Below are positions 1-50,838 of a stretch of 50,838 nucleotides of DNA, piece by piece (within the stretch, counting starts at the first letter, position 1; each line of letters starts with the position of its first letter). Under the pieces are notes generated by a model that did not search any database, was not told the origin of the DNA, and saw only the letters and a list, made by a program, of their open reading frames with translations. The stretch is from Colwellia sp. D2M02 (GTDB lineage Bacteria; Pseudomonadota; Gammaproteobacteria; Enterobacterales; Alteromonadaceae), in contig NZ_JAHKPW010000085.1 in NCBI RefSeq assembly GCF_018860755.1, positions 77,120 through 127,957 of the forward strand. Reading direction: 5' to 3'. The translations under genes were made by a program, and so were the position numbers.

Positions 1-183
1 GCGGCGGACAGTGTGTTGCCTAGTCATTCTAAGCAAATACTGTTCAACAAAAATCTGCAAAAACAATCTCGAAAGAGCAACAGCCCCTCGCGCCATAACA
101 CATGATGTAAGCTAATGCGCTTCCCCTAGTATGGCTTTTCATTTAACACAACGCGATATTACCGCTAAACCCCTCCACTTACA

Positions 184-199
184 ACTTGTATATACAAGT
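184..199. promoter_or_regulatory. HutC-type operator palindrome
   Basis: A perfect 16-base palindrome, ACTTGTATATACAAGT, lies about 60 bases before the hutC start. Its core matches the TTGTATATACAA-like sites I know for HutC repressors of histidine-utilisation genes in Proteobacteria. Position suggests autoregulation of hutC, control of a divergent gene beyond the left edge, or both. No comparable palindrome is visible upstream of hutH. The first 180 bases hold no gene I can support; a minus-strand frame is open from about position 27 to the left edge but has no clear ribosome site. Confidence 0.75.
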
Positions 200-260
200 A
201 TTGCCTTTTCTTAGCATTTGTGCGATCTTATCAGCACGTTCACTTAATTTCAGATAAAAA

Positions 261-992
261 ATGGCAGATACCAGTACCACCAAAAAAGTAGTTAAGCCTG
301 CTAAATATAGCGTGATAAAACAATATATTTGCGAAAATATTGAGTCAGGCGAATGGCCACAAAATGCCAAAGTGCCCTCTGAAAATGAATTAACACAACA
401 GTTTGACGTTAGTAGAATGACCGCAAGGCGCGCGTTGCAAGAGTTAACTGAGCAAGGTATTTTAGTACGATCTCAAGGTGCAGGAACCTTTGTCGCAACA
501 TTTAAATCTCAGTCATCTCTTTTAGAAATACGTAATATTAGTGATGAAATTAGTGAGCGTGGTCACAGCCATCATGCTAAACAACTCTTACTGAAGTCGA
601 TTGCCGTCACTGAAGAACTCGCTATTTTACTCAACTTAAAAAATAATGAGCATGTCTATTATTCTGAAATTTTACATTGTGAAAATAAACACCCAATTCA
701 GCTAGAGCAACGCTATGTTAATGCGAGTTTAGTACCTGAGTATTTATTACAAGACTTTACTGAAATCACCCCACATGAATACTTATCATCAGTAGCACCA
801 TTAACTGAAGCAACACATGAAATTGAAGCGGTTTTAGCAAGCAGTGTGGTATGCGAGCAATTAGAAATTGATAAACAGACCCCTTGTTTACAAGTAAAAC
901 GAAGAACTTGGTCAAAACAAGGTGTTGTCAGTGTTGCTATATTAACCGCTCCAGGTGACAAATACCGTTTAGGTAGCCATTTAAAGTTTTAA
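261..992 (+). CDS. hutC: Histidine utilisation repressor HutC (GntR family, UTRA domain)
   Basis: A 243-residue GntR-family repressor of the HutC/FadR subgroup. Residues about 15-80 form the winged helix-turn-helix (VPSENELTQQFDVSRMTARRAL, then the wing around SQGAGTFV). Residues about 95-235 look like a UTRA ligand domain, which in HutC senses urocanate. Length is normal for the family. It converges on hutU-hutH, and the palindrome at 184-199 is a good operator for it, so autorepression is likely. No strong Shine-Dalgarno precedes the ATG. The function is well supported by sequence type plus adjacent hut genes. Confidence 0.9.
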   Translation: MADTSTTKKVVKPAKYSVIKQYICENIESGEWPQNAKVPSENELTQQFDVSRMTARRALQELTEQGILVRSQGAGTFVATFKSQSSLLEIRNISDEISERGHSHHAKQLLLKSIAVTEELAILLNLKNNEHVYYSEILHCENKHPIQLEQRYVNASLVPEYLLQDFTEITPHEYLSSVAPLTEATHEIEAVLASSVVCEQLEIDKQTPCLQVKRRTWSKQGVVSVAILTAPGDKYRLGSHLKF

Positions 993-1072
993 AGACAATC
1001 CGCTCTTACCTGCCAATATCGTTAACAGCACTTTCGTTGATAATGACACGCTTATTGAAAAATAAAGTAACG

Positions 1073-1111
1073 AAAAAGCGCTACGCCAAAGTGATTGACG
1101 TAGCGCTTTTT
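1073..1111. terminator. Bidirectional terminator between hutC and hutU
   Basis: A 13-base stem (AAAAAGCGCTACG paired with CGTAGCGCTTTTT) has a 13-base loop and T-runs on both strands. It sits between the convergent hutC and hutU ends and can serve both transcripts. Confidence 0.88.
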
Positions 1112-1152
1112 TAATTGTTTACAGCTTAATAATCAACCTGTTATTAGGTTAG

Positions 1153-3183
1153 TTAAAACGATAGCTGAGATAAAATATCGTCTTCAACTAAATTAGCTAA
1201 TGTTACTTTCAGTTTAGGTGTGCGAGCCATTTCACGTTTAATCGCGAAATTAGCTTCTTCATTACGTGCCCAACTACGACGAGCAATACCATTGTTTACA
1301 TCGAATAATAACATAGACTTTAATCGTCGCTCTGCAGCTTCGCTACCGTCAAGCAACATACCAAAGCCACCATTAACAACCTCACCCCAACCAACACCAC
1401 CGCCATTATGAATTGAAACCCAAGTTGCACCACGGAAACTATCACCAATAACATTGTGAATAGCCATATCTGCGGTGAAACGACTACCATCATAAATGTT
1501 TGATGTTTCACGGAATGGCGAATCAGTACCAGAAACATCATGGTGATCACGACCTAAAACTACTGGGCCAATTTCGCCCGCTTCAATCGCATCATTAAAC
1601 GCTTTAGCAATTTCCATACGACCTTGAGCATCGGCGTAAAGAATACGCGCTTGTGAGCCAACCACTAACTTATTTTGTTTAGCGTCTTCAATCCAAGTGA
1701 TGTTGTCTTGCATTTGCTGTTGAATTTCTTCAGGAGAATCCGCCATAATTTTTTTCAATACTTGCGCGGCAATAGCATCAGTTTTGTCTAAGTCTTCAGA
1801 CTTACCTGACGCACAAACCCAGCGAAATGGACCAAAACCATAGTCAAAACACATTGGGCCTAAAATATCTTGTACATATGACGGGTATTTAAAATCAATA
1901 CCATTTTCTGCCATAACATCGCCGCCTGCACGTGATGCTTCAAGTAAGAAAGCATTACCGTAGTCAAAGAAATAAGTGCCACGCGCAGTATGCTTGTTTA
2001 CAGCATCGGCATGACGCTTTAAAGTTGCCTGTACTTTCTCTTTAAACACTTCAGGCTCTTCACGAATTAAACGATTTGATTCTTCATAGCTAATATCTAC
2101 AGGATAATAACCGCCTGACCAAGGGTTATGAAGTGAGGTTTGATCTGAGCCCAAATGCACATAAATTTCTTGTTCATAAAAACGTTCCCAAACATCAACG
2201 ATATTACCAATATAAGCAATAGAAACGACTTCTGCATTCGCCTGTGCCGTTTTAACACGGCTAATAAGGGCATCCATATTATCAATTAATTCGTCGACCC
2301 AGCCTTGCTGATGACGCTTGGTTGCCGCATTAGCATTAACCTCGGCACAAACCGTTACACAATTAGCAATATTACCGGCTTTAGGTTGTGCACCACTCAT
2401 ACCGCCTAACCCCGCAGTCAGGAATATTTTGCCTTGTGGGCTTTCCCCTTTATTCAACACTTTACGAAATGCGTTCATTACCGTGATAGTGGTACCGTGT
2501 ACAATGCCTTGTGGGCCTATGTACATAAATGAACCCGCGGTCATTTGACCGTATTGCGTAACACCTAAAGCATTAAATTTTTCCCAGTCATCTGGCTGAG
2601 AATAGTTAGGGATCATCATACCGTTAGTAACAACAACACGTGGCGCATCTTGTGATGATGGAAATAAGCCCATAGGGTGCCCTGAGTAAATATGTAAAGT
2701 TTGGTCACTTTCCATTTCACTTAAATACTTCATTGCTAATAAGTATTGCGCCCAGTTTTGGAACACCGCACCGTTACCACCATAGGTAATTAGCTCTTCA
2801 GGGTGCTGTGCTACAGCAGGGTCAAGGTTGTTATCTACCATTAACATAATGGCCGCAGCTTGTTGGCATTTGGCTGGATAGTCATGCACTGAACGCGCTT
2901 TTAAGTCATAACTTGGCTTAAAGCGGTACATATAAATACGGCCAAAATCTTTTAACTCTTGGGCAAATTCAGTTGCGAGCTCTTGGTGCCATTCTTTTGG
3001 GAAATAACGTAAAGCGTTTCTTACCGCTAACTGCTTTTCATCAACGCTAAGGATATCTTTACGTTTAGGGGCACGATTGGCATCGGCTGGGTATGGCTTT
3101 GCTTTTGGTAATACGCTAGGAATACCTTGCTGTATGCTCTCTTTTAAAAGCGCTTGTTCTTGAGAATTCATTGGTGTCTCCAT
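1153..3183 (-). CDS. hutU: Urocanate hydratase (long form)
   Basis: Urocanase converts urocanate to imidazolonepropionate, the second step of histidine degradation, in the cytoplasm with tightly bound NAD. The glycine-rich stretches YIGPQGIVHGTT and LTAGLGGMSGAQPKAGN, and the later MCFDYGFGPFRWVCASG segment, are typical. At 676 residues it is clearly longer than the roughly 555-residue urocanases of Pseudomonas and Bacillus and matches the size of the animal enzyme. It follows hutH by 13 bases, so the two form an operon. An alternative start four codons in (3171) has the better-placed GGAG ribosome site. Confidence 0.93.
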   Translation of the reverse strand: METPMNSQEQALLKESIQQGIPSVLPKAKPYPADANRAPKRKDILSVDEKQLAVRNALRYFPKEWHQELATEFAQELKDFGRIYMYRFKPSYDLKARSVHDYPAKCQQAAAIMLMVDNNLDPAVAQHPEELITYGGNGAVFQNWAQYLLAMKYLSEMESDQTLHIYSGHPMGLFPSSQDAPRVVVTNGMMIPNYSQPDDWEKFNALGVTQYGQMTAGSFMYIGPQGIVHGTTITVMNAFRKVLNKGESPQGKIFLTAGLGGMSGAQPKAGNIANCVTVCAEVNANAATKRHQQGWVDELIDNMDALISRVKTAQANAEVVSIAYIGNIVDVWERFYEQEIYVHLGSDQTSLHNPWSGGYYPVDISYEESNRLIREEPEVFKEKVQATLKRHADAVNKHTARGTYFFDYGNAFLLEASRAGGDVMAENGIDFKYPSYVQDILGPMCFDYGFGPFRWVCASGKSEDLDKTDAIAAQVLKKIMADSPEEIQQQMQDNITWIEDAKQNKLVVGSQARILYADAQGRMEIAKAFNDAIEAGEIGPVVLGRDHHDVSGTDSPFRETSNIYDGSRFTADMAIHNVIGDSFRGATWVSIHNGGGVGWGEVVNGGFGMLLDGSEAAERRLKSMLLFDVNNGIARRSWARNEEANFAIKREMARTPKLKVTLANLVEDDILSQLSF

Positions 3184-3196
3184 GATAAAGGCAGCC

Positions 3197-4705
3197 TTAG
3201 TTAACTTTAAGTGCTTGTGATTTAACTAATGTAATCATCGCGTCAATGTCAGGTTTTAACAGTCTGTCTTCTTCGAGCTTCGCGACTTTTTCTCTAATTA
3301 TTTTATGATTAAGTTCAATAATCTCTGAGCATTTATTTGGGCGTCTGAACTCTATGGCTTGTGCTGCATACATTAATTCAATCGCCAATATTTTTTCAAT
3401 ATTTCCTAAAATCTGGTTTAATTTTCGGCCAGAAATACTGCCCATAGAGACATGATCTTCTTGTCCCATAGATGTGGGTACACTGTCAGCTGAAGGCGGG
3501 AAACAAAGTGATTTATTTTCTGTTACTAATGCCGCGGTTGTGTACTGCGGGATCATCATCCCTGAGTTTAAACCACCAGAGCTAGTTAGTAGCCTTGGCA
3601 AGCCATGTAAGCCTTCAAGCAATAAATAACAACGGCGATCTGAAATATTACCTAATTCTGCTGCAGCAATAGAGGCGTAATCAAGTACCATCGCTAACGG
3701 TTGGCCATGAAAACTACCACCCGAAATAGCTTCTTCACTGCTGATAACAATAGGGTTATCGGTAACTGAGTTCATTTCTATTTCAGCAAGCTCTTCTAAA
3801 TGGCGATAAGCATTTCGTGAGGCACCGTGAACTTGTGGGATACATCGTAGTGAATATGGATCTTGTACGCGATCACAATGAGTATGATCAGCCATATTTT
3901 CTGAGTCTTTAAAAAAACTTCTCATGCGCCCAGCAACCTCGAGGTTACCTGGGAATGGACGCGTTGCATGAAGCTCTGCTCTAAACGGAGACTCGCTGCC
4001 TTGCATGCCTTCAATACTCATTGCACCAGTAATATCAGCTAAATCCAATAAGTAACGCATTTTAGTTAATGCCGTAATAGCATGAGATAAAATAAACTGG
4101 GTACCGTTAATTAATGCTAAACCTTCTTTTGCATGTAATTCCATTGGCTCTAAACCATGCTCTTTAAGTAACTTAGCGGCTGGTACGGTTTTATCACCTT
4201 GCCCCTCTTCATTACTCCAAAATTCACCTTCACCTAATAATGGTAAGAACAAATGAGAAAGTGGCGCTAAATCACCCGACGCACCAACTGAGCCTTGTTC
4301 TGGCACCACGGGAATTAAATCAAGTTCAATAAACGCTAACATTCTTTCAACAGTTTCCAAGCGAATACCTGAAAAACCTTGGCTTAACGCATGAACTTTA
4401 GTGATTAACATTAACTTAGAGATAGCTTTAGCGATTGGCTCGCCAACACCTACCGCGTGAGTAATAAGTAAGTTTTTTTGTAATAAATTGGTTTCTTCTG
4501 GTGTGATTTGCGTATCACACAACGGACCAAAACCTGTGTTTATGCCATAAACGGCTTTATCGGAAGCTGCCATTTTGTCAACACGCTGACGGCTAGTATT
4601 AATTTTATCTAATGCTTCTTGGCAAAGCTTAGCCTGAATACTGCCGTTAGCAATACCATTTACAATATCAAGGTTTAAACGGTCAATACCATAGTTAAAC
4701 GTCAT
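3197..4705 (-). CDS. hutH: Histidine ammonia-lyase
   Basis: Deaminates histidine to urocanate, the first step of the pathway; cytoplasmic. The segment GSVGASGDLAPLSH near residue 142 holds the Ala-Ser-Gly triplet that cyclises into the MIO cofactor. Other lyase-family signatures include NGTQFILSHA and GSSISGR-like MGSISGRKLNQ. I place the start at the ATG beginning MTFNYGIDRL (502 residues) because an AGGAGCC ribosome site precedes it; an upstream in-frame start would add 11 residues. It is first in a hutH-hutU operon, with hutI and hutG not in the window. It is divergent from a LysR gene. Confidence 0.95.
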   Translation of the reverse strand: MTFNYGIDRLNLDIVNGIANGSIQAKLCQEALDKINTSRQRVDKMAASDKAVYGINTGFGPLCDTQITPEETNLLQKNLLITHAVGVGEPIAKAISKLMLITKVHALSQGFSGIRLETVERMLAFIELDLIPVVPEQGSVGASGDLAPLSHLFLPLLGEGEFWSNEEGQGDKTVPAAKLLKEHGLEPMELHAKEGLALINGTQFILSHAITALTKMRYLLDLADITGAMSIEGMQGSESPFRAELHATRPFPGNLEVAGRMRSFFKDSENMADHTHCDRVQDPYSLRCIPQVHGASRNAYRHLEELAEIEMNSVTDNPIVISSEEAISGGSFHGQPLAMVLDYASIAAAELGNISDRRCYLLLEGLHGLPRLLTSSGGLNSGMMIPQYTTAALVTENKSLCFPPSADSVPTSMGQEDHVSMGSISGRKLNQILGNIEKILAIELMYAAQAIEFRRPNKCSEIIELNHKIIREKVAKLEEDRLLKPDIDAMITLVKSQALKVN

Positions 4706-4853
4706 TTTAAGGCTCCTAAAATTTATCTCTTGTTGCACGTAGTGCTATTTATAACAGCATTGTAACTTGCTCTAGATGTTTCATAAATGCATAATAATCG
4801 TTATTCATTCCGGATTTACCGAACTAAAATCAACTTAAAACGAGTTAACTATT

Positions 4854-5753
4854 ATGCAAGTTCATGACGTAGATTTACGACTCCTTAGAATATTTGTCGC
4901 CATTGTTGAGTGTGGCGGTTTATCCGCAGCAGAGTCACGTTTAAATATAGGACGGTCTACCATAAGTGCGCACTTATCTGACTTAGAAGTTCGTTTAGGT
5001 ATAAAGTTATGCAGTCGTGGGCGAAGTGGTTTCGAACTTACAGATATGGGCCGAGTCACTTATCAAGCATCGTTAGAGTTATTACAACAATGTGCTGCGT
5101 TTGCCAGTACTGTGGCGAGTTCAAAAAACGAGCTTTCAGGGCGTGTCACTATTGCAACTATTGATACGTTAATCAACGATCCCCGTTGTGGCGTGGCACG
5201 TGTTATTTCAGCATTGAAAACCAAAAGCGATAACATTCAGTTTGATATTAATGTATGTGAAGCACGAGAAGTAGAAACCTCGGTGATTAATGGTCGGTCA
5301 TTAGTCGGTTTAGGCGTTAGTCGGCATCATTTACGCGGTTTAGATTATTACCCTTTACACAATGAAACTAACTACTTGTATTGCGGAAAAGGGCATCCAT
5401 TATTCAACGGTAAACCTTCAGAAATAAAGTCGTTATTGCAAGAGGCAGAAGTGATCACCAGTCACTATATGCGTGATAAAGAAGCTAGAAACGACGGCTT
5501 AAATTATCAAAACAGCGCGACGGCTTATCATGAAGAAGGCATAGCGCACCTAATATTATCAGGTGAGTTTATTGGTTACTTACCTGAATACTATGCCAAC
5601 AATTGGGTCGATAAGGGGTTATTTAAGCCTATTCTACCCGACAAATATTCTTATCAAATTCCAGTAATGTTAATTTCTTCTAAAAATAACAATACTTCAC
5701 CGTTAGCAAAGGCACTGATAGAAGAAATTAAGCGCTGCCATGTCACTGTTTAA
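4854..5753 (+). CDS. LysR-family transcriptional regulator
   Basis: A 299-residue LysR regulator. Residues about 8-66 form the helix-turn-helix (FVAIVECGGLSAAESRLNIG, then STISAHLSDLEVRLG), and the remainder is the substrate-binding-like effector domain. It is divergent from hutH across a 148-base gap that contains small inverted repeats (AATAATCGTTATT, CGGATTTACCG) but no HutC palindrome. By position it may regulate hutHU, its own gene, or both; the effector is not evident. It converges on dusC with a 32-base gap. The family is certain, the target is inferred. Confidence 0.85.
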   Translation: MQVHDVDLRLLRIFVAIVECGGLSAAESRLNIGRSTISAHLSDLEVRLGIKLCSRGRSGFELTDMGRVTYQASLELLQQCAAFASTVASSKNELSGRVTIATIDTLINDPRCGVARVISALKTKSDNIQFDINVCEAREVETSVINGRSLVGLGVSRHHLRGLDYYPLHNETNYLYCGKGHPLFNGKPSEIKSLLQEAEVITSHYMRDKEARNDGLNYQNSATAYHEEGIAHLILSGEFIGYLPEYYANNWVDKGLFKPILPDKYSYQIPVMLISSKNNNTSPLAKALIEEIKRCHVTV

Positions 5754-5785
5754 ACCAGCACGTAAGCTTTATTTTTTATAGCAAA

Positions 5786-6727
5786 CTACTCTGAAATTAG
5801 TGCGGTAGAGATATCAGCAGCTGTTTTTAGCGTTCTAATTTCACTAAACAAGTCATCTGCTTGTGAGTAATGATTTTTTAAGTATTTAAGCCATTGCTTA
5901 ATGCGATTAGGGTAATATTTACTTTTATCACCATGGGTTTCAAACTCAGTATAAGCAAGCAAGAGTCTTTGTACCTCTAACCATGGCATTACCTCACTTT
6001 CTTGTTTGATTACTTTACCCAAGTTAGGGATAGTAAGTGCGCCGCGGCCGACCATAATATCTTTACAGCCTGAAACCTCTCGACACTTTTTAGCATCTTC
6101 CAAACTCCAAATATCGCCGTTGGCAATAACAGGAATCGAAATCTCATTTTTGATTTTAGCAATCCAGTGCCAATGTGCTGGTGGCTTATAACCTTCAAGT
6201 TTAGTACGTGCATGTACCGTAAGCTGATTGGCTCCTGCGGCTTCAACTGCTTGTGCATTTTCAATAGCGAGGCTTTTATCTTCATAACCTAAGCGAATTT
6301 TAGCACTAACAATAGTATCGGCAGGTACCGCTTCTTTAACCGCTTTCACTATTTGATAAAGGTTGTCAGGATCTTTGAGTAAAATAGCGCCACCACGACT
6401 TTTATTAACCGTTTTAGCTGGGCAGCCAAAGTTAATATCCACACCACTTGAACCTAGTTCAATCACTTTAGCGGCATTTTCAGCCATGTATTGAGGATAT
6501 TGACCTAACAACTGCACCCGTACAGGTGTACCAGCAGGTGTGGTGCAGCCATATGCGTCGGCTTCTTTGAGTTCAGGACAGTACCGATAAAACGCTCGTT
6601 CAGAAATAACTTGATCAACAACACGAACAAACTCGGTAACACATAAGTCGTAATTGCCCACTCGTGTTAGTAAATCGCGCATCAAATGATCTAACACACC
6701 TTCCATTGGCGCTAATACTACGCGCAT
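5786..6727 (-). CDS. dusC: tRNA-dihydrouridine(16) synthase DusC
   Basis: A flavin-dependent reductase that converts U16 of tRNA to dihydrouridine. It opens with APMEGVLDHLMRDLL, the DusC-type version of the Dus flavin site. The conserved catalytic cysteine lies in FGCPAKTVNKSRGG near residue 100, followed by VSAKIRLGYED, LTVHARTKLEGY, PVIANGDIW and IMVGRGAL, the flavin-barrel motifs in the right order. Length 313 is usual. Its ATG shares one base with the stop of the preceding small membrane-protein gene (TAATG), so it is probably translated by coupling as the last gene of a five-gene run. Confidence 0.92.
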   Translation of the reverse strand: MRVVLAPMEGVLDHLMRDLLTRVGNYDLCVTEFVRVVDQVISERAFYRYCPELKEADAYGCTTPAGTPVRVQLLGQYPQYMAENAAKVIELGSSGVDINFGCPAKTVNKSRGGAILLKDPDNLYQIVKAVKEAVPADTIVSAKIRLGYEDKSLAIENAQAVEAAGANQLTVHARTKLEGYKPPAHWHWIAKIKNEISIPVIANGDIWSLEDAKKCREVSGCKDIMVGRGALTIPNLGKVIKQESEVMPWLEVQRLLLAYTEFETHGDKSKYYPNRIKQWLKYLKNHYSQADDLFSEIRTLKTAADISTALISE

Positions 6728-7008
6728 TATGGTGAACTACTTTTAGGCTGGCTTTTTAAGTTATCAGTACTTTTTTTTACGCAGAGTACAACAGTTATTT
6801 TTTTGATAATTAAATAAAATACCAAGGTAATACTCGCGACAATAAGGTTAATGAAAACCGTAAATAATTGACTATTTTCAGACCATAAAAAAATAGGTCC
6901 GTAACCTGAAACATTAATAGTATTTAATAAAGAAACATGCAGCCAAATAACAATAAACAGTAGTTTATTTTGATGACGCTCGATTAGTTGTTGGGATAAT
7001 TCCTTCAA
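6727..7008 (-). CDS. Small membrane protein of unknown function
   Basis: A 93-residue protein I do not recognise. It has hydrophobic segments around residues 13-31 and 46-70 (LFTVFINLIVASITLVFYLI) and a charged, lysine-rich tail after KKITVVLCVKK. It is probably an inner-membrane protein with two or three spans. Its stop overlaps the dusC start by one base and it begins 39 bases after the SDR gene, which argues it is a true member of the operon rather than a chance frame. No enzymatic motif is visible. Confidence 0.6.
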   Translation of the reverse strand: MKELSQQLIERHQNKLLFIVIWLHVSLLNTINVSGYGPIFLWSENSQLFTVFINLIVASITLVFYLIIKKITVVLCVKKSTDNLKSQPKSSSP

Positions 7009-7047
7009 AAATTACTCTATAGCATGGCCTGATAAATTTCAGCGCTA

Positions 7048-7914
7048 TTATAACCAAGAGAGCAAGTCAGGGTAAACAAATTGGTAAGATAATAAACGTT
7101 GTGCTTTATCACCATTAACAACACGGGTATCTGTTTTAGTTTCTTGCTTAGAGAATACTGGTTCAGGTAGTGAGAGAGCTTGTGCCGCTCGCTGATAATA
7201 TTCTCGCTTATTCGCTTTAGTGTTACTAACGCCATTAAAAATACCACTCGCAGCATTTGTATTAAGTAACGCTAAAATAAGACCAACGGCATCTTGCTGA
7301 TGGATTAAGTTAACCGCCGCATCGCCATCAGCTAATGTTTTGTTTTTTCCGACTAAAAACTTACCTGGATGACGACTATCTCCCACTAAGCCAGCTAATC
7401 TCAACACATAAGCACAGCGCTGCCCATCAGCTTGAGCAAAAGCTAATGCAGCTTGCTCAGCTTCATGCAGTAGTTGCACCTTATCGGCAGAAAGTATCAA
7501 AGGTACTTCCTCAGTTACATCTCCCGATAAGCCATTATAAATTGCGCTACTACTTAACAATATAATTTGTTTTACAGCGTTGCTTTGCTCTGCGGCTTGA
7601 ATTAACTGCTTTATTTTTTCAGGGTAATCAATACGCCCTTGTCGTAACTGCGGAGTTATAGCAATAACAAGCTGCTGACAATCAAATATACGGTGCTTAT
7701 TCAGCGCTTCTTGCTCAGTAGGTATGAATAACAAATGCGTGTTTATACCTTGAGCGCTTAGTTCATTCACACTTTCTTCTCGGCTACGTGTAGCACTGAC
7801 CTGACAGCCTTGGTTAATTAATTCTTTCGCTAACGCGCTACCTAACCAACCACAACCAATAATGCCAACACATTTATCTTTACGTGTCGCCTTATCGCCA
7901 TTAACTCTACTCAT
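7048..7914 (-). CDS. NAD(P)-binding SDR/epimerase-like protein (YeeZ type)
   Basis: A 288-residue Rossmann-fold protein. The dinucleotide site GIIGCGWLGSALAKELI lies near the N-terminus, followed by ILLSSSAIYNG (the strand and Ser/Tyr region of extended SDR proteins) and VLRLAGLVGDSRHPGKF. It resembles the YeeZ group of atypical epimerase-like proteins; the substrate is unknown. I prefer the start at 7914, where ATGAGTAG overlaps the stop of the upstream gene and AAAGG precedes it. An in-frame start 33 bases earlier lies inside the upstream gene. Likely coupled translation within the five-gene run. Confidence 0.8.
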   Translation of the reverse strand: MSRVNGDKATRKDKCVGIIGCGWLGSALAKELINQGCQVSATRSREESVNELSAQGINTHLLFIPTEQEALNKHRIFDCQQLVIAITPQLRQGRIDYPEKIKQLIQAAEQSNAVKQIILLSSSAIYNGLSGDVTEEVPLILSADKVQLLHEAEQAALAFAQADGQRCAYVLRLAGLVGDSRHPGKFLVGKNKTLADGDAAVNLIHQQDAVGLILALLNTNAASGIFNGVSNTKANKREYYQRAAQALSLPEPVFSKQETKTDTRVVNGDKAQRLLSYQFVYPDLLSWL

Positions 7915-8422
7915 TTTCTTTACCTTTAAAGACTTTAATTTGCTCAATTAACTGCTTTGCAATTGGGTTAGGCAGTGGTACTGATAAACTATACTGAGCT
8001 ATTTTCCAACCGTTTGATGTTTTCATTAATACACCACTACCGCGACACAAACCATAGCTATCATTAGTTAACAGCTCGTCAAAATAGGCAACATCTGCGT
8101 TAGCTAACAAAGTAATATTTCTTTCAACCGATTGATATAACCAACCATCCCCACGCGTAAAATGAGGTGTTACAAATTCACTGAATTGTGCTTTATTCCA
8201 ACGTTCGCTTGCATCGGTCCCCAAAAAAACAGCGTTGGGTGTCAGTAAGGCTAAATAACGCGTAGCATCGGCTTGCCCAGCCGCTTGATGAAAGGAATCA
8301 AGTACTTCATTTATACGTTGCTGAGTGTTTTTTTCTGATGTGCTAGTTAAATTATGGTTCGCGGTAACATTAAAGCTCACCGCTATTAATAAAACACAAA
8401 CTCGTATTATTTTATTGATCAT
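7907..8422 (-). CDS. Exported NTF2-like (SnoaL/DUF4440-type) protein
   Basis: A 171-residue protein with a signal peptide (IIRVCVLLIAVSFNVTANH, residues about 5-23) and one NTF2-like cone domain: a helix INEVLDSFHQAAGQAD, then YLALLTPNAVFLGTDASERW and a final sheet with GSGVLMKTSNGWKIAQYSLS. This matches the SnoaL-like/DUF4440 proteins, often annotated only as nuclear transport factor 2 family. It is probably periplasmic. Function is unknown; such folds bind or isomerise small molecules. Its stop overlaps the start of the SDR gene by a few bases. Confidence 0.8.
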   Translation of the reverse strand: MINKIIRVCVLLIAVSFNVTANHNLTSTSEKNTQQRINEVLDSFHQAAGQADATRYLALLTPNAVFLGTDASERWNKAQFSEFVTPHFTRGDGWLYQSVERNITLLANADVAYFDELLTNDSYGLCRGSGVLMKTSNGWKIAQYSLSVPLPNPIAKQLIEQIKVFKGKENE

Positions 8423-8471
8423 CGCTGCATTGTTCTCACTTTAAGTTTTAGTGGTTGCGCTTCGGTCATGC

Positions 8472-8909
8472 TCACTTAAGCACCTTAGTCATAGCATAAT
8501 GATTAATATCATCAAATAATTGATAAACAAATCCTTGCTGCTGATAGCCAAGCTTAGCGTAAAAGCTTACCGCTAACTCACGTGCATTTAGTTTAATATA
8601 TTTAAGCCCTATCGCTTTGGCCTGTTGCTCTAAATGGGAGATAATTTCTTGACCCAGCCCTTGCCCTTGAGCTTGAGGAGCAACTGCCATATAGCGTATT
8701 TGACCGACTTCTTCGTTAATAGCTTCAAGGCGACCCACTGCTAAAACTTCACCATGATGATTAATAATCATTCGATGAAAACTGCGATCTTCTAACTCAT
8801 CTTGCTCACTACCTAAGGGCTGATGCCACGGCTGCCGCAATACTTGGTAGCGTAATTGGTAATACTTCTTAAATTCGATGGCACTTTCAGGTGACCTGCA
8901 CGCATTCAT
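8472..8909 (-). CDS. GNAT-family N-acetyltransferase
   Basis: A 145-residue GNAT protein. The acetyl-CoA loop is clear in RYMAVAPQAQGQGLGQEII (residues about 72-90), followed by the usual KLNARELAVSFYAKLGYQQQG segment, where the tyrosine of FYAKLGY is in the typical acid position. Whether it acts on a small molecule or a protein cannot be told. It is the first gene of the minus-strand run ending with dusC and is divergent from the spermidine-synthase-like gene, with 46 bases between the starts. Confidence 0.85.
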   Translation of the reverse strand: MNACRSPESAIEFKKYYQLRYQVLRQPWHQPLGSEQDELEDRSFHRMIINHHGEVLAVGRLEAINEEVGQIRYMAVAPQAQGQGLGQEIISHLEQQAKAIGLKYIKLNARELAVSFYAKLGYQQQGFVYQLFDDINHYAMTKVLK

Positions 8910-8955
8910 TAGCTACCCTTAACAATATTAATAAATTATTTTAAGACAGAGGTTT

Positions 8956-9717
8956 ATGAAGTTAACCCGCCACTTATCTCAGGGAAGGTTAGTCTATTTA
9001 AGTCAAAACGATGATGCAATCTCTGTTTATGAAAATGCACATTATCGCTGGCTAAACTTTGGTGGAACTGTGCAAAGTATTATGCACAAACGTAAGCCTT
9101 GGTTACTGACATTGCCACACCAAATAGCCATTCTTTTACCATTATTGATATTTCGGCCAACTAATATCACTGAACTTGGCTTAGGCGGAGGTAATATTGC
9201 GCGTTTTATTACTCACCTTTCCACTGAGATTTCATTTCAAAGTATTGAAGAAAGCCAAGTCGTGATTGACAGCTTCCTACAATATTTCAATCCAGAGTCA
9301 TGCCAAAATACTATTATTCACAGTGACGGCCTACAATGGCTCACACAGCACAACAATAATCATTGGATAATATCTGACATCTACCGCCAAGATGAGTTTA
9401 GCTTTACTGAAGTGATTAAACAGCTCGAGCAACTAGTCGAGCACTTACAAACAACAAGCTGCTTAACTATTAACCTGCCAGATATTAGCGATGATGAAAT
9501 GAATTTGTTTTTAACCGTTTTGGGGCAACTACAAAGCAGTCATCAGATCATCTATTTCCATATTCCTAACTACCGCAATATTATTATCCACCTTTATCCT
9601 GAACACTGGCGTACAGAGCCGCTGTTAAAACGAAATAGCTATTTAAATAAAGTAACGTTTAATCGTTGGAAAGGTTTCTGGAAACATGGAAAAACCATTA
9701 TCTCAAGTAGCTTATGA
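8956..9717 (+). CDS. Spermidine-synthase-fold protein (SAM-binding-like)
   Basis: A 253-residue protein with the class I methyltransferase/spermidine synthase fold. Motif I is ELGLGGGNIARFI near residue 74, followed by an acidic strand end around SIEESQVVIDSF and HSDGLQWL, as in polyamine synthases. It lacks the complete spermidine synthase catalytic region that I would expect, so polyamine synthesis is not assured and I leave it unnamed. AGAGG lies just before the ATG. It is a single gene, convergent with the S10 operon and sharing its terminator. Confidence 0.72.
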   Translation: MKLTRHLSQGRLVYLSQNDDAISVYENAHYRWLNFGGTVQSIMHKRKPWLLTLPHQIAILLPLLIFRPTNITELGLGGGNIARFITHLSTEISFQSIEESQVVIDSFLQYFNPESCQNTIIHSDGLQWLTQHNNNHWIISDIYRQDEFSFTEVIKQLEQLVEHLQTTSCLTINLPDISDDEMNLFLTVLGQLQSSHQIIYFHIPNYRNIIIHLYPEHWRTEPLLKRNSYLNKVTFNRWKGFWKHGKTIISSSL

Positions 9718-9735
9718 CCCTATAGCGGACATAAA

Positions 9736-9769
9736 AAAAGACCTTAGCAAATAAATGCTAAGGTCTTTT
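9736..9769. terminator. Terminator ending the S10 operon
   Basis: The stem AAAAGACCTTAGCA / TGCTAAGGTCTTTT with a six-base loop has T-runs both ways. It ends the ribosomal-protein transcript about 30 bases after rpsQ and also the convergent spermidine-synthase-like gene. Confidence 0.9.
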
Positions 9770-9799
9770 GGTTAACTATATAAAGCTAATTTATAAAAA

Positions 9800-10051
9800 T
9801 TAAGCTTTAGTGATTACGTCAACTAATTTCCAGTTTTTAGACTTAGAAATTGGTGCAACTTCACTAATAGTTACTAAGTCACCTTCATTACATACGTTAG
9901 TTTCATCATGCGCTTTCAACTTAGTTGAACGCGTCATAAATTTACCGTAGATTGGGTGCTTAACACGACGCTCAATCAAAACAACGATAGACTTATCCAT
10001 TTTGTTACTGATAACAACGCCTTGTAGTGTGCGGATTTTGGCTTCGCTCAT
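9800..10051 (-). CDS. rpsQ: 30S ribosomal protein S17
   Basis: An 83-residue S17, an early-assembly OB-fold protein that binds 16S rRNA. It starts [21 protein letters not shown], and [15 protein letters not shown] is the S17 signature region. Length is standard. Its start shares one base with the rpmC stop. It is the last gene of the S10 operon here; a terminator follows rather than rplN of the spc operon. Confidence 0.97.
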
Positions 10052-10242
10052 TACTTACCTGCCTTTTCAGTGATGATAGTCTTAACACGTGCGATATTGC
10101 GACGTACTGTTCTTAGCAAATGAGTTTGTGCTAATTGACCAGTGCTTGCTTGCATGCGGTAGTTAAACTGCTCGCGAAGAAGCTCTAGTAATTCTGCATT
10201 TAGCTCTTCAATGCTTTTTGCTTTAAGTTCACTAGCTTTCAT
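10051..10242 (-). CDS. rpmC: 50S ribosomal protein L29
   Basis: A 63-residue L29, a helical hairpin near the peptide exit tunnel. [19 protein letters not shown] at the N-terminus and [20 protein letters not shown] at the C-terminus are typical. It overlaps its neighbours on both sides by one base, suggesting translational coupling within the operon. Confidence 0.97.
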
Positions 10243-10655
10243 TACATTGCCGTCCTAGTTACGAAGGTAGTTTTGAATGGAAGTTTAGCAGCAGCTAAAG
10301 CAAATGCTTCACGCGCTAACTCTTCAGAAACACCTTCCATTTCATAAAGAACACGACCTGGAAGAATTTGGCAAACCCAATATTCTACAGAACCCTTACC
10401 TTTACCCATACGAACCTCAAGAGGTTTTTTAGTAATTGGCTTATCAGGGAAAACGCGTATCCAGATTTTACCTTGACGTTTAACATGACGAGTCATGGCA
10501 CGACGAGCGGCTTCAATTTGACGCGCAGTCATACGACCACGTTCTACAGATTTCAAACCGAAAGTACCGAAGCTAACTGAACTACCAACATGTGCAAGAC
10601 CACGGTTGCGCAGTTTAAATTGCTTACGGAATTTAGTACGTTTTGGTTGTAACAT
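10242..10655 (-). CDS. rplP: 50S ribosomal protein L16
   Basis: A 137-residue L16, which helps shape the A site and binds 5S/23S rRNA. It begins [19 protein letters not shown] and carries the conserved [21 protein letters not shown] and [13 protein letters not shown] segments. Length and position between rpsC and rpmC match the E. coli order. Confidence 0.97.
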
Positions 10656-10666
10656 TACTGATTCCT

Positions 10667-11362
10667 CTACTTAGGCTTGCGGTTAGTTTTTCTTTTTGGC
10701 TTAGCCGCTGGTTCTTCTGCCTTAAGAGGCATTTTACCAATTACTTCACCTTTGAAAATCCAAACTTTAACACCAATAACACCGTAAGTTGTGTCACCAC
10801 GCGCAGTTGCGTAGTCAATATCAGCACGTAAAGTATGTAAAGGTACACGACCTTCACGATACCATTCAGCACGTGCGATATCAGCGCCGCCTAAACGACC
10901 ACTAACTTGTACTTTGATGCCTTTAGCGCCAAGACGCATTGCGTTTTGTACTGCACGCTTCATAGCGCGACGGAACATAACACGACGTTCAAGTTGGCTA
11001 GCAATACTGTCAGCAACAAGCTGCGCATCCATTTCTGGCTTACGTACTTCAGCGATGTTGATTTGAGCAGGAACACCAGCAATTTTAGATACTGCTAAAC
11101 GTAATTTCTCTACATCTTCGCCTTTCTTACCGATAACAACACCTGGACGAGCCGTGTGAATTGTTACGCGGATAGATTTAGCTGGACGTTCGATAACTAC
11201 TTTTGATAGTGATGCACGCTTAAGCTTTTCTTTCAAGAATTCGCGAACCTTATGGTCGCCATCTAGGTTGTCAGCAAAATCTTTGCTGTTTGCAAACCAA
11301 GTAGACGCGAAAGGTTTCGTGATACCTAAGCGTATACCGGTAGGATGTACTTTTTGACCCAT
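10667..11362 (-). CDS. rpsC: 30S ribosomal protein S3
   Basis: A 231-residue S3 of the small-subunit mRNA entry site. It begins [20 protein letters not shown]. The KH RNA-binding motif is at [17 protein letters not shown], followed by the C-terminal S3 domain ([20 protein letters not shown]). The lysine-rich tail after [10 protein letters not shown] is normal in this group. Confidence 0.97.
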
Positions 11363-11374
11363 ACTAATATACTC

Positions 11375-11707
11375 CTAAGAATCAGACACAATCACAGTGA
11401 TGTGACTAGTGCGCTTAATGATACGATCGGCACGGCCTTTCGCACGTGGCATAATACGCTTCATTGTTGGACCATCGTCAATCATAATTGTTTTAACGAA
11501 TAATTCATCAATGTCTGCACCATCGTTGTGCTCTGCGTTAGCGATAGCTGAGTTAAGTACTTTTTTAACTAAAACAGCAGCTGATTTGTTGCTGTAAGTT
11601 AAAATTTCAAGTGCTTTCTCAACATGTACGCCACGGATTTGATCCGCTACTAAACGCGCTTTTTGAGCAGAACCGCGGGCAAATTTATGTATAGCTTTAG
11701 CTTCCAT
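11375..11707 (-). CDS. rplV: 50S ribosomal protein L22
   Basis: A 110-residue L22 whose beta-hairpin lines the exit tunnel. [17 protein letters not shown] at the N-terminus and [20 protein letters not shown] in the hairpin and C-terminal strand are diagnostic. Standard length; 11-base gap to rpsC and 11 bases from rpsS. Confidence 0.97.
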
Positions 11708-11718
11708 TATAATCTCCC

Positions 11719-11994
11719 CTATCTCTTAGCTTTCTTATCAACGACATGGCCGCGATAAGTACGAGTTGGTGCAAATTCTCCTAATTTGTGACCGATCATT
11801 TCTTCGGTAACAAATACAGGAACGTGTTGACGGCCATTATGGACAGCGATGGTCAATCCGATCATAGTTGGAATGATCATTGAACGACGGGACCAAGTTT
11901 TAATTGGCTTTTTATTCCCGCTTTCCACCGCTTTCTCTACCTTCGTCAACAAGTGTAGGTCAATAAATGGACCTTTCTTGAGGGAACGTGGCAT
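11719..11994 (-). CDS. rpsS: 30S ribosomal protein S19
   Basis: A 91-residue S19 of the 30S head. It begins [16 protein letters not shown] and includes [20 protein letters not shown] and the S19 signature [16 protein letters not shown]. About 97 bases separate it from rplB, the largest gap inside this operon; I see no promoter or terminator there that I can defend. Confidence 0.97.
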
Positions 11995-12091
11995 GGTGAA
12001 TCCTTATATTATTCAATTCTTCATGCTGAACTTAGCTTTTAACATAAGTTAACTAAGCTCAAACAATCAGAATATTAATTTAATGCACTAA

Positions 12092-12916
12092 TTACTTAGT
12101 ACGACGACGTACGATAAATTTATCTGTACGTTTGTTCTTACGAGTCTTGTAACCCTTAGTTGGTACACCCCAAGGTGATACCGGGTGACGACCGCCAGAT
12201 GTTTTACCTTCACCACCACCGTGTGGGTGATCAACAGGGTTCATGGCAACACCACGAACTGTTGGGCGAACACCGCGCCAGCGTGAAGCACCAGCTTTAC
12301 CCAGAGAGCGAAGCATGTGTTCAGCGTTGCCGATTTCACCTAAAGTAGCACGACAATCTGCTTCGATTTTACGCATTTCGCCAGAGCGAAGACGTAAAGT
12401 AACGTAAGCACCATCTTTCGCAACTAATTGTGCGTAAGTACCAGCAGCACGAGCGATTTGAGCGCCCTTACCTGGTTTAAGTTCGATTGCGTGAATAACA
12501 CTACCTAAAGGAGCATTACGTAACGGCATTGCGTTACCAGCTTTAATAGGAGCGTTAGGACCTGAGATGATTGTATCACCAGCAGTTAAGCCTTTAGGGG
12601 CTAAGATATAACGACGTTCACCATCTGCGTATAAAACTAACGCAATGTTAGCACTACGGTTAGGATCATATTCTAAACGCTCAACTTTAGCAGGAATGCC
12701 ATCTTTAAGACGTTTAAAATCGACGATACGGTAATGTTGCTTATGACCACCACCAATGTGACGAACCGTAATGCGACCATTATTGTTACGACCACCTGAC
12801 TTAGACTTAGTGTCTAATAATGGTGCGTAAGGCTTACCTGTATGAAGCTCTTTGTTTACCACTTTAACTAGGTGACGACGACCCGGAGAAGTAGGTTTAC
12901 ATTTTACTATAGCCAT
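12092..12916 (-). CDS. rplB: 50S ribosomal protein L2
   Basis: A 274-residue L2, needed for subunit association and the peptidyl transferase centre. It contains [21 protein letters not shown] and the invariant C-terminal [20 protein letters not shown], which holds the histidine important for activity. Length is normal, one residue longer than E. coli. Confidence 0.97.
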
Positions 12917-12928
12917 TTTTAGCTGCTC

Positions 12929-13231
12929 CTATGATTCCGCGCCAACGAAGTCGATGTCACTACCTTCTGCAAGAGTCACGTAGGCCTTTTTCCAGTCGTT
13001 ACGACGACCAAAACGAGCACCAGTACGTTTTACTTTACCCTTAACATTAAGTGTGCGAACACCGTCAACAGAAACTTCAAAAAGTTTCTCAACTGCCGCT
13101 TTGATTTCAGCTTTAGTCGCATCTGTAGCTACTTTGAAAACAACAGTGTTGTTTGCTTCAGCGGCAGTAGTTGCTTTTTCAGAAATATTTGGTGCTAAAA
13201 GCACTTTTAACAAACGTTCTTCGTTTATCAT
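12929..13231 (-). CDS. rplW: 50S ribosomal protein L23
   Basis: A 100-residue L23, the exit-site docking point for trigger factor and [22 protein letters not shown] and the [16 protein letters not shown]-terminal strand identify it. Its start overlaps the rplD stop in ATGA, a coupling arrangement. Confidence 0.97.
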
Positions 13232-13833
13232 GCTAAAATCCCCTCAATTTCTTTAACTGCATCAGCAGTGATTAAAACTTTCTCGAAACCTACTAAGCTT
13301 ACAGGGTCGATTGCTGCAACGTCACGAACGTCAACTTTGTATAAGTTGCGAGCAGATAAGAATAAGTTCTCATCAACTTCTTTCGTTACGATTAACACGT
13401 CTTTAAGCTCTAAACCTTTCAACTTAGCAACTAAGTCTTTAGTTTTAGGAGTCTCTACCGAAAAATCGTTAACTACTACTAAACGTTCTTGACGAACTAA
13501 TTCAGATAGGATGCTAGCAATAGCACCACGATACATTTTACGGTTAACTTTTAAGCTGTGATCCTGAGGTTTAGCAGCGAATGTTACGCCACCTGTACGC
13601 CAGATTGGACCACGAGTTGTACCAGCACGTGCACGGCCAGTACCTTTTTGACGCCATGGTTTTGCACCACCGCCGCTAACTTCTGAACGAGTTTTTTGAG
13701 CACGAGTACCTTGACGAGCGCCAGCTGCATAAGCAACTACTACTTGGTGTACTAAAGCTTCATTAAACTCACGTCCAAAAGTTGCTTCAGAAACTTCAAG
13801 AGCGCCTGATGCGTCTTTTAATGATAATTCCAT
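13228..13833 (-). CDS. rplD: 50S ribosomal protein L4 (also S10-operon autoregulator)
   Basis: A 201-residue L4, a 23S rRNA-binding protein that in gammaproteobacteria also represses its own operon through the S10 leader. The N-terminus [20 protein letters not shown], the extended loop [20 protein letters not shown] and [19 protein letters not shown] are characteristic. I use the ATG at 13833, preceded by AGGAG; a GTG one codon upstream also reads in frame. Retention of L4 and a leader hairpin suggests the feedback loop is kept. Confidence 0.97.
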
Positions 13834-13848
13834 CACAAATCTCCTGGA

Positions 13849-14487
13849 CTAGGCTTTAACAGCTGGTTTGATGATTACGTTGCCATTGATAGCACCCGGA
13901 ACTGCGCCTTTAACAAGCAGCAAGTTACGTTCAGCATCAACGCGAACCAATTCAAGGTTTTGTGTAGTAACGCGCACAGCACCCATGTGACCAGACATTT
14001 TTTTGCCTTTAAAAACGCGACCTGGTGTTTGACACTGACCTAACGAACCGTTTGAACGGTGAGAGATCGAGTTACCATGTGTTGCATCTTGCATGCTAAA
14101 GTTCCAGCGTTTAATACCGCCTTGGAAACCTTTACCTTTAGATGTACCAGTTACGTCTACTAATTTAGTGTCATTGAATACTTCAACAGTTAATTCACTG
14201 CCGGCTTCAATGTCGCTACCTTCATTTTCGTTTAAACGGAATTCCCACAAGCCACGGCCTGCTTCGATACCTGCTTTCGCGAAATGTCCAGCTGCTGGTT
14301 TGTTAACACGGTTTGCTTTACGCTTGCCCGTAGTAACTTGTAGCGCTGAATAACCATCGTTGTCTACAGTTTTAACCTGAGCAACACGGTTTGCTTCAAC
14401 TTCAAGAACGGTTACTGGAGTAGAAACGCCATCTTCAGTGAAGATACGAGTCATGCCCACTTTACGTCCAACTAGACCTATAGTCAT
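13849..14487 (-). CDS. rplC: 50S ribosomal protein L3
   Basis: A 212-residue L3, an early-assembly protein reaching the peptidyl transferase centre. [17 protein letters not shown] opens it and [20 protein letters not shown] is the signature loop that is methylated on glutamine in E. coli by PrmB. An AGGAG site precedes the ATG. Confidence 0.97.
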
Positions 14488-14501
14488 TGTTAAAACTCCT
14501 C

Positions 14502-15008
<507 letters not shown>

Positions 15009-15013
15009 CGCGT

Positions 15014-15041
15014 ATTATACAAGAGTACGTTATATGTGCAA
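15014..15041 (-). promoter_or_regulatory. Sigma-70 promoter of the S10 operon
   Basis: On the minus strand TTGCAC, a 16-base spacer and a perfect TATAAT are followed by ACGCGC, the GC-rich discriminator typical of ribosomal promoters under growth-rate and stringent control. Confidence 0.85.
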
Positions 15042-15088
15042 GTTATTTATTCTTACTTTGGACATTTACTTTGTTGGAGTGGAAAAGT

Positions 15089-15126
15089 AAAGATAGGCTT
15101 AAGGAAATTCACTTAGGCCTATCTTT
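15089..15126 (-). terminator. Terminator after cstA
   Basis: Stem AAAGATAGGCTTAAG / CTTAGGCCTATCTTT (one G-T pair) with an eight-base loop, followed on the minus strand by TTTACTTTT. It lies just after the cstA stop and upstream of the S10 promoter. Confidence 0.8.
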
Positions 15127-15149
15127 ATTATTAATAACTTTAAGCTAGT

Positions 15150-16619
15150 TTAAGCTTGAACCGCTTTAGTACGTTTACTATTGAATACAACTAATAGTAC
15201 AAATAAGCACACTGCCACGCCTATACCTATATGTTGGCTGTATTGTGCAGATAGGTTAAAACCAATAGCGTTGGTCATAATGTATGACACTGTTACACTT
15301 GTACCGATAATGGCAGGAATACTTACGATCCAGTGAAAAGTACCACGGTCAAATAAGTACTTAGTTGCTAACCAAAGTACGCTAGTTGAAAGTAGCATAT
15401 TAGAGAAAGCAAAGTATCGCCAAATTAGTGAGAAGTCTATTTTAGTCATAAAGTAGGCGACTATTAAAATAGGAACCGCTAAAAAAACTCGGTTACGCAT
15501 ACTTTGCGGAATATTAAAAGCATCGACAATCGTTAAGCGTAGCGATCTAAAAGCAGTATCACCCGAAGTAATAGGGAATATAGCCACAGCAATAATCGCC
15601 ATAATACCGCCTAATGCACCTAAATAACTCGTTGCTATATGATTAACCACTAAACCAGGTCCCCCTTGAGATAGCATAGCTTGCAGTTCGGGATAACCAC
15701 CAGGAAACGCAGCAATACCCGCTAATGCCCACACACAGCCAACAATACCTTCAGACATCATTGCGCCGTAATATACAGGACGAACATATTTTTCGTTAGT
15801 TAAACAACGCGCCATAATAGGTGCTTGCGTTGAGTGGAAACCACTAATAGCGCCACAAGTTATCGTAATAAATAGCAATGGCCAAATAGGTGCGCCATCA
15901 GGGTTCGGCTCTAAAAAGTCATGGTTGAAATGGTCATGACTAAAGTAACCAAGAAAATCCCCCATTACGGGTAAATGAGGCGCATTAAATAATAATGAAA
16001 TAGCAATAAGCGTGGTCATAACAATCATCAACAAGCCAAATAATGGGTAGAGCTTGGTAATAATTTTGTCTATTGGTAATAATGTCGCAAGAAAGTAGTA
16101 ACCTAAAATAACGAAAACCCAAAAGGTATTACCTTCAAGGAAAGTACCATCAAAATAGCTTAAGCTCCCTAACAAGCCCGCAGGACTCATAATAAAAACA
16201 ACACCAACAAAAAATAACAGCATTGCGGTAAAAATAAGCATTAGTCCTTTATAGACAACATTAAAATAATGTCCTGCTATTTCAGGGAGGCTTTTACCGT
16301 CTTCTTTTATACTCATGACACCTGAAAAGTAATCATGAACAGCGCCACCAAGAATATTACCTAGCACTATCCAAACCAGTGCAATAGGACCATATATTGC
16401 CCCTAAAATAGGCCCGAATATTGGGCCAACACCGGCAATATTTAAAAATTGAATTAAAAAGGCTTTAACAGGGTGTATTGCAACGTAGTCAACCCCCTCA
16501 TCAAAACGCACTTGTGGAGTTTTTACGGATGGGTCGATACCCGCCTGCTTCTCAACAAAAGGACTGTAAAATTTATAACCTAATATCAATAATGTTATGC
16601 ATATAAAAAAAATAATCAT
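15150..16619 (-). CDS. CstA-family carbon starvation transporter (short form)
   Basis: A polytopic inner-membrane protein of about 489 residues with many hydrophobic segments. The CstA N-terminal hallmark is present: VRFDEGVDYVAIHPVKAFL, then NIAGVGPIFGPILGAIYGP and ILGGAVHDYFSGVMS. CstA proteins take up pyruvate or peptides. E. coli CstA is about 700 residues; this belongs to the shorter group of about 480-500. I prefer the ATG at 16619 (MIIFFICITLLILGY), the usual start of short forms; an upstream start adds six polar residues. It is downstream of an aldehyde dehydrogenase on the same strand, 152 bases away. Confidence 0.87.
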   Translation of the reverse strand: MIIFFICITLLILGYKFYSPFVEKQAGIDPSVKTPQVRFDEGVDYVAIHPVKAFLIQFLNIAGVGPIFGPILGAIYGPIALVWIVLGNILGGAVHDYFSGVMSIKEDGKSLPEIAGHYFNVVYKGLMLIFTAMLLFFVGVVFIMSPAGLLGSLSYFDGTFLEGNTFWVFVILGYYFLATLLPIDKIITKLYPLFGLLMIVMTTLIAISLLFNAPHLPVMGDFLGYFSHDHFNHDFLEPNPDGAPIWPLLFITITCGAISGFHSTQAPIMARCLTNEKYVRPVYYGAMMSEGIVGCVWALAGIAAFPGGYPELQAMLSQGGPGLVVNHIATSYLGALGGIMAIIAVAIFPITSGDTAFRSLRLTIVDAFNIPQSMRNRVFLAVPILIVAYFMTKIDFSLIWRYFAFSNMLLSTSVLWLATKYLFDRGTFHWIVSIPAIIGTSVTVSYIMTNAIGFNLSAQYSQHIGIGVAVCLFVLLVVFNSKRTKAVQA

Positions 16620-16771
16620 GGTAACTAACCGCCTCATTAACGTTATTATTCGCCTCCATTGGACGAATAACTTTTCTTATCACTATTATCAATTTATTAA
16701 GTACGAGTTACAACGTCAGCTTACAAGATAAATAAAGTAAAATTGTTAACGTATGACACTTGAATAACACA

Positions 16772-18244
16772 TTAACCTAACCCACCAAAACTTAAGCTTT
16801 TAACAGTCATATACTCTGCTAGCCCATATTTAGAGCCTTCTCTACCATATCCAGATTCTTTTACCCCTCCAAAAGGTGCGGCTGCATTAGAAATAGCGCC
16901 TTCATTAATACCTACCATACCAAAGTGTAATTGCTCTGCAACACGCCAAATACGATTAATGTTTTGACTATAAAAGTAAGCAGCTAAACCATAAGGAGTG
17001 TCATTCGCCATCGCAATTACTTCAGTCTCATTGTTAAAGGTAATTAGCGAAGCGACTGGACCAAAAATTTCTTCTTGCGCTATATCCATGTGATTGTGAA
17101 CATCACTTAAAATTAGCGGATTAAAAAAGCTCCCTCCTCCTGACTTTTCACTGCTTTGTTGGTAAACAATTTTTGCACCTAAAGTAATACTTTTATCGAC
17201 TAACTCTTTTACCTTGATAACTGCTTTTTCGTTGATTAGTGGGCCAATGGCACTTTTTTCTTCAAGCCCATTACCTACTGCTAATGCGTTAACTGCTGTG
17301 GTAAATTTTTCAGTAAACTCATCAGCGATAGTTGCCTGTAAAAATATTCGATTCGCGCAAACACAGGTTTGCCCTGCGTTTCTAAATTTAGCGGCCATCG
17401 CTCCTTTCACTGCGGCATCAATATCTGCATCATCAAAAACAATAAAAGGCGCATTACCGCCTAGCTCGAGTGATACTTTTTTCACCGAACTAGCGCACTG
17501 CGCTGCCAGCAATTTACCGACACGCGTAGAGCCAGTGAAACTAAGTTTAGCAATATCTTTATGTTCAGATAATAATTCGCCCATTTGCTGAGCGCTAGTC
17601 CCCACAACAACATTAAAAACGCCAGCGGGGATACCTGCTCGCTGACTTAGTACAGCTAACGCAAGGGCAGACAATGGAGTCAACTCACTTGGGCGTCCTA
17701 TAAAGGTACAACCTGCAGCAAGTGCGGCAGCCGCTTTGCGCGCCAGCATAGCATGAGGGAAATTCCACGGCGTTATAGCACTAACTACGCCAATGGGCTC
17801 TTTGATAACCGCAATACGCTTATCTGAACTTGAAGCAGGAATAATATCACCATATGCACGCTTACCTTCTTCTGCAAACCATTGAATATAAGAAGCACCG
17901 TAGGCAATTTCTCCTCTTGCCTCCGCTAAAGGCTTGCCCTGCTCAACCGTTAATATATAAGCAAGATCTTCTTGGTGTTGCTCAATTAAAGTAAACCATT
18001 GCTGTAATAACTGCGCTCTTTCATTAGCCGATTTTTTTGACCACGCTTTAAATGCATTTTTAGCCCCATCTATCGCCAATAAAACCGCTGCCACACTATC
18101 ATCATTTACTTGTGCAATAACTGTATTGGTTGCTGGGTTCATTACCTGAAAAGAGTCATCATTTTTATGCCATTGGCCATTTATATAACTCTGCGTTTTC
18201 AGAAGGGCTTTGTCCTGTAATAAACTTAATAAATTGGTTGTCAT
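16772..18244 (-). CDS. GabD-like NAD(P)-dependent succinate-semialdehyde dehydrogenase
   Basis: A 490-residue aldehyde dehydrogenase very like E. coli GabD throughout (YINGQWHKNDD, YGASYIQWFAEEGKRAYGD, ITPWNFPHAM). The catalytic cysteine is in RNAGQTCVCANR, and the glutamate in VSLELGGNAPF. Its likely substrate is succinate semialdehyde, though related semialdehydes are possible. One oddity: the cofactor motif that is usually K-P-[AS]-x-x-T-P reads GRPSELTP, with Arg in place of the conserved Lys. I take the start at 18244 (MTTNLLSLL), matching family length. No gabT is adjacent. Confidence 0.87.
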   Translation of the reverse strand: MTTNLLSLLQDKALLKTQSYINGQWHKNDDSFQVMNPATNTVIAQVNDDSVAAVLLAIDGAKNAFKAWSKKSANERAQLLQQWFTLIEQHQEDLAYILTVEQGKPLAEARGEIAYGASYIQWFAEEGKRAYGDIIPASSSDKRIAVIKEPIGVVSAITPWNFPHAMLARKAAAALAAGCTFIGRPSELTPLSALALAVLSQRAGIPAGVFNVVVGTSAQQMGELLSEHKDIAKLSFTGSTRVGKLLAAQCASSVKKVSLELGGNAPFIVFDDADIDAAVKGAMAAKFRNAGQTCVCANRIFLQATIADEFTEKFTTAVNALAVGNGLEEKSAIGPLINEKAVIKVKELVDKSITLGAKIVYQQSSEKSGGGSFFNPLILSDVHNHMDIAQEEIFGPVASLITFNNETEVIAMANDTPYGLAAYFYSQNINRIWRVAEQLHFGMVGINEGAISNAAAPFGGVKESGYGREGSKYGLAEYMTVKSLSFGGLG

Positions 18245-18453
18245 TGTTTTGCTCTTATTGAGTGTCGGTATGTTAATAAATGAGGCCTTATTTGAAACCA
18301 TGTCTTGTTAGCTACAACTAACAAACACCTCTTTATCAATACTTTTTGCCGTATGTTTATATATAGGCTTTACCCATATATAAGCAGAACTATAACTAGA
18401 GCACAATAATTGCCGATCGCTAATAATTTATTTAGCAATTTTCCATCGTTTTC

Positions 18454-18482
18454 TTTAGATCTGTTTAGAGTAATGGTATACT
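18454..18482 (+). promoter_or_regulatory. Candidate promoter of the EF-G gene
   Basis: TTTAGA and TATACT separated by 17 bases, followed by CGCGCG, lie 60 bases before the ATG. The GC-rich discriminator is like that of stringently controlled translation genes. Confidence 0.6.
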
Positions 18483-18541
18483 CGCGCGCAAATTTTCAAC
18501 AATTCCACTTTTTTTAAGTAGAAATTAAATAGAGTAAAGTA

Positions 18542-20629
18542 ATGGCAGATTTATCTAAATATAGAAATATTGGTATTTTCGCTCACGTTGATGCTGGTAA
18601 AACAACAACAACTGAACGTATCCTTAAATTAACCGGTAAGATCCATAAAACTGGTGAAGTACATGATGGTGAGTCAACAACTGACTTCATGGAACAAGAA
18701 GCTGAGCGCGGTATTACTATCCAGTCTGCTGCTGTAACTTGTGAATGGAAAAAGCACCGTTTTAACGTAATCGACACTCCTGGTCACGTTGATTTCACAG
18801 TAGAAGTTTACCGTTCACTTAAAGTTCTTGATGGTGGTATTGGTGTATTCTGTGGTTCTGGTGGTGTTGAGCCACAATCAGAAACTAACTGGCGTTATGC
18901 TAACGACTCTAAAGTAGCTCGTTTAATCTTCGTAAACAAGTTAGACCGTTTAGGTGCTAACTTCTACCGCGTAACTGACCAAGTTAAAAACGTATTAGGT
19001 GCTAACCCACTTATTATGACTTTACCAATTGGTGAAGAAGATGACTTCGTAGGTGTTGTTGATGTATTAAGTCAAAAAGCATACATCTGGGATGACACAG
19101 GTCTTCCAGAAAACTACGAAATCACAGATATCCCTGCTGACATGGCAGACGATGCAGCTATTTACCGTGAGCAACTAATCGAAACTGCTTTAGAAGCAGA
19201 TGAAGATTTACTTATGGAATACTTAGAAGGTGAACTTACACCGACTGAAGAGCAAATTAAAGCGTGTATCCGTAAAGGTACTAACGAATTATTGTTCTTC
19301 CCTACATACTGTGGTTCTGCATTTAAAAACAAAGGTATGCAATTAGTACTAGATGCTGTTGTTGATTACTTACCTTGTCCTACTGACGTTAACCCTCAAC
19401 CGTTAACTGATGAAGAAGGTGAACCAACAGGCAAATTCGCTATTGTTGATACTAAAGAAACATTCAAAGCGTTAGCATTCAAAATTATGGATGACCGTTT
19501 TGGTGCTCTTACCTTTATCCGTATTTACTCGGGTGTATTAAACAAAGGTGATACAGTTCTTAACTCTTTCACAGGTAAAACAGAGCGTATTGGCCGTATG
19601 GTTGAAATGCAAGCTGATGACCGTACTGAGCTTACTTCAGCACAAGCAGGTGACATTTTAGCTGTTGTTGGTATGAAGAACGTTCAAACAGGCCACACAT
19701 TATGTGATCCTAAAGATGAATGTACACTTGAAGCGATGGTTTTCCCTGAACCAGTAATCTCAATTGCTGTTGCACCTAAAGATAAAGGTGGTTCTGAGAA
19801 AATGGGTATTGCTATCGGTAAAATGGTTGCAGAAGATCCAACATTCCAAGTTGAAACTGACGAAGATTCAGGTGAAACAATCCTTAAAGGTATGGGTGAA
19901 TTACACTTAGATATCAAAGTAGATATCCTTAAGCGTACTTACGGTGTTGATTTAGTTGTTGGTAAACCACAAGTTGCTTACCGTGAAACGATTACTTCAG
20001 AAATTGAAGATTCTTACACGCATAAGAAACAATCTGGTGGTTCTGGTCAGTTTGGTAAAATCGACTACCGCATCCGTCCTGGTGAGCCAAACTCAGGCTT
20101 CACGTTCAAATCAACAGTTGTTGGTGGTAACGTTCCTAAGGAATTCTTCCCAGCTGTTGAGAAAGGTTTCAAATCTATGATGGATACTGGTGTTTTAGCT
20201 GGCTTCCCTGTATTAGACGTTGAAGTTGAATTATACGATGGTGGCTTCCATGCTGTCGATTCATCTGCTGTTGCTTTCGAAATCGCTGCTAAAGGCGCTT
20301 TCCGTCAGTCAATTCCAAAAGCTGGTGCTCAGTTAATTGAACCTATCATGAAGGTTGATGTTTTCACTCCTGAAGATCACGTTGGTGATGTTATTGGTGA
20401 TTTAAACCGTCGTCGTGGTATGATCAAAGACCAAGAAGCTGGTTCTACTGGTGTTCGCATTAAAGCAGACGTACCTCTTTCAGAAATGTTCGGTTACATC
20501 GGATCATTACGTACAATGACATCAGGTCGTGGTCAATTCTCTATGGAATTCTCTCACTACATGCCTTGTCCAGCTAACGTAGCTGAAACAGTTATTGCTG
20601 AAGTTAAAGAGCGTAACGCTAAAAAATAA
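18542..20629 (+). CDS. fusA: Elongation factor G (stand-alone, EF-G2-like)
   Basis: A 695-residue translational GTPase. The G1 loop AHVDAGKT is at residues 14-21, RGITI in the switch I region, DTPGHVDF for G3 and NKLD for G4, followed by the EF-G domains II-V (for example [17 protein letters not shown] and the C-terminal [15 protein letters not shown]). It differs from the classic str-operon EF-G in several places, such as [19 protein letters not shown], and is not next to rpsL, rpsG or tuf. It is probably the second EF-G carried by many marine gammaproteobacteria, so its division of labour (translocation versus recycling) is open. Confidence 0.9.
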
Positions 20630-20654
20630 TTAACCTAAAGTTAATTATTAATAC

Positions 20655-20682
20655 AAAAAAGGATGCCTAGGCATCCTTTTTT
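20655..20682 (+). terminator. Terminator after the EF-G gene
   Basis: A perfect stem AAAAAAGGATGCC / GGCATCCTTTTTT with a two-base centre and T-runs, 25 bases after the stop. The following 170 bases up to the mscS end hold nothing else I can support. Confidence 0.9.
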
Positions 20683-20856
20683 ATTAACTGAAGTTTACTA
20701 TATGTAGTAACTACTAACAGTTACAGGTATAACGTTTTGATTAAAGCGTTCGCAAGGCTGAATTGCACGATAATCGTTAAGCTATAGCAAATAAGCTAAA
20801 ACTGCTATCGCAAAATAGCTGCTAGAGAAACATTTGTTAAGCAGAGCTCAGGTTAA

Positions 20857-21726
20857 CTAATCTTCTTTAAGGGGTAGTAAGGTTATCGAGCCATCAAGGT
20901 GAACATCGCGTTGTGGATAAGCAACAACAATATCATGTTGTTCAAATAACTCACTCAACCTAAAGCGTATTTTACTTCTGATCATTCTTAAGCCACCTTC
21001 AGCTTGAGAATTTATCCAAAAAACGCTTTCAAATATCAGTGCATTATCACCAAAGTCTTCAAAGCTCACAATAGGCTTATTCTCGGTTAACACTTCTTTT
21101 TGTTCCATCGTCGCTTGTAAGATTAACTCGGCAACCTTTTTAGGTGAGCTACCATAAGCCACACCAACGACAACTGAAGTGCGCACTACCCTATCCACTA
21201 AGGTCCAGTTCACTACGGTGTTTTCTAACAGTTTACTATTAGGAATAAGTAGATGAACGCCATCAACTCGTCTAATACGGGTAGAGCGAGTGTTTATTTC
21301 TTCAACCACGCCTTTAGCATTTTCAACTTCTAAAAAATCACCAATACGTATTGGTCTTTCCCACATTAATATCCAACCACTAATAAAGTTGTTAATAATA
21401 TTTTGTGCGCCAAAACCAAAACCGATAGCAATAGCACCAGATAAAAAGGCAAAGGCAGCTAATGGTACATTAATTAAATCGAGCGTAGTAATAGCAATAA
21501 TGGTAATTGCTATTACGTAAAGCACACGCTGTAATAAATGAATTATATTAGGGTCTGTTTTTTTATTAGTTAAGCGCTTAGTAATTAACCTAACAATAAG
21601 TTTGGTTAAAATAACACCAAAAAGTAAAAAGAGTGGAATAAGCAATAACTTTCCCAACGTTATTGCTTGATCTGATACTGTAAAAACAGTGTAAGCCAGA
21701 ATCTCTTTTAGTTGTTCTATCGTCAT
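20857..21726 (-). CDS. MscS-family mechanosensitive ion channel
   Basis: A 289-residue small-conductance channel protein. Three hydrophobic spans occupy residues about 20-110; the pore-lining third span is AFLSGAIAIGFGFGAQNIIN with the glycine/alanine pattern of MscS. The cytoplasmic beta domain follows with RPIRIGDFLEV and LLIPNSKLLENTVVNW. It releases solutes on hypo-osmotic shock in characterised homologues. It is last in a same-strand group with rimK, an aspartoacylase-like gene and a RimB-like gene, 22 bases from the latter, so probably co-transcribed. Confidence 0.9.
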   Translation of the reverse strand: MTIEQLKEILAYTVFTVSDQAITLGKLLLIPLFLLFGVILTKLIVRLITKRLTNKKTDPNIIHLLQRVLYVIAITIIAITTLDLINVPLAAFAFLSGAIAIGFGFGAQNIINNFISGWILMWERPIRIGDFLEVENAKGVVEEINTRSTRIRRVDGVHLLIPNSKLLENTVVNWTLVDRVVRTSVVVGVAYGSSPKKVAELILQATMEQKEVLTENKPIVSFEDFGDNALIFESVFWINSQAEGGLRMIRSKIRFRLSELFEQHDIVVAYPQRDVHLDGSITLLPLKED

Positions 21727-21748
21727 AAAATACCTTTATCTACAATAA

Positions 21749-22183
21749 TTATGACCCCATAAAAACTTTAGCAGGGTCAATGAGAAAGCGTTTTCCCATG
21801 CCTTCTCTACCTAGTAGCATAAGATAACTCATATCAGAGCGGTCTGTTAAGGTAATCTCTATCACCCATGACTCTTTACCAAGGGTAATTGTGGTTTCAA
21901 TAACATAGCGTTGCTCTGCAGTACCATTAGATGACTTAACTTGTCTGATATCACTAATAGGCGCTTTACATTGAACTATTGTATCAACATTATGGACATC
22001 TGGGTGAATATCAAATTTAACGCAAGGCTTTCCCCCTGCCATGTACTTTTCAATATTATCAACATGTAATGATGATGTTTTAGCGCCAGTATCAACTCTT
22101 ACTTGTAAATCATTAATAGCAAGGTCTGGTAATGACACCGACTCAAGTCGACCTATAATTATTTTTTCGTTTGTACTCATCAT
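21749..22183 (-). CDS. Retropepsin-like ATP-dependent zinc protease family protein (RimB-like)
   Basis: A 144-residue protein of the RimB/ATP-dependent zinc protease family (Pfam Zn_protease). The aspartic-protease-like triad is VDTGAKTSSLHV near residue 31, with LLGREGMGKRFLIDP at the C-terminus as in retropepsin folds. In Pseudomonas, RimB acts with RimK in trimming the glutamate tail on S6, which fits the location beside rimK. Here the aspartoacylase-like gene lies between them, with gaps of 11 and 16 bases. The catalytic role in this organism is inferred. Confidence 0.82.
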   Translation of the reverse strand: MMSTNEKIIIGRLESVSLPDLAINDLQVRVDTGAKTSSLHVDNIEKYMAGGKPCVKFDIHPDVHNVDTIVQCKAPISDIRQVKSSNGTAEQRYVIETTITLGKESWVIEITLTDRSDMSYLMLLGREGMGKRFLIDPAKVFMGS

Positions 22184-22194
22184 AGTAACTTCCG

Positions 22195-23217
22195 TTAAAT
22201 ATCGTTATTTTCAGGCAATAATAACTCTTGAACCGTTTCTATTTGCCCGGCAATTTCTTCATCGTCTTCGCTAAAGTAAGCAACATGAAACATTGCTTCA
22301 CCCTCTTGCACTAGTGGTATATTCTGCTTACCAATTAATATGCCAGAGCGATTGGCTCGTACTACATCTAAAATATCACCGTAAGGGCTACCTATTTCAG
22401 CAAGAATTTGAGATTTGGTCACCTTATCTCCCAAGTTCGCTTTATTATGTACAATACCACTAGCATTAGCCCTGATCCATTGACTACCATTAGCAATGAA
22501 CGGCTCTAGTTCTTTTTTCTTACTAGATGTTTTTCTCATCATTCCTAAGTGTTTTAAGACATTAAGAATACCTTTCATACCAGCACGAATCGAAAACTCG
22601 TCAAAACGTAATGCTTCGCCTGCCTCATAAAGTAAAACACGTGTATCAAGCTTAACCGCGGCTTCACGTAAAGAGCCATCAACTAAGTTTGAGTTCAATA
22701 CTACTGGAACACCAAAAACCTCAGCTAACTTTTTAGTTTCCTCGTCCTGCATATTCGCTCTAATTTGCGGTAAGTTAGAGCGATGTATTGCTCCTGTATG
22801 TAGGTCAATACCGTAGTCACAATGTTTTACTATTTCATTCAAAAAAATATGCGCAACACGCCCTGCAAGTGAGCCTTTAGCCGAGCCAGGAAAGCAGCGA
22901 TTCAAATCACGTCTGTCAGGCATATAACGACTTTGGTTAACCACACCATAAACATTAACCATAGGTACAGCGATAACCGTACCATGGGTTATTTTAAAGT
23001 TTTTTTGGCTGATTAAACGTCTAATGATTTCAATACCATTGAGTTCATCACCGTGTACTGCCGCGCTAATAAATATGGTTGGCCCTGGCTTTTTAGCTCT
23101 AATTATATGTACTGGTAAAGAAACATTAGCATCGGTATATAACTTAGCTACTGGCAGATCTACCTTTCTTTGTTCACCAGGTAATATTTCAAACTCGCCT
23201 ATTTTTAAACTTTCCAT
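22195..23217 (-). CDS. Succinylglutamate desuccinylase/aspartoacylase-family protein
   Basis: A 340-residue zinc hydrolase of the AstE/AspA family. The metal site is built from AAVHGDELNG (H, E) and GIDLHTG (H), near residues 55-62 and 141-147; a later region holds the catalytic glutamate (LLYEAGEALR). A C-terminal barrel-like domain (SGIVHNKANLGDKVTKSQIL) follows, as in the longer family members often found beside rimK. The substrate is unknown; a role in removing or processing glutamyl/aspartyl amides is plausible from family and neighbours. It follows rimK by 16 bases. Confidence 0.82.
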   Translation of the reverse strand: MESLKIGEFEILPGEQRKVDLPVAKLYTDANVSLPVHIIRAKKPGPTIFISAAVHGDELNGIEIIRRLISQKNFKITHGTVIAVPMVNVYGVVNQSRYMPDRRDLNRCFPGSAKGSLAGRVAHIFLNEIVKHCDYGIDLHTGAIHRSNLPQIRANMQDEETKKLAEVFGVPVVLNSNLVDGSLREAAVKLDTRVLLYEAGEALRFDEFSIRAGMKGILNVLKHLGMMRKTSSKKKELEPFIANGSQWIRANASGIVHNKANLGDKVTKSQILAEIGSPYGDILDVVRANRSGILIGKQNIPLVQEGEAMFHVAYFSEDDEEIAGQIETVQELLLPENNDI

Positions 23218-23233
23218 AAATTATCCTTTATTA

Positions 23234-24139
23234 TTATTTAGCAACTATCGCTTTAGCGGCTTTAGGCTTAGATTTTTTCTCAATAAAATCAAAAACCATA
23301 CCGGCAATGTTTTTACCTGTGGCGTTTTCAATGCCCTCTAATCCTGGAGAAGAGTTAACTTCCATTACCATAGGACCATTTTGCGAACGAAGTAAGTCAA
23401 CACCACAAAAGTTTAAGCCCATTATTTTAGCGGCATTAATAGCTGTTTCTCTTTCTTCTTTTGAAAGCTTAACGACTTCAGCTGAGCCACCGCGGTGTAA
23501 GTTAGATCTAAACTCACCTTCAGCACCTTGACGCTTCATCGCAGCGACCACTTTACCGCCAATAACTAAACAACGAATATCGGCCCCACCAGCTTCTTTA
23601 ATAAACTCTTGTACTAATATGTTAGCCTTTAATCCCATAAACGCTTCAATTATCGCTTCAGCCGCTTTCGCCGTATCAGCAAGTACAACGCCAATGCCTT
23701 GTGTGCCTTCTAACAATTTAATAACCACAGGCGCGCCACCAACATTCTTAATTAAGTCTTTAATGTTGTCTGGTTTGCTAGCAAACCCTGTTCTAGGTAA
23801 GCCAATACCTTTACGTGATAATAATTGTAATGAACGCAACTTATCGCGAGAGCGGCTTATAGCAACTGAGTCGTTAATATTAAATGTACCCATCATTTCA
23901 AACTGTCTTGCTACCGCAGTACCATAAAACGTTACTGATGCACCAATACGTGGAATGATCGCGTCATATTTTGGTAACTCTTGGCCGTGATATCGTACCG
24001 TTGGTCTACTGCTGGTAATGTCCATATAGCAGTGTAAGGTATCAATAATATCAACCTCATGCCCTAACGCTTCGCCTGCCTCTTTTAATCGTCTAGTTGA
24101 GTAAAGCTTTGGGTTTCTTGATAAAATAGCAATTTTCAT
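23234..24139 (-). CDS. rimK: RimK: ribosomal protein S6--L-glutamate ligase family
   Basis: A 301-residue ATP-grasp ligase that in E. coli adds glutamates to the C-terminus of S6 and makes poly-alpha-glutamate. Matching stretches include [29 protein letters not shown], the ATP-binding [31 protein letters not shown] and the metal-binding [14 protein letters not shown]. It is first in a group followed by aspartoacylase-like, RimB-like and mscS genes, and divergent from an HdfR-like regulator across 164 bases. An alanine/lysine tail after residue 285 is extra. Confidence 0.92.
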
Positions 24140-24303
24140 AATGTACGCCTTAAAGGATCACTTTGTGAATATAAACAGTGTAATAAAAGTGATGTAATGA
24201 TTTGCGCGCAGTGTATAGCTACTATCTTAAACAATAAAATGTTATATTTTTATCAGTTTGATAAAAAAAATCGATTAACCTTAAGGATTATGTTGAGGTC
24301 ATA

Positions 24304-25152
24304 ATGAAAATAGAGCTATTAAAAACCTTTTTAGAAGTCAGCCGTACCTTGCACTTTAGAGTTGCTTCTGAAAACTTATTTATCACGCAATCAGCGGTAA
24401 GTGCTCGAATTAAGCTGCTTGAAGATGATTTAGGCGTACTGTTATTCGATAGAAAGCAAAAGCACTTGAAGCTTACCCCAGAAGGGCATCGCTTAATAAA
24501 ACACGCCAACGAACTTATTTTTATGTGGCAAAAGACCAAACAAGATGTAGGTATAGCCAGTAATGAAGCACATCAGCTCGTTATTGGCTCTATGATGTCA
24601 ATCTGGAATATTGCTTTACAAGACTGGTTACAAAAAATTCATCGTAATATGGATGATGTTTGCTTACTCACCAATACTCACTCACCTGTTGAATTAAGAA
24701 GGCGGGTACTAAGTCGCATTATTGATATTGCCTTTTTATTTGAGCCACCGTTTGTTGATGACCTTATTACCATTAAAGTAGCGACCGTACCGCTGCATTT
24801 AGTTACAACCTCACCAAGCGCAGTTTATGATCCTACGTTACTAGAAGACTTTATTATGGTTGATTATGGCGAGGCCGTGAATAGTGAGCACATGAGAGTA
24901 TTTCAAGAAGCAAATCCTGCTAAACATTATATGAATCAACCCGATATTGCGATGGATTTTATCTTAGAAGCAGGTGGCTGTGCTTATCTGCCTAGACAAA
25001 TGACACACCAGCATAGAGAGCGAAATAAACTGTTCTTAGTGGAAGATGCCCCAGTTTATTCACGTGATATTTTTGCGATTTATTTAGCAAAAAGCCAGAA
25101 GGCGCAAATAATAGAGCAATCTATAGAGTTATTCCCTTACGTAAAAATTTAA
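24304..25152 (+). CDS. HdfR-like LysR-family regulator
   Basis: A 282-residue LysR regulator. Its N-terminus is strikingly like E. coli HdfR (ELLKTFLEVSRT...FRVASENLFITQSAVSARI), with the effector domain after residue 90. HdfR controls flagellar and other genes in E. coli; here the divergent rimK group is the obvious neighbour, and control of it is an inference. GAGG lies six bases before the ATG. Confidence 0.83.
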   Translation: MKIELLKTFLEVSRTLHFRVASENLFITQSAVSARIKLLEDDLGVLLFDRKQKHLKLTPEGHRLIKHANELIFMWQKTKQDVGIASNEAHQLVIGSMMSIWNIALQDWLQKIHRNMDDVCLLTNTHSPVELRRRVLSRIIDIAFLFEPPFVDDLITIKVATVPLHLVTTSPSAVYDPTLLEDFIMVDYGEAVNSEHMRVFQEANPAKHYMNQPDIAMDFILEAGGCAYLPRQMTHQHRERNKLFLVEDAPVYSRDIFAIYLAKSQKAQIIEQSIELFPYVKI

Positions 25153-25176
25153 GTCGCAGTAAATGAACTAACCCTA

Positions 25177-25263
25177 TGACTTAATTATTAAAAATAATAA
25201 TAATTAAGTCATTAGACTATAAATAAAAAACTACTGTGCTCTATAGGGTTATTTAAATAACCC
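25177..25263. terminator. Two palindromes between convergent regulator and mscS
   Basis: A 14-base stem TGACTTAATTATTA / TAATAATTAAGTCA (25177-25211) and an 18-base perfect palindrome GGGTTATTTAAATAACCC (25246-25263) lie between the convergent ends. Neither has a clean T-run, so termination is likely but not shown. Confidence 0.5.
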
Positions 25264-25286
25264 CACTGATACACAACAGCCTTATT

Positions 25287-26243
25287 TTATTCTACAACTT
25301 TAATAGGTAATTCAGGTGTAGGCATAGCATTTTTGTGTTTAAACCACAGCTTCATAAAGTCTGCCGTTAGCTTTTGCTCAATTTCTAAAGCTCTATCAGT
25401 CGGGCAAAATATTGTAAAAATAACCTGTGTATTACCAATATCTGAAGTCGCTATATTTATGTGTGGCTCAGGTCCCGCAATATTAATATCTAACCGATTT
25501 TCAATTAACTGGTTATAGCGCATAGCAACATCTCTAAAGTCATCACAATAAAAGTTAGCTTGGTTAGTTAACTCCTCAATGAATTCAAAAGGGTTAACGG
25601 TATCATCACGAACTATCGTAAAGTGGTGCATCGCATAACGCTTTAAAAAATTTAGGTTTTTAGTTACCGAGGTAATTAACTGGCTATTAGGAATATAAAG
25701 CGTTTTACCCGTATATTGATAATCATCAATATTTACTTCTAATAATGTTAATTTTGCCCAATCTGTTGAATGAACTTCACCATAGTAATCCTTTACTTGT
25801 ACCCAATCACCAATACGAAATGGTCTGCTTGATAAAATATAAATAAAGCCGATAAAACATTGGATAAACTCTCGTGTTGCTAACACAATAGCAACAATAA
25901 AAGCGGCAATTGAAAAAGCAAACTTTTGAATTTCTTCCGACCAAATATTAAATACAAACACAATAATTAATAACGTTACAACGTTATTAACCATATTAAT
26001 TTGCAGCCTTTTACCTTGCTTCGACTTACGCTTAATAAGTTTTACCGCAACAAGTTTGGCGATAAAAATAGTAACAATCACCACAAAAGTAATAAAAAAC
26101 TTATGCGTTGCTAATATATTAATAAATTGAGTGAATTCTGGGGGCATATTGAGCCAATTTGACATAACGATGTATGTGCCTTTATTTTTAATGTATGAAG
26201 TGTATTTAAAAGCCTTGTCGCTGACTGATAAATTACGAGGCAT
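25287..26243 (-). CDS. MscS-family mechanosensitive channel-like protein
   Basis: A 318-residue membrane protein with three hydrophobic segments at about residues 45-65, 85-101 and 108-140, the last being FSIAAFIVAIVLATREFIQC rather than the glycine-rich pore span of classic MscS. The cytoplasmic part has RPFRIGDWVQVKDYYGEV and YIPNSQLITSVTKNL, clear MscS-domain motifs. This is a divergent subgroup, so conductance is not assured. GAGGTG precedes the ATG at 26243; a later start at 26165 is possible. Paralogue of the gene at 20857. Confidence 0.78.
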   Translation of the reverse strand: MPRNLSVSDKAFKYTSYIKNKGTYIVMSNWLNMPPEFTQFINILATHKFFITFVVIVTIFIAKLVAVKLIKRKSKQGKRLQINMVNNVVTLLIIVFVFNIWSEEIQKFAFSIAAFIVAIVLATREFIQCFIGFIYILSSRPFRIGDWVQVKDYYGEVHSTDWAKLTLLEVNIDDYQYTGKTLYIPNSQLITSVTKNLNFLKRYAMHHFTIVRDDTVNPFEFIEELTNQANFYCDDFRDVAMRYNQLIENRLDINIAGPEPHINIATSDIGNTQVIFTIFCPTDRALEIEQKLTADFMKLWFKHKNAMPTPELPIKVVE

Positions 26244-26407
26244 AACACCTCAATAACTCGAAGGTAATTTTAAGGATTAACAAGAAATATACCAACATAA
26301 AATAGTTTTTAGTTTAATAAAATATTTTGATGGGGAAATGGTAACATTAAACATCATAGGAATGTGTAAGCTTTAGCATTACATCAATGCCTATAAACTT
26401 ACTCAAT

Positions 26408-26436
26408 AAAAAACCCAGCAACTAGCTGGGTTTTTT
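26408..26436. terminator. Isolated strong terminator
   Basis: Stem AAAAAACCCAGC / GCTGGGTTTTTT with a five-base loop AACTA, effective both ways. No annotated gene end is within 160 bases on either strand in the required direction, so its transcript is unclear. Confidence 0.8.
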
Positions 26437-27009
26437 ATTGAGTCATAGTGTTCAAGTCTTTAGTAAGGGCTAGAACGGGTATACATACCTAAAACAAAGA
26501 GAACCACAAAATATAAATAAAAATCAAATAGTTAAACCAAAAAAAGTTAAACTTGCAATGTTTTATGTAAAGAATTATACCATTTTCAATAAAAACATTA
26601 CAAAACAATTTAAATGCCGCTTGTATTTAAACAACGACTAAATTATATCATATTAAAACGGAAAACATTCATTGAAATAAAACAAAATAATCATTCAAAA
26701 TACATCACAACATAATACAACTTTGGCTAAGAGCTCATTTGTGATCAATATGGGTAAACAGCATTAATCCCTGAGCTCAATTTCCAAAACATCTTTTGCT
26801 ATCACCAAATGAGATCGACAACCTGCATGATAATTAATGACCATAGATCAGTCCTATTTTTATATCAGATAAACATTAATTTACTTCCGCTATCTTCAGG
26901 TTAGCTAACTTTAGACTACTAATTCTATCTCGCTTCCGCCCCCAAAGTGAGATAGCCCTATACCACGCCACATTATGCAGCAATAAAACAATTGGCTAAC
27001 AATTAACGA

Positions 27010-27037
27010 GAAAAAACTAACTGATTTTTGCAGTTAG
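27010..27037 (-). terminator. Terminator of the M28 peptidase transcript
   Basis: On the minus strand CTAACTG, a seven-base loop, CAGTTAG and TTTTTT, 94 bases after the peptidase stop. Confidence 0.75.
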
Positions 27038-27130
27038 CTCAAAATATACGAGTCAGTCACTATTATAAAAAAATAAACCCTACAATTAAAACATGGGGGG
27101 TTGTATAAGAAGAGTTTTCAAAACTCGCTG

Positions 27131-28534
27131 CTAATTATTTTTACCAACAAGTCGTGTTTTAGCATTTGCAGCCATATATGAAAATACCGCATAAGTTGCC
27201 ACATTTTGTCGCAATTTTTTCGGATCAATTTTATCAAGCGTATCATCAGCGGTATGGTGAAGATTGAAATAATCAGTACCATCTTGAGCTAATTTAAAAA
27301 CAGGGATTTTAAATGGGCGAAATGGAATTAAATCAGGTCCACCACCGGCCGAGTTACTGCCAATATGCTCTACATCTAAAGATTTCATCATCGTTGCAAT
27401 ATCTCGTACTACCGGTAAGACACTCGCATGAACATTTGACTCCATTCCCCAAATAACATCTGCACCAAAATCAGATTCTGCTGCCGCAACGATATTAGAA
27501 AGCTCTTTCTCATGTTTTTTCACATAGGCTTTTGCTCCCCATAATCCGAACTCTTCGGCAGCAAACAATACAACACGGATACTACGTTTAGGCTTAGTTT
27601 TCGCAGCCAATTTTGCCGCAGCCATAGTAATGGCAACACCCGCCCCATCATCTAATGCACCCGTCCCTAAATCCCATGAATCCAAATGTCCACCAATCAA
27701 TACGTATTCTTCAGGGAACTCACTCCCTGTAAATTCGCCAATAACATTATACGATGTACCTTCACCCATGGATTTGGTCTGCACATTTACATTGATAGTA
27801 ACTGGCTTTCCGAGTGCGATTAGACGATGAAGTTGATCGGCATCAGCATTTGAAATTGCTGACGAAACTATTTTAGTTACGCCTTCCTTATAATGACTGC
27901 CGCCTGTGTGAGCAAAACGATGGTGAGCCGTACTAACGGAGCGCATGACATAACCTACCGCACCTTTTTGCGCGGCAACCACAGCGCCACGATTACGAGC
28001 TTGTACCGCAGGGCCATAACCATTGCCATCACGATCTCGATTCATACGATAATTAATGAAAACAATCTTCCCCTTCACTGCTCTTTGAGAAGCGTTCTCT
28101 AACTCAGCTAAAGTTTCAAATTCTATAACTTGTGCTTGAACTCCATTTTTTGGTGTACTAATACTATTGCCCAATGCTGTAATGTGTAACTTTTGAGGTG
28201 AAGGGCTGATAATCGCTGCCGATTCAAAGTTACGTATCCACTTAGGAAAAGTGACAGGTTCAGTCCATACTTTATCAAAACCCAAAGCATTAAATTTTTT
28301 CACCGCCCATTCAACACCGGCTTTATCTCCAACTGTACCAGGCATTCTTGGACCAACTTCTGTCGTTAGCGACTCGACTAAATTCCACGCTAAATCACTT
28401 TTCAGCGCTTGTTGCTTTAACTGCTCAATTTGTTTGAGCTGCACTTGTGAGAAGTTATCAGACTTCGCTTCTGTTTGAGCGAAGCTCAAGCTAAGTGCCG
28501 CAAAAAGCAATACTGATATCATTTTATTTTTCAT
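27131..28534 (-). CDS. Exported M28-family zinc peptidase (carboxypeptidase Q-like)
   Basis: A 467-residue secreted aminopeptidase/carboxypeptidase of family M28, with a Sec signal peptide at residues 1-23 (MISVLLFAALSLSFAQTEA). The two-zinc site is complete: GGHLDSWDLGTGALDDGAG near 280-298 (H, D), the AAEEFGLWG catalytic Glu pair near 324, AESDFGAD (D) near 354 and HHTADDTLDKI (H) near 424. A protease-associated insert occupies roughly 110-250. It would finish peptides released by the neighbouring BSP-type proteins. It begins 67 bases after the upstream lipoprotein gene, with a hairpin between them. Confidence 0.9.
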   Translation of the reverse strand: MKNKMISVLLFAALSLSFAQTEAKSDNFSQVQLKQIEQLKQQALKSDLAWNLVESLTTEVGPRMPGTVGDKAGVEWAVKKFNALGFDKVWTEPVTFPKWIRNFESAAIISPSPQKLHITALGNSISTPKNGVQAQVIEFETLAELENASQRAVKGKIVFINYRMNRDRDGNGYGPAVQARNRGAVVAAQKGAVGYVMRSVSTAHHRFAHTGGSHYKEGVTKIVSSAISNADADQLHRLIALGKPVTINVNVQTKSMGEGTSYNVIGEFTGSEFPEEYVLIGGHLDSWDLGTGALDDGAGVAITMAAAKLAAKTKPKRSIRVVLFAAEEFGLWGAKAYVKKHEKELSNIVAAAESDFGADVIWGMESNVHASVLPVVRDIATMMKSLDVEHIGSNSAGGGPDLIPFRPFKIPVFKLAQDGTDYFNLHHTADDTLDKIDPKKLRQNVATYAVFSYMAANAKTRLVGKNN

Positions 28535-28558
28535 AAGGTGCCTTACTATGTAAATATG

Positions 28559-28587
28559 TTGGGGATGCTTACTATTATCATCCCCAA
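28559..28587 (-). other. Intercistronic hairpin
   Basis: TTGGGGATG / CATCCCCAA with an 11-base loop lies between the lipoprotein peptidase and the M28 peptidase genes. It lacks a T-run, so it may stabilise or attenuate the message rather than end it. Confidence 0.5.
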
Positions 28588-28601
28588 TGACGGTAATAAT
28601 T

Positions 28602-30191
28602 TTATTCTTTATTAATTAACGCCTTAGGCTTTTCCTTCCATTGAGGTAATTCTAACCTTTTATTCGGATGTTTTTTATTATATTGATCCACATAAACTGT
28701 ATACTTATTCCATAGTTCATCAACATCTTCGTTAAGAATATCTTTAATTGCCGCTTTAAAGCTCCAAGGTTTAATCTTTAATGGTGACTGATTAAACTTG
28801 TAAGCAAATTCTGGATCATAATTATCAGTGATCCAGTTTAAGAAAAAACCCGTTGTGGTATAGCCAGAAAGATAACGATCATTGACTTGCGTTTTTCGGT
28901 TGATTCTTCCTGTGTCGGGTGAACGAGTCAGGTGATGTCTGCCTCTAATGCGCACCAAATCAGCAACACCTTCAAGAAACGCGTAATAATCATGACCTGG
29001 CGCGTATACATCTTTAACCGTTTCAGGTTGCGATTGATAACCATGGACTAGTTCATGCCAGAATACACCATAAATTTCATATTTCACCGCATCGTCTTGT
29101 TCGTTGGCTAAGGCATATTGCAAATATCGAGTACTAAAATAAAGCTGCATGTTTTTACCTGAGCCACCACGTGCTGCTAGCACGTCACTCCAATTATACT
29201 GAAAAGTCACGGTATCAAATTCAGGCACTTCAGTAATATTGCGATAAAGGTATTTACATACTTCCAGAGAAACCTCATTAATTGCTGCCGTTAAATCAGG
29301 TACAATTCGATTTACTCGCTTAAACCCTTCTGAGTCTGTATCTGTATGTGCCAGTATGACTTTTGGATAATGAAAACCTTGCCAAGGGTTGGCCGGGTCG
29401 TAAGAAACCACAAAACGTTTTTTTAACTTGGTGTGCGTACCAAATTTATTTTTTACCGTTAAGGTAACATCATGGCCGCCCGGCTTATTAAACACAACTT
29501 TAGGATTTCTTTCATTACTCGTGGCAGGCGTAGCATCTTCAAAAGTCCACAGCCATTCTGTTGGCGAATTAGGTGACTCATCCTTAAAAGAAACCTCTTG
29601 ATCAAACTTAACTTTGGTTGCCGATGCAGAAAACTGTGCCACTGGCTCGTTAGTAATCCCCTGTAGTTCTAGCTCTGCAATTTGTAAATAAGTATCACCC
29701 CAAGTCGTCACTTTCGTCTGAGTAAAGTTATACCGATACTGAGAATACTTAACTGTGTTTCCTACAATCAGGTATTTGTTAGTGACACTTCGGCCACTAA
29801 AAGCTTGTTCGCTTCGAGTATCAATGGTTGTCCAATGGGTACCATCATTAGATGCTTCCAATGTCCATTCCTTAGGGTCCCGACCTGGTGCATCACCAGC
29901 AGAGGTGATTTGGTAACTAGTTAGAACTTTCGGCTTTTGGGTGTCAAAAACAACCCAAGCTGATTTATGTACAGATAGAAATTTAGAACCTTTGTCTCCA
30001 TCGAATAGATTATTAATGCCTTCCGCCGCAGGTGAGTCGGCATGTTCCGTCGTCGCTAAAAAGTGCAAATCTACAAAATTTACCTCTGTGGCAGATATCG
30101 TTCCCTGTAGTACTTCTTCTTGCTTTGTTACTACGCACGCAGCTAGCCCTGTGGCCAAAACAGCCATGGTAAGCGTTTTCATTAACTTCAT
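28602..30191 (-). CDS. Lipoprotein with discoidin-like, PKD and BSP-type peptidase domains
   Basis: A 529-residue lipoprotein: signal with lipobox LATGLAAC at residues about 12-19. Residues about 40-175 form a discoidin-like (F5/8 type C) domain (LFDGDKGSKFL, DPKEWTLEASNDGTHW). Residues about 190-270 are a PKD domain (SPTEWLWTFEDA, PGGHDVTLTVKN). The rest matches the basic secretory protein family, a putative metallopeptidase family: HELVHGY near 378 gives an HExxH zinc site and FLEGVADL near 405 a possible third ligand. It starts 21 bases after the pgi remnant and is a paralogue of the gene at 31936. Probable cell-surface peptidase; substrate unproven. Confidence 0.83.
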   Translation of the reverse strand: MKLMKTLTMAVLATGLAACVVTKQEEVLQGTISATEVNFVDLHFLATTEHADSPAAEGINNLFDGDKGSKFLSVHKSAWVVFDTQKPKVLTSYQITSAGDAPGRDPKEWTLEASNDGTHWTTIDTRSEQAFSGRSVTNKYLIVGNTVKYSQYRYNFTQTKVTTWGDTYLQIAELELQGITNEPVAQFSASATKVKFDQEVSFKDESPNSPTEWLWTFEDATPATSNERNPKVVFNKPGGHDVTLTVKNKFGTHTKLKKRFVVSYDPANPWQGFHYPKVILAHTDTDSEGFKRVNRIVPDLTAAINEVSLEVCKYLYRNITEVPEFDTVTFQYNWSDVLAARGGSGKNMQLYFSTRYLQYALANEQDDAVKYEIYGVFWHELVHGYQSQPETVKDVYAPGHDYYAFLEGVADLVRIRGRHHLTRSPDTGRINRKTQVNDRYLSGYTTTGFFLNWITDNYDPEFAYKFNQSPLKIKPWSFKAAIKDILNEDVDELWNKYTVYVDQYNKKHPNKRLELPQWKEKPKALINKE

Positions 30192-30212
30192 ATTTTTTTC
30201 TCTTATCTATAG

Positions 30213-31858
30213 CTAATTAGTTTTATTTTTTCTTACTGATTGATAATATTTCATTAATTCTCGAGTTGAACTATCATAATTAGGATTAACGAATTTTTTC
30301 TGAAGTTCTTGCTCAATTGTATTGGCAAGCCCTTTGCCTAACTCCCCCCCCCATTGATCAAAAGAGAAAATCTGTAGAATAATCCCTTGAACAAATATTT
30401 TATGCTCATACAAAGCAATCAAACTGCCAATTGAACGAGGAGATATTGAATCAAGTAAGATGGTGTTTGTTGCTCTATTTCCGTTATGAACTTTATGCGG
30501 TGCAACACTATTTATATATGACCTTTTTCCTCCATATCATCTCGCACTTGTTGCTCGTTTACTCCCATCATTAATGCTCGTGTTTGTGCAAATAAATTCG
30601 CTAATAATATCTCGTGGTGTTTAGTCAGCGACGCCTCGTTATTGATAGAGCCAATAAAATCAGCCGGTACTATATTGTTACTTTGATGAAGATACTGATA
30701 AAAAGCATGCTGCCCGTTAATCCCTAATGTCCCCCAAATTGAAGGGACTGTGGGATAATAAATTTCATCACCGTGCCAACTCACTGACTTACCGTTGCTT
30801 TCCATTTCTGCTTGTTGCAAATAGGCACTCAACATATGAAGCGGTTGGTCATAAGGTAAAATAGCCTGTGACTGGGCTCCCAGAAATGTGCAATTCCAGA
30901 CACTAATCAGCGCAAGAATAACTGGAGCATTATTCTCTAAAGGGGTATTGTAAAAATGCTGATCAAGCTCAAAAGCTCCTTCAAGTAATTCTTTAAAGTG
31001 ATTAAAACCTAAGCTCAACGCTATAGGTAAACCGATAGCAGACCAAAGCGAAAATCGCCCGCCGACCCAGTCCCACATTTCAAATATATTTTTATTGTTA
31101 ATGCCAAATTTCAGTGCATTTTCTTTGTTTGCCGTAACAGCAACAACCTGCTGTTCAATAATTTTTTGGTCAAATGTGTTATCTGTTAACCACTTAATTG
31201 CTGTTTCTGCATTAACAATAGTTTCTATTGTAGTAAAAGTTTTACTCGAAATAATAATCAAGACTGTATCTGGAGTTAATGACGCTAGAACATTGGAAAT
31301 TTGAGTGCCGTCGACATTAGAAACATAATGAACACTAACACGGTCGTCACTGCAGTGCTTAAGGGCTTCGGTTACCATTTGAGGACCCAAGTTTGAGCCT
31401 CCAACACCGATATTAACAACGTCAGTAATGGCTTTTCCTGAATGTCCTTTCCATACACCACTTCTTACTTGTTCAGTAAACACTTCAATTTTTGCTAAAC
31501 TTCCATGAATTTTTTCCGTTATATCTTCGCCGTTTACGTATGTAGATTCTTTCCCAAAATCCCGCAACGCTGTATGTAATACAGGTCGATTTTCGGTTTT
31601 ATTTATAGCCGCACCAGCGAATAGCTTTTCTCGCCAATTCTCTATATCGCAATCCGTAGCTAACGCTATCAATTCATGAAGTATTTCTTTAGAGATTAAA
31701 TTTTTTGAAAAATCAATCAGCATTGTCGGAAGCTGGATGGAAAAATCACTGAATCGATGTTCATTATCTGCAAATAGTGTTTTTATATGAGTGAGTTTGG
31801 CAACTTCAGCATGTTTAGTAAGCGCTTGCCAGCTTGATAATAAAGTTCTAGAGGTCAT
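30213..31858 (-). pseudogene. pgi: Glucose-6-phosphate isomerase, frameshifted
   Basis: Two frames together encode PGI. The first (31858 down to 30512, 448 residues) holds GVGGSNLGPQMV, the signature GGRFSLWSAIGLPIA, the catalytic Glu in MESNGK and His in NGQHAFYQ, then stops at TAA after EEKGHI. The second (shifted by -1) resumes at SVAPHKVHNGNRATNTILL and carries the catalytic Lys in LYEHKIFVQG. Restoring one base gives 548 codons, the normal length. The break lies near GAGGAAAAAGG/TATATA at about 30512-30530. The second part also has Gly where the conserved Val should be in FDQWGVELG. Either a pseudogene or a sequencing error. Confidence 0.85.
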
Positions 31859-31889
31859 TAATTAATTCGTTAGTTTATAAGGTAGAGAT

Positions 31890-31920
31890 AAAAGTCCCCT
31901 TCAATTTGAAGGGGACTTTT
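31890..31920. terminator. Bidirectional terminator between lipoprotein gene and pgi
   Basis: A 14-base stem AAAAGTCCCCTTCA / TGAAGGGGACTTTT with a three-base loop and T-runs. It ends the upstream peptidase transcript just before the pgi start, so pgi probably depends on its own promoter or readthrough. Confidence 0.87.
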
Positions 31921-31935
31921 GCAAATGGATGAATA

Positions 31936-34008
31936 CTATTCAGCGGTTAGCAGTGCAAGCTCTCCCAATTGAATTAGACGACCATCATCACCACCAATAC
32001 CATCTCCTTCTCGAGTATTTTCCAAAGTGTACTTATAAAACTTGTAAGCAGTACTCGCATTATCAATATCGTAGTGAAAAGTAACTAAACGTCCAGGTGC
32101 TTCAGGGTATTGATCAACATCTAGTTCAACCCAGCTGGCTCCATCGATAGAACCTGATATAGTCCATCGAGTTGGATCTCGCTGTGTATTATCATTACCT
32201 GTCGTTAAACTATATTTATGTAGAACAATCGCTTCAGGTAATTCAAATGTTACTTCAACATTTTCAATATCATTGATTGGTGACAACTCAGGTGCATATT
32301 GCTCTAACCACCAAGTTTCTTCCAAGAAGGCATTAAATTTTTTCTCTACGTTATTGTCATTAATTTTATCGACCCCTTCTTCCGCACCGAACGCAGCAAT
32401 AATAACGGTTGTTGCATTTGTTGTGACTACCACTCCTTCATCAATTGCAAAATTACGATAACCCGCGACAGGGGTTGGAAATGGTGGCTCAATATTTAAA
32501 GCATTATGGTATTCAGCCCACAGCACAGCAACGCCACGGTCATCACCAAAAACTGATTTAAATGCGGCGTCAAAGCTCCACTCTTCTAACTCGCCTGCAG
32601 CTTTATTAAATAAATAAATAAAATCAGTGTTTCTGTGGCTATTGGCTACCCACTCAAGGAAGAATGATGTTTGATTATAGGCATCAACATTCCAATCAGC
32701 AGCCCATTTGATACCACCGCGCTTATGTTCATTAAAGCCTGCCTTAATGCGCATGTAATCAGCTAACCCTTCTAAGTATGAGTGGTACTCATCACCAACA
32801 ACATATTGACCAGAATTTGGCGAGTTGTTATAGCCATGCGTTAATTCGTGCCACAACATGCCTAGTACTTCATTGCGCAGAGACTCATCGCCCTCGGCAG
32901 CTTTATTAGCAAGATGACCAACATCCATTAACAAAATCATATCTTGGTCAGTGCCACTTTTAGCCGCAGGAAAATCATACTCTCCTGTTTCAAAGGTCAC
33001 TGTTTTGAATAATGGCGCTTCTGTTACATCTTTATAAAGTACTTGTGCTACCGCTAACGAAATATCGTGGATAACTTGTTCAATGTCAGGCATTACTCGA
33101 GCAAATGCGAGTTGGCCTTCATGCTCTGGCGCATGGGCAACAAGTGAAACAGCTGGCTTTTCATAGCCTGCCCATGGGTTTTGTGGATCCCAAATATGAA
33201 CGATTTGCTCTTGTACTAGCTCATTGGAGCCTTTGTCATTTGTCGCAACTAGTGTTACCGACTTAGCCCCAAGAGATGAAAAAGTCACCGACGGGTTTCT
33301 AGCCGTACTTGTCGCTGGTTCGCCATTTTCAAATGTCCATTGCCAAGCGGTTGGGTTAGCTAACGATCGATCCCAAAATTGCACATCTTCGCCCACTTCG
33401 GCACGCGCTTTGTTACTAGCAAAAGCGACTAAAGGTGCATCCGCCACAACAGTTAATTCAATTTCAGCTAATTGGAAAATGCCCGCAGCTGTTTCCGGTG
33501 CATTTGAAAAACTAAAGCGATAATGTTGGTACTCAATTTCATTTGTCAGTAACTCAAAAGTGCGCTTTTCACCGCGACTACCAAAACTTTGGCCCGAGCG
33601 ACTATCAACCTCAACCCAGGTTGTAACATCTGTAGAGCCCTCAAGCATCCATGATGCTGGATCTCGCTCTGGCGCATCATTACCTGAAATTAAAGCATAA
33701 CCTTTAAGGGCATATGGTTTTGCTGCAGAGAATTCAACTGTGACACTATTACTGAAGGACAAAAACTTAGAGCCGTCATTACCATCGATTAAATTTCCCA
33801 CCCCTTCAGAACCTGGGGAGTCTACAGCATCTGGCGAAGTAATTGTGCTACCAGAATCTATCGCCATGTTCCGTAATGCAGAGTCAGCAACCTGGTTGTC
33901 TTGCGTTACTTTTGGTGTTATTTCTTGTGATTTATCCGAGCTATTACATGCGCCTAAGGTTGTCGATAATACAACCATAGCGATTATTGATAATTTATTA
34001 TTTTTCAT
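31936..34008 (-). CDS. Lipoprotein with two discoidin-like domains, PKD and BSP-type peptidase
   Basis: About 690 residues, a larger paralogue of the lipoprotein at 28602. After a lipobox (STTLGAC) come a discoidin-like domain (residues about 45-190; NLIDGNDGSKFLSF), a PKD domain (about 200-280; NPTAWQWTFENGEP), the BSP peptidase region (about 285-510) with HELTHGY near 384 and YLEGLADY near 411, and a second discoidin-like domain (about 525-688; DPTRWTISGSIDGASW). Discoidin domains commonly bind glycans. I use the ATG at 34008, preceded by AGAAAG; one four codons earlier lacks a ribosome site. It follows a TonB receptor by about 75 bases. Confidence 0.83.
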   Translation of the reverse strand: MKNNKLSIIAMVVLSTTLGACNSSDKSQEITPKVTQDNQVADSALRNMAIDSGSTITSPDAVDSPGSEGVGNLIDGNDGSKFLSFSNSVTVEFSAAKPYALKGYALISGNDAPERDPASWMLEGSTDVTTWVEVDSRSGQSFGSRGEKRTFELLTNEIEYQHYRFSFSNAPETAAGIFQLAEIELTVVADAPLVAFASNKARAEVGEDVQFWDRSLANPTAWQWTFENGEPATSTARNPSVTFSSLGAKSVTLVATNDKGSNELVQEQIVHIWDPQNPWAGYEKPAVSLVAHAPEHEGQLAFARVMPDIEQVIHDISLAVAQVLYKDVTEAPLFKTVTFETGEYDFPAAKSGTDQDMILLMDVGHLANKAAEGDESLRNEVLGMLWHELTHGYNNSPNSGQYVVGDEYHSYLEGLADYMRIKAGFNEHKRGGIKWAADWNVDAYNQTSFFLEWVANSHRNTDFIYLFNKAAGELEEWSFDAAFKSVFGDDRGVAVLWAEYHNALNIEPPFPTPVAGYRNFAIDEGVVVTTNATTVIIAAFGAEEGVDKINDNNVEKKFNAFLEETWWLEQYAPELSPINDIENVEVTFELPEAIVLHKYSLTTGNDNTQRDPTRWTISGSIDGASWVELDVDQYPEAPGRLVTFHYDIDNASTAYKFYKYTLENTREGDGIGGDDGRLIQLGELALLTAE

Positions 34009-34045
34009 AATCTTTCTCATATATTCTAAAAAAATATCAAAGAAT

Positions 34046-34069
34046 GCCTTATGGACACTTGCATAAGGC
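34046..34069 (-). other. Hairpin between TonB receptor and lipoprotein genes
   Basis: GCCTTATG / CATAAGGC with an eight-base loop. On the minus strand a T-rich stretch follows only after ten or more bases, so at most it attenuates readthrough from the receptor gene. Confidence 0.5.
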
Positions 34070-34082
34070 TTACATTAATTGT

Positions 34083-36905
34083 TTAAAATTTTATTTTTGT
34101 ACCTAAATAAAGCATGCGACCAATTCGACTATATGAGCTCGCGGTAGCGGTCTGAGCCTGGCCATGCTTATAACCTTCCGGTAGAAATGGCGGATCTTGA
34201 TCAAAAACATTATCAACACCAGCATAGACTTCTACCGGTGTCTCATCACCAAAGATATAGCGAACCTGTGCATTATGAATAACAACAGCATCTATATCGT
34301 TGTTAAAATAACTTGCATCTTTATCGTCATATATTGATCCCTGATAAACAGTAGTCCAGTTGACGGTCAGATCTTCATATCGATAAGTGGAACTAAAATT
34401 TCCTCGTTGTTCAAAATATGGAAGCTCATTTAAGTTATCTTCCCAAGGAGAATCTGGGAGTGCTTTTGTTTGGTGCTTGCTAACATAGTTATATAGAAGC
34501 TTAAAATTTACATCTCCATAATCACCAAGTGAATATTTATAACTTGCCTCTAAGTCCACACCTTCAACTTCACGACCTGCTAAGTTAAATACATAGTTAT
34601 AAGTGGTTTGAATAACCCCTGTTGTACTATCCCTTTCTATAGCTCGACAAAATTCAGCTAGACCTTCCAAGCAACGTTCAGCTTTATAGTCATTACCTAC
34701 ACCCGTAATAATGTTATCAATAGCAATACTGTAGTAATCAAGTGAAATGGTTAGATCTTTGATATAAGAAGGCGAATAGATAAAACCTACTGTAGTAGTT
34801 TCTGCAGTTTCAACTTCTAAATCAGGCGATGGGCCAAAAAATGAATAACGTTGTATTTCATCATCTGGATTACCGTCAAATGTCCCTCCATCTTTTATCG
34901 CATTAGCAATACCAGGGATCGCTCGACAAGCGCTCGCATGCTCTGCACTTACGCCATCTGCGGCGCCTGTTAACGAAACACCGTCACAAGGGTCAATACC
35001 AGCAATACTTAAGCCTTGTCGTGTACCGCCGTTAAACATATCCGCAATTGTTGGTGCCCTAAATGCTTCAGAATATTGCGCACGAAATGTAATGTCATCA
35101 CTTACTTCCCAACGAGAAGATACTTGCCAACTACTATTACGTCCTACATGGCTATAATCAGTTGTACGTCCAGCAACATTGACACCAAGTGACTTAGCAA
35201 ACTCAAGATCAGCCAAGATCGGTATGTCAAATTCAACAAAGAACTCGTCGACATCATAAGAGCCTTCCAGGCTATCAATTTGCACGCCACCCGTTAGTCC
35301 TGATTTAGTAGCAGAGTCAGGATGTTCTTCTGCATATTCTTTCCGCTTCTCATAGCCTGCAGCAAAACCAACACTACCCGCTGGTAAACTAAACAAGTTG
35401 CTATTTGAAATAGAAGCCACTAAGGTTTCTTGTCTTAACGTACCGTCAAGTGTGGTTAAGTTGAACCAAAAGTTTTGCATTTCTTGCGTAAACGGTTCGA
35501 AAACATTGGTTGGTACACAACCGATAGCAGCATAAGCCTCATCACGACATACAGCATCACCAGTGTCTGGATCAGTCACAACATCTATTGCCTTTTTAAA
35601 TGCAACTTCATTAACATCATGACCCGCTTGATCATTTGTCACGTGACCATAGTTATAACTTAATTCCCAGTCCCAATCTTCAGCAAACGTACCATCAAAA
35701 CCTAAAACAACTCTTGTTACTACACGTTCAGCATCAAAACCACCTGGACCAAATTCATTCAATCGGCCACGATAATTAATAAACTGTGCATCATTCTCCG
35801 CTAAGGCTATTTTACGTATTTCATCAGGTACAAACGGATTGTCGACACTAATAGGCGCACCTCGAAATGCAGAGCCTATAGCATATAAATCAGAAGGATT
35901 TGATGTTTCTGTTTTTGCATAAGTGAACTCACCAAACACACGAACATCATCATTAAGGTAATAATTTGCTAGCGCATTTACAATCGTACGATCGATTGGA
36001 GTCGATATGGTGCGACTATCTGCATGCCGATAACCATCTTTATCTTGATCCCACTCACCTACAACACCGTTTTGCCATGAAATACTTTCATTACCAATAT
36101 CGTAGCGCCAAGTTGGCGCATAAGTACTTAAGTCTGCAGGGTTTAAAACTTTTTCACCATCAACCGTTCTTAAACGGACACCAGTTACACCTCGATCTCG
36201 AGATGCTAAACCATCAGAGGTAGATCGTTCAAAGTTAACAACAACATTGCCCTTATCTTCAGCAAAATTACCACCGATTGTTGCACGTAACAGATCACTT
36301 TTATTGTCACCTTTACCTGACTGATTTTTACGAGCCTCAAATTCAAAGCCATCAAAATCTCTTTTCAAAATAAAGTTAACAACACCGGCAATTGCACCAG
36401 AACCATAGCTTGCAGAACCACCACCGGTAGTAATATCAATACGTTCAACTAATGATGTTGGAATAGAGTTCATGTCCGCAAGAATCTCGCCGACATCACT
36501 AGAGACATAGCGACGACCGTTAACAAGTACAAGAGTTCTCTCCTGACCAAGGTTGCGCAAATTAACAGTGTTCATACCTGTATTAGCGTAGTTAAATCCC
36601 GCAGATTCACTAGTTAATCCACCAGCTACACTTGGTAAATCTAAAAGTGCATCCATCACATTCACGTGACCAGTCAATGCTAAATCCTCACCACTTATTG
36701 ACGTTATCTGACTAGGTGCTAATGCATTTACTGAGCGAATACGAGAGCCCGTAATAGCAATGCGCTCTATAGGCTCTGCACTTTCTTGTTCTTCTGCTTG
36801 CTCAGCAGCAAAAACTGGCACTGTAGCAACCGATAAAGTTGCTCCCACCAGCACTGCAAGCTTAGACAAAGAAAACGAATGTTTTCTGGTATTATTTTTG
36901 TCCAT
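34083..36905 (-). CDS. TonB-dependent outer-membrane receptor
   Basis: A 940-residue receptor with a signal peptide ending near VFAAEQ (about residue 35), a TonB-box-like ERIAITGSRI (about 46-56), a plug domain (MDALLDLPSVAGG, RTLVLVNGRRYVSSD, SYGSGAIAGVVNFILKRDF) and a C-terminal barrel ending ...RMLYLGTKIKF with the terminal aromatic Phe. It has no signalling extension. It is likely to import oligosaccharide or glycopeptide; the ligand is inferred from its place beside mannosidases and peptidases. A LacI operator is 58 bases upstream. Confidence 0.92.
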   Translation of the reverse strand: MDKNNTRKHSFSLSKLAVLVGATLSVATVPVFAAEQAEEQESAEPIERIAITGSRIRSVNALAPSQITSISGEDLALTGHVNVMDALLDLPSVAGGLTSESAGFNYANTGMNTVNLRNLGQERTLVLVNGRRYVSSDVGEILADMNSIPTSLVERIDITTGGGSASYGSGAIAGVVNFILKRDFDGFEFEARKNQSGKGDNKSDLLRATIGGNFAEDKGNVVVNFERSTSDGLASRDRGVTGVRLRTVDGEKVLNPADLSTYAPTWRYDIGNESISWQNGVVGEWDQDKDGYRHADSRTISTPIDRTIVNALANYYLNDDVRVFGEFTYAKTETSNPSDLYAIGSAFRGAPISVDNPFVPDEIRKIALAENDAQFINYRGRLNEFGPGGFDAERVVTRVVLGFDGTFAEDWDWELSYNYGHVTNDQAGHDVNEVAFKKAIDVVTDPDTGDAVCRDEAYAAIGCVPTNVFEPFTQEMQNFWFNLTTLDGTLRQETLVASISNSNLFSLPAGSVGFAAGYEKRKEYAEEHPDSATKSGLTGGVQIDSLEGSYDVDEFFVEFDIPILADLEFAKSLGVNVAGRTTDYSHVGRNSSWQVSSRWEVSDDITFRAQYSEAFRAPTIADMFNGGTRQGLSIAGIDPCDGVSLTGAADGVSAEHASACRAIPGIANAIKDGGTFDGNPDDEIQRYSFFGPSPDLEVETAETTTVGFIYSPSYIKDLTISLDYYSIAIDNIITGVGNDYKAERCLEGLAEFCRAIERDSTTGVIQTTYNYVFNLAGREVEGVDLEASYKYSLGDYGDVNFKLLYNYVSKHQTKALPDSPWEDNLNELPYFEQRGNFSSTYRYEDLTVNWTTVYQGSIYDDKDASYFNNDIDAVVIHNAQVRYIFGDETPVEVYAGVDNVFDQDPPFLPEGYKHGQAQTATASSYSRIGRMLYLGTKIKF

Positions 36906-36962
36906 GTATATCCCCTAAGATATTTAGTTTGTTGTTATAGTAATTTTATTTTCAATCCAAAA

Positions 36963-36974
36963 TGGAACGTTCCA
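36963..36974. promoter_or_regulatory. LacI-type operator upstream of the TonB receptor
   Basis: Perfect palindrome TGGAACGTTCCA. On the minus strand it lies directly before a candidate promoter, TTTTGG-N17-TATAAC, so a bound repressor would cover the -35. It matches the site beside lacI (41173-41186) over all 12 bases. Confidence 0.8.
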
Positions 36975-36975
36975 A

Positions 36976-37004
36976 AAAAATTGGGAGATAAATTGCTCTC
37001 TCCC
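36976..37004 (-). terminator. Terminator of the second TonB receptor gene
   Basis: On the minus strand GGGAGA, a ten-base loop, TCTCCC and AATTTTTTT, 40 bases after the receptor stop. Its T-run abuts the operator at 36963-36974. Confidence 0.8.
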
Positions 37005-37046
37005 GTAATTAGGAAGCAATTCGTTATATAGAGAATTGACCCAAAA

Positions 37047-39590
37047 TTAGAAACTATATTGGGCTTTTAAGTAATAATACCCACCGCTAAACCCCATAAC
37101 AGCAGTCACGGGATACTCTGCTCCCAATATATCTGCATATGGATTTTTGTTCGGGTAATTATCAAAAATATTCTGCGCGCCAAGTGAAAATGTTAGCGCT
37201 TGCGTTGCGGCATAGCTTATTTCTGCGTCTACTGTGATTGCAGAGTCAATATCAATAGGCCAATCACCTACTTCTGCATGTGCTTCATAATGACCACCAA
37301 AATATACCATTCGAATAAAGCCATCGATATCGCCATTAGTATGCTGAACAGTTATTGTGCCTTTGTGATCAGGTAAGCCGTCTTCCATTTGTTTAACAAC
37401 AGTTTCACTAACAAAGTCTTCATTCCAGTTATCAATACTAGTGTCTGTCCAGTTGTAAGCTAAACTGTAGCGAGTTTCACCGCCAAACATATCTGCGCGA
37501 TAATTTGCAACGACATCAACCCCTTTTGTCGTTGTATCAAAATCATTGGTGAAGTATTTAACACTGTCAAAACTACTCGCATCTAGTACGCCAAGCGCTT
37601 CCAACGCAGTTACATCTTCTTCAGTTACTTTAAAATCTTTTGATAGCGTAATTCGGTCTTTTACTTTGACGTTAAAATAGTCAATAGTGAAAAATAGCTC
37701 ATCAAACTGAAACACCGCCCCAAACGCATAGTTAGTTGAATCTTCAGGATCTAAACTTTTACCACCCTTGCGCACTGATATGAGATTAGTTGGAGATAAT
37801 GTTGCCTGATCAACAAGTAATCCCGCCTGATTCAATGATGTGCTAACATTGCTTGCATTGCTTTGACCAACGGTTGGTGCTCTAAAACCTGTTCCTACCG
37901 AGCCACGTAACGCGATATTATCATTCGCTTGCCAATGCGCTGTAAGTTTTGCATTTGTTGTTGTGCCAAAGTCACTAAAATCTTCATACCGTGTCGCCGC
38001 ACCAATACGTAAGTTGTCAGTTAAATAGGCTTCAATATCGATATACGCTGCAACATTCGAACGCTCAAATTCACCGGCATGCTCAGGTTTGAAACCAGGA
38101 AAACCATTCGAACCTACATTAAAACCTTGTTTATAAAGTGGCAATGATAATGTAGTGTCACCTAAAGAATAAGAAGCGACATCGCCCGCTTTAATCTCAA
38201 AAGATTCTTCACGGTACTCGAATCCACCAGCAACATTGATGTCATCCTCCAGCCAACCAACGGTTAATGGATAAGAAAGATCTAGTGTATAACTGGTGTC
38301 TATTTCAATGTATTCTCCTGGGCTGAAGTCTCGTGGTGAGTCAGGTCCCATTGCCGCATTTAAGGTATCAGTAATTGAAAACTTTGACGCATGTCGACCA
38401 ACTGAGGCACTTAAGTCGTAAAGTAATCCACTTTCAAGTTCGCCTCTAGTACCGATGGCAATGGCGGTATCAACTACCTTACCGCCAAAGTGCGGAGTAA
38501 AACCGCCGGGGATATTCTCATAATGAGAAAAGCAATTTGGGTCGGCTTTAATTTGTGCTAGTGCTGTCGGATCCGGAGCATCGTTAATAATATTAACCAC
38601 GGGACAAGCAATACCATCATCTGGTGTTAAATCGCCAACCAAGAGAGTATTGTCTGGTCCACCATAAACACCACCGCGATTATTAGGATTACGGAAATAA
38701 AAACCACCAACAACCTCTTTTTCAGCCCAGTTACCAAAAAGATAGAATTCTTTATCATTGCCTAAATCTAAACCAATATTACCGAATAATTTAAAGTTAT
38801 TTTTTATTTCTGGATTCCCCCAAACTTGTGCAGGGTTTGCTACACTAGTGTTTCCGGCATCAATCAAAGCTTGCGCATCTTCGCGTTGTACAGAACGGCT
38901 AGTCGGCTTATTATCACTGACCTCAAAGCTAAAGTTGGCAAAGCCGTCTTCGGTTAGTGGCAAACCAAAATTACCGGCAAGAAGGTTACTTTCGCCATCT
39001 CCCTCGTAATATTGACCTGTTTGCAATTGAAAGGAACCACCTTCACTATCATCTTTCAATTGGAAGTTGATCACACCAGCGATAGCATCCGAGCCATATT
39101 GCGCTGCGGCTCCATCTCGTAAAACTTCAACTTGCTTTAATGCAATAGCAGGGATAACAGAAATATCCGGCCCATGTGCGCCATTATTTACACCGCCTGT
39201 AGTCCATGTAATGACTGATGCTCGATGACGACGTTTACCATTAACAAGTACTAAAGTATTGTCAGACGGCAAACCTCTCAAGTTTGCCGGTCTAACCATA
39301 GTTGCAGCATCATTTATTGACTGTGTGTTGACATTGTAGGAAGGAACAACATTGCTCAATACCGAACTAATATCACCAAGACCATTTCTCGCTAGCTCCT
39401 TAGATTCGATAATATCAATTGGTACAGACGAGTCCGCAACTGAACGAGGTGACGATCGAGTACCAATTACGACTATGGTTTCAGTTTCTTTTTCATTATT
39501 TTTCACAGCTGCAACGTCGTTTTCTGCCGCAAAACTATTATTGAAGCCTAAAGCAAGCGCAACGGCAATGGTAGTTTTAGCAATTTTCAT
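37047..39590 (-). CDS. TonB-dependent outer-membrane receptor (second)
   Basis: An 847-residue receptor when started at 39590, where the ATG has AGGGAA upstream and opens a clear signal peptide (MKIAKTTIAVALALGFNNSFA). The longer frame would carry a hydrophobic tail that lies over operators and is unlikely. A TonB-box-like ETIVVIGTR, plug motifs (NTLVLVNGKRRH, DGAAAQYGSDAIAGVINFQL) and the terminal YYLKAQYSF are typical. It is unlike the other receptor in sequence, suggesting a different ligand in the same regulon. Confidence 0.9.
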   Translation of the reverse strand: MKIAKTTIAVALALGFNNSFAAENDVAAVKNNEKETETIVVIGTRSSPRSVADSSVPIDIIESKELARNGLGDISSVLSNVVPSYNVNTQSINDAATMVRPANLRGLPSDNTLVLVNGKRRHRASVITWTTGGVNNGAHGPDISVIPAIALKQVEVLRDGAAAQYGSDAIAGVINFQLKDDSEGGSFQLQTGQYYEGDGESNLLAGNFGLPLTEDGFANFSFEVSDNKPTSRSVQREDAQALIDAGNTSVANPAQVWGNPEIKNNFKLFGNIGLDLGNDKEFYLFGNWAEKEVVGGFYFRNPNNRGGVYGGPDNTLLVGDLTPDDGIACPVVNIINDAPDPTALAQIKADPNCFSHYENIPGGFTPHFGGKVVDTAIAIGTRGELESGLLYDLSASVGRHASKFSITDTLNAAMGPDSPRDFSPGEYIEIDTSYTLDLSYPLTVGWLEDDINVAGGFEYREESFEIKAGDVASYSLGDTTLSLPLYKQGFNVGSNGFPGFKPEHAGEFERSNVAAYIDIEAYLTDNLRIGAATRYEDFSDFGTTTNAKLTAHWQANDNIALRGSVGTGFRAPTVGQSNASNVSTSLNQAGLLVDQATLSPTNLISVRKGGKSLDPEDSTNYAFGAVFQFDELFFTIDYFNVKVKDRITLSKDFKVTEEDVTALEALGVLDASSFDSVKYFTNDFDTTTKGVDVVANYRADMFGGETRYSLAYNWTDTSIDNWNEDFVSETVVKQMEDGLPDHKGTITVQHTNGDIDGFIRMVYFGGHYEAHAEVGDWPIDIDSAITVDAEISYAATQALTFSLGAQNIFDNYPNKNPYADILGAEYPVTAVMGFSGGYYYLKAQYSF

Positions 39591-39626
39591 ATTATTCCCT
39601 ACTACCCCCAACAAAACAAAAAAAAC

Positions 39627-39638
39627 AGAACGTTCCAC
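39627..39638. promoter_or_regulatory. LacI-type operator, proximal to the second TonB receptor
   Basis: On the minus strand TGGAACGTTCTG, a match to the palindrome at 10 of 12 positions, 37 bases upstream of the start. Confidence 0.62.
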
Positions 39639-39712
39639 ATAAAATAAATCTACAAAAATGCAAATAAACAAGACTTTGGGAGAGTTAAGCCACACAAAAA
39701 GCACCCTTTTAG

Positions 39713-39724
39713 TGGAACGTTCCA
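39713..39724. promoter_or_regulatory. LacI-type operator, distal to the second TonB receptor
   Basis: A perfect TGGAACGTTCCA, 86 bases from the proximal site centre to centre. Two sites that far apart could support looping. Confidence 0.78.
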
Positions 39725-39725
39725 A

Positions 39726-40082
39726 TTAATAACTTAACGATATTTATTTAATAGTCAAACACTATTTAGTATTTTTTTTCTACAGGTGGTGTCGAATTTT
39801 TATTTAATAGACAAAGGAAAGGAATAATAAAAAAATCAGTAAACTATAAAAACCATTGTTTTATATGAAAAAAATTTATAGTTTCACAAATGAATTTACA
39901 CTCTAAAAAAAATGAAGAAATATAATGTAAAAATTAGTAACAAGATTGCAACCTTAAAAGCCACTTTGAAAGTTCGCTTAGTCAATAACTACACTTCGCT
40001 GTTCAATCGCTATTATTAGACCCTTGAATTTATTAACTTGAATACAATGGCGCTCTATCTCATTTTAATACTAATAAATATA
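39726..40082. other. Gap between second TonB receptor region and lacI
   Basis: AT-rich, no gene seen. One inverted repeat, AAACTATAAA / TTTATAGTTT (39841-39850 and 39875-39884, 24-base loop), could form a hairpin on the transcript from lacI; it is not a clear terminator. Confidence 0.4.
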
Positions 40083-41090
40083 CTAGCCAGAATCGCGCTC
40101 TATAAGGTCAACACCAATAAGAATTTTATTTTTGGTGCCATCTTTAATATTTGCCAAAACCTGGCACACTGCAATAGCAATTTGATTCGCATCGACGTGA
40201 ATTGTCGATAACGCAGGAGACATTAATCGAGAATCTTCCAGATCATCAAAACCAATCACTGCAATATCTTTTCCTGGCTGTTTACCCGATGCCCTTATAT
40301 GCTCAATTGCGCCATAAGCGATAACATCACTAAAGCAAACAACGGCCTCAATATCGTTAGCAGTCGCTAATACCTCCTCCATAGCCCCACGACCACCATT
40401 ACGGTTTGTGTTAGATTGTACACATAACTTTTTAGAAAATGGTATTTCTGCTAATGTCATCGCCTCAGTATAGCCAGATAAACGCTGATGATAATCTGAT
40501 ATGCTTTCATTGCCGCCAATAAAGGCAATTCTTTTATAGCCTTTAGCAAGCATGTGTTGCGTTGCCAGTTTTGTACCGGCAAAATTGTCTGGCAATACCG
40601 TCGCAACTTTAGCACCAGACACTTCACGCATAATGTGTACCACAGGGAAACCTTGTTCAACCAATGAATTTGTCCATTCAGGTGAAGTGCCCGGCGCAGG
40701 ACAAATAATAAATGCAGCAACATTATACTCTTTTAGGTTTCGTACCAACGATGTTTGAGTTTCAACATTTTCATCACTATTAACTAGCATAGAAAACATC
40801 CCCATTTGGCGAATTTGCTTTTCAAGTCCTACCGCAAGTTGCGCTGAATATGGGTTTTTTAAATCATTAATAACAATAGCGACTAAATTGGATCTTCTAC
40901 TTCTCAGTGATGCAGCATCTCTATTGTAAACATAACCAATGTCATCAATCGCTTTTTCTACTTTTTGTCGTGCTTTATCACTTACTTTATCGCTTCCAGT
41001 CAGTACCAAAGAAACTGTCGATTTCGATACACCGGCTTTTTTAGCCACGTCTATAACCGTCACACTTTTCGATTTTGTGCCACTCTTCAT
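40083..41090 (-). CDS. LacI-family transcriptional regulator (mannoside locus)
   Basis: A 335-residue LacI/GalR regulator. The helix-turn-helix and hinge helix are at residues about 10-60 (VIDVAKKAGVSKSTVSLVL, then SLRSRRSNLVAIVI), followed by the periplasmic-binding-protein-like sensor domain (IAFIGGNES, AVVCFSDVIAYGAIEH, IAVIGFDDLED). Four TGGAACGTTCCA-type sites nearby, including one in its own divergent promoter region, form its obvious targets. Mannose or a derivative is the likely effector, by context only. Confidence 0.9.
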   Translation of the reverse strand: MKSGTKSKSVTVIDVAKKAGVSKSTVSLVLTGSDKVSDKARQKVEKAIDDIGYVYNRDAASLRSRRSNLVAIVINDLKNPYSAQLAVGLEKQIRQMGMFSMLVNSDENVETQTSLVRNLKEYNVAAFIICPAPGTSPEWTNSLVEQGFPVVHIMREVSGAKVATVLPDNFAGTKLATQHMLAKGYKRIAFIGGNESISDYHQRLSGYTEAMTLAEIPFSKKLCVQSNTNRNGGRGAMEEVLATANDIEAVVCFSDVIAYGAIEHIRASGKQPGKDIAVIGFDDLEDSRLMSPALSTIHVDANQIAIAVCQVLANIKDGTKNKILIGVDLIERDSG

Positions 41091-41138
41091 TACAGCTATT
41101 CCCTAGTAAATTAACTATTATCATATTAAAACTATTGA

Positions 41139-41168
41139 ATTATAGCGAACCTAGCGTTATATTGACAA
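41139..41168 (-). promoter_or_regulatory. Promoter of lacI
   Basis: On the minus strand TTGTCA, 18 bases, perfect TATAAT, about 50 bases before the start. The operator lies directly upstream of the -35. Confidence 0.72.
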
Positions 41169-41172
41169 TTAA

Positions 41173-41186
41173 TTGGAACGTTCCAA
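41173..41186. promoter_or_regulatory. LacI-type operator in the lacI/GH92 divergent region
   Basis: Perfect 14-base palindrome TTGGAACGTTCCAA, 34 bases before the mannosidase start. It sits next to a TTGACA element (41162-41167) and would block the GH92 operon promoter and could affect lacI. Confidence 0.82.
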
Positions 41187-41219
41187 ACGTTTATTCTATA
41201 AATAAGGATCATACAAGTA

Positions 41220-43631
41220 ATGAGTTATCCAACAATTAAAATGAGGACAGTAAGTAAACTGTTAAGTACTTGGACGGGAAATTTATTCGTGTTGGTCAGC
41301 CTAGTGCTAACTGCAACGGCTAGTGCAAATACCAACCTTAATACAAATGATGTTACCCAATGGGTTGATCCCTTTATAGGGACGGGTGGTGACGGCCACA
41401 CATTTCCTGGCGCAGTCGTTCCCTTTGGCATGGTGCAGTTAAGTCCTGATACCGCAGCAGTTAACCGTGGGATTGACCCTCAATCAGAAATATATAAGCA
41501 CAGTGCTGGCTATCACTATGACGATAAATCTATTATTGGTTTTTCTCATACCCATTTTAGCGGTACGGGTCATTCAGATTTAGGTGATTTGCTGATCATG
41601 CCGATGACCGGAGACGCACACACAGAACCAGGTAGCGAAACTAACCCTGATTCAGGTTACCGATCACGCTTTAGTCATGACAGTGAAATTGCATCACCTG
41701 GATATTATGCTGTTGAATTAAGCGACTACAACATAAAAGCAGAGCTAACCGCAACTGCTAGAACAGGTATGCATAGATATACCTTTAAAGAAAAAGATCA
41801 AGCTCATTTAATGCTAGATTTAACCGCTTCTATTTATAACTTTAAGAATAAAGTTATATGGAGTGACGTACGTGTTATCGATAATCAAACACTATTGGCC
41901 TATCGTTCAACCAATGGCTGGGCTAAACAAAGAGAAATGTATTTTGCCATTAAATTTTCTCAACCTTTCGATAGCATAGAGCTAATTAACCAAGACGATA
42001 GCCGCTATCGTTGTAATGGTTGCTTAACTAAAAAAGGCAATAAACCTTCTACAATAGTTAATTCTGCTATTCAATATACAGCCGGTAAAGCAGTTAAAGT
42101 ATTGGCTCACTTTAATGAACCCAATACAAAACCTCTTATTGTAAAAGTAGGTTTATCAGCCGTTAGTCGCAAAAATGCATTGGAAAACTTAACCACTGAA
42201 AATCCTGATTGGAACTTTGATAATATTCATCAACAAGCTAAAAAACAGTGGCAACAGCAACTATCTGTGTTGCAAGCAAAAGGCAGTAAATCGCAAAAGC
42301 GCCAACTATTTACTGCGCTTTATCATGCCTTACAAGCCCCATCAATATATCAAGATGTAAATGGTCAATATCGTGGTGTTGATGGCGAAATTCATCAAGC
42401 TGAAAGTTTTGAAAATCATACATTATTCTCTTTGTGGGATACCTACCGCGCTTTACATCCACTATTGACCTATGTTGCGCCAGATAAAGTCCCTAATATG
42501 ATTAAATCAATGTTAGCGCACTATAAAGAAAGCTACGACAATATGTTACCTATCTGGTCTTTCCATGCCCACGAAACTTGGACCATGATTGGATACCATG
42601 CGGTATCAGTAATCGCTGACGCCTACCTAAAAGGCATTCGTGATTTTGATAGCGAACTTGCATTAAAGGCTATGATCGATACAGCAAACAACCCTAAATA
42701 TGACGCGATTCCTGAGTATATTAAACGTGGCTATGTTCCTATGGACAAACTTAGCGAATCAGTATCAATTACCTTGGAATATGCTTACAACGACTACGCA
42801 ATTGCACGTATGGCCGAAGCTATGGGCAAAAAAGATATTGCTAAAACCTTTTATAAACGCGCGTCATCCTATAAAAACCTGTTCGACCCTAGTATAGGCT
42901 TTATGCGAGGAAAGAATAGTGAGGGCCTATGGAACCCTAACTTTGATGCCGAAGACGCTAAATTAATGGGGCCATTTACCGAAGGCAACAGTTTCCAATA
43001 CACTTTTTACGTACCTCATGACGTAAGCGAACTAATTGATTTAATTGGTGGTGATAAAGCCTTTGAAGAGCGCTTAGACTTATTATTTAACAAAGAATTA
43101 AGTCATGAAAAAATTAAAGAGCATGAAGATATTGCTGGTTTAATTGGCCAATACGCGCATGGCAATGAGCCAAGTCATCATATTGCTTACTTATACAACT
43201 ATGCAGGAAAGCCTTGGCGCACACAAGAACGTATTCGACAAATCATGGATACCTTATCTTCAGATAAGCCAGACGGTCTTGCCGGTAACGACGATGTTGG
43301 TCAAATGTCAGCATGGTACATATTCTCAGCTATGGGCTTCTACCCTGTTGCCCCTGGTGACTTAACATATGCCATCGGTGCCCCTCAGTTACCAGAAATT
43401 TCATTAAACCTAGCTAATGGTAAAAAGTTCACAGTAATAGCGAACAAGCTTTCTAAAGCCAATAAATATATTAAAAGTGCACGTTTAAACGGCAAGCCAT
43501 TAAAGCGCAGTTTTATCACTCATGATGATATTAATAATGGTGGAACATTAGAGTTTATTATGTCGAATAAGCCAAACAAAACTTGGGCAAACAATACATC
43601 ACAACGTCCGCCATCAATGAGCACTCACTAG
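41220..43631 (+). CDS. GH92 alpha-mannosidase (exported)
   Basis: An 803-residue glycoside hydrolase family 92 enzyme with a signal peptide (hydrophobic NLFVLVSLVLTATASA). WVDPFIGTGGDGHTFPGAVVPFGM opens the beta-sandwich domain; the (alpha/alpha)6 part contains WDTYRALHPL, HETWTMIGYH, SESVSITLEYAYND and the Asp-bearing AGNDDVGQMSAWYIFSA. GH92 enzymes are Ca-dependent exo-alpha-mannosidases. In characterised Bacteroides enzymes a His-Glu in the HETW position goes with alpha-1,2 activity, so that linkage is a reasonable guess. First gene of a five-gene operon under the operator at 41173. Confidence 0.92.
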   Translation: MSYPTIKMRTVSKLLSTWTGNLFVLVSLVLTATASANTNLNTNDVTQWVDPFIGTGGDGHTFPGAVVPFGMVQLSPDTAAVNRGIDPQSEIYKHSAGYHYDDKSIIGFSHTHFSGTGHSDLGDLLIMPMTGDAHTEPGSETNPDSGYRSRFSHDSEIASPGYYAVELSDYNIKAELTATARTGMHRYTFKEKDQAHLMLDLTASIYNFKNKVIWSDVRVIDNQTLLAYRSTNGWAKQREMYFAIKFSQPFDSIELINQDDSRYRCNGCLTKKGNKPSTIVNSAIQYTAGKAVKVLAHFNEPNTKPLIVKVGLSAVSRKNALENLTTENPDWNFDNIHQQAKKQWQQQLSVLQAKGSKSQKRQLFTALYHALQAPSIYQDVNGQYRGVDGEIHQAESFENHTLFSLWDTYRALHPLLTYVAPDKVPNMIKSMLAHYKESYDNMLPIWSFHAHETWTMIGYHAVSVIADAYLKGIRDFDSELALKAMIDTANNPKYDAIPEYIKRGYVPMDKLSESVSITLEYAYNDYAIARMAEAMGKKDIAKTFYKRASSYKNLFDPSIGFMRGKNSEGLWNPNFDAEDAKLMGPFTEGNSFQYTFYVPHDVSELIDLIGGDKAFEERLDLLFNKELSHEKIKEHEDIAGLIGQYAHGNEPSHHIAYLYNYAGKPWRTQERIRQIMDTLSSDKPDGLAGNDDVGQMSAWYIFSAMGFYPVAPGDLTYAIGAPQLPEISLNLANGKKFTVIANKLSKANKYIKSARLNGKPLKRSFITHDDINNGGTLEFIMSNKPNKTWANNTSQRPPSMSTH

Positions 43632-43669
43632 CATAAAGAAATAATACCAGTGCAAGTAATTTAACATGT

Positions 43670-43690
43670 AACCCAGCGATTCGCTGGGTT
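43670..43690 (+). other. Perfect palindrome before the second GH92 gene
   Basis: AACCCAGCGATTCGCTGGGTT, a hairpin ending just before AAGGA, the ribosome site of the next gene. It could attenuate, protect the 3' end of the first mannosidase message, or modulate translation start. No T-run follows. Confidence 0.55.
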
Positions 43691-43702
43691 AAGGAAAAAG
43701 TA

Positions 43703-46273
43703 ATGTTTACTGTAAAATCTACGGTCACGTGTTTACTTACCGTTAGCCTAGCTATTTCAGGCTGTAGTGGCCAATCAAGTACCACTGATGTCACAAAGAA
43801 AACCACAAAGTTACAACCAGAATGGGTTAAGAACCCTGTTAACTATGTTAACCCTTTTATTGGCACGGAAGGCGTTTACAACCATCGTCAAGCTTCTAAT
43901 GTTGTACCCGGGGCTGTATTGCCACATGGTATGTTTAATTTCGGCCCTGAGCATGCTTACACTGAAGACTTACTCAAAGAAAGTGAACTAATGAGTAAAC
44001 GTGTACTTAAAGAAAAAGGACGAGTTCCCGTTGGCGCTGGTGGCTACAACTATGGTGCTAGCCGAATTAAAGGTTTCTCCTTCACCCGACTATCTGGCAC
44101 CGGCTGTTTAGGCGCCTCTGGCGATATTCCTGTTTTACCTTTCACTTCCCCAATTACACATTCTCCAGATACGGATATGCTTGATGCTTATTACAGTGCT
44201 GGCTTTAGCCACCAAAACGAAACAGCCATTCCGGGTTATTATCAAGTAAAAATGGATAACGGGGTCAATGTAGAATTAAGTGCCACCACTCGAACCGGTA
44301 TTGCTCGCTTTACCTTTGACTCTCCTGAACAAGCTAAACTACTGTTTAGAAGTTCATATTCACAATTGGGCAGCGGCGACGCCTATACGAAAATTGACCA
44401 AGAAAAAGGCGAGATCACAGGTTACGTTACCAGTGGCAATTTTTGTGGCTATTTGGGTGAATATAATCGTCGTGATTATTACACACTACATTTTGTCGCT
44501 AAACTAGATGTGCCAATTTCAGGCACAGGTAGCTGGCATGATGATAAAATAACAGCGCAAAGTACCAGCGCAAAAGGTGGTATGGGTTACGGTGAAAAAG
44601 GTATACCAAAATTAGGCACTGGCTCAGGCGCTTGGGTTGATTTAGACCTATCTCAGCAACAAACCGTGACCATGAGCGTCGGTATTTCGTATGTTAGTTT
44701 AGCGAATGCTCGTGAAAACTTGGCCAAGGAACAAGTCGCGACCTTAGTCAATGCATCACAAAGCAAAGAAGACAGCTTTAAACACATTCGTGAAGAAGCC
44801 AAACAAACCTGGAATAAAACCCTTGCTAAGGTCAAAGTTGTTTCAAACAATAAAGATAAACTGACCACCTTCTATACCGCGCTATTTCACTCACAATTTC
44901 ATCCTAATATTTTTAGCGATATTAATGGCGAATATTTAGGATTTGACCAGCAAGTTCACCGTATTAACGACAAACAATCAGCACAATATGCCAATTTCTC
45001 GGGCTGGGACGTATATCGTTCACAGTTGCAACTTGTTACTTTACTTGACCCGAAGCGCGGCAGTGATATTGCCCAATCTTTATTTAACCAAGCTCAACAA
45101 TTTAACGGGGTTTGGGACCGCTGGACTCATAACTCAGGCCCAACAGGTGTGATGAGTGGTGATCCTTCAACGATTGCTATTGCTAATTTCGTCGCTTTTG
45201 GCGCAACCGATTTTGATGTTCAAGGGGCATACCAATCTTTACTTAAAGCCGCTACACAACCAACAGCGTTAGATCTAAGCAATGAAGGTTGTCCGGTGTT
45301 TTGTCGAGGACAGCATCCGTCATTAGACCAATGGCAAACACTAAATTATATTTCCGACCAATCCAACAGTTGGGAAGGCGCTTCTGAAACACTTGAGCAA
45401 GCCTCTGCTGACTTTGCATTATCACAGCTAGCAAGCAATTTAGGTGATGACAAGTCAGCACAACTGATGTTAACGCGTTCAGGATACTGGAAAAACCTTT
45501 TTAATTCGCAGGCAACAGCCAAAGAAGGCTATATACAAGGTCGTAATAAAGACGGCAGTTGGAAAGCCGATTTTGATCCCAACAGCGGACACCTTTTTGT
45601 TGAAGGCAGCCCGGCGCAATACCTTTGGATGGTACCGTTTGATGGCGCCAGTTTAAACCAATTAGTTGGCGGCGATGAAGTGATGGCTAACCGTCTTGAC
45701 AATCACTTTCATAAACCTGATGGCAGCTGGGTATTGTTTAGAGATAAGGCAAGCTATTCAGATGTTTCCAATCAACCTTCTATCGCGTCACCCTGGATGT
45801 ATCTATTCACTGGTCAAGCATATAAAACTCAAGATACCGTGCGTGCCACTCTCGATTTATTGTGGAACAACACCACAAAAGGCATTCCAGGGCAAGATGA
45901 TCTAGGCCAAATGTCATCATGGTATGTATTCTCTGCTTTAGGCCTTTACCCTTTACAGCCAGGTCGCGCTGACATGGTACTTTCGAGTCCAACGTTTGAA
46001 AAGGCTAACATCGGTAAGCTAACAATTAATGCTCCATTCGCTTCAAGTGAGAATCGTTACATTAGAAGTCTAAAAGTGAACAATATTAACAGCACCAAAA
46101 GCTGGATTAATAATCGCTATATTTCAGAACCGGTTGAGTTAAATTTCAAGCTATCCTCAATACCAAATAAACAATGGGGAAAAAAACTATCTGATCGTCC
46201 GCTATCTTTTTCATCGGGTAAGGCTGAACAGCACATTAATTCATCACATAACACGGAAGTTGGAGACAAGTAA
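43703..46273 (+). CDS. GH92 alpha-mannosidase (lipoprotein)
   Basis: An 856-residue GH92 enzyme carrying a lipobox (LAISGC, about residues 16-21), so probably outer-membrane or periplasmic lipoprotein. It has NPFIGTEGVYNHRQASNVVPG, WDVYRSQLQLVTL, SETLEQASADFALSQLA and GQDDLGQMSSWYVFSALG. In place of HETW it reads WTHNSGPTGVMSGDPS, so its +1 subsite should differ from the first enzyme, suggesting another linkage. Its stop overlaps the permease start by one base (TAATG), indicating coupled translation. Confidence 0.9.
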   Translation: MFTVKSTVTCLLTVSLAISGCSGQSSTTDVTKKTTKLQPEWVKNPVNYVNPFIGTEGVYNHRQASNVVPGAVLPHGMFNFGPEHAYTEDLLKESELMSKRVLKEKGRVPVGAGGYNYGASRIKGFSFTRLSGTGCLGASGDIPVLPFTSPITHSPDTDMLDAYYSAGFSHQNETAIPGYYQVKMDNGVNVELSATTRTGIARFTFDSPEQAKLLFRSSYSQLGSGDAYTKIDQEKGEITGYVTSGNFCGYLGEYNRRDYYTLHFVAKLDVPISGTGSWHDDKITAQSTSAKGGMGYGEKGIPKLGTGSGAWVDLDLSQQQTVTMSVGISYVSLANARENLAKEQVATLVNASQSKEDSFKHIREEAKQTWNKTLAKVKVVSNNKDKLTTFYTALFHSQFHPNIFSDINGEYLGFDQQVHRINDKQSAQYANFSGWDVYRSQLQLVTLLDPKRGSDIAQSLFNQAQQFNGVWDRWTHNSGPTGVMSGDPSTIAIANFVAFGATDFDVQGAYQSLLKAATQPTALDLSNEGCPVFCRGQHPSLDQWQTLNYISDQSNSWEGASETLEQASADFALSQLASNLGDDKSAQLMLTRSGYWKNLFNSQATAKEGYIQGRNKDGSWKADFDPNSGHLFVEGSPAQYLWMVPFDGASLNQLVGGDEVMANRLDNHFHKPDGSWVLFRDKASYSDVSNQPSIASPWMYLFTGQAYKTQDTVRATLDLLWNNTTKGIPGQDDLGQMSSWYVFSALGLYPLQPGRADMVLSSPTFEKANIGKLTINAPFASSENRYIRSLKVNNINSTKSWINNRYISEPVELNFKLSSIPNKQWGKKLSDRPLSFSSGKAEQHINSSHNTEVGDK

Positions 46274-47559
46274 TGGCAGGAAATATCCCAGATTCAACTG
46301 CAAGCTATCAGGTAAATGATGGTGAAAACTATCATTTTGCCTTCGCTGCAATGACAACACTTTTTTTTATTTGGGGCTTTATTACCGCCTTAAATGATAT
46401 TTTAATACCGCACCTCAAAGCTGCTTTTGATCTTAATTACGTGCAAGCAATGCTAGTGCAGTTTTGTTTTTTTGGTGCCTATTTTATTATGTCACCTCTA
46501 GCAGGAAAACTGATCAGCAAAATTGGCTACTTAAAAGGTATTATCACTGGCTTGCTAACAATCGCTGCTGGGTGTTGCTTATTTTACCCCGCCGCTGAAG
46601 TTGGTGTTTATTGGGTATTCTTAGCAGGCTTATTCGTACTGGCCTCTGGAATTACCATTTTACAAGTATCAGCCAACCCATATGTTGCTTCACTTGGCGC
46701 TGAAACAACCTCAGCGAGTCGTTTAAATTTGGCGCAAGCGATAAACTCTTTAGGCCACACACTCGGGCCGATTTTTGGTACAGCATTAATATTTGGTGCC
46801 GTTGCTCATACCGAAGTTATTGACGCAAAAAGTGTGCAACTACCATATTTATTGCTAGCCGGAGCAACGATACTTATTGCTGTTGGTTTTAAATTCTTGC
46901 ATTTACCCGCCATAGAGTCGATTGCCGAAGCACCTAAAAGTGATACCGCGGTTACCGGTTCTATCTGGCAACAGAAACCGTTACTATTAGGCGCGCTTGG
47001 TATTTTTCTATACGTTGGTGCTGAAGTGTCAATTGGTAGCTTTTTAGTCAACTACTTTACCCAAGATGACATCGCCGGATTAACAGAAATGAAAGCTGGT
47101 GAAATGGTGTCTTATTACTGGGGCGCTGCGATGATTGGTAGATTTGTAGGCGCTTACCTCACTCGCATTATTAAACCTAGCTACGTATTAGCCGCGAATG
47201 CAATCTTCGCGATGATCTTACTCATACTTACCATGTCAAGCAGTGGCCACTTTGCTATGTGGGCTGTAATCTCGGTTGGTTTTTTCAATTCAATCATGTT
47301 TCCAACTATTTTTGCTCTAGCGATTCGAGGCTTAGGGCCACTTACTTCGAAAGGATCAGGTTTATTGTGCCAGGCAATAGTTGGTGGCGCTATTTTACCA
47401 CTTATTCAAGGATATGTTGCCGACATCAGTTCAGTACAAGCGAGCTTTATCGTACCAGCTTGCGCGTATGTTTATATTTGTGGCTATGGCTTATACAGTG
47501 CAAAAGCAATGTTAACAGATACGAATCAAAGCGATAGTACGGTTAAGGATAACTCATGA
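46273..47559 (+). CDS. FHS-family sugar/H+ symporter (FucP-like), probable mannose permease
   Basis: A 428-residue MFS protein of the fucose/galactose/glucose-type FHS family with about 12 spans. FFIWGFITALNDILIPHLK is the FucP-type first-span motif, and SANPYVASLGAETTSASRLNLAQAINSLGHTLGPIFG is the family signature region. It is flanked by mannosidases, a sugar kinase and an AGE isomerase, which makes mannose the likely substrate. It overlaps the kinase by four bases (ATGA). The GGAG site lies in the end of the mannosidase gene. Confidence 0.88.
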   Translation: MAGNIPDSTASYQVNDGENYHFAFAAMTTLFFIWGFITALNDILIPHLKAAFDLNYVQAMLVQFCFFGAYFIMSPLAGKLISKIGYLKGIITGLLTIAAGCCLFYPAAEVGVYWVFLAGLFVLASGITILQVSANPYVASLGAETTSASRLNLAQAINSLGHTLGPIFGTALIFGAVAHTEVIDAKSVQLPYLLLAGATILIAVGFKFLHLPAIESIAEAPKSDTAVTGSIWQQKPLLLGALGIFLYVGAEVSIGSFLVNYFTQDDIAGLTEMKAGEMVSYYWGAAMIGRFVGAYLTRIIKPSYVLAANAIFAMILLILTMSSSGHFAMWAVISVGFFNSIMFPTIFALAIRGLGPLTSKGSGLLCQAIVGGAILPLIQGYVADISSVQASFIVPACAYVYICGYGLYSAKAMLTDTNQSDSTVKDNS

Positions 47560-48575
47560 AATCAGTAATTTGTTTTGGCGAAGCTCTAATTGATTTTCTC
47601 AACACCGGCAAGCAGGAAGACGGTTGTTTAATGCTAAATAACTATCGACAATACCCAGGTGGTGCACCTGCTAATGCCGCTGTAGCTATAGCAAAACTTG
47701 GTGGTAATGCCATATTTGCAGGCCAAGTCGGCAATGATATTTTTGGTGACTTTCTAAACGCATCAATGCAGGCTTACCATGTAGACACCAAGTTTTTAAG
47801 TCGTCATTCAAGTGCGCCAACGGCATTAGCCTTTGTCACCCTAGATCAATATGGCGAAAGGTCATTTTCCTTTTATCGTCAAAATAGTGCCGACGTGTTA
47901 TTCAAGCAAGAACAGGTAAAAGATGAATGGTTTACACAAGATACAACATTTCATTTTTGCAGCAACACTCTTACCGAACCCGACATTGCACACTGTACCG
48001 AATATGCTGTAAATAAGGCGCTGGATGCCGACGCTATTGTCAGCTTCGATGTCAACCTTCGCCATAATTTATGGCCTAGCGAACAAGCAGATATTGATAC
48101 TGTCAATAACCTTGTTCAGCATGCGCATATTATTAAGTTTTCACTCGAAGAATTTAATTATCTTGCCAATGACAATCCAGATGACTACTTAAAATTCTGT
48201 TTGAATTCGAATTGTCAGCTTTTGATCATTACTGATGGGGCAAACCCTATTGTTTATCATACGCCAAACTTTTCTCGTAGCGTTCAACCGCCGGCAATAA
48301 CTGCAATTGATACAACAGCAGGGGGCGATGGCTTTATCGGAGGTATTTTATTTGCTCTATCACAGTTTGACCATTTAAGTGATGTTATTAATAACGACAG
48401 TGTACTCAAAAAAGTTATTGAATTTTCGGCACAATGCGGCGCAATCGCCGTCAGTAAATCAGGAGCATTTCCTGCTTTAGCAACATTAGACGAAGTTTTG
48501 CCAAGATTAACGGCGCAACAAGATTCCCCGTCTATCAATCAAGTACCTTCTCTTGATGCATTCCTTTGGAGTTAA
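47556..48575 (+). CDS. PfkB-family sugar kinase, probable fructokinase
   Basis: A 339-residue ribokinase-fold kinase. The N-terminal glycine motif YPGGAPANAAVAIAKLGG and the C-terminal signature AIDTTAGGDGFIGGILF (aspartate of GGD as base) identify the family. Fructose is the likely substrate given an AGE-type isomerase right after it, making fructose-6-P; a mannokinase role is possible. A ribosome site AAGGA precedes the start, inside the permease end. Confidence 0.87.
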   Translation: MKSVICFGEALIDFLNTGKQEDGCLMLNNYRQYPGGAPANAAVAIAKLGGNAIFAGQVGNDIFGDFLNASMQAYHVDTKFLSRHSSAPTALAFVTLDQYGERSFSFYRQNSADVLFKQEQVKDEWFTQDTTFHFCSNTLTEPDIAHCTEYAVNKALDADAIVSFDVNLRHNLWPSEQADIDTVNNLVQHAHIIKFSLEEFNYLANDNPDDYLKFCLNSNCQLLIITDGANPIVYHTPNFSRSVQPPAITAIDTTAGGDGFIGGILFALSQFDHLSDVINNDSVLKKVIEFSAQCGAIAVSKSGAFPALATLDEVLPRLTAQQDSPSINQVPSLDAFLWS

Positions 48576-48578
48576 ACT

Positions 48579-49766
48579 ATGAACTTTTACGATACCAATT
48601 TCCTCAAAACACACAGCCAAGAAATTTTAGCATTTTATGATGATCGTGTTATTGACTCTAATGGTGGCTATTTTCAAAATTTTTATGATGATGGCACAAC
48701 CTTTAATAACGGCTTTAAGCAATTAGTCAGCAGTACGCGTATCATCGTAAATTATGCAATGGCTGCTAGTGTGCTCGATAAACCTGATTACCTAAAAACA
48801 GCACAACATGGCTTAGACTATTTAGAGCAAGTACATTGGCAAGAAGAAAGCCAGGGCTATGCGTGGACTTTACAAGACAATCATCCTTTAGATATGACAC
48901 AACAAGCCTATGGCTATGCCTTTGTGTTATTAGCCTATGCGGCAGCACGCAAAGCAGGAATTATCAGCTCTAATGATAAGCTAAATGAAACTTATCAGTT
49001 ACTTGAAGAACGTTTTTGGCAAGCCGATTATGGTTTGTACGCTGATACCTTAAGCGCTGACGGTATTTTATCTAAGTATCGTGGACAAAATGCGAACATG
49101 CATATTTGTGAAGCGATGATTTCAGCCTATGAAGCAACTAACAACCCCCTATTTTTGGAACGTGCCAATTCTATAGCCGACAATATCTGCAACAAACAAG
49201 CTTCGCTCACAAATGGACTTGTTTGGGAGCATTATACCGCGAGTTTTCAACCTGATTGGGAATATAACAAAACTGATCCCAAAAACCTTTATCGCCCTTG
49301 GGGTTTTCAGCCAGGACATCAAACAGAATGGACAAAGTTACTACTACAATTAAACAGACATGCGCCACAAGTATGGTTTGTTGAAAAAGCTCAGCAGCTA
49401 TTTGATGATAGTTTTGACCGATCTTGGGATGAGAATCATGGCGGATTAATTTATGGTTTTGATCCACAAGGTAACTGGTGTGACGACGATAAATATTTTT
49501 GGGTGCAAGCAGAAAGCTTTGCCGCGGCAGCACTGTTATATCAAGTAACTGATGACCAAAGCTATTTAGATAATTATCAAAAGCTTTGGCAATATAGTTG
49601 GCAACACTTTGTAGACCATAAGTACGGAGCTTGGTTTAGAGTATTACGAAGAGATAATTCAAAATACTCTAATGAAAAAAGCTTAGCCGGTGCAAAATGT
49701 GACTATCATAGTTTAGGCGCTTGTTTAGAAGCAATTAGAGTATTAAAAATGAAATCCTCCACCTAA
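48579..49766 (+). CDS. AGE-family sugar 2-epimerase/isomerase, probable D-mannose isomerase
   Basis: A 395-residue (alpha/alpha)6 barrel of the N-acylglucosamine 2-epimerase family. Stretches such as DSNGGYFQNFYDDGT, GFKQLVSSTRIIVNYAMA, NANMHICEAMISAYEAT, PGHQTEWTKLLLQLNRH and KYFWVQAESFAAAALLY fit the mannose isomerase/YihS group. With the neighbouring permease and kinase it would convert mannose to fructose, then fructose-6-P. Cellobiose- or GlcNAc-epimerase roles are less likely here. GGAG precedes the ATG. It ends the operon. Confidence 0.88.
   Translation: MNFYDTNFLKTHSQEILAFYDDRVIDSNGGYFQNFYDDGTTFNNGFKQLVSSTRIIVNYAMAASVLDKPDYLKTAQHGLDYLEQVHWQEESQGYAWTLQDNHPLDMTQQAYGYAFVLLAYAAARKAGIISSNDKLNETYQLLEERFWQADYGLYADTLSADGILSKYRGQNANMHICEAMISAYEATNNPLFLERANSIADNICNKQASLTNGLVWEHYTASFQPDWEYNKTDPKNLYRPWGFQPGHQTEWTKLLLQLNRHAPQVWFVEKAQQLFDDSFDRSWDENHGGLIYGFDPQGNWCDDDKYFWVQAESFAAAALLYQVTDDQSYLDNYQKLWQYSWQHFVDHKYGAWFRVLRRDNSKYSNEKSLAGAKCDYHSLGACLEAIRVLKMKSST
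49155..49168. promoter_or_regulatory. Intragenic near-match to the LacI operator
   Basis: TTGGAACGTGCCAA inside the isomerase gene differs from the 14-base operator at one position. It encodes ordinary residues (LERAN) and may be chance. Confidence 0.35.
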
Positions 49767-50617
49767 TATTACTAATTATGAACTGATTTCTGGGGTTATA
49801 TTAAGACAGCAATAACTTTTATCTATTGCAAACTCTGACATAACCCTCTTCAAGCTAGATAAGACTTTCAACCTAAGCTTTTAATTTTTAGTAACTCATT
49901 TCATGTTTACGAGTGAGATGTTTCATTAGCTATATTACTTATTAGTAAAATAGCTCAATATAATTACTAGTGCCAGTGTACCACCTCACGCCTTGCGTGA
50001 TAAATAGCCTTCTGAAGCAACATAACTAATTATCTTCAAAATTTAAATACTCAATAAAAGAATAGCCTAACTTACTTATTATAAAGATATTAAGTTATTG
50101 AGAATCGCAGGTGTTTTTAACTTTCCTGACCAATAGAGCTTAATTACCCTAGAAACAAAACTACTCTAAGCTCAACTAAGTCTATTAATTATAATGTCTC
50201 TACACATTGAACACTTGTTTTTATTTGAAAATCATCAAAAACAAAACATGTGATTTTTATTCCTATATTGATAAATACACAGCAAAAATCATCTCACTTT
50301 GTGCCCCTTTCCGGATATAACTTAGGATCATTTTTACCACAAACCAGGCCATTTTATGAATAAAAAAGACATCAGAATGGTCTGCTTAGATACGAAAGCG
50401 GAAATAAGATTTGGCTTATCTAATGAAAAAAAATCCGACATAGTTGTCATAAATGAAACCTTAAAGTTGTTCTAATATTCATATAAAGGCTGAATATTCA
50501 AAACTCAATTTTTACTGAAAGCTGACATTAGAGTAATACCTATTTTGTGTCTTCTCGTGCATTAAAGGTAAGCTTTAATGATTCTAAATAATACTGGAGC
50601 CCCCACAAATAAAACTA
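49767..50617. other. Gene-poor region after the mannoside operon
   Basis: No substantial gene. A short hairpin TCACGC / GCGTGA lies at 49986-50000. A possible 39-codon frame (50356-50475, MNKKDIRMVCLDTKAEIRFG...) has only a weak AGG before it and I do not recognise it. No terminator after the isomerase gene is obvious. Confidence 0.5.
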
Positions 50618-50740
50618 TTAATTAAACTGTTCTTTTGTCATCTTGCCAATAACAACAGGTTTGTAATCAACAATTTCAAATTCACGTATCATAGACATGT
50701 CCTTCCACATAAGATCGTATCCTTTGGTTCTCTTAAATTG
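50618..50740 (-). pseudogene. C-terminal remnant of an unknown gene beside an IS
   Basis: A 40-codon minus-strand frame (...GYDLMWKDMSMIREFEIVDY..., then stop) is open right up to the edge of the IS3-type element and looks like the tail of a longer protein. I do not recognise the family. The likely explanation is that the insertion removed or separated the rest of the gene. Confidence 0.4.
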
Positions 50741-50743
50741 AAG

Positions 50744-50838
50744 TGGTCAAGTAAAATTGGCCACAGTTTTAGAGTTTAACCAGTATCTTCTCTCTGACTC
50801 ATTTGGACTTAACCCAGCGTTATACCGGTGTGGTCTAG
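50744..50838 (-). mobile_element. 3' end of an IS3-family element (partial, at window edge)
   Basis: The minus strand encodes 29 C-terminal residues of an IS3-type transposase, RPHRYNAGLSPNESERRYW and then KTVANFT before the stop at 50747, a tail typical of IS3-family OrfB. The end of the element appears to be TGGTCAAGTAAAATTGGCCA, beginning with the TG usual for IS3 ends. The rest lies beyond the right edge, so completeness and target duplication are unknown. Confidence 0.75.

Follow-up and report, generated by a model that had tools for sequence, protein, structure and literature searches.

What would two lipoproteins, each joining discoidin-like and PKD domains to an HExxH-bearing BSP region, do beside a pair of GH92 alpha-mannosidases? 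The question is raised by a 50,838-nucleotide stretch of the Colwellia sp. D2M02 genome, hereafter the window. A first-pass annotation of these letters had proposed that the lipoproteins bind mannosylated proteins and cut them, so that protein and glycan are dismantled together. We consider it probable that this locus is under LacI control and lets the cell use alpha-mannosylated proteins.

Genes of the locus

Pfam searches confirmed both lipoproteins with their discoidin, PKD and BSP regions (HELVHGY and HELTHGY are present), and likewise found the M28 peptidase, two TonB receptors and two GH92 genes of the first-pass annotation. The GH92 genes had been placed next to a set spanning 27131..41186; they are present, but at 41220-46273, outside that span. 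The genes are as follows.

27131..28534, minus strand: M28-type peptidase (PF04389, 2.2e-31; signal peptide by eye)
28602..30191, minus strand: BSP1 lipoprotein, CBM32-PKD-BSP (Pfam; lipobox-like LAAC)
30512..31858, minus strand: phosphoglucose isomerase (PF00342, 2.7e-159)
31936..34020, minus strand: BSP2 lipoprotein, CBM32-PKD-BSP-CBM32 (Pfam and profile; lipobox-like LGAC)
34083..36905, minus strand: TBDR1, TonB-dependent receptor paired with BSP2 (PF00593, 1.8e-32)
37047..39725, minus strand: TBDR2, TonB-dependent receptor (PF00593, 7.6e-32; probable start near 39590)
40083..41090, minus strand: LacI-family regulator, probably ManR-like, named by context (PF00356 and PF00532)
41220..43631, plus strand: GH92a alpha-mannosidase (PF07971, 5.5e-180; signal peptide by eye)
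43703..46273, plus strand: GH92b alpha-mannosidase (PF07971, 3e-133; lipobox-like motif by eye)
46273..47559, plus strand: MFS sugar transporter of the GluP/FucP kind (TIGR01272, 3.7e-97, above its cut-off)
47556..48575, plus strand: fructokinase-like sugar kinase (NF006957, 4.6e-63, under its cut-off)
48579..49766, plus strand: AGE-type enzyme, probably mannose isomerase (NF051846, 3.1e-64, under its cut-off)

Both GH92 proteins exceed the Pfam cut-offs for PF07971 and PF17678, and a mannose-catabolic operon belongs to the neighborhood as well. An operator-like site overlies the TTG given as the start of TBDR2, whose real start is therefore probably residue 46 of its open reading frame. The phosphoglucose isomerase gene (30512-31858), which the earlier annotation had missed, lies between BSP1 and BSP2. 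The M28 gene had been listed with the set; it adjoins BSP1, yet no relative was found in the stretches fetched around other BSP loci, so its membership in a conserved set is not supported. When ten proteins of the window were scanned, Pfam detected no SusD family member; the Polaribacter locus L006 does have one.

Domains of the BSP lipoproteins

BSP1 and BSP2 are 37% identical. Their BSP domains (PF04450) match at 2.4e-24 and 2.7e-26, scoring 86.8 and 93.1 bits against a cut-off of 23.8, and their F5/8 type C and PKD domains are likewise above Pfam cut-offs.

29652..30059, minus strand: BSP1 CBM32, residues 45-180 (E57, D100, R104; V74 at the F122 position)
28692..29405, minus strand: BSP domain of BSP1, residues 263-500 (HELVH 379-383; presumed third ligand E407)
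33445..33876, minus strand: BSP2 N-terminal CBM32 (E, F, D and R at the four NnGH92 ligand positions)
32500..33204, minus strand: BSP domain of BSP2 (HELTH 391-395; presumed third ligand E417)
31939..32478, minus strand: BSP2 C-terminal CBM32-like domain, residues about 515-694 (D and R positions confidently aligned)

NnGH92 (7nsn) heads the PDB matches of both lipoproteins (1.6e-34 and 4.4e-29), and a CBM32 profile retrieves the same entry at 1.4e-64, the sole other PDB match up to 0.01 standing at 1.6e-5. The CBM32 of NnGH92 binds mannoimidazole, with Glu105, Phe122, Asp148 and Arg152 as ligand residues (PMC10167667). E57, D100 and R104 of BSP1 align with E105, D148 and R152, and all three CBM32 domains of the window carry Glu, Asp and Arg, two of them also Phe, with the Glu and Phe positions of the BSP2 C-terminal domain falling in a weakly aligned part. 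Across 91 domains, Arg is invariant (91/91) and Glu (80/91) and Asp (79/91) are usual; the Phe122 position holds Phe in merely 25. The Pfam scan did not report the C-terminal domain of BSP2, which came out with a profile from which it had been excluded (residues 586-692, i-Evalue 2e-25) and with the NnGH92 CBM32 as sole query (589-674, 1.9e-15). This match in sequence and ligand residues supports the earlier suggestion that the lipoproteins recognize mannose. The same CBM32 subfamily occurs in proteins of 944-1000 aa amid GH92 genes in four BSP-less genomes (G052, G341, G409, G426). Of 20 genomes searched for it, 5 gave no hit although each carries GH92 (G197, G278, G329, G330, G440), and the GH92 proteins of the window lack it.

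The predicted peptidase site is conserved as well: HExxH and the downstream glutamate, presumably the third metal ligand, are kept in 98% of 62 BSP sequences and in 33/33 aligned rows chosen by hand (hand-chosen rows numbered 33, 12 and 30 in three alignments). Searched with Foldseek alone, the modeled BSP domain had no match below E 0.001. The model is nevertheless zincin-like and resembles M1 aminopeptidase catalytic domains, the best 50 fold matches listed being M1-type zinc peptidases, aminopeptidases and leukotriene A4 hydrolase. Alignment and model together support an intact zincin-type active site, in agreement with the peptidase assignment made at first pass. With a limit of E 0.01, neither lipoprotein matched M60 in Pfam (PF13402, which we take to be the M60-like domain). 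In a BSP tree of 48 of the 62 sequences, near-copies and fragments excluded, BSP1 groups with Bacteroidota BSPs. BSP-only proteins of 253-259 aa, lacking CBM32, lie beside GH92 in Pseudoalteromonas and Butyricimonas.

The BSP family has hardly been studied in bacteria. By title and abstract, open-licence PMC papers on PF04450 concern plant or pathogen-related proteins alone, those combining ‘basic secretory’ with ‘outer membrane’ describe no such system, and the literature consulted holds no report of peptidase activity for a bacterial BSP. Among plant relatives, barley Hv-PR17 did not cleave casein or gelatin, and Nicotiana PRp27 is labeled by a hydroxamate probe via its HExxH motif, indicating bound metal (PMC9322406). 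The BSP domain might be a metallohydrolase that acts on something else (small peptides, or a different amide or ester) and is merely linked to mannoside uptake, as would suit PRp27, which binds metal, has no known protein substrate, and for which its authors favor specific peptides or small molecules (PMC9322406). The M1-type character of the 50 best fold matches listed points the other way, and we find this alternative quite improbable.

Receptor pairing, co-occurrence and predicted regulation

A TonB-receptor gene precedes the BSP2-type gene in 16/16 cases, and in the window BSP2 is immediately downstream of TBDR1. One could read the lipoproteins as surface mannoside binders, SusD- or SGBP-like partners of TBDR1 whose BSP domain has a structural role or almost no activity, in a locus for manno-oligosaccharide uptake only. 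BSP2 does occupy the position of a receptor partner in all 16 cases, it has two CBM32 domains, and cleavage of casein or gelatin by a plant BSP went undetected (PMC9322406). Against it stands the conservation of HExxH and of the downstream glutamate across diverged lines, the BSP-only proteins that lack CBM32 included, and we judge this reading unlikely. A bolder reading, put forward tentatively and rather less likely than not, is that TBDR and BSP2 form an import pair in which a peptidase replaces the SusD-type binder, and that the BSP lipoproteins are an as yet undescribed family of mannose-guided glycoproteases under one LacI operator. If so, they would do for mannoproteins what the M60 enzymes do in cutting mucin, and the TBDR-BSP2 pair would deliver mannosylated peptides.

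Elsewhere, too, the lipoproteins were expected to go along with GH92 and mannose catabolism, and this was borne out: 37 of 38 BSP-bearing genomes have GH92. An order-wide sample was too poor in BSP for testing this (above cut-off in 2/295 genomes, the source genome and one partial match), so a family sample of 325 genomes, the source genome included, was used instead. BSP was found there in 16/325 genomes at E 0.001, of which the 14 above cut-off were counted; of the two left out, one (G359) carries GH92 and the other (G395) is outside the set of 56 GH92 genomes. GH92 was present in 12/14 BSP genomes against 44/311 others (Fisher p 1.6e-8). Of the counted genomes, two have no GH92: G351, which is 81% complete, and G436, where the match is weak and partial. 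The BSP-GH92 distance was below 10 kb in 10/12 genomes; conversely, 44/56 GH92 genomes had no BSP above cut-off. GH92 is common in Bacteroidota, so co-occurrence there means little. Many of the loci counted in this study are Pseudoalteromonas near-copies, which makes the counts non-independent.

The LacI gene shares a palindromic site between its own and its target promoter regions, a predicted operator.

36962..36975, no strand assigned: LacI-type operator-like site ATGGAACGTTCCAA, upstream of TBDR1-BSP2
39712..39725, no strand assigned: LacI-type operator-like site GTGGAACGTTCCAA, upstream of TBDR2
41173..41186, no strand assigned: perfect palindrome TTGGAACGTTCCAA, between the LacI gene and GH92a

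The 4-Mb genome holds three exact copies of the 12-base core, each at this locus. At one mismatch the site is no rarer in its own genome than a reversed control (5 against 11), and at up to three mismatches the count in the window is unremarkable, 6 against 2.9 expected, with 6 reached by 8/100 shuffles. Across 28/28 gammaproteobacterial loci, with at most two mismatches, an operator-like site lies upstream of 40/42 BSP genes or operon leaders, whereas 400 permuted palindromes gave a mean of 0.08 and a maximum of 5. Shared regulation, as foreseen at first pass, is predicted from these sites, but the window's BSP1, like its L005 ortholog, has no operator-like site upstream, and its control by the LacI operator is not supported.

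The locus might also be a general secreted protease and glycosidase neighborhood of marine copiotrophs whose members are functionally unlinked, which would accommodate the unconserved M28 gene beside BSP1 and the frequency of GH92 without BSP. Against this, BSP and GH92 lie close together and co-occur well beyond chance in the family sample, and in the P. luteoviolacea group the site precedes the BSP gene though GH92 is on other contigs (8/8 genomes with both searches). We disfavor this view and hold it to be very improbable.

Proposed pathway and known counterparts

For the favored reading, a mannoprotein-utilization locus, we infer the following order of steps. BSP1 and BSP2 would sit as lipoproteins in the outer membrane, their NnGH92-like CBM32 domains holding terminal alpha-mannose while the zincin-type metallopeptidase domain cuts the attached protein. 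TBDR1, the gene partner of BSP2, would take up the glycopeptides set free in this way; mannose would be split off by the GH92 mannosidases and imported by the MFS carrier, and mannose isomerase, fructokinase and phosphoglucose isomerase would pass it into glycolysis. Of the original claim that the lipoproteins bind and cut mannosylated proteins, recognition, co-occurrence, predicted co-regulation and the zincin site speak in its favor, while cleavage by the BSP domain is presumed.

No credible member of GH76, the endo-acting family searched, was found in the source genome, which therefore disfavors the yeast alpha-1,6-mannan backbone as target; high-mannose or O-mannosyl glycoproteins would fit. 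One GH76 match (G000:C34:126493-126750; 9.1e-6, marked as over cut-off together with its neighbors) was rejected as a probable cross-hit of related barrels because it lies inside the mannose-isomerase gene (window 48579-49766).

Were this reading right, the bacterial BSP family would gain a concrete, testable role and a sugar specificity, and the locus might be a source of enzymes cleaving mannosylated proteins. Joint dismantling of protein and glycan, known for gut mucin, would widen to mannosylated proteins (fungal, algal, animal) and to marine Gammaproteobacteria and Bacteroidota.

The first-pass annotation knew of no described pathway with this combination. We found none in open-licence PMC literature either, but for mucin the principle has been described (PMC11992087), and glycoprotein had been proposed as the target of a GH92 locus that also contains peptidases (PMC6298971). 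In Bacteroides thetaiotaomicron, PUL BT4240-50 likewise combines a surface CBM32-metallopeptidase lipoprotein (BT4244), outer-membrane import and glycosidases, so that both protein and glycan of a single glycoprotein are dealt with (PMC11992087). That system has an M60-like O-glycopeptidase, a Gal/GalNAc-binding CBM32 and SusCD, and acts on mucin (PMC11992087), whereas the Colwellia locus has BSP, NnGH92-type CBM32, GH92, LacI control and a TonB receptor with no SusD found. By analogy, it may work like the mucin CBM32-M60 system with another peptidase family and another sugar. NnGH92 of Neobacillus novalis (PDB 7nsn) shares the CBM32 subfamily and the mannose-contacting Glu, Asp and Arg, but fuses it to the mannosidase itself, where Colwellia has a peptidase-like domain (PMC10167667). 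The GH92-rich PULs of North Sea Flavobacteriia also co-locate peptidases, with glycoprotein the proposed target; they are sulfatase-rich and mostly SusCD-bearing, and the parts of that account consulted name neither BSP nor a CBM32-peptidase (PMC6298971). Plant PR-17/PRp27 proteins share the BSP domain with its HExxH motif but are short defense proteins of no known protease substrate (PMC9322406). The Shewanella Man pathway (with manR, manI, manK and manP) is likewise a mannoside pathway that has an isomerase, a kinase, a permease, an outer-membrane receptor and dedicated regulators, and the main text of its description contains neither ‘BSP’ nor ‘mannosidase’ (PMC2996990).

Composition of the locus and the company of BSP genes

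The draft 4.0-Mb host genome carries two BSP genes and two GH92 genes, every one of them within a single locus with two divergent arms:

Minus strand, in order:
M28 gene
28602-30191, minus: BSP1, CBM32-PKD-BSP lipoprotein
phosphoglucose isomerase
31936-34020, minus: BSP2, CBM32-PKD-BSP-CBM32 lipoprotein
34083-36905, minus: TBDR1, TonB receptor
37047-39725, minus: TBDR2, TonB receptor
LacI regulator

Plus strand, divergent from the LacI regulator:
41220-43631, plus: GH92a, alpha-mannosidase
43703-46273, plus: GH92b, alpha-mannosidase
MFS sugar carrier
fructokinase-like kinase (named on a model score below the curated cut-off)
AGE-type mannose isomerase (likewise below cut-off)

The nearest BSP relatives we found are in metagenome-assembled Colwellia genomes (91% for BSP1, 89% for BSP2). 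No M28 gene occurred in the other BSP stretches fetched, among which the phosphoglucose isomerase gene was common only to the window and locus L036.

One scan of genome contigs using BSP domains gave 38 BSP loci, and 11 had GH92 inside the fetched stretch (at most 10 kb each side): Colwellia (2), Polaribacter, Flavivirga, Labilibaculum, Thalassotalea, Bowmanella, Aliikangiella, Tenacibaculum and Butyricimonas (2). At the level of whole genomes, 37 of 38 contained GH92, the exception being that of L041. In a 325-genome sample of the window's family, BSP exceeded the cut-off in 14 genomes, GH92 in 56 and both in 12. With GH92 in 12/14 BSP genomes versus 44/311 others (Fisher one-sided p = 1.6e-8), BSP nearly implies GH92, while the converse fails. 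By coordinates, the two lay less than 10 kb apart in 10 of these 12 genomes and on separate contigs in G388 and G552.

Among eight Pseudoalteromonas GH92 stretches (L043-L047, L050-L052), a short BSP-only gene (253-255 aa; Pfam match checked on L043) directly adjoins GH92a in six, a CBM32-BSP gene is found two genes from GH92 in L050, and L044, a stretch with GH92b, contains no BSP gene. After the GH92a and short BSP genes, L043 encodes a dCache methyl-accepting chemotaxis protein (5599-7488); L045-L047, L051 and L052 have genes of like size and place, the Pfam scan covering L043 only. In Labilibaculum, a GH38 alpha-mannosidase gene adjoins the BSP-PKD-CBM32 gene.

Other arrangements were also observed. 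In Butyricimonas (L039:2192-7452 and L040), two long genes lie upstream of a GH92-BSP-GH92 cluster, the first in L039 encoding a DUF4953 met-zincin of 877 aa and the second being of similar size. In Tenacibaculum, a bacterial alpha-2-macroglobulin gene (L007:2385-7910, 1841 aa) precedes BSP by two genes, with a metallophosphoesterase-like gene intervening. Single proteins of Aquimarina (L072:598-3402) and Tenacibaculum (L074:1-3303) each combine CBM32 repeats and PKD with two stretches that match BSP, the Tenacibaculum one (L074) having Por_Secre_tail as well.

Ligand residues of the CBM32 domains

When each whole lipoprotein was searched against PDB sequences, the top match was NnGH92, the GH92 mannosidase of Neobacillus novalis (7nsn), via its CBM32 domains (1.6e-34 and 4.4e-29). 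A profile from 30 CBM32 domains matched 7nsn at 1.4e-64, and the sole other sequence under 0.01 scored 1.6e-5. In the N-terminal CBM32 structure of NnGH92, mannoimidazole is hydrogen-bonded to Glu105, Asp148 and Arg152, and stacks on Phe122 (PMC10167667). Across 91 aligned domains, which average 34% identity to NnGH92 and include many near relatives, the counts at these positions are 80 for Glu, 79 for Asp, 91 for Arg and 25 for Phe; the window's domains have Glu, Asp and Arg in 3/3 and Phe in 2/3. The 11 domains missing Glu are the middle CBM32 of 11 P. luteoviolacea-group proteins, and Asp is missing from the same 11 and from one domain in L034. With a profile built without it, the BSP2 C-terminal domain matched over residues 586-692 at 2e-25, the stretch holding its Glu and Phe positions contributing only 2.7 bits. 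The same analysis found no CBM32 of this subfamily in the window's GH92 proteins.

Elsewhere, the profile matched in 15 of 20 chosen genomes. In G052, G341, G409 and G426, which have GH92 and no BSP match, four tandem copies occur in 944-1000 aa proteins encoded among the GH92 genes of the same contig, as are the four-CBM32 proteins of G295 and G314. The five genomes with no match (G197, G278, G329, G330, G440) all bear GH92, so the subfamily is a mark of only part of the GH92 loci. Proteins of 944-1007 aa bearing four domains of this subfamily in tandem were seen at L066:154-3012 and L081:115-3003, and similar ones in G052, G295, G313, G341 and G409; in the two scanned (L066, L081), the N-terminal part had no clear Pfam match. 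The four-CBM32 proteins are possibly a further mannoside-active enzyme.

An operator-like palindrome and a paired receptor

Between the LacI gene and GH92a lies a perfect palindrome, TTGGAACGTTCCAA, with one-mismatch copies upstream of TBDR1 and of TBDR2. Its exact 12-base core occurs three times genome-wide, always in this locus. With one mismatch allowed, the genome holds 5 sites versus 11 for a reversed control, so it is the exact copies and where they stand that carry the specificity. A one-mismatch operator-like site also falls within the mannose-isomerase gene (49155-49168).

Across 28 gammaproteobacterial loci (the window included, L041 and later-fetched loci left out), 40/42 BSP genes had a site of no more than two mismatches within 400 bases upstream of the gene or of its operon's first gene, against a mean of 0.08 and a maximum of 5 for 400 permuted palindromes; 28/42 had at most one mismatch and 5/42 were exact. 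Whole-genome searches found the exact core in 16 of 22 such gammaproteobacterial genomes and variants in the remaining 6. P. luteoviolacea-group loci have the site starting 45-49 bases ahead of the listed BSP start, and GH92 is on contigs other than BSP's in the 8 genomes checked. No such palindromic site was seen beside BSP genes in Bacteroidota loci. In L010 and L037, TPR-AraC-type regulators are encoded right beside BSP.

The two BSP genes lacking an upstream site are the window's BSP1 and its L005 ortholog. In the BSP tree, BSP1 groups with Bacteroidota sequences (support 95/90) and BSP2 falls in a gammaproteobacterial line (100/100). Because of the absent site and this placement, we read BSP1 as having a separate origin, probably through inter-phylum transfer in either direction, and as being transcribed by read-through or from another promoter; its co-regulation is putative.

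Each of the 16 long BSP2-type genes is directly preceded, on the same strand, by a gene for a TonB receptor, with 4-85 bases in between. Relatedness of these receptors to TBDR1 is very uneven, from 130 to over 1800 bits, and the L005 receptor was read as two ORFs. A lipobox-like motif is present in 14/16 BSP2-type proteins, whose starts were mechanically called. BSP2 resembles SusD-type partners in holding their place beside the receptor gene; no SusD family member was found among ten window proteins scanned.

Candidate substrate and known systems

As the genome has no credible GH76 match, an alpha-1,6-mannan backbone is unlikely as target. Mannosides trimmed by exo-action, for instance high-mannose N-glycans or O-mannosyl glycans, would be compatible. 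In Andreprevotia ripae, a protein pairing CBM5/12 with a BSP-like domain was more abundant on chitin (PMC8802321). The P. luteoviolacea BSP protein (L011:8900-11617) carries CBM5/12 domains beside three CBM32, the middle one altered in ligand residues, and its CBM5/12 domains suggest chitin-associated material, fungal wall or cuticle, as its target.

A proposal by Kappelmann and colleagues on a GH92 locus with co-located peptidases precedes the present reading. It already named a glycoprotein target (PMC6298971). In the B. theta PUL BT4240-50, a CBM32-bearing surface M60-like glycopeptidase and glycosidases act on mucin-type glycoproteins (PMC11992087). The window's locus would share that working principle, but stands outside the BT4240-50 type because its peptidase family, sugar and import proteins differ. 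As far as the literature searched shows, what is new is the BSP family as presumed peptidase, its tie to a mannose-binding CBM32, the receptor-peptidase pairing, and the operator held in common.
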